NCBI RefSeq assembly: GCF_001998865.1
Contig: NZ_CP019607.1
Span: forward strand, 1,674,001 to 1,738,000
Source of the DNA: Tessaracoccus flavescens
GTDB taxonomy: Bacteria; Actinomycetota; Actinomycetes; Propionibacteriales; Propionibacteriaceae
Length of the DNA: 64,000 nt
Reading direction: 5' to 3'
The notes below the pieces were generated by a model. That model was given only the letters and a program-made list of their open reading frames with translations. It did no database searches and was not told where the DNA came from. Both the position numbers and the translations under genes were made by a program. Positions 1-64,000 of the stretch are shown here, one piece after another. How positions within the stretch are numbered: the stretch's first letter is position 1; each line of letters starts with the position of its first letter.

Positions 1-1217
1 TCGAACTGACGCTCGACCCTGTCGAGATAGGAGTCTCGCCACAGTGGATCGTCCGAGGGGTTGCCCACCCAGTTGTCGTAGACGAAACCATGGGTCTCGA
101 GATCGCCTTCGTTGATGACCCAGAATCCCAGCTCGTCGGCAAGGTCGAAGAACTCGGGGTGAGGGGGGTAGTGGGAGGTGCGGATGGCATTGATGTTGGA
201 TCGCTTCATCAAGAGCATCGCTTCGCGGGTCTGCTCGCGGTCGAACACGCGCCCGTGATCCGGGTCATACTCGTGCTTGTTCACCCCCCGGAGTCGGAGC
301 TTGCGGCCGTTCACCCGCCACTCGTGGCCGACGATCTCCACGCGGCGGAACCCGACCCTGAGGTCAAGTGTTTCGACGGCGTTCGTGACCTCTGCCCGGT
401 ACAGACGAGGCACGTCGGCGCTCCACGGCTCCACCGGCCCGACGTCGATGGGCCCCACTTCCCGGGAACTGGCGAAAGTCTGCTCCACGCCCAGCTCTTC
501 CAACCGGACCGTGATGGGGAAGGCAGACTCGGTGGCTCGGACTTCAGGCAGGAGGCGACCCCGCTCAGCCACGGTGTCATAGTCTGCCCTCAGCCACACA
601 TCCTCGATCCCGTGCTCGGGGCGGGAGATGAGGGTGACCGCCCGGAAGATACCGGGGAGCCACCACTGGTCCTGGTTCTCCAGGTAAGTGGCGGCGGACC
701 ACTGATGCACCCGCACGTGCAGCACGTTCCTGCCGGGCCGCGCCTCGCTTGTGATGTCCAGCTCCTGCGCCAGCCGGCTTCCCCTGACCACACCCACACG
801 GGTCCCGTTCAGGGAGGCGATCGCGACGGACTCGACACCATCGAAGCGCAGGTACAACTGATGGTCCAGCATCTCGTCGGAGAGCTCGAAGGTGACGCGG
901 TAGTCGCCGGTGGGGTTGTCGTCCGGGACGTGGGGCGCATCCATCGGGAAGGGATACGACACGTTGGTGTAGATGGGTTGGCCCCATTCGGGGCGGCCCT
1001 GCAACACCCAGTGGGCCGGCACCTCGATGTCATCCCAGGCGGAGTCGTCAAACTCGACCGCCGCCACACCTTCTCCCGGCGCCGGTGGCCGCGGGGAGAA
1101 GCGGAACCGCCACGTTCCGCTCAGGTCAAGCTGGGGCGCGGTGGTGGCGACCCTCGCGCGCGGAGGAACCCGACGCCCGGACCCTGGACTCAACGAAATG
1201 ATCTCTGACATCGCCAT
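1..1217 (-). CDS. Beta-galactosidase, glycoside hydrolase family 2 (N-terminal part)
   Basis: The minus frame is open from the ATG at 1217 to the window edge (about 405 codons), so the C-terminus lies outside. The protein begins MAMSEIISLSPG. It then shows the GH2 sugar-binding jelly roll (LSGTWRFRFSP near residue 32, PAHWVLQGRPEWGQPIYTN, QWWLPGIFRAV), the immunoglobulin-like domain, and the start of the catalytic barrel (GVNKHEYDPDHGR, then NAIRTSHYPPHPEFFDLADELG). These blocks are typical of LacZ-type enzymes that hydrolyse beta-galactosides in the cytoplasm. The acid/base and nucleophile glutamates should lie beyond the window. A weak GAGAG precedes the start, and a second ATG lies two codons in. 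It is co-oriented with the downstream-numbered GH20 gene, suggesting a glycan-degradation locus. Family is confident; substrate is inferred. Confidence 0.88.
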   Translation of the reverse strand, partial: MAMSEIISLSPGSGRRVPPRARVATTAPQLDLSGTWRFRFSPRPPAPGEGVAAVEFDDSAWDDIEVPAHWVLQGRPEWGQPIYTNVSYPFPMDAPHVPDDNPTGDYRVTFELSDEMLDHQLYLRFDGVESVAIASLNGTRVGVVRGSRLAQELDITSEARPGRNVLHVRVHQWSAATYLENQDQWWLPGIFRAVTLISRPEHGIEDVWLRADYDTVAERGRLLPEVRATESAFPITVRLEELGVEQTFASSREVGPIDVGPVEPWSADVPRLYRAEVTNAVETLDLRVGFRRVEIVGHEWRVNGRKLRLRGVNKHEYDPDHGRVFDREQTREAMLLMKRSNINAIRTSHYPPHPEFFDLADELGFWVINEGDLETHGFVYDNWVGNPSDDPLWRDSYLDRVERQF

Positions 1218-1442
1218 GACTCTCTTCTCATCACCTTGAGTGGACCGGCAGCCAGACGGGTCTGCCAGCCGCGTTGCGGGAACCGTAACCGTACCATCGG
1301 GGGAACGGCGCCGAGCAGCGGACCGACCCTCGGCGGCCTTGCTGTGCTGGCTCTGGTGAGCCGCGGCGCCCCGGGTGCCGGCAGCTTACCGAACAGCCGT
1401 CTTGCCGAACCCAGCAGCACCGCTTTCGTGACGGTCGCTCCC

Positions 1443-3077
1443 CTAGTAATTCGCCAGATCGGCGATTTGGGCGGCAGTGAGCGCCGGCCCGTGACCGTCT
1501 GGCCGCCGCCGTCTGCCCTCGCCACCGCGCTGCCAGGGGTGTGGACCCTCGAGCGGGCGGTGGTTGACGCCAGCGGCCTCCAGCCGTCGCAGGTGCGCGC
1601 GCAGTCGGGGTTCCAGTTCCGATGGCTCCACAGGTCCGCTCCAAGCCACCTCTGCAAGGACGCAGGTCCGGGGGAAGGCCATGTACTCCACCTCGGCGGG
1701 CGTGGTCATGAACTCCGTCCACACCTGGCCCTGGATCCCGAGCAGGTTCGGCAGGTGCTCATCGGCCACCCCGGCCACGGGGTCGAAGGAGGCCACGTCC
1801 TGCCAGCTGGACGGGGCCGGCTGGGCGAACGGTTCGTCGGGTGAGTCGGACTGGTAGTAGTCGAAGTAGTAGGGGACGTTCGACGCCATCACCACCTGGT
1901 GTCCGGCCGCCAGCGCCCGTCGGCCGGGTTCCCGACCGTGCCAAGACATGACGACCGCTTCCGGCATGTCGCCGTGGTCGACGATCTCATCCCAGCCAAC
2001 AGTAGTGCGGCCACGCTGCGCCAGCCAGTCGCGCAGGTGCTCGGTGAACCAGGGCTGCAGCCCCTCCACCCCGGCAAGACCACGTTCCCGCACCAGGCGG
2101 GCAGCGTCGTCGCTGCGCTCCCACTGCGCCGTGGGGCACTCGTCGCCACCGATGTGGATCCAGGGCGAGTCGAAGACGTCCAGCAACTCGGTGAAGACGT
2201 CCTCCACCATCGCCATCGTCTCGTCGCTGAGGTGCAGCACCTCCTCGAACACCCCGGGCCCTGTCGGCACCTCGGCGCCCTCGGCGCCCTCACCGAACTC
2301 CGGGTATGCCGCCAGCAATGCCCTGGTGTGGCCCGGCACGTCGATCTCCGGAACGATCGTAACCCCGCGCCGCTTCGCGTACGCGTTCAGCGCCCGTAGC
2401 TGGTCCTGGGTGTAGAAGCCACCGTGCGGGGTGCCGTCACCGGGGCTGCCGGGGACGAACACCGTCTCGGCCCGGGTGGCACCCACCGTGGTCAACCTCG
2501 GGTACTTGCGGACCTCGAACCGCCACCCTTGGTCTTCGTTCAGGTGGAGGTGGAAGCGGTTGAGCTTGTGCATCGCGAGCAGGTCAACGAACCGGTACAG
2601 AAAGGGCAGCGGCATGAAGTGCCGGGCCACGTCCAGATGCATCCCCCGCCAACCGAACTTGGGATCATCCACGATCCGCACGTGCGGCACCGCCAATTCC
2701 CCACCAGGCAGGGGGGCGAGACCGTGGGCCCAGTCCGGCATCAGTTGCCGCAGGGTCCCAAGTGCCGCGACGAGGCCGTCCCGGTCCGCGGCGTCTACGG
2801 TGATGCCGTCACTGCCGCAAACCAGCGTGTAGCTCGACGGCACACCCTCGGCCTCGCTGAGCCTGAGCAGCGCCCCCTCCTCAGCCGGCACCAGCCACAA
2901 CCCAGTCCCGCCGGCCAGCAGATCGGCTGCGGTCTCAACCCAGTCGCCGGGGCCCGAGACCGTCAGCCGAGCCGGGAGAACGAGAGCGCCCTCACCGAAC
3001 TCGACACTGCGTGGTTGCGGGACCAGTAGTGGTCGGGTCAGGGCTGCGTCGTGGTTCGTTGCTGTGGCGTGAGGCAC
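1443..3077 (-). CDS. Beta-N-acetylhexosaminidase, glycoside hydrolase family 20
   Basis: This 544-residue enzyme is predicted to release terminal N-acetylglucosamine or N-acetylgalactosamine by substrate-assisted catalysis. An N-terminal GH20b domain (LLVPQPRSVEFGEGALVLP) leads into the barrel. The barrel carries GWRGMHLDVARHF, HLHLNEDQGWRFEVRKYP, VPEIDVPGH and the catalytic Asp-Glu pair in IHIGGDECP. The C-terminal part has LLGIQGQVWTEF and EYMAFPR. I chose the GTG at 3077 because AGGAG lies 5 bp upstream and a good promoter lies at 3130-3157. The frame stays open to 3242, but that start would lie upstream of the promoter. No signal peptide is apparent from this start, so a cytoplasmic enzyme acting on imported chitobiose-like sugars is plausible. 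Confidence 0.9.
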   Translation of the reverse strand: MPHATATNHDAALTRPLLVPQPRSVEFGEGALVLPARLTVSGPGDWVETAADLLAGGTGLWLVPAEEGALLRLSEAEGVPSSYTLVCGSDGITVDAADRDGLVAALGTLRQLMPDWAHGLAPLPGGELAVPHVRIVDDPKFGWRGMHLDVARHFMPLPFLYRFVDLLAMHKLNRFHLHLNEDQGWRFEVRKYPRLTTVGATRAETVFVPGSPGDGTPHGGFYTQDQLRALNAYAKRRGVTIVPEIDVPGHTRALLAAYPEFGEGAEGAEVPTGPGVFEEVLHLSDETMAMVEDVFTELLDVFDSPWIHIGGDECPTAQWERSDDAARLVRERGLAGVEGLQPWFTEHLRDWLAQRGRTTVGWDEIVDHGDMPEAVVMSWHGREPGRRALAAGHQVVMASNVPYYFDYYQSDSPDEPFAQPAPSSWQDVASFDPVAGVADEHLPNLLGIQGQVWTEFMTTPAEVEYMAFPRTCVLAEVAWSGPVEPSELEPRLRAHLRRLEAAGVNHRPLEGPHPWQRGGEGRRRRPDGHGPALTAAQIADLANY

Positions 3078-3129
3078 CGATGCTCCTGCGGCTTGTGGGG
3101 GCGTCGCAAACGCCGCTGGCTTACGTGTG

Positions 3130-3157
3130 ACCTTACAACCCCGGGGGGCAGTGTCAA
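3130..3157 (-). promoter_or_regulatory. Sigma70-type promoter of the GH20 gene
   Basis: On the minus strand, TTGACA (3157-3152) and TAAGGT (3135-3130) are separated by 16 bp. They lie about 53 bp upstream of the GTG at 3077. This placement supports the shorter GH20 reading frame. Confidence 0.55.
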
Positions 3158-3335
3158 GGCGGCGATGAGCCTCGCTGGTGGCGGTGCCACCCCACATGCT
3201 CGGGAACTCGCTGGGCGCCTTGGACAGAGGCATTAGGGCCACACTCCGTGGCCGATGATGCCCAGTCGGAATATGGCCCAGATCTCAGCGCCAGCCGACC
3301 AGTCAGGATTCGAAGTAGCGCCAGCTGGCGGCGCG

Positions 3336-3653
3336 CTACAGCGGACCCTGGGCCCCAGACGTGCGGAGTAATCCTCCCACGCCGCGCTGCTGCGCGGCGG
3401 CCAGCCTTGCTCCGCGAAACCGGAGTCGGAGTAGCCGCATCATGTTCAGGTCCGCCTCATCCTGGATGGTCTCGCACCAGACCGCCGCTTCAACCCCGAT
3501 GACACCGTCGAAGTCGACCTCGGGCACTGCATCTGGAAACTCCCAGCTCACGGTGTCCGCGGCGGGCGCGGGTGACTTCGAAGGCTAGCCGAATACCTTG
3601 GGGAGGAAGGGGCAAGTGGTGTCCATCCGCGGGTCGAGGTAACCGAACGCCAT
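3336..3653 (-). pseudogene. Remnant of a second GH20 hexosaminidase (C-terminal part)
   Basis: One minus frame from the ATG at 3653 reads FGYLDPRMD, then meets a TAG, then continues in frame as VSWEFPDAVPEV, GVIGVEAAVWCETI and DEADLNMMRLLRLRF. This matches the order of the GH20 C-terminus (YLD..., W-P, the GVEA-W-ET block, then DIE-M-FPR). The intact gene at 1443-3077 has GIQGQVWTEF and VEYMAFPR in the same place. The internal stop and missing barrel make it a decayed paralogue or horizontally acquired relic. Identity rests on short blocks only. Confidence 0.5.
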
Positions 3654-3743
3654 GGGGCCCTGTGCTGGGGGCAGGTCCGGTGAGCGTAGCTGCGGCACCT
3701 CCGCACACCGTGCACATCGCCGTCTCGAGCGCCCCAGCTTGCA

Positions 3744-4997
3744 CTACTTCGGGTCATGCTCGCCTCGCACTTGATGATTGAGGAAGTACGCCACCAGATC
3801 CTCCGGAAGCTGCGGGAGATCCCGGGGCGTGGAGCCGTCTCGGATGGACTCGGTCGCCTGGATGGCGGTGGCCGCGGCGTACCAAGCACCCAGGGGGGAC
3901 GTGTCAGTGGGTCGTCCTGTGCGGACGAACTCAAGGAACTCGGTCATTGTGAGCATGTCGGCGTCGTGGTGGCCGTGGGCATCGCCGCTGATGGGATAGC
4001 GGGCGTCACCGTCCGGGTTGTATTGCGAGCGGCGGTTCCACAAGGTGATGTGGCCACCTTCCCCGTCGCCGAAGTTCTCGATGCGGCCCTCGGTGCCAAT
4101 GACGGTGTAGTTGCGCCAGTAATCCGGTGTGTAGTGGCACTGCTGATACGACACGTACGCGCCGGAGGCCATCTTGGCGGAGAACATGGAGAGGTCCTCG
4201 ACGTCGACCACGGGGTTGAGCCCCTTCTGCGTCAGCGGCGGCCAGTTGTCCACGTTGTACCATTCCCACATCAGCTTGCCGCTGCGGTCCTGTCGATCCG
4301 TGATGTCGCCGTAGACGGTCAACCCACCCATCCCCACGACGCGGGTGGCGTGCGAATCCGCCAGCCAGTTCATCACGTCGATGTCGTGCGCTGCCTTCTG
4401 CAGCAGCAGCCCGTTGCTATAGCGACGGTCCGCATGCCAGTCCTTGAAGTAGTAGTCGCCGCCTTCGCCCACGAAGTGCCGGCACCAGATGGCCTTGACC
4501 GCGCCGATCTCCCCACGTCGGATGATGTCACGCATGGTGCGCACGACGCTCATGTGCCTCATGTTGTGGCCGACGTAGAGACGGGTGCCCGTGTCGTAGG
4601 CCGTCTGTAAGATGCGCGTGGCGCCGTCGAGTTCAATGGCCATCGGCTTTTCCAGATACACGGGGATCCCTGCGTCGAGAAGTCGGCACGTGATCTCGGC
4701 GTGGGTGTCATCTGGGGAGGTCACCACGGCCGCATCCAAGCCGACGGCGATGAAGGCGTCGAGGTTGTCGGTGATCACAACGCCCGCAGGGTCGATACGA
4801 GTCCAGCCGCGAAGGCGGGCCTCGGTCTCGGGACGCGGGTCACATGCCGCGACCACCTGCGCATCGTTGTGCGGCAGTTCAGCGTGGGCGAGGATGGTGG
4901 AGCGGGCGCCCACACCCACCACGCCGACCCTGAGTGTTGCAGGGGAGGGCGCTGCGTCTTCGGCAACCGTGCCGACGCCGGTGGGCTCTGTGGTCAT
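3744..4997 (-). CDS. Gfo/Idh/MocA family NAD(P)-dependent oxidoreductase
   Basis: The 417-residue protein has an N-terminal Rossmann fold (RVGVVGVGARSTILAHAEL, residues ~23-41). It also has the family EKP motif (VYLEKPMAIEL) and the C-terminal alpha/beta domain with HDIDVMNWL, which supplies the usual catalytic histidine/aspartate region. A short polar stretch of about 20 residues precedes the nucleotide fold. AAGGAG lies 12 bp before the ATG at 4997. It lies upstream of, and in the same direction as, the GH20 and GH2 genes, so oxidation or rearrangement of a sugar released by those hydrolases is a reasonable guess. The actual substrate cannot be read from the sequence. Confidence 0.88.
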   Translation of the reverse strand: MTTEPTGVGTVAEDAAPSPATLRVGVVGVGARSTILAHAELPHNDAQVVAACDPRPETEARLRGWTRIDPAGVVITDNLDAFIAVGLDAAVVTSPDDTHAEITCRLLDAGIPVYLEKPMAIELDGATRILQTAYDTGTRLYVGHNMRHMSVVRTMRDIIRRGEIGAVKAIWCRHFVGEGGDYYFKDWHADRRYSNGLLLQKAAHDIDVMNWLADSHATRVVGMGGLTVYGDITDRQDRSGKLMWEWYNVDNWPPLTQKGLNPVVDVEDLSMFSAKMASGAYVSYQQCHYTPDYWRNYTVIGTEGRIENFGDGEGGHITLWNRRSQYNPDGDARYPISGDAHGHHDADMLTMTEFLEFVRTGRPTDTSPLGAWYAAATAIQATESIRDGSTPRDLPQLPEDLVAYFLNHQVRGEHDPK

Positions 4998-5316
4998 GAT
5001 TGGTTCGATCTCCTTCGGGTTCGCTGGGTGGAACGCCCCTGATGCCGATCAGCCTAGTTTGGGCTCGTGCCAAATGCGAATGTCCAGAGAGACTCACATG
5101 TGGTTCTTGGGTAGCAGCTGACTCTTCGGTGGCTGAATGATGCCGCGCACCTCCCGCGGGGGGCACGACGTCGCAGCCCAGACGAGCCGATCAGTCGGGC
5201 CGACGCGCGGATCGCTGCGGATCGTGAAGCGTCTGGGATTCATGCCGCTGCTTATCTGGGCTGGCCCTCGGTGAGGGGTGAACCGCCCCGGGTGGAGGGT
5301 CTGATTCCACGGAAGG
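4998..5316. other. Intergenic region with the left end of IS3 copy 1
   Basis: The first part should carry the promoter of the oxidoreductase at 4997, but no clear -35/-10 pair stands out. From about 5270 the sequence GGTGAACCGCCCCGGG resembles the terminal repeat of actinobacterial IS3 elements and precedes the orfA start at 5317. No credible gene is seen here. Confidence 0.4.
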
Positions 5317-5611
5317 ATGACGACCATGCCAGCACCGAGGAAGTATCCGCAGGAGTTGCGGGACCGCTCGATCCGTCTGGTTCTTGAGGCGCTGAGGGAG
5401 GACCAGGCGCTGTCGGTGAACCAGGCGGTGATCCGGATCGGGCAGCGTGTCGGGGTGAACCCGGACACGCTGCGCGGCTGGGTGAAGCAGTCGCGTATCG
5501 ACGCGGGCGATGTACCGGGGACCACTACCGGTGACGCGGCCAGTCAGAGCGTTGGAGCAGGAGGTGCGTGAGTTGAAGAGCGCCAACGAGATTCTGCTCG
5601 CGGCCTCGTCT
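5317..5611 (+). pseudogene. IS3-family transposase OrfA, 5' part (copy 1, interrupted)
   Basis: The N-terminal IS3 OrfA helix-turn-helix is clear: PAPRKYPQELRDRSIRLVLE, then NPDTLRGWVKQSRIDAGDVPGTTT. Around 5540 the frame is lost (net 2-bp deletion or 1-bp gain). The continuation ALEQEVRELKSANEILLAASS is in a different frame. At about 5611 the gene is cut by a Tn554-like transposon. Its last residues (FFARELDPRLPW) reappear at 8594-8633 on the other side. The copy therefore carries two separate inactivating lesions. Confidence 0.85.
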
Positions 5612-5624
5612 TATGTGGGTGATC
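5612..5624. repeat. Left terminal inverted repeat of transposon A
   Basis: TATGTGGGTGATC is the 13-bp partner of the repeat at 8574-8586, with one mismatch. It begins directly at the break in the IS3 orfA frame. Confidence 0.6.
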
Positions 5625-5628
5625 GCTG

Positions 5629-7479
5629 TCAAGCGGTGGCTTGATCGAGGCCTTCGAGGAGGTTGGTGTAGATCTCGGCGCGGCGGGTTTGGCCTTTGGC
5701 GCAGGCGTCGTCTCGTTGGGCGATGAGGGTGGGCCGGTGCTGCTGGGTGGTGAAGAACATGGGGCAGGTTTCGCAGATCGTTTCGTAGCGGCAATCGAGC
5801 TCGACGGGCCGGCGGCAGTAGCCGTTGCCCAAGAGTCGTTTGTTGACCTCCGCATGCAGGGCGGTCATGGCTGGCCCGGCGGCCTCGGCGGGCAGGACGG
5901 GGATGGCGGGCTCAGCATCTTGGTAGAGGGCTTCGATCTTGCTGGTGACTTGGAAGTACTGGTCGGCGACGGTGCGGTCACCGATGCGGGCGTAGACCAT
6001 CGTCATCGACAAGTCGGCGTGGCCCAGTAGCGCGGCGATCGCTTCGAGGCTCATGCCGCGGTTGATGGCTTGGGTGGCAAGGGTGTGGCGCAGTTGGTGG
6101 GGGTGGACGTGGCCGATGCCCGCGGCAGTGGCGGCTTTCTGGACGGCTTTGTCGACGCGGGTTGGTGGAATGGGTCGTCCGCGTTCGAGCAGGAGCAGGT
6201 CGCTGGCCTGCCAGGACGGGCGGTGGGCGATCCAGGCGTCGATGAGGGTTTTGAGGGCCGGGTCGAGGGGGATGTAGCGGTCGGTGTGGAGTTTCCCGAC
6301 CGGGGTGCGAAGCCAGTAGCCGGTGCCGATCTGGACGACGGCGTTGATGCGTAGTCCGAGTAGTTCGCCGCGTCGCATGCCGGTGTGGGCCAGGATCTGG
6401 ATCATCAACCGGTCGAGTTCGTCGGGTAGCTGTGCGGCGGCGGTCATGAACGCGGCAGCACGGGCATCGTCGAGGAACTTGGGCAGTGGCTTGTCCAAGC
6501 GTGGACGGTCTTCGCGGAAGACCAGAGCGCCGGTGGGCAGGTCGGGATAGCTCCATTCGGTGATACGGGTGAAGAAGGTATGCAGGTGACCCATCCGCAT
6601 GCCCAACGTGGTCTTTGACAACCCGGTCTGGCCGCGGTAGCCGGGTCGTTGATCAAGCCAGGAGCGGTAGTCCTCGATGTGGCAGCGCTGCAGGTCGGCG
6701 ATGCGATTGACCTCGGGGTGGTGGGCGATGAGGTATCCGGCGAATTGCCGCAGGGTGGTCTCGAACAGTGTCACTGATGAGGGCCGTAGTGAGGCGTGGC
6801 ATTGCTGCAGGTAGCGGCGCATCGTGGCAGCCATCACCGGAACATGGGTGGTGATCTGTTCCCAGTCGACCTCGGCGGCGCTGCGCGTCGCCCATGGCCG
6901 GCGGACAGCCGGTTGCGGTGCTTGCCCGCGGTGGAACATCACCGCATCCAGCCCGAACAGTGGCGTCGACAACCATCGGGGCGGCGCGCTCGCTCGGGAG
7001 GCCATCACGGCATCGAAGTAGCTGGTGCGCGCCTGCTGGTAGGTCTGTGTGGTCAGGGCATCAGGGCTGGTGCCGGCGATCACGCAGATGCGCGCCAGAT
7101 GGGACCACATGCGTCGGCTTTGTGCCGTGGTGAAGCCCAGCTCGAGGGCTTGGGTGGTGAATCTGTCGCGCTGCTCGGGATAGGCGTCAGCGATGTAGAT
7201 GCCCCAGTGGCAGCATGACTGGGAGACGAAGTCCGGGATGACCGGCAGGCTGCTGGCGATGGCGGCGTGAGCAGCGAACGACATCACCTCGGTGCGGACC
7301 TGGCGGCGTTGCTCGACGCTGGCGTGGTTCCAGCCGTCGAGATCACCGAACAGCCGACCGAAGCGCTGTGCCGCCAAGCGACGGCCCTTCGCCGACGCTG
7401 AGCTGGAAGCAGCCGCAATGTAGGAGGCCGTCACCTCCTCAAGAGCCGGACTGGTGCTGGTAGGGGCAACAGCGGTCAT
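5629..7479 (-). CDS. Tyrosine recombinase, TnpB-like, with fused C-terminal cysteine-rich domain (transposon A)
   Basis: This 616-residue integrase-family protein has an N-terminal SAM-like core-binding region. Its catalytic domain has arginine in HTGMRRGELLGL, lysine in PVGKLHTDRYIPL, HxxR in HPHQLRHTLAT, and GHADLSMTMVYARI with the tyrosine nucleophile. After the catalytic domain comes an extension of about 75 residues containing GYCRRPVELDCRYETICETC. The three-cysteine pattern of this extension is found as a separate small ORF in transposon B. The start overlaps the stop of the partner recombinase by 4 bp (ATGA), so the two are translationally coupled. The length fits Tn554 TnpB (about 630 residues). 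Confidence 0.87.
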   Translation of the reverse strand: MTAVAPTSTSPALEEVTASYIAAASSSASAKGRRLAAQRFGRLFGDLDGWNHASVEQRRQVRTEVMSFAAHAAIASSLPVIPDFVSQSCCHWGIYIADAYPEQRDRFTTQALELGFTTAQSRRMWSHLARICVIAGTSPDALTTQTYQQARTSYFDAVMASRASAPPRWLSTPLFGLDAVMFHRGQAPQPAVRRPWATRSAAEVDWEQITTHVPVMAATMRRYLQQCHASLRPSSVTLFETTLRQFAGYLIAHHPEVNRIADLQRCHIEDYRSWLDQRPGYRGQTGLSKTTLGMRMGHLHTFFTRITEWSYPDLPTGALVFREDRPRLDKPLPKFLDDARAAAFMTAAAQLPDELDRLMIQILAHTGMRRGELLGLRINAVVQIGTGYWLRTPVGKLHTDRYIPLDPALKTLIDAWIAHRPSWQASDLLLLERGRPIPPTRVDKAVQKAATAAGIGHVHPHQLRHTLATQAINRGMSLEAIAALLGHADLSMTMVYARIGDRTVADQYFQVTSKIEALYQDAEPAIPVLPAEAAGPAMTALHAEVNKRLLGNGYCRRPVELDCRYETICETCPMFFTTQQHRPTLIAQRDDACAKGQTRRAEIYTNLLEGLDQATA

Positions 7480-8579
7480 GGACGGGGCCCTTCCTCGATG
7501 GGTGGGTAGACGTCGCTCAACACCTGCATGGCGTCGCGGTACTGGTCAGCGAGCCAGTCGTTGGACAAGTGGAGGTAGATGCGGGTGGTCTCCAGGTTGG
7601 CGTGGCCGGCCTGGGCCTGAATCGCCTCCAAGGCCATGCCCGCCTCCCTCAGCCGGGTGAAGCATGTGTGACGCAGTTCGTGGCAGGTCGCGTGTCGCAA
7701 CCCCGCGCGACCTCGGGCCCCAGCAAGGACTTCGTCCAGCCCTGCTGCGCTCAACGGCATGCCGCGGCGGGGTCCCTTCAACACCACGAACACCAACCCG
7801 GTGTCACACTCCTGGGGACGCTCGGTGGTCAGGTAGGCGGCCAGGTGGGTGAAGAACGCGTCGACGACCGGGACGATACGTTCGTGGCCGCCCTTGCCCT
7901 GGTGGACGAAGACCCGTCCATCGCCCAGCTGGATGTCGGCCAGACGCAGGCCCAGCACCTCACAGCGTCGCAGTCCGGCGTGCAGCATCAGCGTGACCAT
8001 CGCCCGGTCCCGCTCGGTGCGCAACGCGCCCATCAACGCGACCGCCTCGCCCGGCGACAGCACCTGCGGCAGCCGTTTTGGAGCACGGACCAGCGGCGAG
8101 CCCCGCAACGACCGCGACCGGGGCGTCATCGACCGAGGAACCGGCTGCCGCTCACACACACCGCGGGCCAGCAGGTAGTCGAACAGCGAGGTGACCGTGG
8201 CCAGGCGGCGTTTGATCGTGGACGCCGCCAGGCCCTGCTCGCCGTCGACCAACCGGACCACGTTGCCGCCATGGCGAGGTTCACGCTGCTGCTCGATGAA
8301 AGCCAACACATCCGCCGTGCCCACCCCAACCGGTGGCTTGCCCACCACCGTGAAGAAGACCTTCAAGTCGAAGGCCTGCGCCAACACCGAATTGGGTCGC
8401 AGACGCGCCGCGGTGAACCTCAGATACTCGTCCACCCACTGCTCACCCAACCTGGGTGGCTGCCCCTCCACGAAGACCAGCTGTGGCACGAACCCATCCA
8501 TCACTGGCCCCCAGCCACTCGAAGACACCACCATCGTCACCGCCGCATCGACGGCCTGCTTCATCGGGGTCCAGATCAC
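7476..8579 (-). CDS. Tyrosine recombinase, TnpA-like (transposon A)
   Basis: The 367-residue site-specific recombinase has a SAM-like N-terminal domain (YLRFTAARLRPNSVLAQAFDL). The catalytic residues are all visible: R in HAGLRRCEVLGLRL, K in HQGKGGHERIVPV, HxxR in CHELRHTCFTRL, H in AGHANLETTRIYLHL and the tyrosine in that last motif. The GTG at 8579 lies inside the terminal inverted repeat; ATG at 8564 (MKQAVDAAV) is an alternative. It is the upstream gene of a two-gene operon and matches Tn554 TnpA in size and order. The pair should act together to excise and insert the element. Confidence 0.85.
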   Translation of the reverse strand: MIWTPMKQAVDAAVTMVVSSSGWGPVMDGFVPQLVFVEGQPPRLGEQWVDEYLRFTAARLRPNSVLAQAFDLKVFFTVVGKPPVGVGTADVLAFIEQQREPRHGGNVVRLVDGEQGLAASTIKRRLATVTSLFDYLLARGVCERQPVPRSMTPRSRSLRGSPLVRAPKRLPQVLSPGEAVALMGALRTERDRAMVTLMLHAGLRRCEVLGLRLADIQLGDGRVFVHQGKGGHERIVPVVDAFFTHLAAYLTTERPQECDTGLVFVVLKGPRRGMPLSAAGLDEVLAGARGRAGLRHATCHELRHTCFTRLREAGMALEAIQAQAGHANLETTRIYLHLSNDWLADQYRDAMQVLSDVYPPIEEGPRP

Positions 8580-8586
8580 CTACATA
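8574..8586. repeat. Right terminal inverted repeat of transposon A
   Basis: Complement of TATGTAGGTGATC, matching the left end at 12 of 13 positions. It contains the possible GTG start of the TnpA-like gene. Confidence 0.6.
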
Positions 8587-9061
8587 TCAAGCCTTTCTTT
8601 GCGCGGGAGCTCGACCCGCGACTGCCGTGGTGATCAGTTTCATCGCCGATCACAAGCTGAGGTTCGGGGTCGAGCCGATCTGCCGGGTGCTCACTGGGCA
8701 TGGCTGCAAGATCGCCCCTTCTACCTACTACGCGGCCAGAGACCGGATGCCGTCGAAGCGGGCACGCTCCGATGAGACGGTGTGGGAGCGTATCGAGGTG
8801 CTACAGGCCGACCGGTCCAAGGGCCGAGGGGTGGCCGGCTACCGCAAGATGTGGCATCTGCTGAAACGAGAGGGCCTCCAGGTGGCGCGGTGCACGGTGT
8901 CGCGGCTGATGCGCGAGCACGGAATGCAGGGCGCCCGCAAGGGACGGCGATTCGCCACCACCCACCCCGATCATGCCTCCGCGCGGCCACCGGATCTCGT
9001 GCACCGCGACTTCTCCGCCCCGGCACCCAACCGGTTGTGGATCGTCGATTGGGTCCGCTGA
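8587..9061 (+). pseudogene. IS3 copy 1: end of OrfA and truncated OrfB (DDE transposase)
   Basis: The OrfA tail FFARELDPRLPW resumes at 8594 and stops at 8633. OrfB starts in the overlapping -1 frame near the GTG at 8627 (VVISFIADHKLRFGVEPICR). It includes PSTYYAARDR, GRGVAGYRKMWHLLKREG and TVSRLMREHGMQGARKG. It ends at NRLWIVD, just where the first catalytic aspartate of the DDE triad occurs, because another IS3 copy in the opposite orientation abuts at about 9055. The catalytic core is lost, so this copy is dead. Confidence 0.85.
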
Positions 9062-9082
9062 AGGTTTGGTTGACCTCCGGGT

Positions 9083-9298
9083 TTATGCCGCCAGTGTAGC
9101 GGCTGGGTTCATGATGAGTTCGAACTCGATGGGGGTGAGTTTCCCGAGTCGGCGTTGACGGCGTTTGCGGTGGTACTTGCCCTCGATCCAGGACACGATG
9201 GCCAGGCGCAGTTCCTCTCGTGTGCCCCAGGATCGACGGTCGAGGACGTTCTTCTGCAGTAGCGCGAAGAACGACTCCATCGCGGCGTTGTCACCGCA
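9083..9298 (-). pseudogene. IS3 copy 2 OrfB, C-terminal part
   Basis: The minus frame reads AAMESFFALLQKNVLDRRSW, REELRLAIVSWIEGKYH and RLGKLTPIEFE, the standard C-terminus of an IS3 OrfB including the catalytic glutamate. The upstream part lies 3.1 kb away at 12424-12719. The two are separated by transposon B, which entered between the GRVGAC and GDNAAM residues. The right end of this IS3 copy should be near 9060. Confidence 0.85.
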
Positions 9299-9315
9299 TT
9301 AACCGGCTAATCAGG
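9299..9315. repeat. Left terminal inverted repeat of transposon B
   Basis: TTAACCGGCTAATCAGG, a perfect 17-bp inverted match to 12407-12423, at the exact break in the IS3 orfB frame. Confidence 0.85.
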
Positions 9316-9346
9316 GCTGATTCTGGTGGGGATGGGCGCTGGCAGG

Positions 9347-9628
9347 TTATCCGGCGTTCGGGCGTGTCGCGGCGGTGTCGATGAGGTTGTTGAGCCGGGT
9401 GATGAGTTTGAGGTGGCGTTCGGTTTCGCTGTCCCATCCGCGGTGTTGCGCGTCGTCGGCCAGGGCGGCGGCGGTGTCGCGTTGCCGGGTCAGGGCGGGG
9501 ATGTCTTGGATCGTGGTGTGGAAGCTCGGGCAGTGCTCGCAGATGTTGGCGTAGGTGCAGGCCTGTTGTGCGGGGGCGCGGAGGCAGTACCCGCTCGCGA
9601 GGGCGGTTTTGATCGTCGGGCCGGTCAT
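9347..9628 (-). CDS. Small cysteine-rich TnpC-position protein (transposon B)
   Basis: This 93-residue protein contains GYCLRAPAQQACTYANICEH followed by CPSFHTTIQDIP, a three- to four-cysteine pattern suggesting metal binding. It then has a helical tail rich in Arg, Asp and Glu (LTRQRDTAAALADDAQ). Its start overlaps the stop of the upstream recombinase by 4 bp. The same domain is fused to the C-terminus of the recombinase in transposon A, so the two proteins very likely act in one complex. The position matches tnpC of Tn554, an accessory factor, but I see no direct sequence proof of orthology. Confidence 0.7.
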   Translation of the reverse strand: MTGPTIKTALASGYCLRAPAQQACTYANICEHCPSFHTTIQDIPALTRQRDTAAALADDAQHRGWDSETERHLKLITRLNNLIDTAATRPNAG

Positions 9629-11274
9629 CCATGTTGCGGCGGGCTCGGCGGTGCGGTGTTGGCGGGTTGGGGTAGTGCGCCGATGCGGTTCTTGGCCAGG
9701 TCGAGGGCGCGTTCGTATTCGGCGCGGATGGTGGTGTCGAAGAGGTGGCCGTAGCGCAGGCTCATCTCGGCGGAGACGTGTCCCAGGATCGACATCAGTG
9801 CTTGTAGGGAAACCCCGGCGTTGACCAATGCAGTGGCGTAGGTGTGACGGAGCTGATGGGGGGTGACATGCCCGATCCCTGCCGAGGTCGCCGCGCGCCG
9901 CAGCTCATGGCGCAGGACGTTGGCGGATAGACGGCGGCCGTGGGCGGTGAACAAGAATTGTGCGGGTTGCCCGGTGCGTGGGTGCGGGATCGCCCGGCCA
10001 GGGCTACGCAGCGCGATGATTCTGTCGATGATCTCGAGTGCTTCGTCGTCGATTGGGACCATGCGTTCGGTGTCGAGTTTTCCCAGCGGGACCTTGAGCC
10101 AGGATCCGGCGTGGGGGGTGTCGATGACGGCATCAAGTTCGAGGTCGAGGAGTTCTCCGATGCGGAGCCCGCAAGCGCGTTGCAGCAGGAGAGCATCAGC
10201 GGCCAACCGGTTTTCGGAGGCGGTGAGTTCTTCGGTGAGGCGACGGTCGGTGTCTGGGGGCAGGAACCTGGGCAGTGGCTGAGGCAACCGGGGGTTGTCG
10301 GAGGAGTAGAACAGTTTCCGGGTCGGGGCTTCGGGCCATTCCCACTCGGTGATGTCCGCCAGAAAGTTGGCCGCGGCCAAGATCCGGCGGGCCTGGTCAG
10401 CGACGGTGACCAACGCCCCGGTAGTGGAGTTGAGGGTGTGAGGCAGGGACACCAGCCAAGGTTCGATGTGATCGCAGCGCGTCAATTCCGACGGGATCAG
10501 TTCAGGATCGATGGCGGTGATGAAGGTGGCGAAGTGCTTCAGTCGGGTGGCCAGGCAGGAGACTGTCTTGGGTTTGCAGGTCACAGTTTTGCGTTGCAGG
10601 TATCGCACCAGGATCGAATGCATCGGCTCCGGAATGCCCTCGAGGCGACGGGTAAAGGGCCAAGGTTGCTGGCAGGGCTCGGGCAGGGCGGGCAGAATTC
10701 CCATGTGGAACAGCACCGTTTTCGTTGCTGTCGCCGCGGCGCGGTAGTGCTTCCAAGTCCTGCCCGTGGCGTGTTGACGCCGGACGCCAGCGGCGGTGAG
10801 GGCGTCGAAGTCGGCATAGGTGGTCTGTGACAGCGGCCTGCCGGTGGCAAACAACACCCGAGCCATGACTTGGGAGGCCATCGCGGAGGCAACGCGCTCG
10901 CTGTAGCCGCAACCGCGGGCGGCTTCGATGAACGCCTCAAGGTCTGCCCCGATGGCGGTGTCTTCGACGTCGCGCCAGAGCGAGGAGAACTTCCGGTTCA
11001 CCATGTAGTCCCAGCCCGGGTGCAACCGTCCGGTGACCAGCAGGAACGTGATGAATGGACGGGTAGCGCAACCTGCGGAGAGTTGGACCTGAAGTGCCTC
11101 GTCGGCCCAGTTCTGGGGCTGGGGCCAGCGACGCATGAACACTCTGGCTGCTTGGGTGAAGGAGACATTGCCCCGACCGGTTCGGTGTTGGTGGGTGAGG
11201 TAGGCGGCCACCACCTGCTTGGGGGTTTCGGAGGGGTCAGGGACGGTTGAGGCGTTGACGGGTGCGAGCGGCAT
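9625..11274 (-). CDS. Tyrosine recombinase, TnpB-like (transposon B)
   Basis: This is a 549-residue integrase-family protein. The N-terminal half is a long helical region; the catalytic domain carries R in RACGLRIGELLDLEL, K in VPLGKLDTERMVPI, HxxR in TPHQLRHTYATALV, and GHVSAEMSLRYGHL with the tyrosine. It overlaps the preceding recombinase gene by 38 bp and the following small gene by 4 bp, implying coupled translation. It is shorter than the transposon A counterpart chiefly because the C-terminal cysteine-rich domain is a separate protein here. Confidence 0.87.
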   Translation of the reverse strand: MPLAPVNASTVPDPSETPKQVVAAYLTHQHRTGRGNVSFTQAARVFMRRWPQPQNWADEALQVQLSAGCATRPFITFLLVTGRLHPGWDYMVNRKFSSLWRDVEDTAIGADLEAFIEAARGCGYSERVASAMASQVMARVLFATGRPLSQTTYADFDALTAAGVRRQHATGRTWKHYRAAATATKTVLFHMGILPALPEPCQQPWPFTRRLEGIPEPMHSILVRYLQRKTVTCKPKTVSCLATRLKHFATFITAIDPELIPSELTRCDHIEPWLVSLPHTLNSTTGALVTVADQARRILAAANFLADITEWEWPEAPTRKLFYSSDNPRLPQPLPRFLPPDTDRRLTEELTASENRLAADALLLQRACGLRIGELLDLELDAVIDTPHAGSWLKVPLGKLDTERMVPIDDEALEIIDRIIALRSPGRAIPHPRTGQPAQFLFTAHGRRLSANVLRHELRRAATSAGIGHVTPHQLRHTYATALVNAGVSLQALMSILGHVSAEMSLRYGHLFDTTIRAEYERALDLAKNRIGALPQPANTAPPSPPQHG

Positions 11275-12328
11275 CGTATTGGGCCTTCACGTGAGTCGGT
11301 GCGAGGTGGATGTAGCGGGCGGTGGTGTCGACGTGGGCGTGCCCCAGCAGGGCCTGCATGACTGCCAGGTCAACCCCGGCCTCCGCCAAGGCGGTGCCGA
11401 AGGTGTGACGCAAAGCATGTGGGGCGCCGGCAACGATCCCGGTGATGCTGCGGTGGTAACGGAAGATGCTGCGCAACCCAGCTGCCGTCAGTGGTTGCCC
11501 GCGGGTGGGGCCCTTCGCGCTGAGGAACAACACAGGTGATGAGGATTCGGGCCGGTCTGTCAGGAGGTAGGAGGCGATCATCGCGGCCAGGTCCTCGTCA
11601 AGGGGGACGCGACGGTCTTTGCCGCCCTTGCCGTGGACACTCAACCACCGGCCGCCGATATCGACGTCGGTGACCGCCAGGGCCAGGACCTCGCAGGAAC
11701 GAAGCCCGCAGTAGAGCATCAACCCCGCAATGGACAGGTCCCGGCTGCAACGCAGCGACCCCAACAGCGTGGCGGTCTCCTCAACGCTCAACGCCCGAGG
11801 CAGGCGTCTGGGGGTGCGCAGCCGTAGCCGGGATCGTGGTGCCGGGCGTCGGCGGGTATGGGCCAGCATGCCGGTGCGTTCCCCGGCGGCGAACCATGAA
11901 GACGGTTTGCCCTTCGGGATCGGCGAACGTGAGCCGGGATTCCGCATCGCCAAGAACTCGAACATCCCGGCGACCGCAGCCAGCCGCAGGTTCACCGACG
12001 CCGGCGAGAGCCTGTCAGTGGGTCGCCCATCAAGGTCGACCACGTTTGGCCCAGGCCGTCCCGGGATCCTCTCCTGGCGACACGCAGCCAAGAAGCCAAG
12101 CACGTCCTCTGTGACGACATCATCAACCCTCAGCCGGGTGTGGTGGAGCCAACGGTGGAACGCCAACAGCCCGTAGCCGTAGGTGCGTACCGTCCGCGGT
12201 GAATAGTTCCGATCCGCGAGATACCCCAAGTACGCATTGGCTTGCGCCACCAAGCAGGGGTCGCTGTCACACCTGAGTCGCCACCACGGGCCCTCGCGTT
12301 CAAGAAGGAGAACATCGTTGTCGTCCAT
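11237..12328 (-). CDS. Tyrosine recombinase, TnpA-like (transposon B)
   Basis: The 363-residue recombinase begins MDDNDVLLLERE and has a SAM-like DNA-binding domain (NYSPRTVRTYGYGLLAFHRW). The complete catalytic set is R in YCGLRSCEVLALAV, K in VHGKGGKDRRVPL, HxxR in PHALRHTFGTAL, H in LLGHAHVDTTARYIHLA and the tyrosine in the same motif. It is the first gene of the transposon operon and reads inward from the right end. It is clearly related to, but diverged from, the recombinase at 7476-8579, so the two transposons are distinct members of one family and not recent duplicates. Confidence 0.87.
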   Translation of the reverse strand: MDDNDVLLLEREGPWWRLRCDSDPCLVAQANAYLGYLADRNYSPRTVRTYGYGLLAFHRWLHHTRLRVDDVVTEDVLGFLAACRQERIPGRPGPNVVDLDGRPTDRLSPASVNLRLAAVAGMFEFLAMRNPGSRSPIPKGKPSSWFAAGERTGMLAHTRRRPAPRSRLRLRTPRRLPRALSVEETATLLGSLRCSRDLSIAGLMLYCGLRSCEVLALAVTDVDIGGRWLSVHGKGGKDRRVPLDEDLAAMIASYLLTDRPESSSPVLFLSAKGPTRGQPLTAAGLRSIFRYHRSITGIVAGAPHALRHTFGTALAEAGVDLAVMQALLGHAHVDTTARYIHLAPTHVKAQYDAARTRQRLNRP

Positions 12329-12406
12329 ACCTCATGCCTACGCCAAACCGCCCACGAAATCCAGCATGCCTGACCCAACCCTCAGGCCCCTGACTACTAC
12401 GAATGA

Positions 12407-12423
12407 CCTGATTAGCCGGTTAA
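12407..12423. repeat. Right terminal inverted repeat of transposon B
   Basis: CCTGATTAGCCGGTTAA, the exact reverse complement of the left end. Confidence 0.85.
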
Positions 12424-12720
12424 CAGGCATGCCCCCACGCGGCCCATGGAGCCAGTCAGGCCGTGGCGTTTGAGGGCCTTCAGGAAGCGTCTGGAGCGGA
12501 ATTGGGACCCTCGGTCGGAATGCACGATCACCCCGGCAGGCCGGCCTCGGTGGGCCACTGCCATCTCAAGCGCGTTGACGGCGATCCGGGCCTTCATCCG
12601 CGAGTCGATCGAGTAGCCGACGATCCGGTTGGAGAACACGTCCTTGATCGCACACAGATACACCTTGCCCTCGCGGGTGCGGTGCTCGGTGATATCGGTC
12701 AGCCACACCTGGTTAGCGGT
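12424..12720 (-). pseudogene. IS3 copy 2 OrfB, central part
   Basis: The minus frame reads NQVWLTDITEHRTREGKVYL, CAIKDVFSNRIVGYSIDSRM and VIVHSDRGSQFRSRRFLKAL, covering the first two aspartates of the DDE triad. It stops at GRVGAC, where transposon B enters. Its N-terminal side ends near 12720, where the IS256-family element begins, so OrfA and the OrfB N-terminus are missing. Together with 9083-9298 it makes a nested, inactive IS3 copy. Confidence 0.85.
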
Positions 12721-12820
12721 TCGTGTGATCGTCCCCCGGCATGTCGTGGGGACGTGAGCGCGGCCACCGCGTGATCCTTCGAGTGAACCTGTCACAGCAC
12801 TCTCGAAAGGAACCATCACG

Positions 12821-14065
12821 ATGACCGCTCCTCATATTGTCGATCCCGCGCGCCTGTTGGGCCAAGCGTTGGGCGACGCGTCGCCCGATCTGATGCGTCA
12901 CCTGCTCGCTACGGTGATCAACGCCTTGTTGTCCGCGGAGGCCGACGCCGTGTGCGGCGCCGAGTGGGGCCAGCAGTCGGCGGACCGGGTGACCCAACGC
13001 AACGGGTACCGGCACCGCGAGCTGGACACCCGGGTCGGCACCGTCGACGTCGCGATCCCGAAGCTGCGCTCGGGGTCCTACTTCCCCGAGTGGCTGCTCG
13101 AGCGCCGTAAGCGGGCCGAGTCGGCGCTGATCAGTGTGGTCGCGACCTGTTACCTGTTGGGGGTGTCGACCCGCCGGATGGACAAGCTGGTCCAGACGTT
13201 GGGGATCACCTCGTTGTCGAAGTCGCAGGTGTCGCGGATGGCCGCCGACCTCGACACCCAGGTGACCGCGTTCCGCACCCGGCCACTCGCGGATTCGGGG
13301 CCGTTCACGTTCGTGGCCGCGGACGCGTTGACGATGAAGGTCCAGGACGGCCGCGTGGTGAACGCCGCCGTGCTGGTCGCCACCGGCGTGAACGCCGACG
13401 GCCACCGGGAGGTCCTCGGGATCAAGGTCGCCACCAGCGAGACCCGGCAGGCGTGGAACACGTTCTTCGCTGACCTGGTCGCCCGTGGTCTACAAGGGGT
13501 GATGCTCGTCACCTCGGACGCCCACGCCGGCCTGGTCGACGCCATCGCAGCGAACCTGCCCGGCGCCACCTGGCAACGCTGCAGAACGCACTACGCCGCC
13601 AACTTGATGGACGTGTGCCCCAAGAGCGCCTGGGGGGCCGTCAAGGCCCTGCTGCACAGCGTGTACGACCAACCCGACGCCAAGGCCGTCCACGCCCAGT
13701 ACGACAAGATGCTCGACACCCTCACCGGCAAGCTCCCCGCCGTCGTCGCCCACCTCGACGCCGCCCGCGCCGACGTCCTCGCGTTCACCAGCTTCCCCAA
13801 GGAGGTCTGGCGCCAGATCTGGTCCAACAACCCCAACGAACGCCTCAACCGGGAGATCCGCCGCCGCACCGACGTCGTAGGCATCTTCCCCGACCGCGAC
13901 GCCATCCTCCGCCTCGTCGGCGCCGTCCTCGCCGAACAACACGACGAATGGGCCGAAGGCCGCCGCTACCTCGCCCTCGACGTCCTCACCCGAGCCCGCA
14001 CCAAGACCCCCGCCGACCCGCAGGCCGCCGCCACGGCCCTGCCCGAACTGGAGCCCGCAGCATGA
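12821..14065 (+). CDS. IS256-family (mutator-type) transposase
   Basis: The 414-residue DDE transposase has a complete family layout. The N-terminal part has [13 protein letters not shown] and [20 protein letters not shown]. The first catalytic Asp is in [15 protein letters not shown], the second in [14 protein letters not shown], and the conserved Cys/His zone is [12 protein letters not shown]. The catalytic Glu is in [27 protein letters not shown] lies about 7 bp before the ATG at 12821. No frameshift is seen, so this may be the only potentially active IS in the cluster. The stop overlaps the start of the small ORF at 14062 (ATGA). Confidence 0.93.
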
Positions 14066-14253
14066 CCCGACTCACCGACATCTACGGACCCGGCCACTCC
14101 CAGGCCGCCCTCGCCGCCGGCCACGAAACCGGCTGGTGGGACGAACACGGCGTCCCCGCCCCCTGGCCCGAGGACCTCCTCGATCCCAACAACGGCTGGC
14201 GCCCAGGCACCGGCCTGCCCGTCACCCTCGAACCCGGCCAACCACCCTTCTGA
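14062..14253 (+). CDS. Small passenger ORF of the IS256-family element (unknown function)
   Basis: This 63-residue protein ([20 protein letters not shown] ... ending in PGQPPF) starts in a 4-bp ATGA overlap with the transposase stop. That is the usual sign of translational coupling in actinobacteria. It is rich in Gly, Pro, Asp and Trp, with no membrane segment and no motif I recognise. Codon usage (third-position C) matches the transposase. It lies inside the element, before the right end, so it moves with the IS. Function unknown. Confidence 0.55.
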
Positions 14254-15048
14254 CCGCCCCAAACGAAGGATCAGCCGTTACACCACCTCCAGGGGGCACT
14301 ACTCCGCGTCGGGGTGAAAGCGTCGGCCCCAAGCAAGATGAGCCCTCAAGGGCCTCACGGTGGTGGCCTGAGGCTGGCCCCCGTCCTCGCGTTGGGCGTG
14401 CCTGACTGGGGTTCATAGGGTGTGAACGAGAGGATCCTCGATGAGCACGTGGTGCGCCACGAGGCGCTGTTGTATCGGATGGAGGTGGGAGACCTGCATT
14501 GGTTGGCCGTCGTAGCGGCCAGGTGAAGCTGACGGCAGCCTGTCCTGGGGGAACGCCTGGGGTGGGTGGGAGCAGCCGTGACAAAGTCAGGACGGTCCGG
14601 TACTGCCGGATGGGCCGTGTCTGGTGAGCAAGACGGGAAGGTGTACGAGAGGAACCGGTGTCGTAAAGCCTCTTGATCGTCGCCCAGCTCTAACCCGGTG
14701 GATCGGGGCTGGTTTGCGGTGCGTAACCGCTTGTCGGGGCCGTCGTTGATGGTCGTGGCGGGTGGGGAACTGTCGGAACGGTGGTATGTGTCGGGTCCGG
14801 CAGGTCGTGGTGAAGGTCTACGGCGTAGCCACGACGATGCCGCAGGGGCAAAGCCGGACACCTCGCCCGTCAACCGAACAACAGTGAACGTGGGAACCAT
14901 CCGCATTCCGCTCCCCGCTTCTTGGGGATAGGTGCGTTGCCTGCCGAAGGGTGTGGGTGGGGCGGAGCCGTCGTAGTACTCCGAGGCCGGGAAAGCCGGT
15001 CACATGGGGAAGGGCGGCAGTGAGAGAAAGCAGAAGAAGGTGAATGTA

Positions 15049-16516
15049 ATGTCCGAAGACGCGCCGGTGAATGTCGGCGCCTCCGGGTGGCCCAGCGATG
15101 CCCGGGCCTATCTGGGGGTACGGAGGATGCAGACCAAGCTGCATGGTTGGGCGGCCACCGATGGTGGCCGCCGGTTCGATGACCTGTGGAACCTTGTGTG
15201 TGATCCGGCGTTCTTGACGATGGCGTGGGAACGCGTCGCTGGGAACAAGGGGTCCAAGACTCCCGGGGTGGACCGTGTCACCGTGGCACGGATCAGTTCC
15301 GGGGTCGGGGTGGAGGAGTTCCTGCGAAACATTCGAGCCCAGTTGAGGGCTGGAGAGTTCAGGCCGGTGCCGGTGCGGCAGGTGATGATCCCCAAGGCCA
15401 GCGGCAAGCTGCGCAAGTTGGGCATCCCAACCGTGACCGACCGGGTGGTGCAGGCAGCTTTGAAGCTGGTGCTGGAACCCATCTTCGAGGCCGACTTCAA
15501 GTCGTGCTCCTACGGGTTCAGACCCAACCGGCGCGCGCAGGACGCGGTCGCCGAGATCCACCACTTCGCGAGCAAATCGTACGAGTGGGTGCTGGAGGCC
15601 GACATTGAGGCGTGTTTCGACATGATCGACCACACCGCCTTGATGGACCGGCTCCGGTGCAGGATCGGTGACAAGCGGGTGCTCGCGCTGGTCAAGGCGT
15701 TCCTGAAAGCCGGCGTGCTCACCACGGTGGGCACGACCGAAGGGACGATCACCGGCACCCCACAGGGCGGGATCTTGTCCCCGCTGCTGGCCAACATCGC
15801 CCTATCAGTCCTCGATGACGAGTTCGCTCGCCGCTGGGACCATGAGATGGGCACGGCCGGAAAGCGGGCCTGGCGCCGTGACCACGGCAAAGGCGTCCTA
15901 CCGGCTGATCCGTTACGCCGATGACTTCGTCATCGTCGTGAAGGGCAGCCAAGAACACGCCGAGCAGTTGCGTCACGAGGTGGCAGAAGTACTCGCCCCG
16001 ATGGGGTTACGGCTGTCACCGGAGAAGACCCGCGTGGTCCACATCGACCACGGGTTCGACTTCCTCGGCTTCCACATCCGACGGATGCGGAGACGAGGCA
16101 GCAACAAGTGGTACGTCTACACCCTGCCCGCGAAGAAGGCCATCGCCTCGATCAAACAGCGGGTGAAGACCATGACCTACAGGCACACCCTGCACCAGGA
16201 CCCGGGATACCTCATGGACTATCTCGGGCGGGTGCTGCGGGGATGGGCGAACTACTTCCGACACGCGGTGGCCAAAGCGACCTTCGCCGCGATCGACTCC
16301 TACACGTGGGAGCGGATCACGGCATGGCTACGCAAGAAGCACCGCCGACTCGGATGGCCAGAACTCCGCCGCAGGTACTGCCTGCCCGGAACCTGGCGCC
16401 TCGCTCACAACGGGAAACGGTTCACCGGCGCCGCCAGCGTCCCGGTGACCAGGTACCGCTACCGCGGCTACCACATCCCTACCCCCTGGGACCGGCCAGC
16501 TGTCACCACCAGCTGA
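15049..16516 (+). pseudogene. Group II intron reverse transcriptase/maturase (LtrA-like), frameshifted
   Basis: The first frame from the ATG at 15049 (MSEDAPVNVGAS; AAGG upstream) contains RT blocks: NKGSKTPGVDRVTV, IPKASGKLRKLGIPTVTDRV, SYGFRPNRRAQDAV, DIEACFDMIDH and TPQGGILSPLLANI. At about 15893 the frame breaks. The YADD catalytic box (RLIRYADDFVIVV) and domain X (RGWANYFRHAVAKATFAAID) follow in the +1-shifted frame to 16516. Removing one G in GGCAAAGGCG restores a single ORF of about 488 codons. No HNH endonuclease domain is visible. Either the maturase is inactive or this is a sequencing artefact. Confidence 0.85.
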
Positions 16517-16535
16517 ACCAGCCCTCTCTCATGGA

Positions 16536-16569
<34 letters not shown>

Positions 16570-16665
16570 GGCGGGCGGCCTGGGGAAACGGACCGGGAGC
16601 AATCCCGACACCGCGCCCCAGGCCGACCCAACTGACAGCTCTGCCCGAACGTCGAAGGCCGGGGC

Positions 16666-17238
16666 CCGGCCGATCTGATCGCCCGCGGCCTGGCCGGCGT
16701 CAGACTCGTCACCAGTGACTCCCACGCCGGGCTGGTCGAAGCCGTCGCGGCGAACCTGCCCGGCGCCATCTAACAGCGCTGCAGCACCCACTACGCCGCC
16801 AACGTCATGGCCGTCACCCCTAAGCTAAGCTAAGACGATGTGGCCCGCGGTCGATGCTGCATTGCGTCTACGACCAACCCGACGCCGCATCCGTCCACGC
16901 CCAGTTCGATCGGCTGCTGGACTACACCGGCGAGAAGCTCCCCGCCGTCGCCGAACACCTCGACGCCGCCCGAGCCGACGTGCTCGCCTTCACCGGCTTC
17001 CCCAAGGACGTCTGGACCCAGATCTGGTCCAACAACCCTGCCGAACGCCTCAACAGGCAGATCGGGCCGCACCGACTTCGTCGGGATCTTCCCCACCCGG
17101 GAAGCCATCATCCGCCTCGTCGGCGCAGTCTTGGTCGAGCAGACCGACGAGTGGGCCGAAGGTCGCCGCTACCTCGGACTCGAGATCGCACCCGCTGCCG
17201 ACTCAGCAACGTCCCCGGCACCAAGGTCGAGGAGGTGA
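16666..17238 (+). pseudogene. IS256-family transposase remnant (copy 2)
   Basis: The N-terminal half is missing. The remainder reads ADLIARGLAGVRLVTSDSHA, then a TAA in place of a Trp codon near 16771, then QRCSTHYAANV. After two more frame changes it continues as LHCVYDQPDAASVHAQFDRL, FPKDVWTQIWSNNPAERLNR and RTDFVGIFPTREAII. It is similar to copy 1 at 12821-14065 but diverged. The right-end-like sequence CGAAGGAACCCCGCTACACA follows at about 17266. The 5' side is bordered by the group II intron. Confidence 0.85.
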
Positions 17239-17314
17239 CCGAACCCCTCGCCCTCACCGCCTCAACGAAGGAACCCCGCTACACAGAGATGATGGATTCG
17301 GCTCCGGCGCCGGC

Positions 17315-17500
17315 GTGACCCGAAATTACACGGACGCCGTTCGCGGCTGTCTTTTTGTGGATCTGTCCGTCGACGCCGGGGTCGCTGCGGGCCGGGCGGG
17401 CACATGACTTGATAGGAGCCTGACTGGAAAGTCGTCTCACCTTTGTGCTGTCTGCACTCACCCGACCCGCGGTGACGTTCATCACCATTGGAAGGGAATC
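17315..17500 (+). ncRNA. Candidate IS110 bridge RNA region (left end)
   Basis: IS110-group elements encode a bridge RNA in the non-coding left end just upstream of the transposase. This 190-bp interval has no gene, is rich in short complementary segments (for example GTCTTTTTGTGGATC and GGAAAGTCGTCTCACC stretches) and is in the right place. The assignment is by position only; no fold was computed. Confidence 0.3.
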
Positions 17501-17506
17501 CCGTCA

Positions 17507-18777
17507 ATGACGAGCATGACACTCGACCCGCCGCTGACCAACCCGTTGCCACCAGGCTCCGAGTTGGTCGCCGGGGTCGACACGCACAAGAACACGCATC
17601 ACGTCGCGATCCTCGATCTCGTGGGCCGACCTGTCGCGGACCGAGAGTTCCGTGCCGACGGTCGCGGTTACGCGCAGATCGTCGCGTTCCTCCACGCGCA
17701 CGGTGATGTCGTCCGTATCGGGGTGGAGGGAACGGGGTCGTACGGGGCTGGCCTCGCACGCGCGCTGACCACGGCGGGGCTGAGCGTCATCGAAGTCGCG
17801 CGACAGGACCGGCAAGCCCGCCGTCGTCGCGGCAAGTCCGACCCCCTCGACGCCCACCAGGCAGCGGTCGCTGTCCTCGCAGGAACGGACACCGCGATCC
17901 CAAAGTCTGGTGATGGCGCGGTCGAGTCGATGCGGATCCTCCTCGCAGAGCGGCGCTCGGCGGCCAAGGCCAGAGCGCAAGTGATGAACCAGATCCACGC
18001 GCTGCTGATCACCGCACCCGAGCTCGTGCGACAGGCGTTCCGCGCTCTCAGCGGGCAGCGTCTGGTCAACACGCTCGCCAAGACTCGGCCCGGAACAATC
18101 ACGTCCCCCGATCCCGCGGTCGTCGCCCGGCAGACACTGCGACGGTTCGCGGTCCGACACCTCACGATGCAAGCCGAGATCGACCTGATAGAACAACAGT
18201 TGGAGATGCTCGTCCGGCAGGTCAACCCCACGCTGCTGTCCCTGAGCGGAGTCGGTCCTGTCACCGCAGCGACGCTCCTGGTCGCCGCGGGCGACAACCC
18301 CGAGCGGCTCGGAACCCGCGCCAGCTTCGCCGCTCTCGCCGGTGTCGCCCCGATCCCCGCCTCCTCCGGACAACGCACACGGCATCGACTCTCTCGCGGC
18401 GGGACCGGCACGCGAACGCCGCGCTGCACCGGATTGTGCTGTTGCGCATGCGGCATCGCGAGCCTCGGACGATGGCCTACTTCGAGAGGCGTCGTTCGGA
18501 GCAACTCACCGACCGTGACATCATGCGCTGCCTCAAACGACACGTCGCGAACGAGATCTATGCCGCTCTGCTCAATCCCGCCACCGACAATCCCGTCGGG
18601 CGCGAACTCCGAGCACGCCGACAAGCGAAAGGCATCCCGATCAGCGTTCTCGCCGCCACTCTCGGCGTCCCCTACCAGCGGCTCCGACGACTCGAGATCG
18701 GCACTCGCGCCGACCCTGAACTCGAGGCCCGAGCGACCGCCATCCTGGAGCAGATCAGCCCGCCACTGGCCGCTTGA
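17507..18777 (+). pseudogene. IS110-family transposase with C-terminal helix-turn-helix, frameshifted
   Basis: The N-terminal RuvC-like DEDD domain reads LVAGVDTHKNTHHVAILD, IGVEGTGSYGAGLARAL and RRRGKSDPLDAHQAAVAVLA. The C-terminal transposase_20 domain has LSLSGVGPVTAATLLVAAGD and FAALAGVAPIPASSGQ. Near 18403 the frame shifts; HANAALHRIVLLRMRHREPR continues in the next frame to 18777. Restoring one G in the GGCGGGACC run gives one ORF. The last ~50 residues (GIPISVLAATLGVPYQRLRR) look like an XRE-type helix-turn-helix added to the usual IS110 protein. GGAAGGGAAT precedes the start. Confidence 0.85.
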
Positions 18778-18999
18778 CAGCAATAGGAGCATCCACTCCA
18801 TGGGACTCACCCCCGAGCGGTCCGAGTACCGACGCGTCGTCGGCTTCCCATTCGCCAGTTCCTTCGGCATAACTCCATCCTCGTTTCCAAGGTCAGGAGC
18901 CTCCAACAAACTCAGGGCGCTTCCGGCTGAGGCGCCGAGCGCGCCTAATCCGTTGAGGCACATCGCGGTCAGACACACGTTGCCCGAGCCCGTGTTACG

Positions 19000-19025
19000 C
19001 TAGTCCGTACAGTCCTATACGAGTT
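19000..19025. promoter_or_regulatory. Probable TetR operator/promoter
   Basis: CTAGTCCGTACAG-TC-CTATACGAGTT contains an inverted repeat (CGTACAG / CTATACG). It lies 20 bp before the TetR-family gene at 19045. The motif GTACA-N4-TATACGAGTT recurs at 21559-21577. Confidence 0.5.
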
Positions 19026-19044
19026 ATCGAGGGGCGGGATCGGC

Positions 19045-19671
19045 GTGAGCAGCAGTCCGAGGGACGACGCACCAGACCAAGCCAGGGTCGCCAACCAGCG
19101 CGCAGACGCGCAACGGAACCGCGCCTCAATCCTCGTCGCCGCACCCAGGGCGCTGCGACGAAACCCCGAAGCTTCCGTGGCCGAAATCGCCGCTGAAGCC
19201 GGCCTCGGACGGATGACCGTCTACGGGCATTTCAAGACCCGTGCCGAACTCATCGATGCCGCCGTGATCGAGAGCCTGGGACGCGGCGAGGACATCCTGG
19301 CCCAGGTGCCGCTGGACGGACCACCCGCCGAGGCGTTCGGCAGGCTCATCGAGTCCAGCTGGACGCTTCTCAACGAGGCCCGTGGCCTGCTGGCCGCAGC
19401 GCAGAAAGAGCTGCCGTCCGAGCGAGTGCGGGAGCTGCACGCGAAGGCGGAAGCACGAGTACGCGGCATCCTTGAGCGAGGGCAGCAAGAAGGAGTGTTC
19501 CGCACCGATCTCCCCATACATTGGCTGCTTACGACGACGCATGTGGTGATGAACGCTGCCGCTGACGAGGTGGTTGCCGGCCTCGTGACCAGTGAGGACG
19601 CCTCTCGCCTCATCATCGCCGTCCTCCAACCAGCGATCGCGGCCGCTCCGGGTCGTGAACAGCAGCGCTGA
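19045..19671 (+). CDS. TetR/AcrR family transcriptional regulator
   Basis: The 208-residue protein starts with GTG (GAGGGG upstream) and has a ~25-residue polar leader. The TetR DNA-binding domain follows: NRASILVAAPRALRRNPEAS, then the helix-turn-helix VAEIAAEAGLGRMTVYGHFK with the family hallmark VYGHF. The C-terminal ligand-binding region is helical (AFGRLIESSWTLLNEARGLL). An inverted repeat just upstream suggests autorepression. The ligand and target genes cannot be inferred. A second copy of the putative operator 2.5 kb downstream, next to a membrane-protein remnant, hints that a former target gene was lost. Confidence 0.9.
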   Translation: MSSSPRDDAPDQARVANQRADAQRNRASILVAAPRALRRNPEASVAEIAAEAGLGRMTVYGHFKTRAELIDAAVIESLGRGEDILAQVPLDGPPAEAFGRLIESSWTLLNEARGLLAAAQKELPSERVRELHAKAEARVRGILERGQQEGVFRTDLPIHWLLTTTHVVMNAAADEVVAGLVTSEDASRLIIAVLQPAIAAAPGREQQR

Positions 19672-19764
19672 CGCGGGCAGAAGCTCGACCAAGATGACCG
19701 ACCTGGAGTCACCGATGAGAACCCTTCGCTATTCGGACAATGTCACGCTTGACGGCTGCTGCCG

Positions 19765-20355
19765 TTACTGGTTCGACCCAATGTCGTACGAGAGGGCGAC
19801 ACTCCCCCTGGATGTCGTCGAGCAGCTGGTGAGGGTCAGCGAGCGTGGCGGGTCGAGGTCTCCGAAGAGCCGCTTGCCGGAGCCCAGGAGTAGTGGATGG
19901 ATGAACAGCCGCAGCGAATCCAGCAGGCCCTCATTCAGCAGGGATCGGACCAGAACGCCACTGCCGAGGATGGCGATATCTCCGTCACCGGTCAGCTTCA
20001 GGGTGCGCACAGCCTGGAGAACATCACCCTCGAGCGCAGAAGTCTGCTGCCAATCGAAGGCAGACACTGTGGTGGTCGCGACATACTTGGGAGTCGAGTT
20101 CAGGTGAGCGGCCATCGGGTTGTCGTCGGGCACATACGGCCAGTAGGCGGACATCTTCTCGTAGGTCTTCCTGCCGAAGAGATAGGCGGTCGTTCCGTCC
20201 AGCCCCCCCGAACTGGTCGACGAGTGGATGTCTGCGGCGTACGGCGCGCCCCAGCCGCCGTGATCAAATCCGCCCTCGCGGTCCTCGTCCGGCGAGCCCA
20301 GACCTTGCATGACTCCATCGACCGAGAGAAACTCGATCGCGATCAACTTGCGCAT
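19765..20355 (-). CDS. Dihydrofolate reductase/RibD C-terminal family protein
   Basis: This 196-residue protein begins MRKLIAIEFLSVDGVMQGLG. It contains the nucleotide-binding features of the RibD_C/DHFR-like fold: TAYLFGRKTYEKMSAYWP, KYVATTT, DGDIAILGSGVLVRSLL and LFIHPLLLGSGKRLFGD. AAGGAG lies 8 bp before the ATG at 20355. It is an NADPH-type reductase fold common in actinobacteria, usually without a known substrate. It is not a housekeeping DHFR (too divergent around the active site). It is transcribed divergently from the AraC-type regulator at 20444, its likely controller. Confidence 0.88.
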   Translation of the reverse strand: MRKLIAIEFLSVDGVMQGLGSPDEDREGGFDHGGWGAPYAADIHSSTSSGGLDGTTAYLFGRKTYEKMSAYWPYVPDDNPMAAHLNSTPKYVATTTVSAFDWQQTSALEGDVLQAVRTLKLTGDGDIAILGSGVLVRSLLNEGLLDSLRLFIHPLLLGSGKRLFGDLDPPRSLTLTSCSTTSRGSVALSYDIGSNQ

Positions 20356-20443
20356 GATGCACTCCTTTCGCAGTCCAGGATTCCCTGGGTGAGACGGCTG
20401 CGTCTTGAATTTTTCTGACCGGATGCGGCCCATCGGCAACTAC

Positions 20444-21319
20444 ATGAGCACGTCAACGGAATCCTCAGGCCCAGTCCTGACCCGACATCGCGTCCGCCCC
20501 GAGTTCGCCGGGCTGGTGGCAGGCATCGTCGGCTTCCAGGAATGGACGAATCGCCCGGTGATCCGTCGTCAGGTGGCCGGGAGTCTGATGCCGCTGGTGC
20601 TGTCGTCCGGCCCCACCCTCGACGTGGTCGGCCTTTCCCACGGACGCGGCATCGGTCGCCATGCGTCGTTCATCGCGGGGCTCATGCCTGGCTACGCCAC
20701 CACCCGCTTTGACGGGGCGCAGGAGTGCGTCCAGATCTATCTCACGCCGTTGGGCGTCGTCACTCTGCTGGGTACGCCCGGTCGCGAGCTGGCCGAAGCC
20801 GTGGTCGGAGTTGCCGACGCGGCCCCCGCTTTCGACGACAGCTTCCAGGACCGGCTTTGGGCCACGCCGACCTGGCCTGGACGATTCGACCTGATCGATC
20901 GCAAGCTGCTCGCCCTGCTGTCCCGCGGCCATCGCCTGGAGCCGTTCGTCAGCTGGATGTGGCAGCAGATTGAAGCAACCGGCGGCCGGGCCCGGATCGG
21001 CGAGCTGATCGGCCAGACCGGGTGGAGTGAGCGCCACGCTATCTCCCGGTTCACCGAGCAGATCGGCCTGGGTCCGAAAATGGCTGCCCGCGTCGTACGT
21101 TTCGAGCGCGCCCACGAGGCGCTCCGCCATGACTCCAGTACGAATGTCGCAGCGCGATTCGGCTTCTCCGACCAGAGCCACCTGATCCGCGAGGTCCGCC
21201 GGTTTGCCGGAGTGCCCCCCACCACACTGAACCAAACCAACCCGCCGACCGCGCATAGCGCCGTAGGGCGGGCCCCGAGTCCCGAATCGTCAGGCCCTGC
21301 GGCGTGTCACGAGCGGTAG
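20444..21319 (+). CDS. AraC family transcriptional regulator
   Basis: About 291 residues from MSTSTESSGP. The N-terminal ~170 residues form a sensing domain (YATTRFDGAQECVQIYLTPL). The C-terminal HTH_18 domain shows IGELIGQTGWSERHAISRFT, LGPKMAARVVRFERAHEALR and VAARFGFSDQSHLIREVRRF with the usual GFSDQSH signature. Possible in-frame starts are TTG at 20405, ATG at 20423 and ATG at 20444; none has a strong Shine-Dalgarno. The 88-bp divergent gap to the reductase gene at 20355 probably holds a shared control region. Confidence 0.85.
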   Translation: MSTSTESSGPVLTRHRVRPEFAGLVAGIVGFQEWTNRPVIRRQVAGSLMPLVLSSGPTLDVVGLSHGRGIGRHASFIAGLMPGYATTRFDGAQECVQIYLTPLGVVTLLGTPGRELAEAVVGVADAAPAFDDSFQDRLWATPTWPGRFDLIDRKLLALLSRGHRLEPFVSWMWQQIEATGGRARIGELIGQTGWSERHAISRFTEQIGLGPKMAARVVRFERAHEALRHDSSTNVAARFGFSDQSHLIREVRRFAGVPPTTLNQTNPPTAHSAVGRAPSPESSGPAACHER

Positions 21320-21361
21320 GGCTGGCCGCCCAGTTGCGGCGAAGATTGTCGCGCGTGGTGA

Positions 21362-21559
21362 CGACGCGCCTTCGTTCTGTTCCCGGGACAAATCCTGGCC
21401 GCAGCCATCCTCGCGATCGCGACGGCGGCATGGTTCCCGCTCCTCCGCATCAACCGACACCTTGCAGCGGAGGAAACTCAGCTTTCCCTGAAGGAGCGGG
21501 AATCGGTCGATGCCCGACGTCAGCAACTCTCCAGATCCCGACGCTCACGTATGATCTAG
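21362..21559 (+). pseudogene. C-terminal remnant of a membrane protein
   Basis: An open frame directly after a stop at 21359 reads RRAFVLFPGQILAAAILAIA and TAAWFPLLRINRHL, a hydrophobic segment, followed by a charged tail (LSLKERESVDARRQQLSRSR) and a TAG at 21557. It has no start codon. It looks like the last transmembrane helix plus cytoplasmic tail of a transporter whose body is gone. The rest of 21320-21744 holds no gene. Confidence 0.35.
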
Positions 21560-21577
21560 TACACACATATACGAGTT
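21559..21577. promoter_or_regulatory. Second copy of the putative TetR site
   Basis: GTACA-CACA-TATACGAGTT matches GTACA-GTCC-TATACGAGTT at 19007-19025. Both are preceded closely by CTAGT. Confidence 0.45.
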
Positions 21578-21700
21578 GCGCCACCCAGAACTGATCAGCG
21601 GCGTGGCGGGCGTTGCGCGCTCAAGGCACCAAGTCGAATGGAGGGCGAGATGGGTCATTGAGCGACAAGGGATCCCGTGGTCGGCCTCATAGCTGCCGTC

Positions 21701-21740
21701 ACCCCGGGGTTGACAATCGAACCCCGGGGTGAGACGCTAT
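21701..21740 (+). promoter_or_regulatory. Promoter flanked by twin palindromes (ABC exporter operon)
   Basis: TTGACA (21710-21715) and a weak CGCTAT (21735-21740) lie just before the ATG at 21745, giving a leaderless or very short leader. Two perfect 10-bp palindromes ACCCCGGGGT (21701-21710 and 21721-21730) flank the -35 box exactly 20 bp apart. A weaker copy (CCCAGGGGTGACAA) lies at 21758-21771 inside the gene. This is a strong candidate operator. Confidence 0.55.
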
Positions 21741-21744
21741 CACC

Positions 21745-22218
21745 ATGGAGCGTAATCCCAGGGGTGACAAACTGCAGCCTGGCCCGGCGAGTTCAACGGC
21801 GGATCAGTGGACGCGCGTCCTGGCGCATCGCCGGAAGGACGCTCCCACCACGGTCGCGGCCGTGATCGAGCGGTTCGAAGCTGCCGGAGTCACCCCGGAT
21901 CAGGTTGCGTCCCACCTCGAAGACGGCGGCGACCGGCTCTATGCGGCGGCAGCGTCCGCGGCTGAGGGCTGGGCGGCTGGGTTCGGCGGGGAGCGGGCTG
22001 TCGCTCTGCTGGCCGCTGAGGTCAGCGCGCTGATGTCGCACCTGGTTGCCCGGGCCGCGAGCGTCCGCTCGGTGTGCGTCGAGGCGCTGCTGGACGAGTT
22101 CAGCGCGGTGACCGTCGCCGGCGCGCTCGGTGTGGCTCGACAGAAGGTCTACGAGCTCGCCCGGCCGAGCGTGGATCCCGCTTACCTCACGACAACACCT
22201 TGGAGACACCATGAATGA
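21745..22218 (+). CDS. Predicted helix-turn-helix regulator-like protein, first gene of exporter operon
   Basis: The 157-residue soluble, Ala-rich protein is mostly helical (AVIERFEAAGVTPDQVASHL, ALLAAEVSALMSHLVARAAS). Its C-terminal segment VTVAGALGVARQKVYELARP resembles a helix-turn-helix. No family name is certain. It starts immediately after the palindrome-flanked promoter and overlaps the next gene by 8 bp. As the first gene of the operon with a DNA-binding-like end, it could be the autoregulator that recognises the ACCCCGGGGT sites; this is inference from position. Confidence 0.6.
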   Translation: MERNPRGDKLQPGPASSTADQWTRVLAHRRKDAPTTVAAVIERFEAAGVTPDQVASHLEDGGDRLYAAAASAAEGWAAGFGGERAVALLAAEVSALMSHLVARAASVRSVCVEALLDEFSAVTVAGALGVARQKVYELARPSVDPAYLTTTPWRHHE

Positions 22219-22891
22219 CCTGCACGAGGCAGTGACCCTGCCCGATCCGGCCGTGAAACGGCTGCTACACCCCACCGACCTGCCCGAGGCGCGCAAGCTC
22301 TACCTGCGCGGCTGGTGGTTCGGACGACTCTGCTCCCTGCCCATCGTCGTTGCGCTCGGCGCGGTGGTGTGGGCGCTCACCGGCAACCTGTTCGCCGCTC
22401 TGGCAGCGCCGATCAGCACCTTCACGGTCGGCTTCGCAGCGAGCCGCTGGCACCAGGCTCGCGCTTGGGACTTCATCCCCAGGAAACGACAAGACTCCAA
22501 CGGCGCCGACCCGTGGCAGCTGGTCGCGGCCGCTCTGGACGCCGTCGCGCTGCTCGTCACGGCGGGCGCAATTACCCTGACGATCACCGCCGCGCCGATC
22601 CCGCCAGGAATCGTTGCCTACGCGGTTGGCTCCGGGCTCGGGGTCGCGGCGCTGCAGATGGCGGAGATCGTCCTGGCGGCCCGCAATCGACAGAACAGAT
22701 CGATTGCGTCCCAAGTGATCCTGCTGGCCGCGGTGATCGCCGCGTCCGTGCTGGGCGCCGTGCTCGGCGGCGTCGCCTGGGGCCCAGGCGCGTACGCACT
22801 GACTGCCGCTGGCTTTGTGACGTTGCTGCTCGCTTACGCGCTGTGGTCGTCGCTCTTCGCCCAGCGCGGCAGGCAGGACAAAGAGCGATGA
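22211..22891 (+). CDS. Multi-pass membrane protein of the exporter operon
   Basis: The 226-residue protein begins MNDLHEAVTLPDPAVKRLLH. It has about six hydrophobic segments, including RLCSLPIVVALGAVVWALTG, ALDAVALLVTAGAITLTITA and VILLAAVIAASVLGAVLGGV. No catalytic motif is visible. GGAG lies 6 bp before the ATG. It overlaps its upstream neighbour by 8 bp and the ATPase gene by 4 bp, so it is part of the same translationally coupled unit. It may be an accessory permease or immunity protein; no known family is recognised. Confidence 0.7.
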   Translation: MNDLHEAVTLPDPAVKRLLHPTDLPEARKLYLRGWWFGRLCSLPIVVALGAVVWALTGNLFAALAAPISTFTVGFAASRWHQARAWDFIPRKRQDSNGADPWQLVAAALDAVALLVTAGAITLTITAAPIPPGIVAYAVGSGLGVAALQMAEIVLAARNRQNRSIASQVILLAAVIAASVLGAVLGGVAWGPGAYALTAAGFVTLLLAYALWSSLFAQRGRQDKER

Positions 22892-23688
22892 ACCCCGGCA
22901 CGCAGAGCCTCGCGGATGAACCACCAGGCCAGGCCTCGGTCGCCGTGACCGTCCGCGAGCTGCGTAAGACATTTCCGGGAGTGGTGGCTGTCGATGAGGT
23001 CAGCTTCTCCGTCCGGGTCGGGGAGGTGTTCTGCCTGCTCGGTCCCAACGGTGCAGGCAAGACCACCACAGTGGAATGCCTCGCCGGAGCGCTCACCCCC
23101 GACGCAGGCCGGATCGAGGTGCTTGGCCTCGATCCGGCAAGGGCGCGCGCTCAGGTGCGTGAGCTCGTGGGCTATCAGTTGCAGGCGTCGGTCCTGCCCG
23201 CCGCGCTGCGGGTGGAAGAAGCGGTAGGACTGTTCGCCTCGTTCTATCCAGCGCCGATCGCGGTTGGAGAGTTGCTGCGTACGGTCGGGCTGGAGGATCA
23301 GCGGAAGCGGGCCTTCGGCAAACTCTCCGGCGGCGAGAAGCAGCGGCTCTCCATCGCCCTCGCGCTGGTCGGCTCACCGCGCATCGTCGTGCTGGACGAA
23401 CTCACCACCGGCCTCGACCCGCAGGGACGACGCACCGTCTGGCACCTCATCGAGCAGATCAAAGCTCGTGGGGTCACCATCATCTTGGTCTCCCACTACC
23501 TCGACGAGGTGCAACGACTGGCTGACCGGCTCGCCATCATCGCCGCCGGGCGAACCCAGTTCGTCGGAACACCGGCGGAACTCCGCGCCGCCGCCGCGGT
23601 CAGGTCGGATGCCACGCAGACCCTTGAGGATGTCTACCTCACCTTCCTCGACACAATCGCCCCGAGCAACGCCGGGAGAGCAGCATGA
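22888..23688 (+). CDS. ABC transporter ATP-binding protein (ABC-2 exporter type)
   Basis: The 266-residue ATPase has Walker A in CLLGPNGAGKTTTVECLAGA, a Q-loop region (VGYQLQASVLPAALRVEEAV), the signature KLSGGEKQRLSIALAL, Walker B with IVVLDELTTGLDPQGRRTVW and the switch histidine in LVSHYLDEVQRLADR. It would power the permease encoded next to it (4-bp overlap). The family commonly exports drugs, peptides or lipids. The dedicated two-component system downstream suggests response to an envelope or antibiotic signal. Confidence 0.93.
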   Translation: MNPGTQSLADEPPGQASVAVTVRELRKTFPGVVAVDEVSFSVRVGEVFCLLGPNGAGKTTTVECLAGALTPDAGRIEVLGLDPARARAQVRELVGYQLQASVLPAALRVEEAVGLFASFYPAPIAVGELLRTVGLEDQRKRAFGKLSGGEKQRLSIALALVGSPRIVVLDELTTGLDPQGRRTVWHLIEQIKARGVTIILVSHYLDEVQRLADRLAIIAAGRTQFVGTPAELRAAAAVRSDATQTLEDVYLTFLDTIAPSNAGRAA

Positions 23689-24440
23689 CTGCCCTCATAA
23701 CTCTGACCGTGACCGAGGCACGGCTGTTCCTGCGCAATCCGACAAGCGTGTTCATGGCGCTGCTGCTGCCCTCGTTGCTCCTGCTGCTCCAAGGGTTCGC
23801 CATCCCGGGCACGATGGACCCCATCGGGAGTGACAACCCCGCCGTGGTGGGGTTGCGGGTGATCGACTTCTTCGTCCCGATGTCGATCACCGTCGCACTG
23901 TTGAGCGTCGCCGTCACCAACTACCCGTCCGCTATCGCGGCCTACCGCGATAGCGGCGTGCTCCGGCGCCTCGATGTCACGCCAGTGGGCCCGCACCGGG
24001 TGCTGTTAGCGCAGTGGTTGGTCAGCGGTGCCTCGTTCGTCGCGGCAATCCTCGTAACCGTTCTGCTCGCTCGGGCCGCTTTCGGCGCCTCCGCCCCACG
24101 AAGCGTTGCCCTTGTCGCCGCGGTCATCGGCATCGGGACCCTCGCCATGATGGCCGTGGGATCGCTGATCGCGGCGACCGCCGGGAATGCCCAGGTGGCG
24201 TACGGGGTCGGGATGCTGGTCTTCATGGCTTGTTTGTTCACCGCAGGTATGTGGACGCCCGGAACCATGATGACTCCGGCGATGCAGTTGATCACCGGCT
24301 TCACCCCGCTCGGCGCGATGAGCCAGGCGCTGACCTCTGCCTGGTACCAGGGAACCGCCGACATCGTCCCGTTCATCGTCATGTCCGTCTGGGCAGTGCT
24401 CTGCGGGCTCATCTCGGTGAGAACATTCCGATGGCGATAG
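23685..24440 (+). CDS. ABC-2 type transporter permease
   Basis: The 251-residue integral membrane protein begins MTALITLTVTEARLFLRNPT and has six likely membrane helices in the ABC-2 pattern (VFMALLLPSLLLLLQGF; FFVPMSITVALLSVAVTNYP; amphipathic AYRDSGVLRRLDVTPVGPHR; MLVFMACLFTAGMWTPG). It overlaps the ATPase gene by 4 bp and is the partner of that ATPase in a presumed exporter. The next 147 bp to the kinase gene hold no gene. Confidence 0.9.
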   Translation: MTALITLTVTEARLFLRNPTSVFMALLLPSLLLLLQGFAIPGTMDPIGSDNPAVVGLRVIDFFVPMSITVALLSVAVTNYPSAIAAYRDSGVLRRLDVTPVGPHRVLLAQWLVSGASFVAAILVTVLLARAAFGASAPRSVALVAAVIGIGTLAMMAVGSLIAATAGNAQVAYGVGMLVFMACLFTAGMWTPGTMMTPAMQLITGFTPLGAMSQALTSAWYQGTADIVPFIVMSVWAVLCGLISVRTFRWR

Positions 24441-24587
24441 GCCCGGCCAGCAGCCGAGATCTCAGTGAGTTCGCGGTTTTCGGTGCCCCGCTCACAGGAC
24501 TTAGTCACCGAGTGGTCGGCTTGCCCCAGGACGTGGCGTCGGAGTCCAGCCTGCTGCAACGGCACCGGCTGAGACCTCGTCTGATCC

Positions 24588-25658
24588 GTGCTGGGCGTGC
24601 TGATGGCCTGTTTCGCCTGGGCGGTGATCATCCCGTGGTCGTTAACCGCGCCACCGACCGCGCTGCTCCGCACCCTTTATGTGGTTGGTCTCACCGGCTT
24701 CGGGGCTGCGCTGCTCTGGGTGCTCTGGTGTTCGGTGCGCCCCGACCTCACCAGCGGCCCCAAGTGGTTCGGGGCCGCACTGCTCGTGACGGTTTCATTG
24801 GCGCTGTGGGCGCCAGCGCACCTATGGGCGGAGCTCGCTCAGCGACCCTGGGCGTGGCTGGCCGGGTTCGCGATCGCCGCGTCCGCCCTGCTCGGCTGGC
24901 GCATGGCTGCAGCCGCCGGAGGGATACTCGCGGCCGCGACTCTGGTCGGTGGCCAGGTCTTTCACGCGTCGCTTGCGGTGGGCGTCCCGATCACACTCAC
25001 GACGGCCGCCGCGGTCTGGGTGATGTGCCAAGCGCTGGTCTGGATGCTCCGGCTGTTGTGGGAGGCGCAGGCCGGCCGGGCGGCACAGGCAGACCTCGTG
25101 ATCGCTCAGGAACGATTGCGACTCAGTCGCGAGCTTCACGATGTACTCGGGCATCGTCTCAGCATTATCGCCTTGAAAGCAGAACTCGCAGAGAATGACG
25201 AGATCCGCACGCTCGCCGCGGAAACGCTTCGGGACGCGCGTCAGGCCGTGCACGACCAATTGACCACCAACCTTCCCAGCCAGCTTCACACCGCTGAACT
25301 CGTGCTCTCCTCAGCTGGGATCAGAGTGTCCATCGACGCACCTCAGGACGTGATCAATCGGGCATCCCAGGCCTGTTCCGAGCTCATGGCCGCGGTGGCC
25401 CGGGAAGCCGTGACCAACCTGCTCCGCCACAGTGCGGCTACCCAGGTCGCGATCTCACTCACTACCGAAGGACCTCACCTGAGGCTGACTATCGCCAACG
25501 ACGGCGTGTCCAGGCGCTGGGAGTCGTCAGACGGCACCGGGTTGGCGGGCCTCGCTGCACGCTGCGCCACGCAGGGCGCGAGCATGTCCATTGTCCAAAA
25601 CGAGTCCTGGTTCGAACTCTGCGTCCGGTGCTCGGCTGAAGCCGCGGGTTCCCGATGA
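24588..25658 (+). CDS. Sensor histidine kinase (HisKA_3, NarL-partner type)
   Basis: About 356 residues. The N-terminal half carries five to six membrane segments (MACFAWAVIIPWSLTAPP, LLVTVSLALWAPAHLWAELA, VPITLTTAAAVWVMCQAL). The phosphoacceptor H-box is LRLSRELHDVLGHRLSIIAL. The C-terminal ATPase domain has REAVTNLLRHSAATQVAISL and a G-box GTGLAGLAARCATQG. Stops at 24570 and 24582 limit the start to GTG 24588, GTG 24597 or ATG 24603. It overlaps the response regulator by 4 bp. It resembles DesK-type membrane-sensing kinases in layout. Confidence 0.9.
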   Translation: MLGVLMACFAWAVIIPWSLTAPPTALLRTLYVVGLTGFGAALLWVLWCSVRPDLTSGPKWFGAALLVTVSLALWAPAHLWAELAQRPWAWLAGFAIAASALLGWRMAAAAGGILAAATLVGGQVFHASLAVGVPITLTTAAAVWVMCQALVWMLRLLWEAQAGRAAQADLVIAQERLRLSRELHDVLGHRLSIIALKAELAENDEIRTLAAETLRDARQAVHDQLTTNLPSQLHTAELVLSSAGIRVSIDAPQDVINRASQACSELMAAVAREAVTNLLRHSAATQVAISLTTEGPHLRLTIANDGVSRRWESSDGTGLAGLAARCATQGASMSIVQNESWFELCVRCSAEAAGSR

Positions 25659-26269
25659 CAACGCCGATCCGGGTTCTCCTGGCCGAGGACGACGAACTGA
25701 TCCGGGTGGCCCTGGCGAGTCTCCTGGAACGCGAGCCGGACATTGCGGTGATCGGCTCCGTTCCAGACGGCAGACAAGCAGTCGAGCAAGCGCTACGGCA
25801 TCGGCCAGCGGTCGCGGTCGTCGACCTGCAGATGCCCAAGCTCGACGGCATCAGCGTGATCAAGGAGCTGCGCAGCACCCTGCCCGAGTGCGCCGGCGTG
25901 ATCCTCACCGGCCACGGACGCCCGTATCTGTTGCGCCAAGCGCTGCTGTCTGGCGCCCAAGGATTCCTCGCCAAGGGCGCGCCTGGCACCGCCCTTGCGG
26001 ACGTGATCCGCCGCGTCCACGAAGGACAACGCTACGTGGACCCAGTTCTCGCCGCAGACGCCCTCACCATCCAGCCGAGCCCACTCACCCCTCGCGAGAC
26101 CGAGGTGCTGTTAGCCGCGCAAGCGGATCGTCCGGTGCGCGATATAGCGCGCGGGTTGTTTCTCTCACCCGGCACGGTGCGCAACCACCTAGCGTCCATT
26201 GCCCAGAAACTCCATGCCGAGTCGAGAGCAGAAGCCCATCGAATCGCACGCGAGAACGGCTGGGTTTGA
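25655..26269 (+). CDS. Response regulator, NarL/FixJ (LuxR-HTH) family
   Basis: The 204-residue regulator has an N-terminal receiver domain: acidic pocket LLAEDDELIRVALASLL, phosphoacceptor Asp in VAVVDLQMPKLDGI, Thr in VILTGHG and Lys in GFLAKGAPG. The C-terminal LuxR helix-turn-helix is LTPRETEVLLAAQADRPVRD, followed by GTVRNHLASIAQKLHAESRA. Its ATG overlaps the kinase stop. It is the natural partner of the kinase and probably controls the upstream ABC operon. Confidence 0.93.
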   Translation: MTTPIRVLLAEDDELIRVALASLLEREPDIAVIGSVPDGRQAVEQALRHRPAVAVVDLQMPKLDGISVIKELRSTLPECAGVILTGHGRPYLLRQALLSGAQGFLAKGAPGTALADVIRRVHEGQRYVDPVLAADALTIQPSPLTPRETEVLLAAQADRPVRDIARGLFLSPGTVRNHLASIAQKLHAESRAEAHRIARENGWV

Positions 26270-26343
26270 CCGTGCGTGCCACCCAGGATCTTCGTGACAA
26301 ACCCACGGGATCACCAGGCGCTCGTCGCACCCAGACTGAGGCT

Positions 26344-26952
26344 ATGAACAACACCACACACCTCGACAGTCACCTCCACCAGCCCGCAGCCGGCCGGGTT
26401 GCACGGGGATTCCGACACGTGATCTCCCGCTGGCCGTCCGCGCTCGGCCTCCTGGCTCTGCTCGCCAACCTGGCCAGTGGAGCCGACCCCCACGTCACCG
26501 CCATGATCATCATCATCGCGGCCACCTGCTACCTCGGGGCGGCCGTCCTCGGCTCTCAGCGGAGCGTTTGGGTGATGGTAATCGTCGCCAGCGCCGCGGT
26601 TGTCCTCGCCAAACTCACCGGCCTGGACCCCACCGCCACACTGATCGTGATCGGCATCGGCCTGTCAGTCTTCGGGCTCATCAGCGCCGCCGGCACCCAC
26701 CGCCGTGCCATCGTCGTACAGACCGTGGGCTTCCTCGGTTACACCGCCATCGCTCTGGCAGCGATGATGTCCGGAACCACCTGGACCATTGGTCTGGCCG
26801 CGATCGCCGCGATCGGCCACACCGCCTGGGACGTGGCGCACTTCGTCCGCAACAAAGTGGTAAGCCGCTCACTCGCCGAAGCCTGCTTCGTCCTCGATCT
26901 CGGGCTCGCCGTTGCGCTACTGGTGTCCGCCTGGTCCGGCCTGCCCCACTGA
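26344..26952 (+). CDS. Multi-pass membrane protein, unknown function
   Basis: The 202-residue protein begins MNNTTHLDSHLHQPAAGRVA and has six or seven hydrophobic helices (SALGLLALLANLASG, VTAMIIIIAATCYLGAAVLG, VWVMVIVASAAVVLAKLTG, GFLGYTAIALAAMMSGTTW, FVLDLGLAVALLVSAWSG). A polar histidine-containing segment (IGHTAWDVAHFVRNKVV) lies near the end. It follows the response regulator by 74 bp in the same direction, and could be a target or accessory of that system. No named family is recognised. Confidence 0.7.
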   Translation: MNNTTHLDSHLHQPAAGRVARGFRHVISRWPSALGLLALLANLASGADPHVTAMIIIIAATCYLGAAVLGSQRSVWVMVIVASAAVVLAKLTGLDPTATLIVIGIGLSVFGLISAAGTHRRAIVVQTVGFLGYTAIALAAMMSGTTWTIGLAAIAAIGHTAWDVAHFVRNKVVSRSLAEACFVLDLGLAVALLVSAWSGLPH

Positions 26953-26967
26953 GCCGGAGGTACGCCA

Positions 26968-27720
26968 ATGAGCAACAGTCCCGATCCGATGCACTTCAAC
27001 GCAGTGGCGACTAGTTACGGCTCTGCCCGACCGCCCTACCCGGCTGCGCTGTGGAGAGATGTCCTAGCCACCGGCCTGGTCGAACCCGGACGACGGGCAC
27101 TTGATCTCGGAGCCGGTAGCGGAGAGGCGACCAGCGAACTCCTTGCCCGCGGAATGGACGTGCTCGCGGTCGAGCCTGGCGAGAAGCTGGCGGCAATCCT
27201 TCAAGAGAGGTTCCCCACGGCCACTGTGGTGCGCTCGCGCGCTGAAGACATCCAACCGGAGACCGCGTCCTTCGACCTCGCTGTCGCAGCCACCTCAATC
27301 CACTGGCTGGACCTTGATGTCGTGCTGCCGCTCGTTCACACAGCACTCACTCCCGAAGCCAGGTTCCTGGTCTGGCGCAATGTCTTCGGTGACCCCGACG
27401 CGGAAGTCAGCCCATTCCGACACGAGCTCCAGCGCATCGTCGACCGCCGAGGTGCCACCCGAGAAGGGAACCCAGAGGACGCCGATCACACCGCGACGAA
27501 GATCGCCAGGACGTCTCTCTTCACCGTTGAGCAGGTGCACCGCTACCGCTGGTCGATCGAGCTGACCGCCGACCAGGTCCACACTCTGTTTGCGACTTTC
27601 AGCGACTGGTCGGAGTCTGAGGTGAGACAAGCATCCTCAATCGTCGAAGCACTCGGTGGCACCGTGACCGAGCACTACAGCTCCTGGCTGATCAATGCGC
27701 GCCCAAGTCCGAAAGAATGA
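26968..27720 (+). CDS. Class I SAM-dependent methyltransferase
   Basis: This 250-residue protein has motif I in RRALDLGAGSGEATSELLAR, motif II acidic residue in VLAVEPGEKLAAILQERFP, and the post-motif segment DLAVAATSIHWLDLDVVLPL typical of UbiE/methyltransf_11 relatives. GGAGG lies 8 bp before the ATG. It overlaps the NUDIX gene by 4 bp (ATGA). The small-molecule substrate is unknown. Cluster context (NUDIX hydrolase, CYTH-like protein) suggests detoxification or metabolite repair, which is inference. Confidence 0.88.
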   Translation: MSNSPDPMHFNAVATSYGSARPPYPAALWRDVLATGLVEPGRRALDLGAGSGEATSELLARGMDVLAVEPGEKLAAILQERFPTATVVRSRAEDIQPETASFDLAVAATSIHWLDLDVVLPLVHTALTPEARFLVWRNVFGDPDAEVSPFRHELQRIVDRRGATREGNPEDADHTATKIARTSLFTVEQVHRYRWSIELTADQVHTLFATFSDWSESEVRQASSIVEALGGTVTEHYSSWLINARPSPKE

Positions 27721-28163
27721 GAGAGCACATGCATTTCACCGAGTACGACACACGTCTGGCAGCGTACGTGCTGCTCACGGATGAGCAGCGGCGAGTCTTG
27801 CTCACTTGGTTCCGGGGGGATGAACTTAATCCGCCCTGCTGGACGCTGCCCGGTGGGGGCATAGAGTTCGACGAACCGTTACGCGATGCTGCCATTCGAG
27901 AGACCTACGAGGAGACCGGTTACCACGTATCGGTGCAGCGGATACTCGCCGACTCCTACGAAACTGCGCCTGCCACAGCCGACACCAGGCCATTCCGAGC
28001 CCAGCGGTTCCTTTACGCCGGAACCATCATCGGCGGCAAGCTTGGCACCACCGAGACCGATGGTTCGACTGAGTTCGCATGCTGGATGCCGATTTCTGAG
28101 CTCCCTGCGCTGGAGTCACGCGGAACGATCGTCGACATGGCCATCAACGTGCTCTTGGGATGA
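27717..28163 (+). CDS. NUDIX hydrolase
   Basis: This 148-residue protein carries a complete Nudix box beginning GGGIEFDEPLRDAAIRETYE and ending in ETGYHV (G-x5-E-x7-REU-x2-EE-x-G pattern), within the usual beta-sandwich (RLAAYVLLTDEQRRVLLTWF). It would hydrolyse a nucleoside diphosphate linked to another moiety. The first ATG overlaps the methyltransferase stop; ATG at 27729 (MHFTEYDT), preceded by GAGAG, is equally possible. Substrate is not predictable. Confidence 0.9.
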   Translation: MREHMHFTEYDTRLAAYVLLTDEQRRVLLTWFRGDELNPPCWTLPGGGIEFDEPLRDAAIRETYEETGYHVSVQRILADSYETAPATADTRPFRAQRFLYAGTIIGGKLGTTETDGSTEFACWMPISELPALESRGTIVDMAINVLLG

Positions 28164-28223
28164 CAGTCCTCAGCGGGCGAGGCGGCATCAGGCGAGCAAA
28201 GGCGAGGTCATCCGGACCACCCA

Positions 28224-28706
28224 CTGAAGTACGCCTTAGTCGAACGAGAACGCCGCTACGTCCTACGGCCGGTTCCCGATGTGGTGACCAGTACGCAGGA
28301 CATCGTCGATCGATACGTCATCGGGACACGACTACGTCTCCGCGAAGTGCATGATGCGGATGGGACGGTCACCCAAAAGTTGAGCCACAAAGTCCGGTTG
28401 GACGCAGGCCCCCACGAGGTCGCGTGTACCAATCTGTACCTCAACAACCAGGAGTGGAACCTGCTCAGTTCGCTGCCTGCGCACACGCTCCGGAAGCGAC
28501 GACACATCGCCCGATTCGGTGGAGCAACAGTCGCAATCGACCAGCGCGAGGACGGCAGCCTCGTTGCGGAGATTGACGACGGTGAGCAGACGCCCGCTGG
28601 CATTCCAGACTGGCTGGACACGCTGCAGGACCTAAGCAAGGACGAGGCCTGGACCGGAGCAGGACTCGCATTGGCAAGAGGCGACGCGCAGCCCGCAGCA
28701 CGATGA
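28224..28706 (+). CDS. CYTH-domain-like protein (possible CTG start)
   Basis: The frame is open from the NUDIX stop at 28163 to 28706. The conserved start of a CYTH/thiamine-triphosphatase-like fold, KYALVERERRYVL (the ExExK-type motif as ERERR), begins right after a CTG at 28224. No ATG, GTG or TTG lies upstream in frame. The next usual start is GTG 28281, which would delete this motif. Later blocks DRYVIGTRLRLREV, HKVRLDAGPHEV and RKRRHIARFGGATVAIDQRE fit the tunnel-fold strands, and LVAEIDDGEQTP matches late CYTH strands. The product would be about 160 residues and bind triphosphate or long acyl chains. The non-canonical start is an inference. Confidence 0.65.
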   Translation: MKYALVERERRYVLRPVPDVVTSTQDIVDRYVIGTRLRLREVHDADGTVTQKLSHKVRLDAGPHEVACTNLYLNNQEWNLLSSLPAHTLRKRRHIARFGGATVAIDQREDGSLVAEIDDGEQTPAGIPDWLDTLQDLSKDEAWTGAGLALARGDAQPAAR

Positions 28707-29000
28707 GCTCGGCGGGCGGTCCGCCCATGATGGCTACCTGACCACCCACCTTGGACGCGGATCGGACCATCCTCGTTGCGATGGCCCGCCTGGCCTGTGC
28801 CGTTGAGCGAAGCGCGCGGTACCGGCCCGGCGGTGGATGAGCCGGTGGTTGCCGCGATCCTGCTCAGCCAGGCGATCTGGCTCTGATGATCGATGGCCCG
28901 CAGTATCCCGTCGCCACTGCGCAGGCAAACCTGGTGTCTGCTCTCACCCCAGCGGTGACGCGATGGACGCCTCACTCCAGGACGCGACGGCAGAGTCAAG

Positions 29001-29921
29001 TCAGCTCAATGCCGCAGCATGGTTATCCAGATACGCTGCGAGACCAGGGCGACGAAGAATCAGGGCCAAGTTGATCATGACGATCCTTCTGGCAATGAAC
29101 AACTGACGGAGGCGTCCAGCGTCCAGATCCGGCCAAGCCGCGTGGCGTTGGTAGCCAGCCCGGAACAGCGCGGTGACCGTCTCGTCCAGCTTTCCCCGCG
29201 TGATGCCGTAGAGCGTGTTCGCAATGTCTTGCACCCGATGCCCCCACGCGAGGTCCTGACAGTCGATGACGGCAAGCCGACCATCCGTGAGCTGAAGGAC
29301 GTTTCTAGGCGTGAGGTCGAAGTGCAACACCCGCGGGATCTCGTGCGCGGTCGACCAGATCTCGCGTAGGCACGCCTGAGCTTCGCTGAACCTTCGCCGA
29401 AAGAGCGCACGGTGTGCCGATGGTGCGGTGGAAAGCAGGTCGGGGGCGGCAAAGAGGATCGGGCGGCTGGCATCGAGAACACCTGGCGCGCGAGTAGCGT
29501 TGGGTGACACAGCACTGTGCAGTTGCGCACTCAGTTCGCCAAGCAGTTCGACCTGACCCGGTGTGAGCGGCCACTGAAAGCCGGTGCCGTCCATCCACGT
29601 GAAAAGCACGGCCTGGCGCTCCGCTCCGCGCTCTTCGGTGACGACGGCGCTGCCATCCAATGTCCGGATCATCTGTGGAGCGGCGAGTCCGGCCTCCCGA
29701 ATCCGGTCTGTCCAGGCCTCCTCGGCCTGTGTCACATGTGGTTCATGGATGCGTTGTGGAGGGCCCACACGGAGCATGAACTCGCCCTGGTCGGCCAACA
29801 CTCGATAGATGGTGTTGAACGATGACGTGACGTAACTGACCACGGCGTTCGTGAGCGCATGTCTGGCGATGACGTTCGATAGGATGCGATCCGCCGACCG
29901 TTGCTTCTCGGGCCGTGTCAT
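29001..29921 (-). CDS. Aminoglycoside phosphotransferase (APH) family kinase
   Basis: The 306-residue protein has an APH/choline kinase fold: RVLADQGEFMLRVGPP (nucleotide-binding strands), the Brenner motif HFDLTPRNVL with catalytic Asp, and the metal-binding DCQDLAWGHRVQDIANTLYG. ATG at 29921 has only a weak upstream purine tract. The family phosphorylates antibiotics or small metabolites such as homoserine or choline. Nothing shows which applies here, so a resistance role should not be assumed. It is convergent with the CYTH gene; the 28707-29000 gap holds no gene. Confidence 0.87.
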   Translation of the reverse strand: MTRPEKQRSADRILSNVIARHALTNAVVSYVTSSFNTIYRVLADQGEFMLRVGPPQRIHEPHVTQAEEAWTDRIREAGLAAPQMIRTLDGSAVVTEERGAERQAVLFTWMDGTGFQWPLTPGQVELLGELSAQLHSAVSPNATRAPGVLDASRPILFAAPDLLSTAPSAHRALFRRRFSEAQACLREIWSTAHEIPRVLHFDLTPRNVLQLTDGRLAVIDCQDLAWGHRVQDIANTLYGITRGKLDETVTALFRAGYQRHAAWPDLDAGRLRQLFIARRIVMINLALILRRPGLAAYLDNHAAALS

Positions 29922-30107
29922 CTGCTGATTCTACTCTCGCGTCGTCTTGTGCCTTCAGACCGACCCTACGGCTCTGGCGCCCGATTGTGGCTGTGTCAGG
30001 CCGCTCGAGGGATGAAAGCCGGGGCATCTGCGCTCCTGGCCCGCTTGGTGACACGACCTGACGGCAGACTGGCCCCTACCTGACCGCACAGTTGAGGGAG
30101 CTTCATC

Positions 30108-30494
30108 ATGCTTTTCACCCGCACCGCCCATCCGGCATTCCTGGACGACACCGCCAACTTCCGGCCCACGGACAAGACCGAGATCTTCGAGAAGCTCGAT
30201 GACGGCTACTTCGTCGTTGCCCTCGAGTACGTCCTCGAGCAGGGGGAGTCGCAGTACCCCCTGGAAGACGTCCTGGACGAGTTCCGGTGCCACATCGAGG
30301 CCGAGGAGGTCGACAAGCCGGAGAACCCGGCAGGCCGGGTCGACCTGTTCGCGAACTCTCGGTTGGAGCGTCTCGCGGGCGCCGTCGAGAAGCTGGTCGG
30401 TCGGCGCGCCTACAACGTCGAGTCTAAGGATGAGGACGGCGACACCTTCGTGTCGTTCGTGATCGACGACTCGGTCTCGGAGGCGAAGCTCTGA
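30108..30494 (+). CDS. Small acidic protein, unknown function
   Basis: The 128-residue soluble protein starts MLFTRTAHPAFLDDTANFRP after GAGGGAG (6 bp spacing). It is strongly acidic (LEYVLEQGESQYPLEDVLDE; CHIEAEEVDKPENPAGRVDL) and ends KDEDGDTFVSFVIDDSVSEAKL-like. There is no signal peptide, membrane segment or known motif. Codon usage fits the host. It is monocistronic between divergent and convergent genes. Confidence 0.6.
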   Translation: MLFTRTAHPAFLDDTANFRPTDKTEIFEKLDDGYFVVALEYVLEQGESQYPLEDVLDEFRCHIEAEEVDKPENPAGRVDLFANSRLERLAGAVEKLVGRRAYNVESKDEDGDTFVSFVIDDSVSEAKL

Positions 30495-30605
30495 GCCGAA
30501 CCTCGGACCTTGAGGGGCTGCCCCTGACGACGGCATCGGCGCCAGGGGCGGCCAGGCCTCACGCTGCACCGGACCGCGCCTGAGACGAACCGGTCGGCAG
30601 TCCCC

Positions 30606-31610
30606 CTAGCTGACCTCAGCCAAGGCTGCGGCGAGTCCTGGAAAGGCCGGATCGTCGGCGAGGATGCGTTCCAAGTCCTTTCGTGCCATTGCTCGCTTCC
30701 CCTCTCGGCGGTAAGTCTCTGCGCGGTGGGCAAGCGTGTTGTGCTTGATCGCCTGGGCTTGGCTGCGCCTCGCGAGAGACTGCTTGAACGCCTCGCGAGC
30801 GGCGTCGAAGTAGCCCTGCTCTGTGAATGCGACGCCACGCTGCGCCAGAAGGAACGACGTGAAGTCATCTTCGTTTGTGACCCCATTGGTCAGCTCGATC
30901 ACCTCGGCGTGACGACCTGCTTCGTTGTAGAGCTCAGCCAGTGAAACCGCTGCTGGAAAGGTCGGATCCAATGACTCGATGGCTTCGATTGCGCCGGGGA
31001 GGTCGCCTTGAGCCTGCCGGAACTCAGCTAACGTGAGCCCGATCAGGTCTCGGTTCAGCGGCATCGTGACGTAGACCCCTGGAGCGATGCCAACTGTTCC
31101 GGTGCTTCTGCTCATATAGGTCTGCAGGAAGCGATCATCTTCAGGTCGGTAACCGGAGCGCCACACTTCCTCGAAGAGAGCGCCTGACTGTTCGGAGCCC
31201 GAGCCAGCGAACGCATCGAGGACCATGCAGGTGTGACGTGCTTCGGGGAACCGGCTCGCGATGCTCCCGAGCGAGCCGATGGCGCCGGTGGTGACTGCCC
31301 TGTAGAGCTCCTTCTCCCACTTTGGCGCCAGCATGCCCGGCTTGGCTGCCACGTGCGGGGGCTGGATGGGCGCGTCTGCACCCACCGATCTCGGTGCGCT
31401 GCTGGACCGTGGCGCACGTGAACCTCCACCGGACCTCTTCGAGTACGAGATTCCGGTCCCAGGGATTCCGACTGTCTGGGTCACTCCACCCTTAGAGTTG
31501 ATGGTGACTCGGTTGCCCTTTGATCCCACGGAAGCGCTGAGGCCCTTTGTGGTGACTGTCATGCGCACACCGGGCATGACTTTGAAAGATTTGCGTACAC
31601 GAAACCCCAT
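30606..31610 (-). CDS. DUF4236 domain protein with C-terminal TPR-like repeats
   Basis: The 334-residue protein begins MGFRVRKSFKVMPGVRMTVT and continues with GLSASVGSKGNRVTINSKGG and GIPGTGISYSKRSG, the classic DUF4236 domain. A Ser/Pro-rich linker follows. The C-terminal two thirds resemble tetratricopeptide repeats (GDLPGAIEAIESLDPTFPAA, AGRHAEVIELTNGVTNEDD, GYFDAAREAFKQSLARRSQA, GKRAMARKDLERILADDPAF). DUF4236 proteins are often phage- or island-associated with no defined role. TAGGTT lies 6 bp upstream of the ATG, suggesting a leaderless transcript. Confidence 0.85.
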   Translation of the reverse strand: MGFRVRKSFKVMPGVRMTVTTKGLSASVGSKGNRVTINSKGGVTQTVGIPGTGISYSKRSGGGSRAPRSSSAPRSVGADAPIQPPHVAAKPGMLAPKWEKELYRAVTTGAIGSLGSIASRFPEARHTCMVLDAFAGSGSEQSGALFEEVWRSGYRPEDDRFLQTYMSRSTGTVGIAPGVYVTMPLNRDLIGLTLAEFRQAQGDLPGAIEAIESLDPTFPAAVSLAELYNEAGRHAEVIELTNGVTNEDDFTSFLLAQRGVAFTEQGYFDAAREAFKQSLARRSQAQAIKHNTLAHRAETYRREGKRAMARKDLERILADDPAFPGLAAALAEVS

Positions 31611-31651
31611 GCCCCGAACCTAGCAGCCACCGTATGCCGCCGCAGCCGGAC

Positions 31652-31936
31652 CTAGCCTTCGCTCTGAACTGATCGGGCAGGTTCAGGGGTCAACGGCGAG
31701 GGCGCATCGTCGTCCTCCCAGGTGGCGGTCAGCGAGATGCCGGTCGAGTGGGCCAGTTCGAGGATGCTCGCCAGCAGGATCGTCGTCTGCCCGCACTCGA
31801 TGGCGCTGATCCTCGACTGAGTGACGCCGATCTCGTCGGCCAGTTCAGTCTGGGTCTTGCCGCGCGCGATGCGTGCCTGTTGGATGGCCAACCCGAAGTC
31901 GCCCGCTGCTCGCAGCAGTGGCGTCCTCGTGGTCAT
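31652..31936 (-). CDS. XRE-family (HipB-like) transcriptional regulator, orphan
   Basis: The 94-residue protein starts MTTRTPLLRAAGDFGLAIQQ. It has a HTH_3 domain (RGKTQTELADEIGVTQSRIS, then AIECGQTTILLASILELAHS) followed by ISLTATWEDDD, like HipB antitoxins. No hipA toxin gene is adjacent. The intergenic DNA on its 5' side is AT-rich for this genome and carries a 21-bp palindrome. It is transcribed away from the large coiled-coil gene at 32180, so it may repress both genes. Confidence 0.85.
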   Translation of the reverse strand: MTTRTPLLRAAGDFGLAIQQARIARGKTQTELADEIGVTQSRISAIECGQTTILLASILELAHSTGISLTATWEDDDAPSPLTPEPARSVQSEG

Positions 31937-31984
31937 GTCGTCACCTATCAGGATTTCAGGACATACCGCGATTATCAAGTTTTC

Positions 31985-32005
31985 CAGATATCAGCTGAGT
32001 ATCTG
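31985..32005. promoter_or_regulatory. Palindromic operator candidate
   Basis: CAGATA and TATCTG arms surround TCAGCTGAG, giving a near-perfect 21-bp palindrome in an AT-rich divergent promoter region. It lies 49 bp before the XRE start, the expected location for its own operator. Confidence 0.55.
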
Positions 32006-32179
32006 AATTTGTCGATATTGGTCGGGTCGGCGTTTCGTCGGCTCGGGAGTCTTCAAGTCGAGAAACTCAGCGGCCCGAGGGCCCACAATCGCCAAGGCCA
32101 CCGCCGGATGGGACGATCCCGGATGTCCATCCCGCCTACCCGTCATGGACTCCACGCGTTTTCCTGGTTTGTCCGACAG

Positions 32180-34234
32180 ATGTCGGCGGTCGTCTCTACG
32201 CTCGCCAATGTGAGGAAACCTGAAACTTTGGTGGATGAGCGGGCAGCGTCAAATGCGTTCCTGATGTCGCTAGCGGTCGAGCCCGACGGCCGTGACGTGA
32301 TCGACGAAGCTGTCGCTCAGGTCGCTTCCTGGCTGCGTCACCGACCCAAGGCGTGGGATCCGAGGTTCGATGGCAATGGGTTCCAGACGGACCGCGAGAA
32401 CAGCCGCGACTTGCTGACTCTTCACCACGAGTCGAAGACCGGCCGGGAGTTTCGGTTCCGCCTGACCGAGGAGACGCGGACGCAGGGAGTGTGGCGAACC
32501 CAGTTGACGGTTTCGGTTCCTCGTGCGGGAGACCCATGGCTGGCATTACAGGTGGCAAACAGTCACGGTCGGTGGGCGGCAGTGCCCCGGCTGGCGACCA
32601 ATCTACTGGACACGCTCCGGACGCGCGACGGGCTCTCTTCCGTAACGTCAAAGCCGCTGATAGTGAGCCCTGGCAATGCCGAGGACTTCTTGGAACGCCT
32701 GACGGACCCGGAACGCCGCGGTCTCTACTTCGTCGCGGGATCTGACAAGGCGGGCATCGACTTCCGCGCCTTCGCCGCACAGGTCGGTCGATGGGTGACC
32801 CAGGTCCGAGGCCTCGGCCAGATGGCCGTGCTGACGCCCGAGGCCACGGCCTACGTGGCGGAGGCGCTGGGCCCATCGCATTCGATCGCACCCTGGACGA
32901 TCCGCACCTTCCATGGCGACGTGGACCCGGCCGTCCGCTCTGACGGGTTCCGGCACAAGTGGCTGACAACAGATCGGCTTGTGCGCGAGCGGGACGACGT
33001 GATCCAGCAACTCCTCGGACGAATCGCCCGAAGGCATGCATCGCTGACTCCCCGGATCGAGGGGTATGCCGCTGTTGACCGGGTGCTCAGGCGGCTTGAG
33101 GACCAGACTCTGGTCGAGTCAATTACCAGCGTGCCCCTGGCGGATCCGGCGCATGTGAAGCCGCATCAGACGACGTCGACTGCGGACGCTGGGGCCGCCG
33201 GAGCGGAACCGATCGTCACTCCTGACACCGTCGAGTATCTACTCGAGCAGGCAGGGGCAACCTCGGTTCCGGAACCGCCCATCGATGTTCGTGACCGTTC
33301 CGACGAGGACAGCCGGGCCGTCGTTGATAGGGCTCCTGAGACGGACCCCACAGATCTGGCGCCACGGGAGCGTCAAGCGGCGCTCCAGGCCCAGCTCGCC
33401 CAGGCGCGAGCGGTTCTCGACGTTGTCAGAACCTCGCTCGGGCTGGACGACCTGACACCAGAGTCACTCACGGCTCTCGCCGCTAGGGCAGCACACGTCG
33501 ACGCCGTGCAGGCGAATGTGTCGGTCTTCCAATCCCAACTTGCAGAGCGCGATTCGCGGGAAAGTGAGCTCGAGGCGCGGGTCTCGGCGCTGCAGGCTGC
33601 GTACGACAACACGCAACTCGACGCACGAGTCGCGGGCGACGCAGCCTCGCAACTGCGCGACGAGAACGCCTACCTGAAGCGTCGCTTGGCAGAGCTGAAG
33701 GACTTTGAAGCTGCCTACGGCGCAATCCCCAATGAGGCATACACCGTTTATCCCGATAGCTTCGCGGATCTGCTGGAGCGTTGTGGAGAGTTCGAGCAGG
33801 CCGGGGTGCTCTTCACCGGCAACGAGAACGAAGTGCTGGTTCTTGATGAGCACGACACACTCGGGAACGCCGTGCATGCTGCGTGGGATGGCTATCTCGC
33901 GCTCGCGGACTACCTGCGCGCTCGGTCGAGCGGACTCTGCAGCACAGGCGTGCGCGAGTACTTCCGAGAGACTCCCAACGGCTACCGATCCATGCCCACT
34001 AACAAGTTCGGTGGCAAGGAGACCAAGGCCACCATGGAGCGCTGGGGCGATCTCCGCGAGTTTCCCGTCCCGATCGAGGCTGACGCATCTGGCCACGCAG
34101 TGATGGAGGCCCATTTCAAGCTCGCGCCAATCGGCATGGTGTCGCCCCGCATGTACTTCCTCGACTGCTATGCGACCACCGGCAAGGTGTACGTCGGGTA
34201 CATCGGAGCCCACCTCACGAACACGATGTCGTAG
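32180..34234 (+). CDS. Large coiled-coil protein of unknown function, candidate defence gene
   Basis: The frame is open far upstream, but the part before ~32120 overlaps the XRE gene and its promoter. I therefore take ATG 32180 (MSAVVSTLANVRKPETLVDE, ~684 residues; ATG 32123 is an alternative). The N-terminal ~300 residues form a folded domain (AVLTPEATAYVAEALG, WTIRTFHGDVDPAVRS). A disordered linker (~310-390) and a coiled coil (~395-500; REELEAR-type heptads such as LRDENAYLKRRLAELKDFEA) follow. The C-terminal domain contains KFGGKETKATMERWGDLREF and FKLAPIGMVSPRMYFLDCYA. I recognise no family name. The gene is divergent from a HipB-like repressor and next to GIY-YIG and Wadjet-like genes. 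Confidence 0.75.
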   Translation: MSAVVSTLANVRKPETLVDERAASNAFLMSLAVEPDGRDVIDEAVAQVASWLRHRPKAWDPRFDGNGFQTDRENSRDLLTLHHESKTGREFRFRLTEETRTQGVWRTQLTVSVPRAGDPWLALQVANSHGRWAAVPRLATNLLDTLRTRDGLSSVTSKPLIVSPGNAEDFLERLTDPERRGLYFVAGSDKAGIDFRAFAAQVGRWVTQVRGLGQMAVLTPEATAYVAEALGPSHSIAPWTIRTFHGDVDPAVRSDGFRHKWLTTDRLVRERDDVIQQLLGRIARRHASLTPRIEGYAAVDRVLRRLEDQTLVESITSVPLADPAHVKPHQTTSTADAGAAGAEPIVTPDTVEYLLEQAGATSVPEPPIDVRDRSDEDSRAVVDRAPETDPTDLAPRERQAALQAQLAQARAVLDVVRTSLGLDDLTPESLTALAARAAHVDAVQANVSVFQSQLAERDSRESELEARVSALQAAYDNTQLDARVAGDAASQLRDENAYLKRRLAELKDFEAAYGAIPNEAYTVYPDSFADLLERCGEFEQAGVLFTGNENEVLVLDEHDTLGNAVHAAWDGYLALADYLRARSSGLCSTGVREYFRETPNGYRSMPTNKFGGKETKATMERWGDLREFPVPIEADASGHAVMEAHFKLAPIGMVSPRMYFLDCYATTGKVYVGYIGAHLTNTMS

Positions 34235-34683
34235 GTGCTGGTCCAGGCCACGCCTAGCGATTCTGAGGCTCCCGTCGCGGGTTGGACAGGGTGCTTGCGA
34301 CTGACTGTCGCGATCCGTGAGACTCATTGACGTGGCCGAACTCTGCCTTGGCCTGATGAAGACCTCCTGCCAAGCTTCCGCTAGGTCCGATCAACTCAAG
34401 GCGGACAAGGTCAGAAGTCGAAAACAGTCTCTGGGTCGGCCATTGCTGCCCGGAGATTAGCTAGCCTCGATCCACCGATGGGGAGGCTTGCTGAGTTGGC
34501 GTCGTAACGCAGAAATGCCCCTCTGACCAGGAAGAATAGAGCTTGTCTAAGTTTAGGGCCGCTTGAACCGGCGACTGTTTGAGACGGTCGGGTGGCCTTG
34601 TCACGACGGTGCTGGACTTGCCTTCCAGTCCTGCGTGGCGGCAGCCAGCTTCAGGTGCGCATCCGCGAGCGCACGTCGCCGGG
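34235..34683. other. Intergenic region, no gene seen
   Basis: This 449-bp stretch between convergent genes has lower GC than the flanks and many stops in all frames. I see no tRNA, terminator or credible ORF. Confidence 0.4.
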
Positions 34684-35451
34684 TCACTTCACGGCATCGG
34701 GCTCCCCAAGGTCCACGTCGATGTTGAGGACGCGCGTGGACGGCGTCGTCTGAGCAATGAGGACCGCCGCGCTCTCGGCCAAGCAGCGGGCAGACTTCAG
34801 GCGCAGGTCAGTGTCCTCGCCGCCGTGCATAGTTACGTGAGGGGCAATCGCGAACTCAATGGAGGCGCCGGTTTGTAGGTGCTTGACGATCTCCTTGTGG
34901 ATCCGGCGGCTGGTGCGTTGACGGCTCTGGTCTGTCTTTGCGTTGCGGTAGTTGCTCGCACGACGGGCTAGGTTGACTGACTCGCCGATGTAGAGGGTGT
35001 GCACGCCGTCATCGTCGCGTCCAAAATCGAAGCGGTAGAGGCCGGGCACGCGCGGCAGCCGCGGGAACTTGGGTAGCCCCTCGGCATCCAGAGTGATCGG
35101 GCCAGCTTTCAGCCACTGGAAGGTGACCTGTACGTCAACGTACTCCAAGACTTGGAGCGCAGCGGGGTCGACCCTCGCCCTACCACTGCCACTCCTCGGA
35201 CTCGCGGAGGTCAAGGCCTTACCCTGGCCGACGGAGAAGCCGAGGCGTTCGAGCAGGCGGCGGCTGCTCTGGGACTGGAAGCGACGTCGCTCGAGCCCGG
35301 TCGCGATTGCCATGACCTGCTTCACCGGCCAACGGACGCCGTCGACTTCAACCCAGTGCTCCTGGATCGATTCGGGTACGTGGCCAGCCAGCTTGCGACG
35401 GACGATGTCGGCGGTGAACTCGAAAGACCGACCGGCCAAGGTGAACTGCAT
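34684..35451 (-). CDS. GIY-YIG nuclease-like domain protein
   Basis: About 255 residues from MQFTLAGRSFEFTADIVRRK (ATG 35451; GTG 35529 is an alternative that adds 26 residues). The N-terminal half contains EHWVEVDGVRWPVKQVMAIA, a small domain often fused to nucleases. The C-terminal half shows the GIY-YIG pattern: GLYRFDFGRDDDGVHTLYIG, ESVNLARRASNYRN, a helix with RTSRRIHKEIVKHL, and a late Glu in CLAESAAVLIAQ. Cleavage of DNA or RNA is therefore possible. It lies between the coiled-coil gene and the Wadjet-like operon. Confidence 0.7.
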   Translation of the reverse strand: MQFTLAGRSFEFTADIVRRKLAGHVPESIQEHWVEVDGVRWPVKQVMAIATGLERRRFQSQSSRRLLERLGFSVGQGKALTSASPRSGSGRARVDPAALQVLEYVDVQVTFQWLKAGPITLDAEGLPKFPRLPRVPGLYRFDFGRDDDGVHTLYIGESVNLARRASNYRNAKTDQSRQRTSRRIHKEIVKHLQTGASIEFAIAPHVTMHGGEDTDLRLKSARCLAESAAVLIAQTTPSTRVLNIDVDLGEPDAVK

Positions 35452-35586
35452 GCTCCACTTTACAACGGTGGCTCGTCCCTCGACCGCCCTTGGGCGTGCG
35501 CCGATTGGTAGCGGGTAGGCCAAGAGCACCTGCCGATGGAGTTCCAGTCCTCACCGGCCGAATCGCCCACCCAGCCCCTCCACGCC

Positions 35587-35592
35587 TAAGCT
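35587..35592 (+). promoter_or_regulatory. Leaderless -10 box of the jet operon
   Basis: TAAGCT lies 8 bp before the ATG at 35601, the typical spacing for a leaderless actinobacterial transcript. No Shine-Dalgarno is present. A similar TAGGCT lies 6 bp before the ATG at 42624. Confidence 0.5.
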
Positions 35593-35600
35593 AACTCCCG

Positions 35601-37079
35601 ATGTCCAACACGCGTGCGGAGGCCGCCTACCGGCGTTCAGTCGCGGCCTTCAGGAACCCGATGCTCGACCTGCTCCACGGTCGATACGCCCCCTTCGTCG
35701 TCGCCGCGCTCTCGGTCGTGTTCACCCCCGACCGACCGACCGTCGCCGTCTCCGACGCCCACGCCGAGATCGGCGAGACCATCGACCAGCTCCGCGCCGC
35801 CGGCTATGACGACGACGAGCGACGACTCCCCTCAGGTACCGCCCGCGAGATCTGCCGACACTGGGTCAAGGTCGGCTGGCTCGTCCCGCAGATCGAGGAC
35901 GACGTCGAGGTCTACCGGCTCTCCGCCCAGGCCGTCGGAGCGCTCGAGGTCGCTGGCCGCGCAGGCGGCGGCCGCACCCGCGTCACCAAGTCCCGCGTCC
36001 GCACCCTGCTCGAGTCCGTCGACCGGCTCAGCCTCGACGCCGACGACAACCCCGAGGTGCGCCTCGCCAAGCTCCGCAAGGAACGCGACGACCTCGACGC
36101 CGAGATCGCCCGCCTCGAGGGCGGCGGCCCCGTCGAACCGGCCGACGAGGAGCAGCTGCTCGAGGAGGCGGAGAACATCCTCCACCTCGCCCGCGAGCTG
36201 CCCGCCGACTTCTCCCGCGTCGCCGAGTCCATCAAGGCCATGCAGCGCGACGTCGTCACCGATCTGCGCCAGGACATCCGCCCCACCGGCGAGGTCCTGC
36301 GCGAGTACCTCCAACGCGGCCAGCACGTCATGCAGGCCACCCCCGAGGGCCGCGCGTTCGCGGGGGCGCTTCGCCTGATCGGCGAGCCCGAACACATCGA
36401 CCAACTCTCCAACCAGCTCGCCGCCCTCATGGCCAAGCCGTTCGCCCGACTCCTCGACGACGAACAGCGCGCCGACCTGCGCGCCATCAGCCGCCGCGTC
36501 GAGCTCGGCGTCGAAGAGGTCCTGGCCGCGCAGCGCCGGGCAAGCCACGTCATCACCGCCCAGGTCCGCACCCACGACCCCATCCGCGACCGCCAGGTCG
36601 ACGACCTCCTCCGCGACGTCATGGCCGGCCTCCAGACCTGGATGCAGACCTCCCGCCCCGGCGACCGCATCGACCCGCTGCGCAGCTTCCCCGTCGCCGA
36701 CGTCGGCCACCTCCGCCAGTCGCTCAGCGACATCCGCCCACCCGGCGCGCCCGACCCGCTGCGTGACGGCGAGGACGACGACGTCGACTTCCTCGACGCC
36801 GACGAGCGCTCCTGGGGCGGCCCCCACTACGTCGAGCTCGAGAAGTACGTCGCCACCCTCGGCGACGACTTCGACCTGGCAAGCGCCTTCGAGGGCGGGT
36901 CCCGCGAGGTCCGCCGTCCCGTCGACCTGCTGGGCCTGCTCGAGATCGCCCACCGCAACGGCATGACGGAGGGCGACGACGTCTCCATCGTCGAGGCCCT
37001 CCGCCCCGACGGCACGAGCCGCCGCTTCGCTTTCGGCGCCGTCACCGCCCGCACCACCAAGGAGCACCCGCATGACTGA
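35601..37079 (+). CDS. jetA: Wadjet defence protein JetA (DUF3375, MksF-like kleisin)
   Basis: The 492-residue protein matches DUF3375: an N-terminal winged-helix/kleisin region ([40 protein letters not shown]), an arginine-rich helical middle with a coiled coil ([18 protein letters not shown]), and [20 protein letters not shown] plus [20 protein letters not shown]. The C-terminus has a conserved region near [20 protein letters not shown]. In type I Wadjet, JetA bridges the SMC-like JetC dimer and JetB. It overlaps jetB by 8 bp, as in complete operons. Leaderless start at 35601. Confidence 0.9.
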
Positions 37080-37953
37080 CGAGGTCCAGACCGACGCCGT
37101 GGCCGACGAGGTCACCGGCTTCATCGCGCCCGTCGCCATGGAGAACGACCCCGGCGAACTCTTCGCAGGCGACCGCGGCGTCCTCGACCACGACATCCGC
37201 CGCGTCCTCGTCCGCCTCCTCCAGCGCCGCTTCGTGCTCAAGGACCGCAGCCGCGACGACTGGAAGGTCCTGCTCGACAACCAGCAGGTCATCGAGTCGC
37301 GCCTCAACGACCTGTTCGTCCGCCTCGAGATCGACCACGACCGCGGCGTCGCCTACAAGTCGCAGGTCCGATCCGACGAGATGGAGGTCCCCATCCTCCT
37401 GCGCGACGACGCCTACAGCCGCGCCGAGACCCTCGTCCTCGTGCACCTGCGCACCGTCTACCAGCGCGAATCCAGCGCGGGGGAGCAGTCGGCCCGCGTC
37501 GACGTCGAGGAGGTCGAGCAGACGGTGCTCACCTACTTCGCCGAATCCGACGGCAACACCGCCCGCCGCCAGAAGGCCATCCGCGGCGCCCTGCAGCGAC
37601 TGCGCAACGAGGGCGTCATCGAGGAGGAATCCGAGGGCCGCTACCGGATCAGCTCCCTGGTCGAGATCGTGCTCAGCTCCGAGCGACTCCGCGAGCTCGC
37701 CGCCTGGCTCCGCGACACCGCCGAGACCCGCAACCGTCCCGTCGACGAGTCCCCCACCGACGCCGTCGACGACGAAGACTCCGAGGACGAGGATGACGAG
37801 CTCGGCCAGGTCGACGAGTCCGAGTTCGACGCCGGCGACCCCCTCGCCGAGCGCCCCGAGACGGATGACGAAGCCGAGGACGAGGCCGACGACGGCCCCG
37901 ACCCCCGCACCCAGCCGCAGCTGGGCGACGACGAGGAAGGAGACACGCTGTGA
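37072..37953 (+). CDS. jetB: Wadjet defence protein JetB (DUF4194, MksE-like)
   Basis: The 293-residue protein contains tandem winged-helix DUF4194 features: [60 protein letters not shown] and [20 protein letters not shown]. After about residue 225 it has a long, extremely acidic tail ([20 protein letters not shown] onward, ~60 residues) that is longer than needed for the fold. It is the MksE-like subunit that binds JetA. Its stop overlaps the jetC start by 4 bp. The acidic tail might mimic DNA or keep the complex off DNA; this is inference. Confidence 0.9.
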
Positions 37954-40900
37954 CCATGCTCGACACCCTCTTCGGGCTCATCCCCGCCGCCTCCCGCATG
38001 CAGCAGTGGGTCGCCGAGGACCTCCAACTGGTCAATTGGGGCGGCTACGACGGCTACCACCGCGTCCGCTTCGCCCCCACCGCCACCATGCTCTGTGGCG
38101 GCTCCGGCTCCGGCAAGTCCACCCTCATGGACGCCTACATCGCCCTGATGATGCCGCACACCACCCCGTTCAACGGCGCCTCCAACGGCGCGGTCACCGG
38201 CCGCCCCCGCGGCCAGGAGCAGCGCAACATCGTCTCCTACGGCCGCGGAAAGCTCGACGAGTCCCGCACCGACGAGGGCAGCACCAAGATGCGCGTCCTC
38301 CGCGGCGACGGCACCGACACCTGGACCGCCGTCGCCATGACCTGGGCCGACCACGACGGCGCCCGCTTCACCGCCGTGCGCGCCTGGTACATCCCGACGT
38401 CGGCTCGCATCCTCGACGACACCGTGCGGATCCGCGCCACCTTCGACGGCGACTTCGACCTGCGCCAGCTCCAGCAGGCCGCCACCCATCGGCTCAGCGA
38501 CTCCTCCGTCCGCGCCACCGGCCTCGAGACGGTCGGCACCGACCGCGAGTTCTCCGCAAAGCTCCACGCCGCGCTCGGCATCGGCGCCGCCGGCTCCGGC
38601 AACAAGGCGATGAGCCTGCTCGCCCGCATCCAGGCAGGCCAGCAGATCACCACCGTCGACGACCTCTACAAGAAGATGGTCCTCGAGGAGCCCGAGACGC
38701 TTGCCACTGCCGACGCTGTCGTCGCCCACTTCGACGGCCTCGACTCCACCCGCAACCGGATGCTGACGGCGCGCCAGCAGGTCCGCGCCCTCGAACCCAT
38801 CCGCGGCCTGAAGGCCAGGATCGTCGACGCCGCGGAACGCATGCGCCTGATCGGCGCCGTCGGCCACTTCAACGACCCCTCCTCCCTCGCCGCGCTCTGG
38901 CAGGCGAGCCGACGCCAGGACCTGCTTCACGACGTCGAGACCGAGCTGCGCGCCCGCAAGCTCGGCGCCGACCAGGCAGTCCGCGAGAAGCAGGAACTCG
39001 CCAAGGCTGCCGAGGCCGAGCGCGACGGCATGTCCGAGGTCCTGCGCACCTCCGGCGGTGACCAGCTCGACACCGCCCAGCGCGAGCTGCGCGACGTCGA
39101 ACGCCGCGCCACCGAGGTCGAACGCCAGCGCGAACGCCTCGACGCCGCCCTCGCGACGCTGGGCGTCGAGATCAAGAGCGGCAAGCAGTTCGCCGCCCTC
39201 GCCGACCGTGCCCGCCTCGCGCTCGCCGACGGCGACTCCAAGTCCGGCGCCCGCGACGCCTACGCCGAGGCCCGAGCCGCCCGCACCGCCGCCGAGCGTG
39301 AGGTCGCTGAGCTTGAGGCCGAACGCCGTCGCACCCAGACCCGCAGCGACAACATCCCCGCCGCCCTGCACGAGTCGCGCGAGCTACTCGCCAAGGCCGC
39401 GGGGCTCAGCACCGACGACCTGCCGTTCGTCGGCGAGCTGATCGAGGTGCGCACCGAGTTCGAGCCGTGGCGCGAGGCGTTCAACCTGGCGCTCGGCGGC
39501 TTCGCGACGACGCTGCTGATCGACTCCGACCGGCTGCCGCTGTTCCGCACCGCCATCAACTCCGTCCGCACCCCCGTCCGGCTCCGCTACGAGGGCGTCC
39601 CCGTCGGGCAGCCGCTGTCGCCGCCGCGCGACGACCGCACCCTCCCCGGCCGGCTCGACTACAAGCCGTCGCCGTTCACCGGCTGGCTGCAGGACCGCCT
39701 CGTCGACCGCTTCTCCTTCGTCTGCGTCACCGCCCCCGAGGAGCTCAAGCGCCACTCGACCGCGCTGACCATGAGCGGCCAGATGTCGCAGGGAAGCCGC
39801 GGCGCGCACGGCGGCCACGGTCGCTCGAACGTGCTCGGCTTTTCCAACCAGCGCCGCCTGCTCGACCTCGCCGCCCAGATCGACGACGCCCGCTGGCGCC
39901 TGGGCGACGCCATCGACGCGCTCGACGCGGCCGCGAATTCGCTCGACGCGATCGACGCGCGCAACGCCGCCTACGGGGTCGTCGCGGACCTGACCTGGGA
40001 CCAGGTCGACGTCGACGCACTCGAGGACGAGCGTCGCCGCTGGCACGGCGTCATCGAGGAGGTCACCACCGGGAACCCGACCATCGCCCGCATCCAGCAG
40101 CAGATCGCCAAGGCGCAGGAGAAGGTCACCGCGCTGCGGGAGGACATCGGTCGTGCCAAGCACGAACGCGACCGCCTCGCCGACAAGTGGGGCCAGGTGA
40201 TGGAGGAGGTCGACGCCGCAGACGAGACCCTCGAGGCCGCCGGCGACGCAGGGATCGAGCTGACCGAGGAGCAGGCCGCTTACCTCGACCGCCAGTTCGA
40301 CGTCCCCGACGGCGAACGTTCGACCTCCGCCTCCGACGAGCTGCGCCGCTTCGACGCGGCGCTGGAGAACGCCGCCCAGCGGCTGTCGGCCGACCAGCGC
40401 AACGCGCAGGAGACCCTGGGGGAGCAGCGCGAGACGCTGCGCCGCACCCTCGCCACGTTCCTCGACCGCTGGCCCAACCCGAACCTGCTCGCCGACCCGG
40501 ATGGCGGCGTCGAGGACTTCGAACGGATCCTCGAGGACCTCGAGACCAGCGGCCTGCACGAGCTGGAGGCCGAGTGGCGCGACTCGCTGCTCAACCTGTC
40601 GGGCAACGACCTGACCAACCTCGACTCGACGCTCGGCCGGTCGCTGCGCGAGATCCGGGAGCGGATCGAGCCGATCAACCTGATCATGCAGGACCTGCCC
40701 TTCTACGACGACGACCACCGGCTGCAGATCGCCACGCGCGAGAACCAGTCGGTCGTGAGGTCGCGGTTCCGCAAGGAACTGCGCGACGTGCGGGCCCTGA
40801 TCGAGGCGGCGTCGTCTGACGAGGAGCGCGAGGCGGCGTACACGCGGATGTCGAAGCTGATCGACCGGATCCGCCGCACCGCACCCGACTTCTCCGACCT

Positions 40901-41303
40901 GATCGACGTGCGCAACCACGTCCGGGTCAGCGCGGAGCGGGTCGACGCCGTCACGAAGAAGCACGTGGCGCTGTATGACCACATCGGCGAGAAGTCGGGC
41001 GGCGAGTCGCAGGAGCTGATCGCCTTCATCGTCGGCGCGGCCCTGCGCTACCAGCTGGGCGACGCGGGGTCGGAGCGCCCGCGTTACGCCCCGGTGTTCC
41101 TCGACGAGGCCCTGATCAAGGCCGACGCCCACTTCACCGCCCGCGCGATCGGCGCGTGGAGGGGGCTGGGCTTCCAGTTGATCATCGGCGCGCCGAACGA
41201 CAAGTACAGCGCGATCGAGCCGCACGTGGACGTGGAGTACGACATCTTGAAGGACACCCAGGGTCGGTCGTGGGCGAAGCCCAAGGTGGGTTTGGCGGGC
41301 TGA
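37950..41303 (+). CDS. jetC: Wadjet defence protein JetC (SMC/MukB-like ATPase)
   Basis: The 1117-residue protein begins with GTG at 37950. It has Walker A near residue 45-52 in [20 protein letters not shown], two long coiled-coil arms ([40 protein letters not shown]) and a hinge-like middle (~480-620). The C-terminal head has the signature [19 protein letters not shown] and Walker [12 protein letters not shown]. This is the motor that recognises and loops small circular DNA in type I Wadjet. In complete systems the next gene is jetD, a Toprim nuclease. Here 41304-41552 is non-coding and no DUF3322/DUF2220 protein follows. Confidence 0.92.
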
Positions 41304-41552
41304 GGTGGGCGCCCAGGTGAGGTTCCGAGTTCACGAATCACGATAGAGGCATCCTTCTTCGCCGGGTCCCTGCATGCGTCACCTCCACCGGCACGGTGGC
41401 TCTGCACAGCCCAGCAGCTGCTAGTCGCGTACTTTTGGTTACCGACTTGTCCTAAACAGGTTGACAACGTCCAAGATCCGCGAGAATCCGAGAAGCAGCA
41501 CGCGCTCCGGAAGACCTGAGCGGGCAATCGCGACAGTAAGGTAAGGGGGCTG

Positions 41553-41875
41553 ATGCCAACGATCGAGGGCCAGGTACGCGCCGCCAGCGAGGCCATCGAG
41601 AGGAACATCTCGATGATCACGGCCGACCGCGGGTTCTTGTCGAAGAACGTGCTGCAGTACCTCCGCGACCTTGTTGAAGCGATGATCGTTTGGGCGCACA
41701 CCGGCGATCCGACGCAGCGCTTCACATATAAGACCCAGTTCGACCTGGCGCGAGACTTCGCGAAGGCGGCAGGCTAAGTATCGGCCACTGACGCGCTTTA
41801 ACGCGATGCTGCAGGTCAGCGTGTCGCACTTCACGCTCGACGAGGATCCTTCTGAGCGACTCATGCTGAAGTAGG
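41553..41875 (+). pseudogene. Decayed N-terminal fragment of a large uncharacterised protein
   Basis: From the ATG at 41553 the frame reads MPTIEGQVRAASEAIERNIS, MITADRGFLSKNVLQYLRDL and FTYKTQFDLARDFAKAAG, then stops at 41777. In the next frame it continues without a gap as YRPLTRFNAMLQVSVSHFTL and DEDPSERLMLK, stopping near 41875. The two halves look like one continuous N-terminal domain with a 1-bp frameshift followed by truncation. I recall similar N-termini on large island-borne proteins but cannot name the family. A GTAAGG-rich stretch precedes the start. Confidence 0.55.
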
Positions 41876-41876
41876 G

Positions 41877-41990
41877 ACCCGCCGTGACCCGCAGCGTCGA
41901 GTTCCGCGACGAGCTGCCCACCACCCTCGTCGGCAAGATCGCCTACACCCAGCTCGAACAGGAGGAGACGGCGCAGCCGGCCGGGGCGTG
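41877..41990 (+). pseudogene. C-terminal fragment of a long-chain fatty acid-CoA ligase
   Basis: The frame reads VTRSVEFRDELPTTLVGKIA then YTQLEQEE and ends at the TGA at 41988. The pattern R-x-VEFRDELP-T-x-VGK-x-x-x-x-x-L is the canonical C-terminus of AMP-forming acyl-CoA synthetases, including the catalytic lysine region. No other part of the gene is present. It marks a junction where accessory DNA to the left meets host chromosome. Confidence 0.75.
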
Positions 41991-42003
41991 ACACGATGGC
42001 GGC

Positions 42004-42519
42004 ATGTCGATCACCATCGTCTCCGGGCTGCCGGGCTCCGGAAAGAGCACCGTCGCGAGGGCGCTCGCCGAGCGTCGGGACCGCGGCGTCCACCTCGACA
42101 CCGACGACGTCGGCGAGCGGTTCGTCGTGTCGGGCGCCGTCCTGCCCGGACAGGACCCGGGAGACGAGGCCGAGGCCCAGTTGGCCCTGCGGAGGCTGAA
42201 CCTGGCCGACCTGGCGCGCAACTTCGCCGACGCCGGCTTCGACGTCGCGATCTCCGACGTCGTGCTGTGGCCCGCGCTGTGGGAGGAGTACGTGCGGCGG
42301 CTCGGGCCGTCGCTGCTGCTGGTGATCCTGACCCCGAGCCTCGAGGCCATCGCCGAGCGCGACGCGGGTCGCGCCAAACAGGTCGCCGCGCACTGGACCC
42401 ACCTCAAGGCCGACCTCGACGCCTGGACCGAAGCCCCCGGTCTCCGCCTCGACACCACCGGCCAGAGGGTCGACGACACCGTCGCGGCGGTCGAAGGGTG
42501 GCTGTCGAGCGGGCGCTGA
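42004..42519 (+). CDS. Small P-loop kinase/ATPase (AAA_33-like)
   Basis: The 171-residue protein has Walker A in IVSGLPGSGKSTVARALAER, an acidic pair in VHLDTDDVGERFVV, a helical lid and the strand LLLVILTPSLEAIAERDAGR. It resembles gluconate-/chloramphenicol phosphotransferase-like small kinases that phosphorylate a small molecule or nucleoside. It starts 13 bp after the acyl-CoA ligase fragment stop. No Shine-Dalgarno is obvious. Substrate unknown. Confidence 0.75.
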   Translation: MSITIVSGLPGSGKSTVARALAERRDRGVHLDTDDVGERFVVSGAVLPGQDPGDEAEAQLALRRLNLADLARNFADAGFDVAISDVVLWPALWEEYVRRLGPSLLLVILTPSLEAIAERDAGRAKQVAAHWTHLKADLDAWTEAPGLRLDTTGQRVDDTVAAVEGWLSSGR

Positions 42520-42623
42520 CCTGCGGGGTGCGTCGACCCGTTGGGCCGCCACGGCGAGGCCTCCCGACGGGCCGCCAGGTCGACGGCCCCGGTGGCGGCC
42601 CGGCCGACGCCTAGGCTTGTCCC

Positions 42624-45600
42624 ATGGAAGATTGGACGCTCGCCTCCTCGCTCGTGCGACGGTGGGCGCGGGCGCCGCTCGATCCGCAGGTCAACATCCC
42701 GGGGCTCGAGGCGCTGCTCGAGGAGGCCGGCTCCATCCGCGACCCGCGACTGCGCGGGGAGGTCGAGCAGCTTTTCCGGATCTCGCGCGCCTCCTTCCAG
42801 GACCCGGCGCCCCGACCGGAGCCCGCCCGAGGCGACGACGTGCTGACCGCCGTCAACCTGATCTCCCGCATGATGTGGGGCGCGCACGATGCGGGTGCCT
42901 CGCCGTCCGACGAAGGCATCTCCGCCCTCGCGGCCGAGCTCGACGACCTGGCCTCCGCGTCCGCGGAACTGGCCGCCCTCGACCTGACCGATCTCTGCCG
43001 CTCGCAGGCGATCGGCCGACTCGTCCGCTACGGATCGGACGGCGTCTCCCCGGCCAGGCTCGACCTGCTGCGCCGGCTCTTCGCGCTCGACCCGGCGACC
43101 GTCATGCCGCGCGCCTACCTGATGGCGCTGTCCCCGTTCGCCGAGTCGGTGGTGACCGCGGGACGCGCCGACCTCTGGCAGGAGATCGTCACCGACTTCC
43201 GCGCACGCGTCGGCGACCAGGTGCCGGGCGACATCCTGATGACGCTCGCCTCGCTCGCCCTCCCCGTCGTCAGTGACGACTCGCGCTGGTACCGCGCCGA
43301 ACAGACCTGGGACCAGGCCGAACTCCTCCTCGACGACGCCCGCCGCGGCGTCGAGCCTCTTCCCGCCCCCTACACCGACCCACTCAGCGTCGACCTCGGC
43401 CTCGCCTACCTGCGCAACCGCGACCTCGACGAGAGGCCCTTCCTCGACGTCGTCACCGAGGTCTACGACCGGCTCTACGCCCGCGTGCAGACGGTGTCGC
43501 GCCCGGACCTGCTCACCCAGTTCGCGCTCTTCCTCGCCAGGCTGCGCGTCAACCCCAGGCACGCCGCGACAATCGCCCGCGACTGGGCCGACCGCGCCCT
43601 GCTCGACCAGACGGCCTCCCGCGACGACCAGGTCGAGGGCCTCGCCGAACGGTTCGACTCCGCCCTCGGCATCACCCGCGCCATGGAACTGGTGCTCAAC
43701 CTCCGCGGAGGAGACGACGACCGCGTGATGGCCGTCGTCGACGCCGCCGCCCCTGACCAGCTGCCCTCCAGCCTCGAGTTGATCGTCGGCGAAGGAAGGA
43801 GCCCCGGCCTCGCCGAGCGACTCGACGCGGCGGGTCGCGCCAACGCCGACCCGCACCTCGGCACCGCGCTGCGCCTCACCGCCGCGGCCGTCCTCGCCAG
43901 GTCCGATCCGGCGGCGGGCACCGAGCGCTTCGGCGAGCTCGGAGGGCTCGGCAGCGGAGGCAGCGACGAGCCGGAGGACCTCGCCCGCTTCCGGTTCACC
44001 GTCTCCCAGGCCGTCATGCCCGAGTGGGAAAGCCCGCCGGAAGGGATTGAGCCCGTCGACGGCGTGCCCCTCGAGCTCTACTCGGATGACCCGTCGAAGC
44101 GGCTCTGGGCGGTCGAGAGCCAGTTCGGCGGCCCCGCCTTCATGAGCGCGCTTGCCCCGCTCGACATCTTCCGCGAGAACATCCCGGTCCTCGAGGAGCT
44201 CTACTCACGAGGCATCGCGGACATCGACGAGAACGTCGTCGAGGCGAGCGTCATCTTCGCCCGGCGCATCATCTACGGCTTCCAGCAGCACGACCTCCGC
44301 GACGAGTCGCTCACCTGGGCACGCCGCGTCGCCGCCGATCTGCAGCACGCGACAACGCCACGTGCGGTCCGCGCCAGGGTGCTCGCCCTGCACGACATCG
44401 TGCGCGAGGCCGAACGCCCCGAGGCCGAGCAGGCCGCGGGACTCATGCGCGAGCTCCTGCGCGACAACGACGCCGACTACGCCATCGTCGAGCGCGCCCT
44501 CCTGCTCCACACCACGCACGACTGGGAGGAGGACCTCGAGCCGAAGATGCGCACCTCCGAGGAGCTCATCCCGATGCTGATCGGGGCCATCGAGCACGAC
44601 GAGTACGAGCAGCAGGACTGGTCGAGCCTCATCCGCGACCACGCCATGTGGCTGTTCCACCGCTACGCCGACGCCTCCAACTGGACCGACGCCGTCCGGG
44701 TGGCGGGCATCTTCCTGCAGTGGCCCGGCGACACGTTGGTCTATGAGCTCAACGGCGTCGAGTCCGTGATCCTCCGGCTCCAGGGCCACCTCGTCGGCAT
44801 GGACCAGGTCACCGCGAACCTCGCCCACCGCCTGATCGACCAGGCCTGGGACCGGATCGGCGAACTCGGACAGCCGAGCGTCGCGCTCGTCGAGGCACGG
44901 GGAGCGGTCAACGCCGCCTCGGACCTGATCGAGCAGGACCCGGACGCCGGGTCGCTCGTCTATTGGGAGGCCCTTCCCCGCTACCGCCAGGCCATCGACG
45001 CCTACCTCGCCGACCGCGGAGACGAGCGCCGCCCGAACCTGCACGCCTCGCTCGCCCAGCACGCCTCCTCCGCCTTCACCCACGTCTGGGACCGCGACCA
45101 CGAGTCACAGGCCCCCGCCGGGACGAAGTGGCTGCGCACGGCCAGGGCCATCGTCGCCTTCCTCCGTGCAGGCACCCAGGACCTGGAGGTGGACGTCGAC
45201 CGCCACCTCGGCAGCATGGTGCAACTCGCCGCCCTTGGGCACGTGTTCCGGCCGCTCGACGACCGGGCACTGGTCGACGAACTGTACGAGAGGCTCGCCC
45301 CGCTCACCGATGTCGAGCGCGACGGGCAGCACCGCGTCGGGATCTTCCAGCTCCTCGCCGGGGTTGGTGGTCGGCTGGCCAGCCTCGAACGGGTGCAGGA
45401 GGTCGGCCAGGCGCTCGACGCCGAACGCAGGTCGGGCTCCAGGCGTCGGGCCGATCCTGGCCCACTGCTCGTGGCGCTCGCCGAGCTGCGCGCCGCCTAC
45501 GACGAGTCCGGCAACCAGGGACTGGCCGACGGCCTGGTCGAATGGTCGCGCTGGCTGCTGTACCAGTCGATGCTCGACGACGCCGCCACCCCTCGGCAGC

Positions 45601-45863
45601 CCTACAACGCGTCGCCGAGGGCCGCCGCCTCGTATCTGGCGCTGCGCGTGCACGGGCTCGACCCCGACGGTGACGTCCAGGTCCGCGAGCTCGTCGAGTG
45701 GGCGACCCACGCCCACGGCTTCATGAGCAGCACCGACACGGAGAACCGCCGTCGCGTCTTCGACCTCCTCGCCCCGCTGGTCGACCCGTCGCGCGACGAC
45801 GCCGAGACGTTCGCCAGACACCACCAGAAGGTGCAGCGGGGGAAGCTGTTCGGCCTGTTCTGA
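42624..45863 (+). CDS. Large soluble alpha-helical protein, unknown function
   Basis: The 1079-residue protein begins MEDWTLASSLVRRWARAPLD. It has no signal peptide or obvious membrane helix. It is almost entirely helical, with many DxxVExL-type amphipathic segments suggesting a repeat (HEAT/TPR-like) solenoid (ADLWQEIVTDFRARVGDQVP; NWTDAVRVAGIFLQW). No catalytic motif is seen. TAGGCT lies 6 bp before the ATG, suggesting a leaderless transcript. Strong third-position C/G bias matches the host, so it is probably native. It is monocistronic, followed by a perfect palindrome at 45883. Confidence 0.7.
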   Translation: MEDWTLASSLVRRWARAPLDPQVNIPGLEALLEEAGSIRDPRLRGEVEQLFRISRASFQDPAPRPEPARGDDVLTAVNLISRMMWGAHDAGASPSDEGISALAAELDDLASASAELAALDLTDLCRSQAIGRLVRYGSDGVSPARLDLLRRLFALDPATVMPRAYLMALSPFAESVVTAGRADLWQEIVTDFRARVGDQVPGDILMTLASLALPVVSDDSRWYRAEQTWDQAELLLDDARRGVEPLPAPYTDPLSVDLGLAYLRNRDLDERPFLDVVTEVYDRLYARVQTVSRPDLLTQFALFLARLRVNPRHAATIARDWADRALLDQTASRDDQVEGLAERFDSALGITRAMELVLNLRGGDDDRVMAVVDAAAPDQLPSSLELIVGEGRSPGLAERLDAAGRANADPHLGTALRLTAAAVLARSDPAAGTERFGELGGLGSGGSDEPEDLARFRFTVSQAVMPEWESPPEGIEPVDGVPLELYSDDPSKRLWAVESQFGGPAFMSALAPLDIFRENIPVLEELYSRGIADIDENVVEASVIFARRIIYGFQQHDLRDESLTWARRVAADLQHATTPRAVRARVLALHDIVREAERPEAEQAAGLMRELLRDNDADYAIVERALLLHTTHDWEEDLEPKMRTSEELIPMLIGAIEHDEYEQQDWSSLIRDHAMWLFHRYADASNWTDAVRVAGIFLQWPGDTLVYELNGVESVILRLQGHLVGMDQVTANLAHRLIDQAWDRIGELGQPSVALVEARGAVNAASDLIEQDPDAGSLVYWEALPRYRQAIDAYLADRGDERRPNLHASLAQHASSAFTHVWDRDHESQAPAGTKWLRTARAIVAFLRAGTQDLEVDVDRHLGSMVQLAALGHVFRPLDDRALVDELYERLAPLTDVERDGQHRVGIFQLLAGVGGRLASLERVQEVGQALDAERRSGSRRRADPGPLLVALAELRAAYDESGNQGLADGLVEWSRWLLYQSMLDDAATPRQPYNASPRAAASYLALRVHGLDPDGDVQVRELVEWATHAHGFMSSTDTENRRRVFDLLAPLVDPSRDDAETFARHHQKVQRGKLFGLF

Positions 45864-45882
45864 GTCGGCGGCCCCGGCTGGG

Positions 45883-45902
45883 GGCGGGAAGGCCTTCCCG
45901 CC
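45883..45902 (+). terminator. Perfect 20-bp palindrome, probable terminator
   Basis: GGCGGGAAGGCCTTCCCGCC lies 20 bp after the stop of the 1079-residue gene. It is GC-rich without a T-run, as is common in actinobacteria. Confidence 0.5.
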
Positions 45903-46072
45903 ACGAGGACGCCATGGATCGGGTGAGGAACTTGAGCACTATTCCGGGTTCGTTGGCATGAGAGGGCCTTGTCAACGGTCACTTCCGTAACGAGTCCGGA
46001 TAAGACCCTTCTATGGATGTCAAGTGGTGTGGAGTGCGTGGGTGCTCAAGGCACACCCACCCGGACGCGAAG

Positions 46073-46110
46073 CCGCCGGGCACCCGGGGCAGGACCCGGG
46101 CACCCGGCGG
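46073..46110 (-). terminator. Hairpin downstream of iolG
   Basis: CCGCCGGGCACCCGGGG (46073-46089) pairs with a near-complement at 46095-46110, forming a long stem 16 bp after the iolG stop (minus strand). Confidence 0.5.
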
Positions 46111-46125
46111 TGCTTCTCCAGGTGG

Positions 46126-47121
46126 TCAGGCGTCCAGCCGGACCGTCCTTCCGCTGCGCGCCGACTCCTCGGCCGCCTGGGCGAGGACGAGGGCGGCGAC
46201 GCCGTCGCTGACCGTCGGGGAGACGGGAGCTCCGGTGTTGATCGCGTCGATGAACGCCGTCAGCTCGTTGCTGTAGGCGTCCGCATACCTGGTCAGGAAG
46301 AAGTCCAGGTACGGCTGCTGCGATCCCGACGCCTCGGCGGTGTTGACCGACAGCGCAGTCGGCCGCAGGTTGTCCATGACGGCGGACCCGGCCGAGCCGT
46401 GCACCTCGAGGCGCTGGTCGTAGCCGGTGACGCAGCGACGGTTGTTCATCACCGTCGCGACCGCGCCGTCGGCCCCGCGCAGCATCACCACTGCGGCGTC
46501 GAAGTCGTCGACGTCGGCCAACTCGGGCAGGACCTTCTGGCCGAAGGCGCTCACCTCGACGATCTCGCCGAGGAAGAACCGCGCCTCGTCGAGGTCGTGG
46601 ATCGTCATGTCCTTGAAGATGCCGCCGCAGACCGCGACGTACTCCGCGGGCGGCGGCGCAGGGTCACGGGCCACGATGACGACCTGCTCCAGGTCGCCGA
46701 TCGAGCCGTCCTCGATGAGGTCCTTCGCGCGCCGGATCGACGGGTCATAGCGGCGCTGGAAGCCGACCATCACGGGCGGATGCTCGAAGGTCGCGAGCTC
46801 GGCGTCGAGAGCGCGTGCCTCCTCGACGTCCTTCGCGACCGGCTTCTCGACCAGCACAGCCTTGCCCGCGCGGGTCGCCGCCAGCACCTGGGGTGCGTGC
46901 AGGGGAGTGGGCGAGCCGATGATGACGGCGTCGACCTCCGGGTCGGCGAACAGGGCGTCGGCGTCCTTGTACACGCGGGCGCCGTGTACGGCCGCGAGGT
47001 CCTCTGCGGCGGTTCCCATCGGGTCGCACACCGCGACCAGTTGTGCCTGCGGATGCGCGGCCACGGCTGCGGCATGAACCTTGCCGATCCGTCCGGCACC
47101 GATGACGGCTACACGGAGCAT
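46126..47121 (-). CDS. iolG: Inositol 2-dehydrogenase (Gfo/Idh/MocA family)
   Basis: The 331-residue NAD-dependent enzyme oxidises myo-inositol to scyllo-inosose. The Rossmann motif is RVAVIGAGRIGKVHAAAVAA; EKP appears in VLVEKPVAKDVEEARALDA. The IolG-typical RRYDPSIRRAKDLIEDGSIG and GIFKDMTIHDLDEARFFLGE hold the catalytic Lys/Asp/His. AAAGGAGAAC precedes the ATG at 47121. It follows the transaldolase-family gene by 35 bp in the same direction and is presumably co-transcribed from the operator-containing promoter near 48329. Confidence 0.88.
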   Translation of the reverse strand: MLRVAVIGAGRIGKVHAAAVAAHPQAQLVAVCDPMGTAAEDLAAVHGARVYKDADALFADPEVDAVIIGSPTPLHAPQVLAATRAGKAVLVEKPVAKDVEEARALDAELATFEHPPVMVGFQRRYDPSIRRAKDLIEDGSIGDLEQVVIVARDPAPPPAEYVAVCGGIFKDMTIHDLDEARFFLGEIVEVSAFGQKVLPELADVDDFDAAVVMLRGADGAVATVMNNRRCVTGYDQRLEVHGSAGSAVMDNLRPTALSVNTAEASGSQQPYLDFFLTRYADAYSNELTAFIDAINTGAPVSPTVSDGVAALVLAQAAEESARSGRTVRLDA

Positions 47122-47156
47122 GTGGGGTTCTCCTTTTTGAGTTGTGGGTCGTTGGG

Positions 47157-48236
47157 TCAGGGGGCCGGGACGATGATGTCGCGGACGAGGGCGTCGAGGT
47201 CTGCGTCGGCCTGGAGGAACTGGCGCAGCGTCTTGCGGGTGGGGCCGAAGTCCTCGAACTCCTCGACCGTCATGCCGTCGACGTCATAGGCGCGGCGGAA
47301 GTCCTCGATCTTGTTGAGCTCGTCCAGATACTCCTGGCGCACCGGCTCGTCGATCCGGGAGACGGCCTCGTAGTCGGAGGCGTTGATGATCTCCTGCCAC
47401 TTGAACGGCGGGGAGACGACGAGGTCGCCGCCGACAAGCGCGGCCCAGTGGTAGACGTTGCGGAACGCGGCGGCAAGCACGCGCGAGCGGAAGCCGCGCT
47501 CCTGGAAGATCGCGTAGGCCTTCTTCATGGCGGCGATGCCTGCCCACTCGAGGGCGGACGGGTCGATGAAGATCTTGTCGCGGGCGACGACGTGCTTGAG
47601 CCAGTCGTCCAGGCGGCCGACCATGATCGTCACGACCGGGCCCATCTGCGAGATGTCGTGGCCCTCGGCCGCCCGGCGGTCGAGACCACGCTCGATCGCC
47701 TCGGCAGCGCGGACGGCCTGCGGCACCGAGAACGAGACGGTCACGTTGATGCTGACGCCGCGGTAGGTGGCGTCCTCGATCGCCTCGAGGCCGACCTTCG
47801 TGGCGGGGATCTTCACGACGATGTTCTCCGCGAGGCCGTCGAACTCGACGGCCTGGTCGGCCAGCGCCTTCGCGTCACGGTGGAAGCGCGGATCGGTCTG
47901 CACCGACAGGCGACCGTTGCGTCCCCTGTGCTCGTCGAAGATCGGCTTCAACAGCGCCGCGGCCTCGACGGAGAGGTCCTTGACCGCCTGCCAACCGATC
48001 TCCGACTCGCCCCAGGTCGGATTCTCGGCGGCGATCTGCTTGATCCGCGGAGCCCACTGGCCCAGCTCCGACTTGATGCAGGTGTAGGCGATGACCGGGT
48101 TGCACGTCGCGCCCACGCCGCCGAAGGAGATCGACTGGCGCAGTTCGTTCAGATCGGACGAGTCGTTCCAGAGCGCCGTCGGGGTGTTCTGGGCGGCCGT
48201 CAGCAGCGGCCCGGGCGTGTATTCGATGTCTGTCAT
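47157..48236 (-). CDS. Transaldolase-family protein in the inositol regulon
   Basis: This 359-residue TIM-barrel protein has TCNPVIAYTCIKSELGQWAP near the N-terminus and NIVVKIPATKVGLEAIEDAT, with the Schiff-base lysine of the transaldolase fold. Later come SINVTVSFSVPQAVRAAEAI and FRNVYHWAALVGGDLVVSPP. CAGGAGTTCCAG precedes the ATG at 48236. Its length matches transaldolases, yet its neighbours are iol genes. It may handle a C6/C3 sugar produced from inositol, or replace an aldolase step. The physiological reaction is not established. Confidence 0.85.
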   Translation of the reverse strand: MTDIEYTPGPLLTAAQNTPTALWNDSSDLNELRQSISFGGVGATCNPVIAYTCIKSELGQWAPRIKQIAAENPTWGESEIGWQAVKDLSVEAAALLKPIFDEHRGRNGRLSVQTDPRFHRDAKALADQAVEFDGLAENIVVKIPATKVGLEAIEDATYRGVSINVTVSFSVPQAVRAAEAIERGLDRRAAEGHDISQMGPVVTIMVGRLDDWLKHVVARDKIFIDPSALEWAGIAAMKKAYAIFQERGFRSRVLAAAFRNVYHWAALVGGDLVVSPPFKWQEIINASDYEAVSRIDEPVRQEYLDELNKIEDFRRAYDVDGMTVEEFEDFGPTRKTLRQFLQADADLDALVRDIIVPAP

Positions 48237-48328
48237 CTGGAACTCCTGTGGGGGCGAGAGGGTAGGCGGCTTCTCTGCCGCCAGTCACGGAGAACAGTCA
48301 ACCCCAATGTCTACCCAGCGTCAAGTTA

Positions 48329-48340
48329 ATGTGCATACAT
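48329..48340. promoter_or_regulatory. Putative GntR-type operator (site 2)
   Basis: ATGT-GCAT-ACAT, an inverted repeat 93 bp upstream of the transaldolase start. It shares the WTGT-N4-ACA pattern with four other promoters of the cluster. Confidence 0.5.
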
Positions 48341-48481
48341 ACGCCGAGCTTCCTGGTCCGAAACGAACGCCGGGCTTGCCGAAGTTGTCACAACGAACGT
48401 AGTTGGATGGGCGGGTGTCGTCGCGCCAGACAGGGTCCGAAGACCTGGCAATGCGGGGCGGAATCGCCCGTTGTCTCTCCC

Positions 48482-48635
48482 CGTTCCTTGAGCGGGGCCC
48501 CCGGCGGAGCCGTGGCGCCCATCGTCGAAAGGTGCCGATATGCGGTCACGGCTGAGGGTCGTTTGCGGTCGTGGTCACGGCCTTTCGACGACGCCTCGCG
48601 CGACTCCGTCGACGGAGGCTGCTCAAGGAGCGGGG
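48482..48635. repeat. Paired REP-like palindromic repeat (pair 1)
   Basis: A forward unit (CGTTCCTTGAGC ... CGTCGAAAGG, 48482-48532) faces an inverted unit (CCTTTCGACGACG ... GCTCAAGGAGCGG, 48581-48635). A partial third copy follows to about 48680. The same units recur at 55367-55531. Confidence 0.7.
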
Positions 48636-48696
48636 AAGACGCCTCGCGCGGCTCAGCCGAGCGGAGGCTCGAAAAGAACGGCCGACCCTGCGCAGA

Positions 48697-49440
48697 CTAG
48701 GAGGTGAACAGCGAGAAGCGGAACGAGTACAGCGACGGGCGGTAGACGTGCTGACCGATCTCGACCGGACGGCCCTCGGCGGTGCGGCCGACGCGGTGCA
48801 TGGTCAGCAGCGGGGAGCCCGCCTGCTCGCCCAACGTCGAGGCCTCCTCCGACGTGGCGCCGCGCGCGCCGATCTCCTGGGTCGCCGACGCGATGTCGAT
48901 CCCGCGCTGATGCAGGCACTGATACAGGCCGGCCTCGCCCAACTCCTGCCACGACGGGGCGATGTCGAGCGGGATCAGGTTGGTCAGGATCGCCAGCGGG
49001 TGGTCGTCGGCGTACCGGAGGCGGCTGACGGCGAGCAGGCCGTCTTCAGGGCCCAGCCCGAGCTGCTCGGCCTCGGCGGCCGAGGCCTGGCGCACCAGGT
49101 AGCCCAGCACCTTCGTCGTCGGGACGAAGCCGGCCTCGCTGAGGTCCTCGTTGAGCGACGACAGCTTCATCGGACGGTGGACGTGTGGGGGAGTGACGCG
49201 GGTGCCGACGCCGCGGCGTCTCGTGAGCAGGCCCTTGTTCGCCAACTCCTGCAGGGCGCGGCGCGCGGTGGGTCGGGCGACGTCGAGGCGGTTCGCCATC
49301 GAGACCTCGTCCTCGATCATCGCCCCGGCGGGCAACTCCCCGGAAAGGATGGCCGCCTCAATCGGCTGGGCGATCTGTTCGTAGAGTGGTGTCGCGGAGG
49401 ACCGGTCGATGATGATCGCTGGTGCGTACGTCTCCTCCAT
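48697..49440 (-). CDS. GntR/HutC-family transcriptional regulator (UTRA domain)
   Basis: About 247 residues from ATG 49440 (AAGGAG 7 bp upstream). The N-terminal winged helix reads ATPLYEQIAQPIEAAILSGE then RLDVARPTARRALQELANKG and LLTRRRGVGTRV. The C-terminal UTRA effector domain contains FVPTTKVLGYLVRQASAAEA and DHPLAILTNLIPLDIAPSWQ and ends with GQHVYRPSLYSFRFSLF. It is divergent from iolC with an excellent palindrome between them. It likely represses the inositol genes and responds to an inositol-derived intermediate. Confidence 0.9.
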   Translation of the reverse strand: MEETYAPAIIIDRSSATPLYEQIAQPIEAAILSGELPAGAMIEDEVSMANRLDVARPTARRALQELANKGLLTRRRGVGTRVTPPHVHRPMKLSSLNEDLSEAGFVPTTKVLGYLVRQASAAEAEQLGLGPEDGLLAVSRLRYADDHPLAILTNLIPLDIAPSWQELGEAGLYQCLHQRGIDIASATQEIGARGATSEEASTLGEQAGSPLLTMHRVGRTAEGRPVEIGQHVYRPSLYSFRFSLFTS

Positions 49441-49528
49441 GGCGGCTCCTTCTGTGCGGGGGGCCAGGCCTCGTCGCGTGGACTTGTCCAAACCGATGTT
49501 GGCGGTGATCATACAACCCGAAAGGTCA

Positions 49529-49548
49529 CTTTGTATGTGCGTACAAAG
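49529..49548. promoter_or_regulatory. GntR-type operator between regulator and iolC (site 1)
   Basis: CTTTGTATGTGCGTACAAAG is a near-perfect 20-bp inverted repeat with 7-bp perfect arms. It lies in the divergent promoter region, adjacent to a TTGACC box. Confidence 0.65.
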
Positions 49549-49601
49549 AGTTGACCGGGTGACATTTGGGCTGGCAGACTGGCCACGACGTAGGAGGTCC
49601 A

Positions 49602-50606
49602 ATGGAGGGCGACCCGACAAGCTCCCTTCCCGATCCGGCGGCGCCTGAGGTGCTCGTCATCGGGCGGTGCAGCGTGGACGTCTACCCCCTCGAAGTCGGC
49701 GTGAAGCTCGAGGACGTCGAGACCTTCGGCAAGTTCCTCGGCGGATCCGCGACCAACGTCGCCGTCGCAGCCGCCCGCTATGGACACCAGGTGACAGCCC
49801 TGACGGGGGTGGGTAACGACCCGTTCGGCAGGTTCGTCATCTCCGAACTGGAGCGGTTCGGTGTCGATGCCTCCCAGGTCGTGGTCAACGACCGCTTCAA
49901 CACGCCCGTCACGTTCTGCGAGATCTTCCCTCCCGACAACTTCCCGCTCTACTTCTACCGACAGCCCACCACACCTGACCTCGAGATCGGCCCCGGTGAC
50001 CTCCCCGTCGACCTCGACCGCTACCGGATCATCTGGCTGACCGGAACCGGCCTCGCCCACGAACCGTCGCGTTCGGCCCACCACGCCGTCGTCGCCGCGG
50101 CCACCGGGTCGACCATCGTGCTCGACCTCGACTACCGCGAGCGCTTCTGGGCCGACGAGAACGTCCCGCGGCGCGCCATGGGCGATGTGCTCCCGCACGT
50201 CGACGTCGCGATCGGCAACCTCGAGGAGTGCCGGATCGCCACCGGCGAGACCGACCCCGAGCGGGCAGCCGACGCGCTGCTCGACATGGGCGTCAGGGCC
50301 GCCATCGTGAAGCAGGGCCCGGTCGGCACCCTCGTGAAGTCGCGCACCGAGCGGGCGTTCATGCCCGCGCTTCCCGTCGAGGTGGTCAACGGCCTCGGCG
50401 CGGGGGACGCCTTCGGGGGAGCGGTGTGTCACGGGCTGCTCGAGGGCTGGCCGCTGCATCGGATCGTCGAGTTCGCCTCGGCGGCCGGCGCCATCGCCAC
50501 GATGCACATCGAATGCGCATCCATCATGCCGACGTCACGGGAGGTCGAGGAGATGCTTGCCAGGTACCCCGAGGTCACCTCGGCGCTGGAGGTCTGGTCG
50601 CGATGA
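49602..50606 (+). CDS. iolC: 5-dehydro-2-deoxygluconokinase
   Basis: The 334-residue PfkB/ribokinase-family enzyme phosphorylates 2-deoxy-5-keto-gluconate. The N-terminal segment reads VLVIGRCSVDVYPLEVGVKL, then the first PfkB motif FGKFLGGSATNVAVAAARYG. LDLDYRERFWA is typical of IolC. The second signature NGLGAGDAFGGAVCHGLLEG holds the catalytic aspartate. GGAGG lies 5 bp before the ATG at 49602. It is the first gene of a five-gene operon with the next start overlapping its stop. Confidence 0.93.
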   Translation: MEGDPTSSLPDPAAPEVLVIGRCSVDVYPLEVGVKLEDVETFGKFLGGSATNVAVAAARYGHQVTALTGVGNDPFGRFVISELERFGVDASQVVVNDRFNTPVTFCEIFPPDNFPLYFYRQPTTPDLEIGPGDLPVDLDRYRIIWLTGTGLAHEPSRSAHHAVVAAATGSTIVLDLDYRERFWADENVPRRAMGDVLPHVDVAIGNLEECRIATGETDPERAADALLDMGVRAAIVKQGPVGTLVKSRTERAFMPALPVEVVNGLGAGDAFGGAVCHGLLEGWPLHRIVEFASAAGAIATMHIECASIMPTSREVEEMLARYPEVTSALEVWSR

Positions 50607-51469
50607 GCCACGTCGAACGCCTCGCCGAGCTCCGCTTCCACCGGCCCGACGCCGTCGCCGCGGCCCTCGCCTCCCGTAGACCAGGCACCCTGCCCTCCGA
50701 CGGTCGCCGCGCGCTGTTCGTCGCCGCAGACCACCCTGGACGCGGAGCGCTCGCCGCCGCGGGAGACGCCCTCGCCATGGCCGACCGTGAGGACTACCTC
50801 GCCCGCTGCATCACGGCCCTGTCGCGCCCGGGCGTGACCGGCTTCCTCGGCACCCCCGACGTGGTCGAGGACCTTGCCCTGCTCGGCGCGCTCGACGGCA
50901 AGGTCGTGCTCGGCTCCATGAACCGCTCCGGCCTCGCCGGCTCGAACTTCGAGGTCGACGACCGGATCACCGCCTACGACCCCGACGGCATCGTCGCCGC
51001 GGGCATCGACGGCGGGAAGCTGCTCCTGCGGATCGACCTCGACGACCCCCGCACCCCCTCCGTGCTCGAACGGGCGGGCAGGGCGGTCAGCCAGTTGGCC
51101 GCGGCTGGCAGGTCGGCCGTCATCGAGCCCTTCCTCTCCTACCCGAGCCCCGAAGGCCTGGTCAACGACCTGTCCGAGGAGGCGGTCATCCGCTCGGTCA
51201 CCATCGCCTCGGCCCTCGGCAACACCTCCGCCCGCACCTGGCTGAAGATCCCCTGCACCGCCGACCTCGAGCGCGCCGTCGCCGCCACCTCCCTTCCCTG
51301 CCTGCTGCTCGGCGGCGAGGTGCCGAAGGATCCGGAACAGACGCTGTCGATGTGGCGCTCCGCGATGCGGCTGCCCAACGTGCACGGCCTCGTGCTCGGC
51401 CGTTCCCTGCTGTTCCCCCGCGACGGTGACGTCGCGGCAAACGTCGATCGAATCGTGGAGGTTCTGTGA
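50603..51469 (+). CDS. Cgl0158-type (beta/alpha)8-barrel aldolase, likely IolJ role
   Basis: The 288-residue barrel protein begins MSHVERLAELRFHRPDAVAA and has ALFVAADHPGRGALAAAGDA, VVLGSMNRSGLAGSNFEVDD and TWLKIPCTADLERAVAATSL. The last contains a lysine placed as in class I aldolases. It resembles the Cgl0158 family of corynebacterial inositol clusters. Sandwiched between iolC and iolB, with overlaps on both sides, it should cleave 2-deoxy-5-keto-gluconate 6-phosphate to dihydroxyacetone phosphate and malonate semialdehyde. Confidence 0.8.
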   Translation: MSHVERLAELRFHRPDAVAAALASRRPGTLPSDGRRALFVAADHPGRGALAAAGDALAMADREDYLARCITALSRPGVTGFLGTPDVVEDLALLGALDGKVVLGSMNRSGLAGSNFEVDDRITAYDPDGIVAAGIDGGKLLLRIDLDDPRTPSVLERAGRAVSQLAAAGRSAVIEPFLSYPSPEGLVNDLSEEAVIRSVTIASALGNTSARTWLKIPCTADLERAVAATSLPCLLLGGEVPKDPEQTLSMWRSAMRLPNVHGLVLGRSLLFPRDGDVAANVDRIVEVL

Positions 51470-52368
51470 GCGACAACGACACCTACGTCATCCGCGCCGG
51501 CTCGACGGCGCACGACCAGTTCGAGACCGACGTCGACGCCGCGCGCGCCGGGTGGGAGTGGAGTTCCATCCGCGTGCTCAACCTGCCCGCAGGCGGGGTT
51601 GAAACGATCGACACCGGCGAGGAGGAGATCCTCGTGCTCCCGCTCAGCGGCGGCTGCACCGTCGAGGTCGACGGGCAGAGCATCACCCTCGACGGCCGCC
51701 CGGAGGTCTGGACGGCGATCACCGACTACCTGTACGTCCCGCGCCGCACCACCATCACCGTGCGCAGCGAGGACGGCGGACACTTCGCCCTCCCCGGGTC
51801 GAAGGCCACCACGGACAAGCCGCTTCGCCACTGCCCGGTCACCGAGGTCGGCACCGGCCTGCGCGGAACGGGCAACTGCTCCCGCCAGGTCAACAACTAC
51901 GCGCTCGGCAATCCCGTCGAGACGTCGCACCTGCTCGTCTGCGAGGTCCTGACCCCGGGCGGCAACTGGTCGAGCTACCCGCCGCACAAGCACGACGAGC
52001 ACACCGACGTCGAGCGCGTGCTCGAGGAGATCTACTACTACGAGGTCCGTCCCGGCCGCGGCGACACCACCGGCATGGCGCTGCAGCGGATCTACCCCTC
52101 GCCTGCCGGCGACATCGACGTCTGCGCGGAGCTCCACTCCGGCGACGTCGTGATCATGCCCCACGGTTACCACGGCCCGTCCGTCGCGGCGCCCGGCTAC
52201 GACCTCTACTACCTCAACGTCATGGCAGGCCCTGCCGAGGACTCGACCTGGCTGATGACAGACGACCCCCACCACACGTGGATCCGCGACACCTGGGACG
52301 ACTCCCCGGTCGACCCGCGGCTCCCCATGACCCCCCTCAACCAGACCAGGAGTGACATCCATGAGTGA
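51466..52368 (+). CDS. iolB: 5-deoxy-glucuronate isomerase
   Basis: The 300-residue bicupin enzyme converts 5-deoxy-glucuronate to 2-deoxy-5-keto-gluconate. It has SSIRVLNLPAGGVETIDTGE in the first cupin, the diagnostic GNCSRQVNNY segment, and metal-binding residues in SSYPPHKHDEHTDVERVLEE. IYYYEVRP and VIMPHGYHGPSVAAPGYDLY follow. GTG start at 51466 overlaps the upstream stop by 4 bp. The iolD start lies just inside its 3' end. Confidence 0.94.
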   Translation: MSDNDTYVIRAGSTAHDQFETDVDAARAGWEWSSIRVLNLPAGGVETIDTGEEEILVLPLSGGCTVEVDGQSITLDGRPEVWTAITDYLYVPRRTTITVRSEDGGHFALPGSKATTDKPLRHCPVTEVGTGLRGTGNCSRQVNNYALGNPVETSHLLVCEVLTPGGNWSSYPPHKHDEHTDVERVLEEIYYYEVRPGRGDTTGMALQRIYPSPAGDIDVCAELHSGDVVIMPHGYHGPSVAAPGYDLYYLNVMAGPAEDSTWLMTDDPHHTWIRDTWDDSPVDPRLPMTPLNQTRSDIHE

Positions 52369-54232
52369 GACCGTGCGACTCACCGTCGGGCAGGCGATCA
52401 TCCGCTTCCTCGTCAACCAGTTCGTCGAAGCGGACGGCGAATCCAAGCGCCTCATCGCCGGCGCCATGGGCATCTTCGGCCACGGCAACGTCGCAGGCAT
52501 CGGCCAGGCGCTGCTCCAGAACGAGCTCGACCCGACCCCCGACGGCGGAGAGATGCCCTACATCATGCCCCGCAACGAGCAGGGCATGGTCAACGCGGCC
52601 GCGGCCTTCGCGAAGGCGACCAACCGGCAGCAGACGTGGATGTGCACCTCGTCCATCGGCCCCGGCGCGCTGAACATGGTCACCGGCGCCGCCGTCGCGA
52701 CAAGCAACCGGCTGCCCGTGCTGCTGTTCCCCTCCGACCAGTTCGCCACCCGTAACCCCGACCCGGTGCTGCAGCAGATCGAGGACCCGAAGTCGCTGCT
52801 GACGGCGGCCACCGACTGCTTCCGCCCCGTTTCGGCCTTCTTCGACCGGATCACCCGACCCGAGCAGCTGATCCCCTCCCTGATGGCAGGACTTCGCGTC
52901 CTGACCGACCCGGCAGACACCGGGGCCGTGACGATCGCGCTGCCGCAGGACGTGCAGGCCGAGGCCTATGACTTCCCCGTCGAGTTCTTCAAGCCGCGCA
53001 CCTGGCGGATCCGCCGTCCCGCCCCCGAACCCCTCGCGATCGAGCGGGCCGCCGCGATGATCCGCGAGGCGAAGCGCCCGCTCGTCATCTCCGGCGGCGG
53101 CACCATCTACTCGCTCGCCTCCGAGGAACTGCGGGCCTTCGCGTCCGCGACCGGCATCCCCGTCTCCGACACCCAGGCGGGCAAGGGCGCGATCAACTTC
53201 GACCACGAGTGCTCCGTCGGCGGCGTCGGCTCGACCGGCGCGGCGTCGGCCAACGCGCTTGCCGACACCGCGGACCTGGTGATCGGCATCGGCACCCGTT
53301 ACTCCGACTTCACCACCGCCTCGCACACCCAGTTCAAGGACCCGGACGTCCGGTTCATCAACATCAACGTCCTCGCCTTCGACGCGGCCAAGCACGCAGC
53401 CGAGATGGTCGTCGCCGACGCCCGGGAGGCCCTCGTGGCGCTCACCGCCGCCGTCGAGGGACACCGCGTCGACCAGTCCTACACCGACGAGATCGCCCGC
53501 CTCCGCGACGAGTGGGAGAAGGCCACCGACGAGTGCTACCACGTCGCCAACCAGCCGCTGCCCGCCCAGACCGAGGTGTTCGGCGCGCTCAACGAGCTGA
53601 TGGACGACAACGACGTGATGATCAACGCCGCCGGCTCCATGCCGGGCGACCTGCAGTGCCTGTGGCGCGCGGGCAACCCGCAGCAGTACCACGTCGAGTA
53701 CGCCTTCTCCTGCATGGGCTACGAGATCCCGGCGGCGCTCGGCGTGAAGCTCGCGCTGCCCGACTCGGAGGTCGTGGCCATCGTCGGCGACGGCACCTAC
53801 CAGATGCTTCCCATGGAGCTGGCCACGATCGTCCAGGAGGGCATCAAGGTCATCTTCGTGCTGCTGCAGAACTACGGCTTCGCCTCGATCGGCGCACTGT
53901 CCGAGTCGCGAGGCTCGCAGCGTTTCGGCACGAAGTACCGCGGCGACCGGGGAGAGATCCTGCCCGTCGACATCGCCGCCAACGCCGAGTCGTGGGGGCT
54001 GAAGGTGCTGCGCGTCTCATCGATCGACGACTTCAAGCAGGCCTACGCCGAGGCGAAGGGCCTCGACGTCCCCGTCATGATCTACATCGAGACCGACCTG
54101 ATGGGCCCCAACCCGCCCGGATCGAGCTGGTGGGACGTGCCCGTCTCGCAGGTCTCGCGCCTCGAGTCGACCCAGCAGGCCTACGCCGAGTACGAGCGCG
54201 ACCGCGCAGGCCAGCGCCACTACCTGAACTGA
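52361..54232 (+). CDS. iolD: 3D-(3,5/4)-trihydroxycyclohexane-1,2-dione acylhydrolase
   Basis: The 623-residue ThDP-dependent enzyme opens the inositol ring. The N-terminal PYR domain has GHGNVAGIGQALLQNELDPT, with the catalytic glutamate in IMPRNEQGMVNAAAAFAKAT. The central domain is RPLVISGGGTIYSLASEELR. The C-terminal PP domain has the ThDP motif GDGTYQMLPMELATIVQEGI with LLQNYGFASIGALSESRGSQ. AGGAG lies 9 bp before ATG 52361, which overlaps iolB by 8 bp. Confidence 0.95.
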   Translation: MSETVRLTVGQAIIRFLVNQFVEADGESKRLIAGAMGIFGHGNVAGIGQALLQNELDPTPDGGEMPYIMPRNEQGMVNAAAAFAKATNRQQTWMCTSSIGPGALNMVTGAAVATSNRLPVLLFPSDQFATRNPDPVLQQIEDPKSLLTAATDCFRPVSAFFDRITRPEQLIPSLMAGLRVLTDPADTGAVTIALPQDVQAEAYDFPVEFFKPRTWRIRRPAPEPLAIERAAAMIREAKRPLVISGGGTIYSLASEELRAFASATGIPVSDTQAGKGAINFDHECSVGGVGSTGAASANALADTADLVIGIGTRYSDFTTASHTQFKDPDVRFININVLAFDAAKHAAEMVVADAREALVALTAAVEGHRVDQSYTDEIARLRDEWEKATDECYHVANQPLPAQTEVFGALNELMDDNDVMINAAGSMPGDLQCLWRAGNPQQYHVEYAFSCMGYEIPAALGVKLALPDSEVVAIVGDGTYQMLPMELATIVQEGIKVIFVLLQNYGFASIGALSESRGSQRFGTKYRGDRGEILPVDIAANAESWGLKVLRVSSIDDFKQAYAEAKGLDVPVMIYIETDLMGPNPPGSSWWDVPVSQVSRLESTQQAYAEYERDRAGQRHYLN

Positions 54233-54282
54233 ACCGGGACGCCGACGAAGGCGCCCATCCAGAAGAAACCAAGGAGAACCAC

Positions 54283-55143
54283 ATGAAGATCGCAGGTGCG
54301 CCCATCAGCTGGGGCGTGTGCGAGGTCCCCGACTGGGGCTACCAAATGTCGCCCGAACGGGTGCTGACGGAGATGAAGCAGATCGGCCTCACCGCCACCG
54401 AGTTCGGCCCCCAGGGCTGGCTCCCGGTCGACGCCCAGGAGCGCGCCGCCGTCGTCGAAAAGTTCGGCCTCAGGCCGGTCGGCTCGTTCTTCCTCGCCGT
54501 CATGCACGATCCGGGTTTCGACCCGATCCCACAGGTCGAGCAGGAACTGAAGGCCTTCGAGGCAGCAGGCGGCGAGTTCCTCGTCCTCGCCGCCGACTCG
54601 GGCCGCGACGGCTACGACGACCGCCCCGAGCTTGACGAGGAGGGCTGGGCCACGCTGTTTTCCAACCTCTCCCGCATCACCGAGGTCTGCGCGGCGAAGG
54701 GCGTCACCGCCTGCATCCATCCGCACTGGGGGACCATGGTCCAAAACGTCGACGAGGTGGAGCGCGTGCTCGACAACTCGACGGTCGGCCTGTGCCTCGA
54801 CACGGGCCACCTGACCGCAGGCGGCGCCGATGTCGTTGAACTGGTCAGGAGGTACGCCGACCGCGTCGACATCGTGCACGCCAAGGACGTCGACAAGGCG
54901 ATGGCCGAGAAGCTCCTGCCCGGCGAGATCTCCTGGAGCGAGGGCATCAAGGGCGGCATGTTCACCCCGATCGGTCAGGGCGACATCGACTTCCCGACCA
55001 TCGTCGGCCTGCTGAACGAGGCCGGCTTCGACGGCTACTGGGTGCTCGAGCAGGACATCATGCTCGACGAGGAGCCCCCGGCCGACGGCGGCCCGGTCGC
55101 CAACGCAAAGGCGAGCTTCGACGCGCTGGCCGCCCTGGCCTGA
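54283..55143 (+). CDS. iolE: Inosose dehydratase (IolE-like TIM barrel)
   Basis: The 286-residue enzyme should dehydrate scyllo-inosose to the trihydroxycyclohexanedione. It has KIAGAPISWGVCEVPDWGYQ, TEFGPQGWLPVDAQERAAVV, the metal site motifs IHPHWGTMVQ and LCLDTGHLTAGGADVVELV, HAKDVDKAMAEKLL and IDFPTIVGLLNEAGFDGYWV. AAGGAG lies 6 bp before ATG 54283. It closes the iolC operon, 50 bp after iolD. Confidence 0.92.
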   Translation: MKIAGAPISWGVCEVPDWGYQMSPERVLTEMKQIGLTATEFGPQGWLPVDAQERAAVVEKFGLRPVGSFFLAVMHDPGFDPIPQVEQELKAFEAAGGEFLVLAADSGRDGYDDRPELDEEGWATLFSNLSRITEVCAAKGVTACIHPHWGTMVQNVDEVERVLDNSTVGLCLDTGHLTAGGADVVELVRRYADRVDIVHAKDVDKAMAEKLLPGEISWSEGIKGGMFTPIGQGDIDFPTIVGLLNEAGFDGYWVLEQDIMLDEEPPADGGPVANAKASFDALAALA

Positions 55144-55269
55144 CCCACGCGGTCGCGGGCGGAGCCGAGGGAGGCGCCGCCCGCGCCACGTTCCCGCGAC
55201 CGACCCGGTCGCGGTCTGTGGTGACCCAGACCCGGCGGCCCGCACCCCTCCTCCGCGTAGCATCCCTGC

Positions 55270-55356
55270 ATGGCTGACTACGATCCCGACGCCGCCTTCG
55301 CGGAGGGCCTCGACCGCGCCGACCACGAATCGTGGACCGTCCTGTTCGACGGCTGA
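55270..55356 (+). CDS. Very short ORF, unknown (possible truncated gene)
   Basis: A 28-codon ORF (MADYDPDAAFAEGLDRADHE ...) begins 6 bp after a TAGCAT box, like leaderless genes in this genome, and stops 10 bp before a REP-like repeat. It could be a real microprotein or a gene cut by repeat insertion. No family recognised. Confidence 0.3.
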   Translation: MADYDPDAAFAEGLDRADHESWTVLFDG

Positions 55357-55366
55357 GGCGTCCCTC

Positions 55367-55531
55367 CGTTCCTTGAGCAGCCTCCGCCGACGGAGTCGCG
55401 AGGCGTCGACGAAAGGTCCTGGCCACGGCCGCCGAACGTCCACCGGGCTGTGGCCGCGTCCGCAGGCGACCATGGATGCCTTTCGACGACGGGCGCCGCC
55501 GCTTCACGGGGCCGGCGCTGCTCAAGGAAAG
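55367..55531. repeat. Paired REP-like palindromic repeat (pair 2)
   Basis: A forward unit (CCGTTCCTTGAGCAGCC ... GTCGACGAAAGG, 55367-55416) faces an inverted unit (CCTTTCGACGACG ... GCTCAAGGAAAGGG, 55479-55533). The forward unit is almost identical to the complement of 48581-48635. The remainder of 55144-55876 holds no other gene. Confidence 0.7.
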
Positions 55532-55782
55532 GGAAGACGCCTCCGGTCAGGCCCGATGCGCTCCGGTGGCGCGGCCCAGATGCGCCCTGCCATGATGAGG
55601 TCGCAACCGCGCGCCATCCGCCAAGGTGACATGGGGGCACGACGGCGACCACCGGCCTGCACGGATTCACGCCAAGCGACCCAGCGGCCCCTGGATCCTC
55701 CTCTGCAGACCCGGCCGCCGCCACCGCAGATGACAACGCTTTTCACGGTGGTCGCCCCGAGGTGGGTTGACAAAGAAATCAT

Positions 55783-55816
55783 ATGTATTGACAAGCATCG
55801 CCGACTCCATAACAAT
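55783..55816 (+). promoter_or_regulatory. Promoter with GntR-type operator (site 3) for the inositol ABC importer
   Basis: TTGACA (55788-55793) and AACAAT (55811-55816) are 17 bp apart. ATGT-ATTG-ACA (55783-55793) overlaps the -35 box, so repressor binding would block RNA polymerase. A second TTGACA lies at 55767-55772. Confidence 0.6.
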
Positions 55817-55876
55817 GGCGTCATTGGGTACGACTGTCATTGGCGACGCGACCCGTGAGACTCGATGGAGGAATCG

Positions 55877-56857
55877 ATGAAGAAGACTCTCCTGGCTGGC
55901 CTGATGTCGGCAGCCGTACTGCTCTCCGCCTGCAGCATGGGCGCGAGCGAGCCTGGATCGGGCGGCTCCGAGGCGGCCGGCGGCGACGCCGGCGGCAAGG
56001 TGAAGGTCGGCGTGATCCTGAAGACGCTGTCCAGCGAGTACTGGAGCTACGTCGCGGCAGGCGCCAAGGCCGCCGAGAAGGACCTCGACGTCACCGTCCA
56101 GCTCCAGGGCCCAGCGTCCGAGACCGCCTACGACGAGCAGAACGCGATGATCGAGACCATGCTCGCCGACAACTCGATCCAGGCGCTCGTCATCTCCCCG
56201 CTGCAGCCCGACTCGGTCGTGTCGGTGCTCGGTGACACCGAGAAGCCCATCCTGTTCGTCGACACCGACGCCCCCTACGACAAGAAGGTCAGCTACATCG
56301 GCACCGGTAACGAGACCGCCGCGAAGTCCGGTGGCGAGTACGCCGCCGAGATCGCGGGCGAGGGCGCCGAGGCAGTGTGGATCGGCGGCGTCAAGGGCAA
56401 CACCACCTCCGACGACCGCGAGGCGGGCTTCACCGCAGGCCTCGAGTCCGGCGGCGTGAAGGTCACGGTCCGGCAGTACGCCGAGGGCCTCGGCGACAAG
56501 GCGGCCTCCGTCATGGAGAACGTGCTGACCTCCAACCCGAACATCTCCGTCGTCGTCGCCAACAACGACGACATGGCCGCGGGCGCGGCTCGCGCCGTCA
56601 AGGCGGCAGGCAAGGACATGATCATCGTCGGCTTCGACGGCATCAAGGCCGGCGTGCAGAACGTCATCGACGGCACCGTCACCGCCACCGTCGCGCAGGA
56701 CCCGTTCGGCATGGGCTACAAGGCGGTCGAGGCGGCGGTCAAGACGGCCAAGGGCGAGGAGGTCGAGGACTTCATCGACACCGGCTCCACCGTCATCACC
56801 TCCGAGAACGCCGAGGAGTACCTGGCGAAGCTCGAAGAGCAGCTGGCCGGCGCCTGA
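55877..56857 (+). CDS. Sugar (inositol) ABC transporter substrate-binding lipoprotein
   Basis: The 326-residue protein starts at ATG 55877 (GGAGG 6 bp upstream). It has a lipoprotein signal MKKTLLAGLMSAAVLLSAC, cleaved before Cys19, a Gly/Ser/Ala-rich linker, and a Peripla_BP_4 (RbsB-like) fold: KVGVILKTLSSEYWSYVAAG, ALVISPLQPDSVVSVL, DTEKPILFVDTDAPYDKKVS, VVVANNDDMAAGAARAVKAA and DMIIVGFDGI. It is the external receptor of the importer encoded downstream. Inositol specificity is inferred from cluster context. Confidence 0.92.
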   Translation: MKKTLLAGLMSAAVLLSACSMGASEPGSGGSEAAGGDAGGKVKVGVILKTLSSEYWSYVAAGAKAAEKDLDVTVQLQGPASETAYDEQNAMIETMLADNSIQALVISPLQPDSVVSVLGDTEKPILFVDTDAPYDKKVSYIGTGNETAAKSGGEYAAEIAGEGAEAVWIGGVKGNTTSDDREAGFTAGLESGGVKVTVRQYAEGLGDKAASVMENVLTSNPNISVVVANNDDMAAGAARAVKAAGKDMIIVGFDGIKAGVQNVIDGTVTATVAQDPFGMGYKAVEAAVKTAKGEEVEDFIDTGSTVITSENAEEYLAKLEEQLAGA

Positions 56858-56883
56858 TCGGCACGTCCGACTCGTGAGGGGAG

Positions 56884-56900
56884 GGCTCCACCAGGGAGCC
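56884..56900 (+). terminator. Small hairpin between binding protein and ATPase genes
   Basis: GGCTCC and GGAGCC pair around a 5-nt loop, 27 bp after the stop. Such hairpins often stabilise or attenuate mRNA after a highly expressed binding-protein gene. Confidence 0.4.
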
Positions 56901-56937
56901 GTCCTTCTCGATCAGTGGCAACTCTAGGCAGGTACAC

Positions 56938-58440
56938 ATGACCGCAGTCGTTGAACTCCGCAACGTCACCAAACGCTTCCCCGGCGTCGTCGCCCTGCGC
57001 GACATGGGGCTCTCCATCGAACCGGGGGAGATCCACGGCCTGATCGGCGAGAACGGGGCAGGCAAGTCGACGCTGATCAAGGTCCTCACGGGGGTCTACA
57101 TCCCCGAGGAGGGGGAGGTTCTCGTCGACGGTACGGCGCACCGCTTCACGACGCCGCGCCAGTCGCAGGACGCGGGCATCGCGTGCGTCTACCAGGAGCT
57201 GAACATCGTCCCGCAGCTCTCGCTCACCGACAACATCTTCATGAACCAGTTCATCAAGCGGGGTCGGCTGCTCGACTACTCGGCGATGCACGCGAAGGCC
57301 GAGGAACTGCTCACCTCGATGGGCATCAACGTCGACGTCACGCAGCCGGCGGGCATCTTCGGCATGGGCGTGCTCCAGATGGTCGAGATCGCGAAGGCGC
57401 TCCTGACCGGGGCGAAGGTCATCATCATGGACGAGCCCACCTCCAGCCTCGGCGAGAGCGAGGTGGAGCAGCTGATCAAGGTCGTGCGCGACCTGAAGGC
57501 CAAGGGTGTGGCCATCCTCTTCGTCTCACACAAACTGGAGGAGCTGTTCATCCTGTGCGACCGCGTGACGGTCATGCGCGACGGTCAGCACATCGTCACC
57601 GAGGACATCGAGAACCTCGACAACGACAAGCTCATCCGCGCCATGGTCGGCCGCAGCGTCGAGAAGCAGTTCCCGAAGCTGGAGACCACCCAGGGCGACG
57701 TCGCCATCGAGTTCCGCGACGTCACCTCGGTCGGCACGATCAAGAACGTCTGCTTCAAGGCCCACTACGGGGAGATCCTCGGGTTCTCCGGCCTCGTCGG
57801 CGCGGGCCGCACCGAGACCATGCGGGCCCTCTTCGGCGACCTGCCGATCGACAGCGGCGAGATCCTGCTCAACGGCAAGCCGGTGCGGATCACCTCCCCG
57901 CAGCGCGCCGTCGAGAAGGGCATCGCCTTCCTGACGGAGGACCGCAAGGGCCAGGGGCTCGTGCTGAACCAGTCCATCGCCACCAACCTGATCCTCTCCT
58001 CGCTGAAGAAGGTCGAGCGTGGACCGCTGCTCGACCGGGCGCGGGTCAAGGAGGTGTGCGACGCCTCGATCGCATCCATGCGGATCAAGACCCCGGACGC
58101 CGAGAACCAGGTGTCCAAGCTCTCTGGCGGCAATCAGCAGAAGGTCGTCATCGGCAAGTGGATCAACTCCGAGGCCGAAATCTATCTCTTCGACGAGCCG
58201 ACGCGAGGCATCGATGTCGGCGCAAAGGTCGAGGTTTACAACATCATGAACAGGCTTGCCAGCGAAGGCAAATGCATCATCATGGTCAGCTCCGAGCTTC
58301 CCGAGGTACTCGGGATGAGCGACCGCGTCATCGTCATGCGCGGTGGCGAGGTCATGGCTGAGATCCGGCGCGACGAGCCGGACTTCAACGAGGACGACAT
58401 CATGAAGGCCGCCTGGGGAGAACGGAAGACAACATGCTGA
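56938..58440 (+). CDS. Sugar ABC transporter ATP-binding protein (RbsA/MglA-type, two ATPase domains)
   Basis: The 500-residue protein has two fused ATPase domains. Domain 1 has Walker A in GLIGENGAGKSTLIKVLTGV and Walker B in VIIMDEPTSSLGESEVEQLI. Domain 2 has the degenerate first motif FSGLVGAGRTETMRALFGD, the signature KLSGGNQQKVVIGKWINSEA and Walker B IYLFDEPTRGIDVGAKVEVY. This is the usual arrangement for ribose/galactose/inositol importers. The permease start overlaps its 3' end by 7 bp. Confidence 0.94.
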   Translation: MTAVVELRNVTKRFPGVVALRDMGLSIEPGEIHGLIGENGAGKSTLIKVLTGVYIPEEGEVLVDGTAHRFTTPRQSQDAGIACVYQELNIVPQLSLTDNIFMNQFIKRGRLLDYSAMHAKAEELLTSMGINVDVTQPAGIFGMGVLQMVEIAKALLTGAKVIIMDEPTSSLGESEVEQLIKVVRDLKAKGVAILFVSHKLEELFILCDRVTVMRDGQHIVTEDIENLDNDKLIRAMVGRSVEKQFPKLETTQGDVAIEFRDVTSVGTIKNVCFKAHYGEILGFSGLVGAGRTETMRALFGDLPIDSGEILLNGKPVRITSPQRAVEKGIAFLTEDRKGQGLVLNQSIATNLILSSLKKVERGPLLDRARVKEVCDASIASMRIKTPDAENQVSKLSGGNQQKVVIGKWINSEAEIYLFDEPTRGIDVGAKVEVYNIMNRLASEGKCIIMVSSELPEVLGMSDRVIVMRGGEVMAEIRRDEPDFNEDDIMKAAWGERKTTC

Positions 58441-59438
58441 AAAACCCACGCGTTGCCGCGATCGTACGGACGCTCGCCCCGCTGCTCGCCCTCGCGATCC
58501 TGGTGATCGTGATGTCGGCGATCAGTCCGGAGTTCCGCACCGTCAACAACGGCATGAACATCCTGCGCCAGACCGCGGTCAACGGTTTCCTCTCCGCAGG
58601 CATGCTCGTGGTCCTGATCACCGCGGGCATCGACCTGTCGGTCGGAGCAAACGCCATCCTCAGCGCCTGCATCATGGGCATGCTGATGACCACCTTCGGC
58701 GTGACCAACCCGATCATCCTGCTCGTCGCGGCCCTCATCGTCGGCACCATGGTCGGCATCGTCAACGGCCTGCTGCTGACCAAGCTGAAGCTGCCACACC
58801 CGTTCGTCTCGACGTTAGGCATGAAGTTCGTGCTGGCAGGCCTCGCGCTGTTCGTCGTCAGCACCCGCACCATCTCCGGCTTCCCCGACGCGGTCACCTG
58901 GCTCGGCTCGGTCGACTTCCTGCGCGGCGGCGGCTTCAACGGCATCCCCGGATCGTTCGTCGCGCTGCTGATCACCTTCGTGCTTCTGCACATCCTGCTC
59001 ACCCGCACCGCGCTCGGCCGCTCCATCTACGCGGTCGGCGGCAACCCCGAGGCGACCCGCCTCTCCGGCATCAACACCGACCGGGTGCTGACCTTCGTCT
59101 ACGGCCTCTCCGGCTTCGTCTGCGCCATCGCGGGCATCGTCATCGTCGGCCGCTCCGGCGTGGCGAACCCGTCCGCGGCCATGGGCGGCAACTACGAGAC
59201 CGACGCCATCGCGGCCTGCATCATCGGCGGCGCCTCGTTCACCGGTGGAAAGGGCACCGTGTGGGGCACCCTGATCGGCTGCCTCATCATCGCGGTCATC
59301 CGCAACGGCCTGACCATCCTGAACGCACAGTCCGACGTGCAGTTCATGGTGATCGGCGCCGTCATCATCGTCGCGGTCTTCATCGACGTGCGACGCACCA
59401 TGTCCGAGGAGAAGCGCCGCCGCCTCGCGGCCGCCTGA
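58434..59438 (+). CDS. Sugar ABC transporter permease (RbsC-type)
   Basis: This 334-residue BPD_transp_2 protein has about nine to ten hydrophobic helices and the family signatures GMLVVLITAGIDLSVGANAI, GTMVGIVNGLLLTKLKLPHP, YAVGGNPEATRLSGINTDRV and IGGASFTGGKGTVWGTLIGC. It forms the transmembrane channel of the importer with the ATPase at 56938. A strong hairpin follows at 59456. Confidence 0.94.
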   Translation: MLKNPRVAAIVRTLAPLLALAILVIVMSAISPEFRTVNNGMNILRQTAVNGFLSAGMLVVLITAGIDLSVGANAILSACIMGMLMTTFGVTNPIILLVAALIVGTMVGIVNGLLLTKLKLPHPFVSTLGMKFVLAGLALFVVSTRTISGFPDAVTWLGSVDFLRGGGFNGIPGSFVALLITFVLLHILLTRTALGRSIYAVGGNPEATRLSGINTDRVLTFVYGLSGFVCAIAGIVIVGRSGVANPSAAMGGNYETDAIAACIIGGASFTGGKGTVWGTLIGCLIIAVIRNGLTILNAQSDVQFMVIGAVIIVAVFIDVRRTMSEEKRRRLAAA

Positions 59439-59455
59439 TCCGCCTCGAACCACTC

Positions 59456-59482
59456 GGGGGCCGGCCGCTCTGGCCGGCCCCC
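59456..59482 (+). terminator. Strong hairpin after the permease gene
   Basis: An 11-bp perfect stem (GGGGGCCGGCC / GGCCGGCCCCC) with a 5-nt loop GCTCT, followed by CTTCACCTT, lies 17 bp after the stop and 18 bp before the next start. It may terminate or attenuate transcription into the downstream dehydrogenase. Confidence 0.65.
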
Positions 59483-59499
59483 TTCACCTTGGAGCAACC

Positions 59500-60510
59500 A
59501 TGAACGACATCCTCCGCGTCGGCGTCATCGGCACCGGCGTCATGGGACGCGACCACGCCCGCCTGCTCGCCACCGAGATCTCCGGCGCAAGGCTGACCGC
59601 CATCGCCGACGTCAACCTCGACGGCGCTCGCGAGGTGGCCGAGCGCCACGGCGTCGGGGCCGTCTTCTCCGACGGCTCAGAGCTGATGGCATCGGGCCTC
59701 GTCGACGCCGTCGTCATCGCCTCCCCCGACCACCTGCACGCCGGGACCACCCTCGCCGCGATCGACGCCGGGCTCGCCGTCCTCTGCGAGAAGCCGCTCG
59801 CCCCGACCGTCGAGGAGGCCGAGGAGGTCGCAGCAAAGCACGCGAGCCTCGAGCGTCCCCTCGTCAGCGTCGGCTTCATGCGCCGCTTCGACCCCGGCTA
59901 CGTCGCACTGCGTCGTCGCCTGGACGCTGGCGCGCACGGGCGGCTGCTGATGTCGCACTCCGTGCACCGCAACGTCGAGGCCTACCCAGGAAGCCCGTCG
60001 AGCGCCACGATCACCAACTCGGCGGTGCACGAGATCGACATCCTGCCCTGGCTGACGAGGACCCCGATCGCGGAGGTGCTCTGGACTGCGGGGCGCAGCA
60101 CCTCGCTGCTCGACGAACGGCTCGACCCGCAGCTGCTCCTGCTGCGCGACGAGGCGAGCGTGCTGCACACCGTGTCGATGCAGGTGCACGCGCAGTACGG
60201 CTACGACGTGCGCTGCGAGCTGGTCTGCGAGCGCGGCTCGGTCGAGCTGCCGAACCCGCCCGCCCTCAACGACGACGAGCCGCTGATCGTGAGCTCGGGG
60301 CTGACCAGGTCCGCCGCCTACGCCGCCGACTGGAGGCCGCGGTTCGAGACGGCCTACCGGCGCGAGCTGACCGCCTGGGTGCGGGCCTGCCTCGCGGGCA
60401 CCGTCCCGGAGGAGGCGGCCACGATCGACGAGTCGCTGCGCACCACGAAGATCGCCCACGCGCTCGTCGCCTCGATGAACGACGGCGGCTGGGTCGCCGT
60501 CCCGCGCTGA
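59500..60510 (+). CDS. Gfo/Idh/MocA oxidoreductase, inositol-cluster type
   Basis: The 336-residue enzyme has a Rossmann start (RVGVIGTGVMGRDHARLLAT), EKP in AVLCEKPLAPTVEEAEEVAA, RRFDPGYVALRRRLDAGAHG and the catalytic region NSAVHEIDILPWLTRTPIAE. TTGGAG precedes the ATG at 59500. It is a paralogue of iolG, likely oxidising another inositol stereoisomer (scyllo or chiro) or a related cyclitol. The choice cannot be made from sequence alone. Confidence 0.88.
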   Translation: MNDILRVGVIGTGVMGRDHARLLATEISGARLTAIADVNLDGAREVAERHGVGAVFSDGSELMASGLVDAVVIASPDHLHAGTTLAAIDAGLAVLCEKPLAPTVEEAEEVAAKHASLERPLVSVGFMRRFDPGYVALRRRLDAGAHGRLLMSHSVHRNVEAYPGSPSSATITNSAVHEIDILPWLTRTPIAEVLWTAGRSTSLLDERLDPQLLLLRDEASVLHTVSMQVHAQYGYDVRCELVCERGSVELPNPPALNDDEPLIVSSGLTRSAAYAADWRPRFETAYRRELTAWVRACLAGTVPEEAATIDESLRTTKIAHALVASMNDGGWVAVPR

Positions 60511-60530
60511 CCCACCCCCAAGGAGCCACC

Positions 60531-61496
60531 ATGCGCATCGCCCTGCTGACCGACTCGCTCGGCCACCTCCCGTTCGAGCGGATGCTCGACGCCGCTGCCG
60601 GGCTCGGCCTGAGCGATCTCGAGTTCGCCACCGGCGGCTGGTCGGAGGCGCCCCATCTGGACGCGGAGCGGATGCTCTCCGATCGCGACTGGCGGGACGC
60701 CTTCCTCGGCGCCCTGCGCGAGCGCGGCCTCAGCGTCGGCGCGCTCAACGCCAACGGCAACCAGCTGCACCCCGTGATCGGCAGGGACGTCGACGCCGTC
60801 GTGCGGCGCACCGTCGAACTGGCGAAGGAGCTTCAGGTCCCGACCGTCGTCCTGATGTCCGGCCTTCCCGGCGGCGCGCCAGGCGACACGACGCCGAACT
60901 GGATCACCACGTCCTGGCCCCCGGAGACCCAGGCCATCCTCGACTACCAGTGGAACGACGTCGCGCTGCCGTACTGGCGCGACCTCGCGAGCTTCGCGCG
61001 TGACCGGGGCGTGCGGCTTGCCGTCGAGATGCACGGCCAACAGCTCGTCTACAACGCCTCGACGCTGCTGCGGCTGCGCGAGGAGGTCGGCGACGTCGTC
61101 GGCGCGAACCTCGACCCGTCGCACCCGATGTGGATGGGCGTCGACCCGCGTCAGCTCGCCCGAGAACTCGACGGTGCCATCCACCACGTGCACATGAAGG
61201 ACGTCCGGATCCAGCCGTCGGTGGCCAAGGTGAACGGGGTACTCGACACTCAGCCGCCGGAGCGGGCGAGGGACCGCGCCTGGAACTACGTCACGCTCGG
61301 CATGGGGCATCCCGGCGGGCAGCAGTTCTGGGGCCAGTTCCTCTCCGACCTGCGCGTGGCCGGCTACGACGGCCTGCTCAGCATCGAGCACGAGGACGTG
61401 ACCCAGGACGCGGTGGAGGGCGTGACCCAGTCGGTCGCGCTCGTGCGCTCGGTGCTCCTCGACGGCCCGCCGAGCTGGCGTCCCGCCGACGTGTGA
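60531..61496 (+). CDS. Sugar phosphate isomerase/epimerase (AP endonuclease 2-like TIM barrel)
   Basis: This 321-residue protein begins MRIALLTDSLGHLPFERMLD, with LQVPTVVLMSGLPGGAPGDT, a conserved Glu/His metal site in RLAVEMHGQQLVYNASTLLR, GANLDPSHPMWMGVDPRQLA, HHVHMKDVRIQPSVAKVNGV and GYDGLLSIEHED. It is the xylose-isomerase-like fold shared with IolE and IolI. Coupled to the preceding dehydrogenase (20 bp gap, AAGGAG), it could epimerise the ketone intermediate. Confidence 0.88.
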   Translation: MRIALLTDSLGHLPFERMLDAAAGLGLSDLEFATGGWSEAPHLDAERMLSDRDWRDAFLGALRERGLSVGALNANGNQLHPVIGRDVDAVVRRTVELAKELQVPTVVLMSGLPGGAPGDTTPNWITTSWPPETQAILDYQWNDVALPYWRDLASFARDRGVRLAVEMHGQQLVYNASTLLRLREEVGDVVGANLDPSHPMWMGVDPRQLARELDGAIHHVHMKDVRIQPSVAKVNGVLDTQPPERARDRAWNYVTLGMGHPGGQQFWGQFLSDLRVAGYDGLLSIEHEDVTQDAVEGVTQSVALVRSVLLDGPPSWRPADV

Positions 61497-61504
61497 GTCG
61501 TGAG

Positions 61505-61543
61505 CCCGGGGCGGCCTTTCTCGATCCCTTCGCCGCCCCCGGG
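61505..61543. terminator. Bidirectional terminator between convergent genes
   Basis: CCCGGGGCGGC and GCCGCCCCCGGG arms flank a loop of about 16 nt. The structure sits between the stops of the genes at 60531-61496 (plus) and 61553-62581 (minus). Confidence 0.6.
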
Positions 61544-61552
61544 TCTCATCCC

Positions 61553-62581
61553 TCAGAGTTCGGCCACTCGGACCGCCCGCCGTTCGAGGCTCGAGCGGCG
61601 GCAGGTAAGCGCGATCCGCAGCGCCTCGACGGCGTCGGCCGCGGAACAGGCGCCCGGGAGTCCCTGCGCGGGGTGGCGCAGGAAGTGGTCGAGTTCGCGC
61701 TCGTAGCAGGGGCGGAAGCGTTCGATGAAGTCGTACCAGGGCTCGTCCGGCGGGAAGTCGACGCCCGGCTCGGTGGAGCGGAAGGGGACCTTCGCGTCGA
61801 GGCCGACGTTTGCGGAACCGTCGGTGCCCATCAGGTCGAGCCGCACCTCGTGCCCCTGACCGTTGTAGCGGGAGACGTGCGCCGTGCCGACGGTCCCGTC
61901 GTCGAGGGTGAGGATGGTGACCGCGTCGGAGAGGTCGTCGTGCTCGGCGAACTCCTTCATCCCGCGCGCCGAACCGGTCGTGTAGACCTCGACGACCTCG
62001 CGCCCGGTGACCCACCGGATGATGTCGAAGTCGTGCACCCCCGCGTCGAGGAAGATGCCGCCCGAGTCGGGGATGTAGTCGGGTGTCGGAGGCACATGGT
62101 CGCCGGTGACGGCGTGGAACCGGCGCAGCTCTCCGAGCTCCCCGGACGCGAGCAGATCGCGGGCCGCGGAGTAGCCGGCGTCGAAGCGACGCTGGAACCC
62201 GATGTGGTGGGGGACGCCCGCGTCCTCGAGCGCGCGCTGCGCGGCCCTCGCCTCGTCGAGGTCGAGCCCGATCGGCTTCTCGCAGAACACCGGAAGCCCA
62301 GCCTCGGCGCAGCGGATCAGCAGGTCGGCGTGGGTGGCGGTGCTTGTGGCGATCGCGACGGCGTCGATGCCGAGCGGGTTGGTCTCGTCGAAGATCGCCT
62401 CGACCGTCGCCCAGTCGCAGCCGAGGCGTCCGGCGAGGGCCTCGGCGCGTTCAGGCGTCGACCCGGCAAGCACCAGGCGCTCGACGAGGGGGTGGGCGAG
62501 CAGCAGGGCCGCGTGCATCTCCCCGATCCGGCCCACGCCGATCAGGGCGACGGTGCCTGGGGCTGGCTCGGTGCTGCTCAT
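61553..62581 (-). CDS. Inositol 2-dehydrogenase-like Gfo/Idh/MocA oxidoreductase
   Basis: The 342-residue protein begins MSSTEPAPGTVALIGVGRIG. It has EKP in PVFCEKPIGLDLDEARAAQR, IGFQRRFDAGYSAARDLLAS and GIFLDAGVHDFDIIRWVTGR, very close in pattern to iolG at 46126. AAGGAG lies 6 bp before the ATG at 62581, within 10 bp of a WTGT-N4-ACA operator. It is the third dehydrogenase of the cluster and may act on myo-, scyllo- or D-chiro-inositol. Confidence 0.88.
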   Translation of the reverse strand: MSSTEPAPGTVALIGVGRIGEMHAALLLAHPLVERLVLAGSTPERAEALAGRLGCDWATVEAIFDETNPLGIDAVAIATSTATHADLLIRCAEAGLPVFCEKPIGLDLDEARAAQRALEDAGVPHHIGFQRRFDAGYSAARDLLASGELGELRRFHAVTGDHVPPTPDYIPDSGGIFLDAGVHDFDIIRWVTGREVVEVYTTGSARGMKEFAEHDDLSDAVTILTLDDGTVGTAHVSRYNGQGHEVRLDLMGTDGSANVGLDAKVPFRSTEPGVDFPPDEPWYDFIERFRPCYERELDHFLRHPAQGLPGACSAADAVEALRIALTCRRSSLERRAVRVAEL

Positions 62582-62590
62582 GCGACTCCT

Positions 62591-62602
62591 TTGTCATGAC
62601 AT
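62591..62602. promoter_or_regulatory. GntR-type operator candidate (site 5)
   Basis: TTGT-CATG-ACAT directly overlaps the 5' leader of the dehydrogenase gene at 62581 and fits the WTGT-N4-ACA consensus. Confidence 0.5.
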
Positions 62603-62639
62603 TTTCCAGACAGGCTAGGCGGCGTGATTTTCGGCTGTC

Positions 62640-63324
62640 AACCGGGGCCTGGGTGTCGCTCGGGCAGACGGGTGGGGCCGACGCGGCGACCGTCGGCCCC
62701 GCGGAGGCTCATGGCTGGCTGCGGCGGATCGTCATATTCAACGGATCGATCCAGTCGGCGATGGCGCTGATGGTCCCCGCCGCGGCCGCCGCTCTCTACG
62801 CCTGGGCCGCGAGCGCGTCGGAGAGCAGCACGCTCGCCCTCGTGCCGATCTTCTTCATCGACGTGATCACGGCGGCACTCGGGATCGGACTGCTCGCCCT
62901 CGTGCACGTCCCGACGCTGCGCCGCGGAGCCGAACAGCCAGTCGGCTACTTCGCCGACCTCGTCGACGGGGCGCGCTACATCGTGCGACACGCCTTCGTG
63001 CGGTGGGTGCTGTTCGTGCTCGCCGTGATCTTCGTGCTGATGGTCGCGCCGTCGAACCTCACCCCGCTGATGCTCGTGCGGTCCTTCCCCGGGGCCACCG
63101 AGGCGCAGGACGTCGCCGACATGGGCATCCTCGAGGTCAGCTTCAGCGTCGGCAAGCTGCTCGGCTGGCTCATCGTCGGGGCATGGGGCGGCGGGAAGCA
63201 CCGGATCAGGCTGATCGCGTGCTCGTCCCTGCTGTTCGGCGCTGGCTCCGCTGTTGACCGGCGCCACCTGGGCTCAACTCCCGTCCACCTCGCCGATCCG
63301 TCGCGGCCCCCGTGCGGGGGTTGA
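62640..63324 (+). pseudogene. Internal fragment of an MFS transporter
   Basis: The plus frame contains FNGSIQSAMALMVPAAAAAL, VPIFFIDVITAALGIGLLAL, GYFADLVDGARYIVRHAFVR and VLEVSFSVGKLLGWLIVGAW-like membrane segments of a macrolide-efflux-type (MFS_3) permease. It lacks a proper start and the N-terminal helices. After about 63240 the reading becomes non-membrane (AVDRRHLGSTP...) and stops at 63324. It is truncated at both ends and so non-functional. Confidence 0.7.
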
Positions 63325-63345
63325 GCGCCCTCAGGCGGCGTGCTA

Positions 63346-63357
63346 TTGTCTATACAA
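63346..63357. promoter_or_regulatory. GntR-type operator candidate (site 4) before iolA
   Basis: TTGT-CTAT-ACAA, followed by AGC, gives the same TACAAAG half-site as site 1. It lies 81 bp before the iolA start. Confidence 0.5.
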
Positions 63358-63437
63358 AGCAACACGATGACGTGGCTTGGCGGCGACCCGCCCAGACGGT
63401 CGCGCGGCCGCGAGGCATCTGAAGGAAGGCAGCGCAC

Positions 63438-64000
63438 ATGACGCAGACCATCGCCCACTGGATCGGTGGAGCATCCTACGAGGGAACCCCGACCGCCCGG
63501 ATCCCGGTGGAGAACCCGGCCACCGGAAAGGTCGAGGCTGAACTGCTGGCCGCGAGCCGGGCCGACCTGGACCACGCCGTCGAGGTCGCGCGGGCCGCCC
63601 AGAAGGAATGGGCCCAGACCTCCCTCGCCAAGCGCACCGCCATCATGTTCAAGATGCGCGAACTCGTGCTCGCGAACCAGGATGCGCTTGCCAAGTCGAT
63701 CGTGGCCGAACACGGCAAGGACTACGGCGACGCCATCGGAGAGATCCAGCGTGGCCGCGAGACGCTCGACTTCGCCTGCGGGATCAACGCGGCGCTGAAG
63801 GGCGAGTACTCCTCCGACATCGCCTCCGGCGTCGACATCCACACCGTGCTGCAGCCCGTCGGCGTGGTCGCCGGCATCTGCCCCTTCAACTTCCCGGTCA
63901 TGGTGCCGATGTGGATGCACCCCGTCGCGCTCGCCACGGGCAACGCGTTCATCCTGAAGCCGGCCAGCCCGACGCCGACCGCCTCGCTCCTGATCGCCGA
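63438..64000 (+). CDS. iolA: Methylmalonate-semialdehyde/malonate-semialdehyde dehydrogenase (N-terminal part)
   Basis: The gene runs off the window after about 188 codons. It begins MTQTIAHWIGGASYEGTPTA, with ENPATGKVEAELLAASRADL, RTAIMFKMRELVLANQDALA and the MMSDH-specific GVDIHTVLQPVGVVAGICPF then NFPVMVPMWMHPVALATGNA. The last is the cofactor-binding segment that distinguishes MmsA/IolA from other aldehyde dehydrogenases. GAAGGAAGG precedes the ATG. It would convert malonate semialdehyde to acetyl-CoA, the last inositol step. Confidence 0.92.
   Translation, partial: MTQTIAHWIGGASYEGTPTARIPVENPATGKVEAELLAASRADLDHAVEVARAAQKEWAQTSLAKRTAIMFKMRELVLANQDALAKSIVAEHGKDYGDAIGEIQRGRETLDFACGINAALKGEYSSDIASGVDIHTVLQPVGVVAGICPFNFPVMVPMWMHPVALATGNAFILKPASPTPTASLLIA

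Follow-up and report, generated by a model that had tools for sequence, protein, structure and literature searches.

The jetABC operon of Tessaracoccus flavescens, which lies in the 64,000-nucleotide stretch of DNA analysed here (the window), raises the question of what a Wadjet operon does when its nuclease gene is missing. The operon shares with Wadjet type I (JetABCD; MksBEFG; EptABCD) a JetA of the DUF3375 family, a JetB of the DUF4194 family and a JetC, all in the canonical, overlapping order, and differs from it in having no JetD, the executing nuclease in the known Wadjet systems as they are described in PMC10123090 and PMC10586767. The reading favoured here, with a probability of roughly 0.6, is that the operon belongs to a Wadjet type I lineage, widespread in actinobacteria, from which JetD was lost repeatedly, and that it encodes an SMC motor that acts alone, in the manner of MksBEF.

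An earlier note, made from the sequence alone, had described jetA, jetB and jetC as intact, overlapping and in canonical type I order, with no JetD on the 3′ side of jetC, and both statements hold. The three genes are open on the forward strand, each overlapping the next (Table 1). JetA matches the Pfam family DUF3375 (PF11855) with 374.6 bits and JetB the family DUF4194 (PF13835) with 141.3 bits, JetC matches SbcC_Walker_B and AAA_29, and the top matches of the three proteins in the PDB are chains named JetA, JetB and JetC. The best PADLOC models are all of type I (JetA1, 718.7 bits; JetB1, 358.1; JetC1, 1682), far stronger than the matches of JetB to MksE (PF21980, 35.7 bits against a cut-off of 27) and of JetC to the MukB N-terminal domain (23.2 against 23), the second of which barely passes. 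Of the features that define type I, the operon has the DUF3375 and DUF4194 proteins and a type I JetC with Walker A, C-loop and Walker B motifs, and has no Toprim nuclease JetD. Promoter-like and terminator-like sites at 35300-42100 number 0 and 2, respectively, which is not above chance. The earlier note had drawn the end of the locus at 41552, a position that coincides with no feature found; jetC ends at 41303.

Table 1. Features of the jetABC operon and its 3′ side, in positions of the window
Feature	Position	Strand	Basis or remark
jetA (kleisin, DUF3375)	35601..37079	+	492 aa; open frame, profiles and PDB match
jetB (KITE, DUF4194 / MksE-like)	37072..37953	+	293 aa; open frame, profiles and PDB match
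jetC (SMC ATPase), GTG start	37950..41303	+	1117 aa; open frame, profiles and PDB match
JetB N-terminal linear motif, residues 17-26	37120..37149	+	F, M and E the same in 77/77 JetD-less and 10/10 JetD-bearing clade rows
JetC Walker motif, residues 50-58	38097..38123	+	alignment
JetC signature (C-loop) KSGGESQEL, residues 1015-1023	40992..41018	+	alignment
JetC Walker B region, residues 1047-1059	41088..41126	+	alignment
Expected jetD site, without JetD sequence	41304..42003	.	one short open frame, 41553-41774, without Pfam match

The absence of JetD is borne out by three kinds of search. Six-frame reading of 41280-42030 reveals neither JetD nor a remnant of it, a search of every frame of 25001-56000 by profile returns no JetD at an E-value of 0.01, and tblastn queried with the nearest of the collected JetDs finds no remnant in 41304-42003, where the best E-value is 0.94. 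In the whole genome (3.65 Mb, two contigs), the JetD_C Pfam profile and a full-length profile built from related JetDs both detect a single JetD, about 0.6 Mb away and inside a second, complete JetABCD operon, the JetC of which is only 29% identical to that of the window.

Comparison with relatives, which the earlier note had proposed, indicates that the absence is recurrent and that scattered members keep JetD at its canonical place. Among the best 80 of 177 JetC relatives, an intact JetD adjoins the operon in eight (L068, L071, L072, L073, L075, L076, L079 and L080) and a JetD pseudogene in one (L016), while no adjacent JetD was found in 71, six of which (L005, L015, L029, L042, L055 and L067) end less than 1 kb past jetC. 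Whole genomes were searched for 78 of these 80, and in 61 of them (27/38 and 34/40) JetD_C finds no match. The closest JetC, 83% identical, is that of Tessaracoccus bendigoensis (L002), where the same oxidoreductase gene lies downstream and JetD is likewise absent. A truncation peculiar to the present genome, one of the options listed in the earlier note, is at odds with this locus and with the sampled clade, in which absence of JetD is the rule outside a few groups. That JetD might be encoded elsewhere is true to the extent that the genome does contain one; it belongs, however, to the separate complete operon, and most of the relatives' genomes just counted have none. The note had also held that its observation would be refuted if relatives carried jetD next to the same locus and the assembly had a gap or deletion here, or if reads showed a missing segment; the outcome is mixed. 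An adjacent jetD does occur in G449, whose JetC is 74% identical, so that an ancestral loss did happen; of an assembly gap, by contrast, there is no sign.

A wider sample gives the same picture at genus level. In the genus inferred to be Microbacterium (247 genomes), 105 places with a near-full-length JetC were sorted by identity to the window JetC into the window clade (at least 54%), an intermediate class (35-38%) and a canonical class (at most 30%), and JetD was counted as adjacent when a JetD_C match lay no more than 2.5 kb away in the 3′ direction. By this measure, adjacent JetD accompanies 2 of the 77 window-clade JetCs (intact in G775, and in G873 a pseudogene as in L016), 2 of the 10 intermediate and all 18 canonical ones, a tally that omits eleven JetC fragment rows from seven genomes and in which at least four of the 77 rows (G719, G778, G837 and G887, none with JetD_C elsewhere) lie near contig ends. 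A second profile, built on JetDs from the clade and from related lineages, recovers the same adjacent cases, and in 67 of the 77 window-clade genomes JetD_C matches nowhere. The corresponding figures for the window's own family (147 genomes) are 1/7 including the window, 3/5 and 22/25. In the genus of G306 (60 genomes), which belongs to the same family as the inferred Microbacterium, JetD_C is adjacent at all nine JetC places; three of these are of the window clade, and one of the three, G640, has its JetD split over two frames. The scattered clade members with JetD at the canonical place are G449, G306, G623, G640 and G775, together with eight loci of Actinomadura, Actinoplanes, Actinophytocola and Nocardia. 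As a side observation, G557, a genome of the window's genus, and T. rhinocerotis have identical JetCs.

In a FastTree phylogeny of 114 JetC sequences, the members with JetD are interspersed with those that lack it. Parsimony with unordered states requires 9-10 changes on this tree, and 21 losses if loss is irreversible, counts that are only approximate because the deep nodes of the topology are weak; of the 21, the loss at L029 is ambiguous (the locus ends less than 1 kb past jetC), one falls in the intermediate group, and L016, with its pseudogene, is scored as still having JetD. Given this scatter and the canonical place of JetD wherever it is retained, JetD is most simply taken to be ancestral to the clade and to have been lost several times. 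Repeated gain appears less likely, as judged from the place of JetD and from pairwise identities rather than from a JetD tree: wherever a window-clade JetD is adjacent in these data it directly follows jetC, and the JetDs within the clade are 53-62% identical to that of G775, those of the Actinomadura group 45-50%. Loss can be seen in progress in Microbacterium helvum (L016), in which jetA, jetB and jetC are all open beside a jetD that retains residues 1-245 and, in another frame, residues 326-396. The missing part, residues 246-325, is the site of the invariant E255, D299, D301 and D303, which are taken to be the Toprim catalytic acids. Decay in the reverse direction also occurs: in G718 the JetD is open while its neighbour JetC is split into two pieces, and G726 has a truncated JetC with an N-terminal piece of JetD. 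Further broken members are the JetC of G858, the JetC of G712, which has a stop (genus scan), and the JetB of L009, which is spread over two frames.

The JetABC proteins left behind are nevertheless conserved. Selection was estimated from pairwise Nei-Gojobori dN/dS for pairs with dS of 0.1-1.2. The 11 JetD-less pairs, most of them from named Microbacterium, have a median dN/dS of 0.055 in JetA, 0.143 in JetB and 0.075 in JetC, and the median for 44 flanking genes of nine of these pairs is 0.095; constraint on JetA and JetC is thus no weaker than on the genes around them. Canonical JetD-bearing pairs, not all of which are independent (four of the five JetC pairs come from the inferred Microbacterium and share sequences, and one comes from the window's family), give medians of 0.076 for JetA (four pairs), 0.082 for JetB (six) and 0.164 for JetC (five), so that JetB is looser in the JetD-less pairs. 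Constraint is weaker in the pair of the window and L002 than in the others (JetA 0.24, JetB 0.30, JetC 0.18), which calls for caution in generalizing to the present genome. All 121 fetched loci have JetC as one uninterrupted frame, although broken copies may be under-sampled because the loci were fetched by their JetC match. The ATPase motifs of JetD-less JetCs are kept throughout, with GKST in 94 of the 94 rows that cover it and SGGE and the DE of Walker B in all 95 rows. JetD-less subclades also go deep and have flanking genes in common.

If JetD is gone and the rest is maintained, another protein might have taken its place. One reading holds that plasmid killing persists through a nuclease or other effector encoded elsewhere, docking at JetD's spot, for instance on the N-terminal motif of JetB. 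In the clade this motif reads F-I-x-P-V-x-M-E-x-D, and in JetD-less rows it is kept not only in the residues given in Table 1 but also in its D (76/77), despite the poor conservation of what precedes it: the mean majority share is 0.34 for residues 1-16 and 0.82 for residues 17-26. A VFDD-like motif occupies this region in several canonical JetBs, and an IFDR motif at the N-terminus of JetB is described as contacting JetD (PMC10586767). The clade motif may be its equivalent, a correspondence suggested by sequence comparison, and its survival without JetD implies that it serves JetABC itself or docks something else. A signature of a lost JetD interface was also sought in JetABC and is weak or absent, since the columns that separate JetD-bearing from JetD-less proteins (six in JetA, two in JetB and five in JetC) are at the edge of what random draws yield, 19, 43 and 21 of 500 draws, respectively, reaching these counts. 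So few separating columns, together with the kept motif, are odd, because an interface freed of JetD should drift. These features favour an effector encoded elsewhere, as does the patchy, not family-bound occurrence of the three-gene unit; yet the motif could serve JetABC itself, and the linked genes supply neither a recurring gene nor a candidate. For the JetD-less loci of the best 80 of 177 relatives, 134 3′ and 126 5′ neighbour genes were listed, of which 75 and 68, mostly the nearest, were compared with PADLOC and Pfam. Among these 75 and 68 genes, no PADLOC family occurs in more than three members and, among the matches listed (the first 25 of 72 and of 66 families), no Pfam family in more than five; the idea of a neighbour gene replacing JetD was dropped, no gene recurring at the jetD site. 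The neighbours vary between subclades, many being metabolic or cell-envelope genes, and nuclease-like ones are isolated (a PIN protein in L002, HNH in 2/75 and DUF222 in 5/75). In Microbacterium indicum (L078), SbcD and SbcC begin 14 bases past jetC on the same strand, an arrangement that did not recur among the scanned neighbours. An elsewhere-encoded effector is, on balance, rather unlikely. The GIY-YIG protein that the earlier note had put forward as a substitute is a very improbable one. Its gene adjoins the operon in divergent orientation, and its residues 155-217 give weak, below-cut-off matches to the NCBIfam PRK07883 models, in a stretch that we take to be the GIY-YIG part of these models, and no Pfam match. 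It lies, however, on the strand opposite to jetABC, and no homologue of it (tblastn, E-value 1e-4) or of the window's AAA and 1079-residue proteins occurs in the 158 other loci searched, many of which include just 1.5 kb of flanking sequence. Codon composition differs as well: third-position GC is 0.79 in the GIY-YIG gene and 0.93-0.95 in jetABC, the latter like most genes at 42-60 kb, and 0.70-0.84, with one exception of 0.91, in the genes at 20-35.5 kb that include the GIY-YIG gene. By this measure jetABC fits the core genes and the GIY-YIG gene sits in a compositionally different stretch.

Three other explanations were weighed. That the JetD of the second operon serves both complexes is conceivable here, the complete operon being present, and is nonetheless improbable given how distant the two JetCs are and how many genomes of the clade, both in the inferred Microbacterium and among the best 80 of 177 relatives, have no JetD_C match to lend. 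Quite improbable, too, is the view that the operon is a decaying remnant of a defence system that has lost its effector and is heading for complete loss. The broken members G718, G726, G858 and G712, the JetD pseudogene of L016 and the weaker constraint on the window and L002 agree with it; the open JetC of all fetched loci (selected, as noted, by JetC match), the low dN/dS and the depth of JetD-less subclades with shared flanking genes argue against it. An assembly gap or sequencing artefact that hides jetD is scarcely credible: no point in its favour was found, the window contains no N, and the closest relative, with the same downstream oxidoreductase gene, lacks JetD as well.

The reading of a stand-alone motor starts from what is observed, namely the gene content, the recurrent absence of JetD, the intact ATPase motifs and the purifying selection. 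By analogy with its relatives, the JetA-JetB-JetC complex would dimerize, bind DNA and extrude loops with ATP. Because JetD is absent, there would be no final cut; the complex would cut nothing and run as a DNA-looping motor. Since JetABC stayed intact and under selection after JetD was lost, it probably does a useful job that involves no cutting of DNA. This working would resemble that of MksBEF of Pseudomonas aeruginosa, to which the earlier note had likened the operon as one possibility, and as a possibility the comparison was well judged. MksBEF is, by description, a nuclease-free three-gene operon of kleisin, KITE and SMC, a make-up that the window operon shares, and is reported to contribute to chromosome organization (PMC10586767). 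In the window clade, unlike MksBEF, JetD-bearing and JetD-less close relatives of JetABC stand side by side. Homology alone cannot imply a chromosomal role, because the MksBEFG of Corynebacterium glutamicum, also an actinobacterial complex and one that, unlike the window operon, has MksG (JetD), is described as acting on plasmids and not in folding the chromosome (PMC7083940). The JetD-less complex may act on the chromosome, or may compact and silence plasmids. We lean towards an accessory role on extrachromosomal DNA over core chromosome folding. The operon is carried by 77 of the 247 inferred Microbacterium genomes (counting near-full-length JetC), about a third, and this patchiness, together with a JetC tree that does not follow families, points to an accessory, transferable unit. 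For clades chosen after the first tree had been inspected, and on 29 of the 114 rows, Microbacteriaceae as a single JetC clade is rejected (p-AU 4e-37) and Corynebacterium as a single clade is not (p 0.37). A search of 72,556 plasmid records for jetC returned no match at an E-value of 1e-100.

A bolder proposal, held only tentatively, is that nuclease-free JetABC is a distinct, mobile system for opposing or managing plasmids, which would reel in small circular DNA by loop extrusion and either silence or sequester it uncut or hand it to an unlinked effector that now occupies JetD's docking site on the JetB motif. If this were true, loss of JetD would be a repeated and selected switch from destroying plasmids to controlling them.

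An origin of MksBEF by loss of JetD has already been proposed for Pseudomonas (PMC10586767). In the open-access literature as covered here (as distinct from subscription journals and preprints), no paper was recognized that treats this JetD-less actinobacterial clade. What the clade adds is that the JetD switch appears several times at short distances, in JetD-bearing, JetD-decaying and JetD-less members, and since close relatives differ in this way, the question can be tested directly by adding or swapping JetD. The PADLOC category 'Wadjet other' also gathers operons with some, not all, jet genes (PMC9252829); it is, however, a catch-all of a search tool and neither a described lineage nor a function. 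The PADLOC definition of Wadjet, as given in the same source, needs all four genes and would therefore not class a JetD-less operon such as that of T. flavescens as Wadjet.

A second group of JetC proteins, 35-38% identical to the JetC of the window and here called intermediate, likewise mostly lacks an adjacent JetD. In the genus inferred to be Microbacterium, where adjacency was scored as a match to JetD_C, the Pfam profile for the nuclease, within 2.5 kb 3′ of jetC, this is the case for 8 of 10 intermediate genes (genomes G714, G892, G709, G920, G731, G849, G869 and G735), and in the family of the window for two of five. JetA, JetB and JetC were all found in each of the seven intermediate loci fetched (L171-L177).

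Canonical JetC genes (30% identity or less) without an adjacent JetD_C match also occur in the family of the window, in three genomes (G509, G455 and G494), and in G509 and G455 no JetD_C match was found in the entire genome. JetC matches at 25-26% identity are present in another actinobacterial genus (L089 and L091-L093, from G363, G423, G076 and G399, each with 1.5 kb of flank covered); a JetD_C match is absent from three of these four genomes and lies only on another contig in the fourth. JetC is in pieces, truncated or interrupted by a stop in G718 (C22), G726 (C1), G858 (C1) and G712 (C1), with an open JetD beside the broken gene in G718 and fragments of both JetC and JetD in G726.

In Microbacterium indicum, genes for SbcD and SbcC, an SMC-like nuclease pair, occupy the place of JetD, beginning 14 bases after a JetD-less jetC on the same strand, the sole such case seen. 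The genome of the window itself carries, outside the window and directly after a Cpn60 chaperonin gene, a complete JetABCD operon distantly related to its jetABC.

Features at and around the jet loci
Feature	Location	Remark
HEC-01B-like defence gene	L002:4113-4685	T. bendigoensis, one side of jetABC
PIN-domain gene with small neighbour	L002:10519-11180	T. bendigoensis, other side of jetABC
Low third-position GC stretch	window 20405-35529	
APH-family phosphotransferase gene	window 29004-29921	within that stretch
Open frame, 74 codons	window 41553-41774	protein-like start
SbcD and SbcC genes	L078:10359-14509	M. indicum
Second JetABCD operon	G000:C1:2321958-2328773	= L082:6959-13774
Canonical JetC gene	G494:C1:506988-510311	

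The small neighbour of the PIN-domain gene flanking the T. bendigoensis operon looks, by eye, like its putative antitoxin. In the window, the stretch whose genes have a third-position GC below that of core genes is probably an island; the GIY-YIG gene lies in it too, along with genes for a DUF4236/TPR protein and for an HTH regulator. The 74-codon frame gave no Pfam match and, because protein-like sequence continues nearby in another frame, may represent a broken gene.
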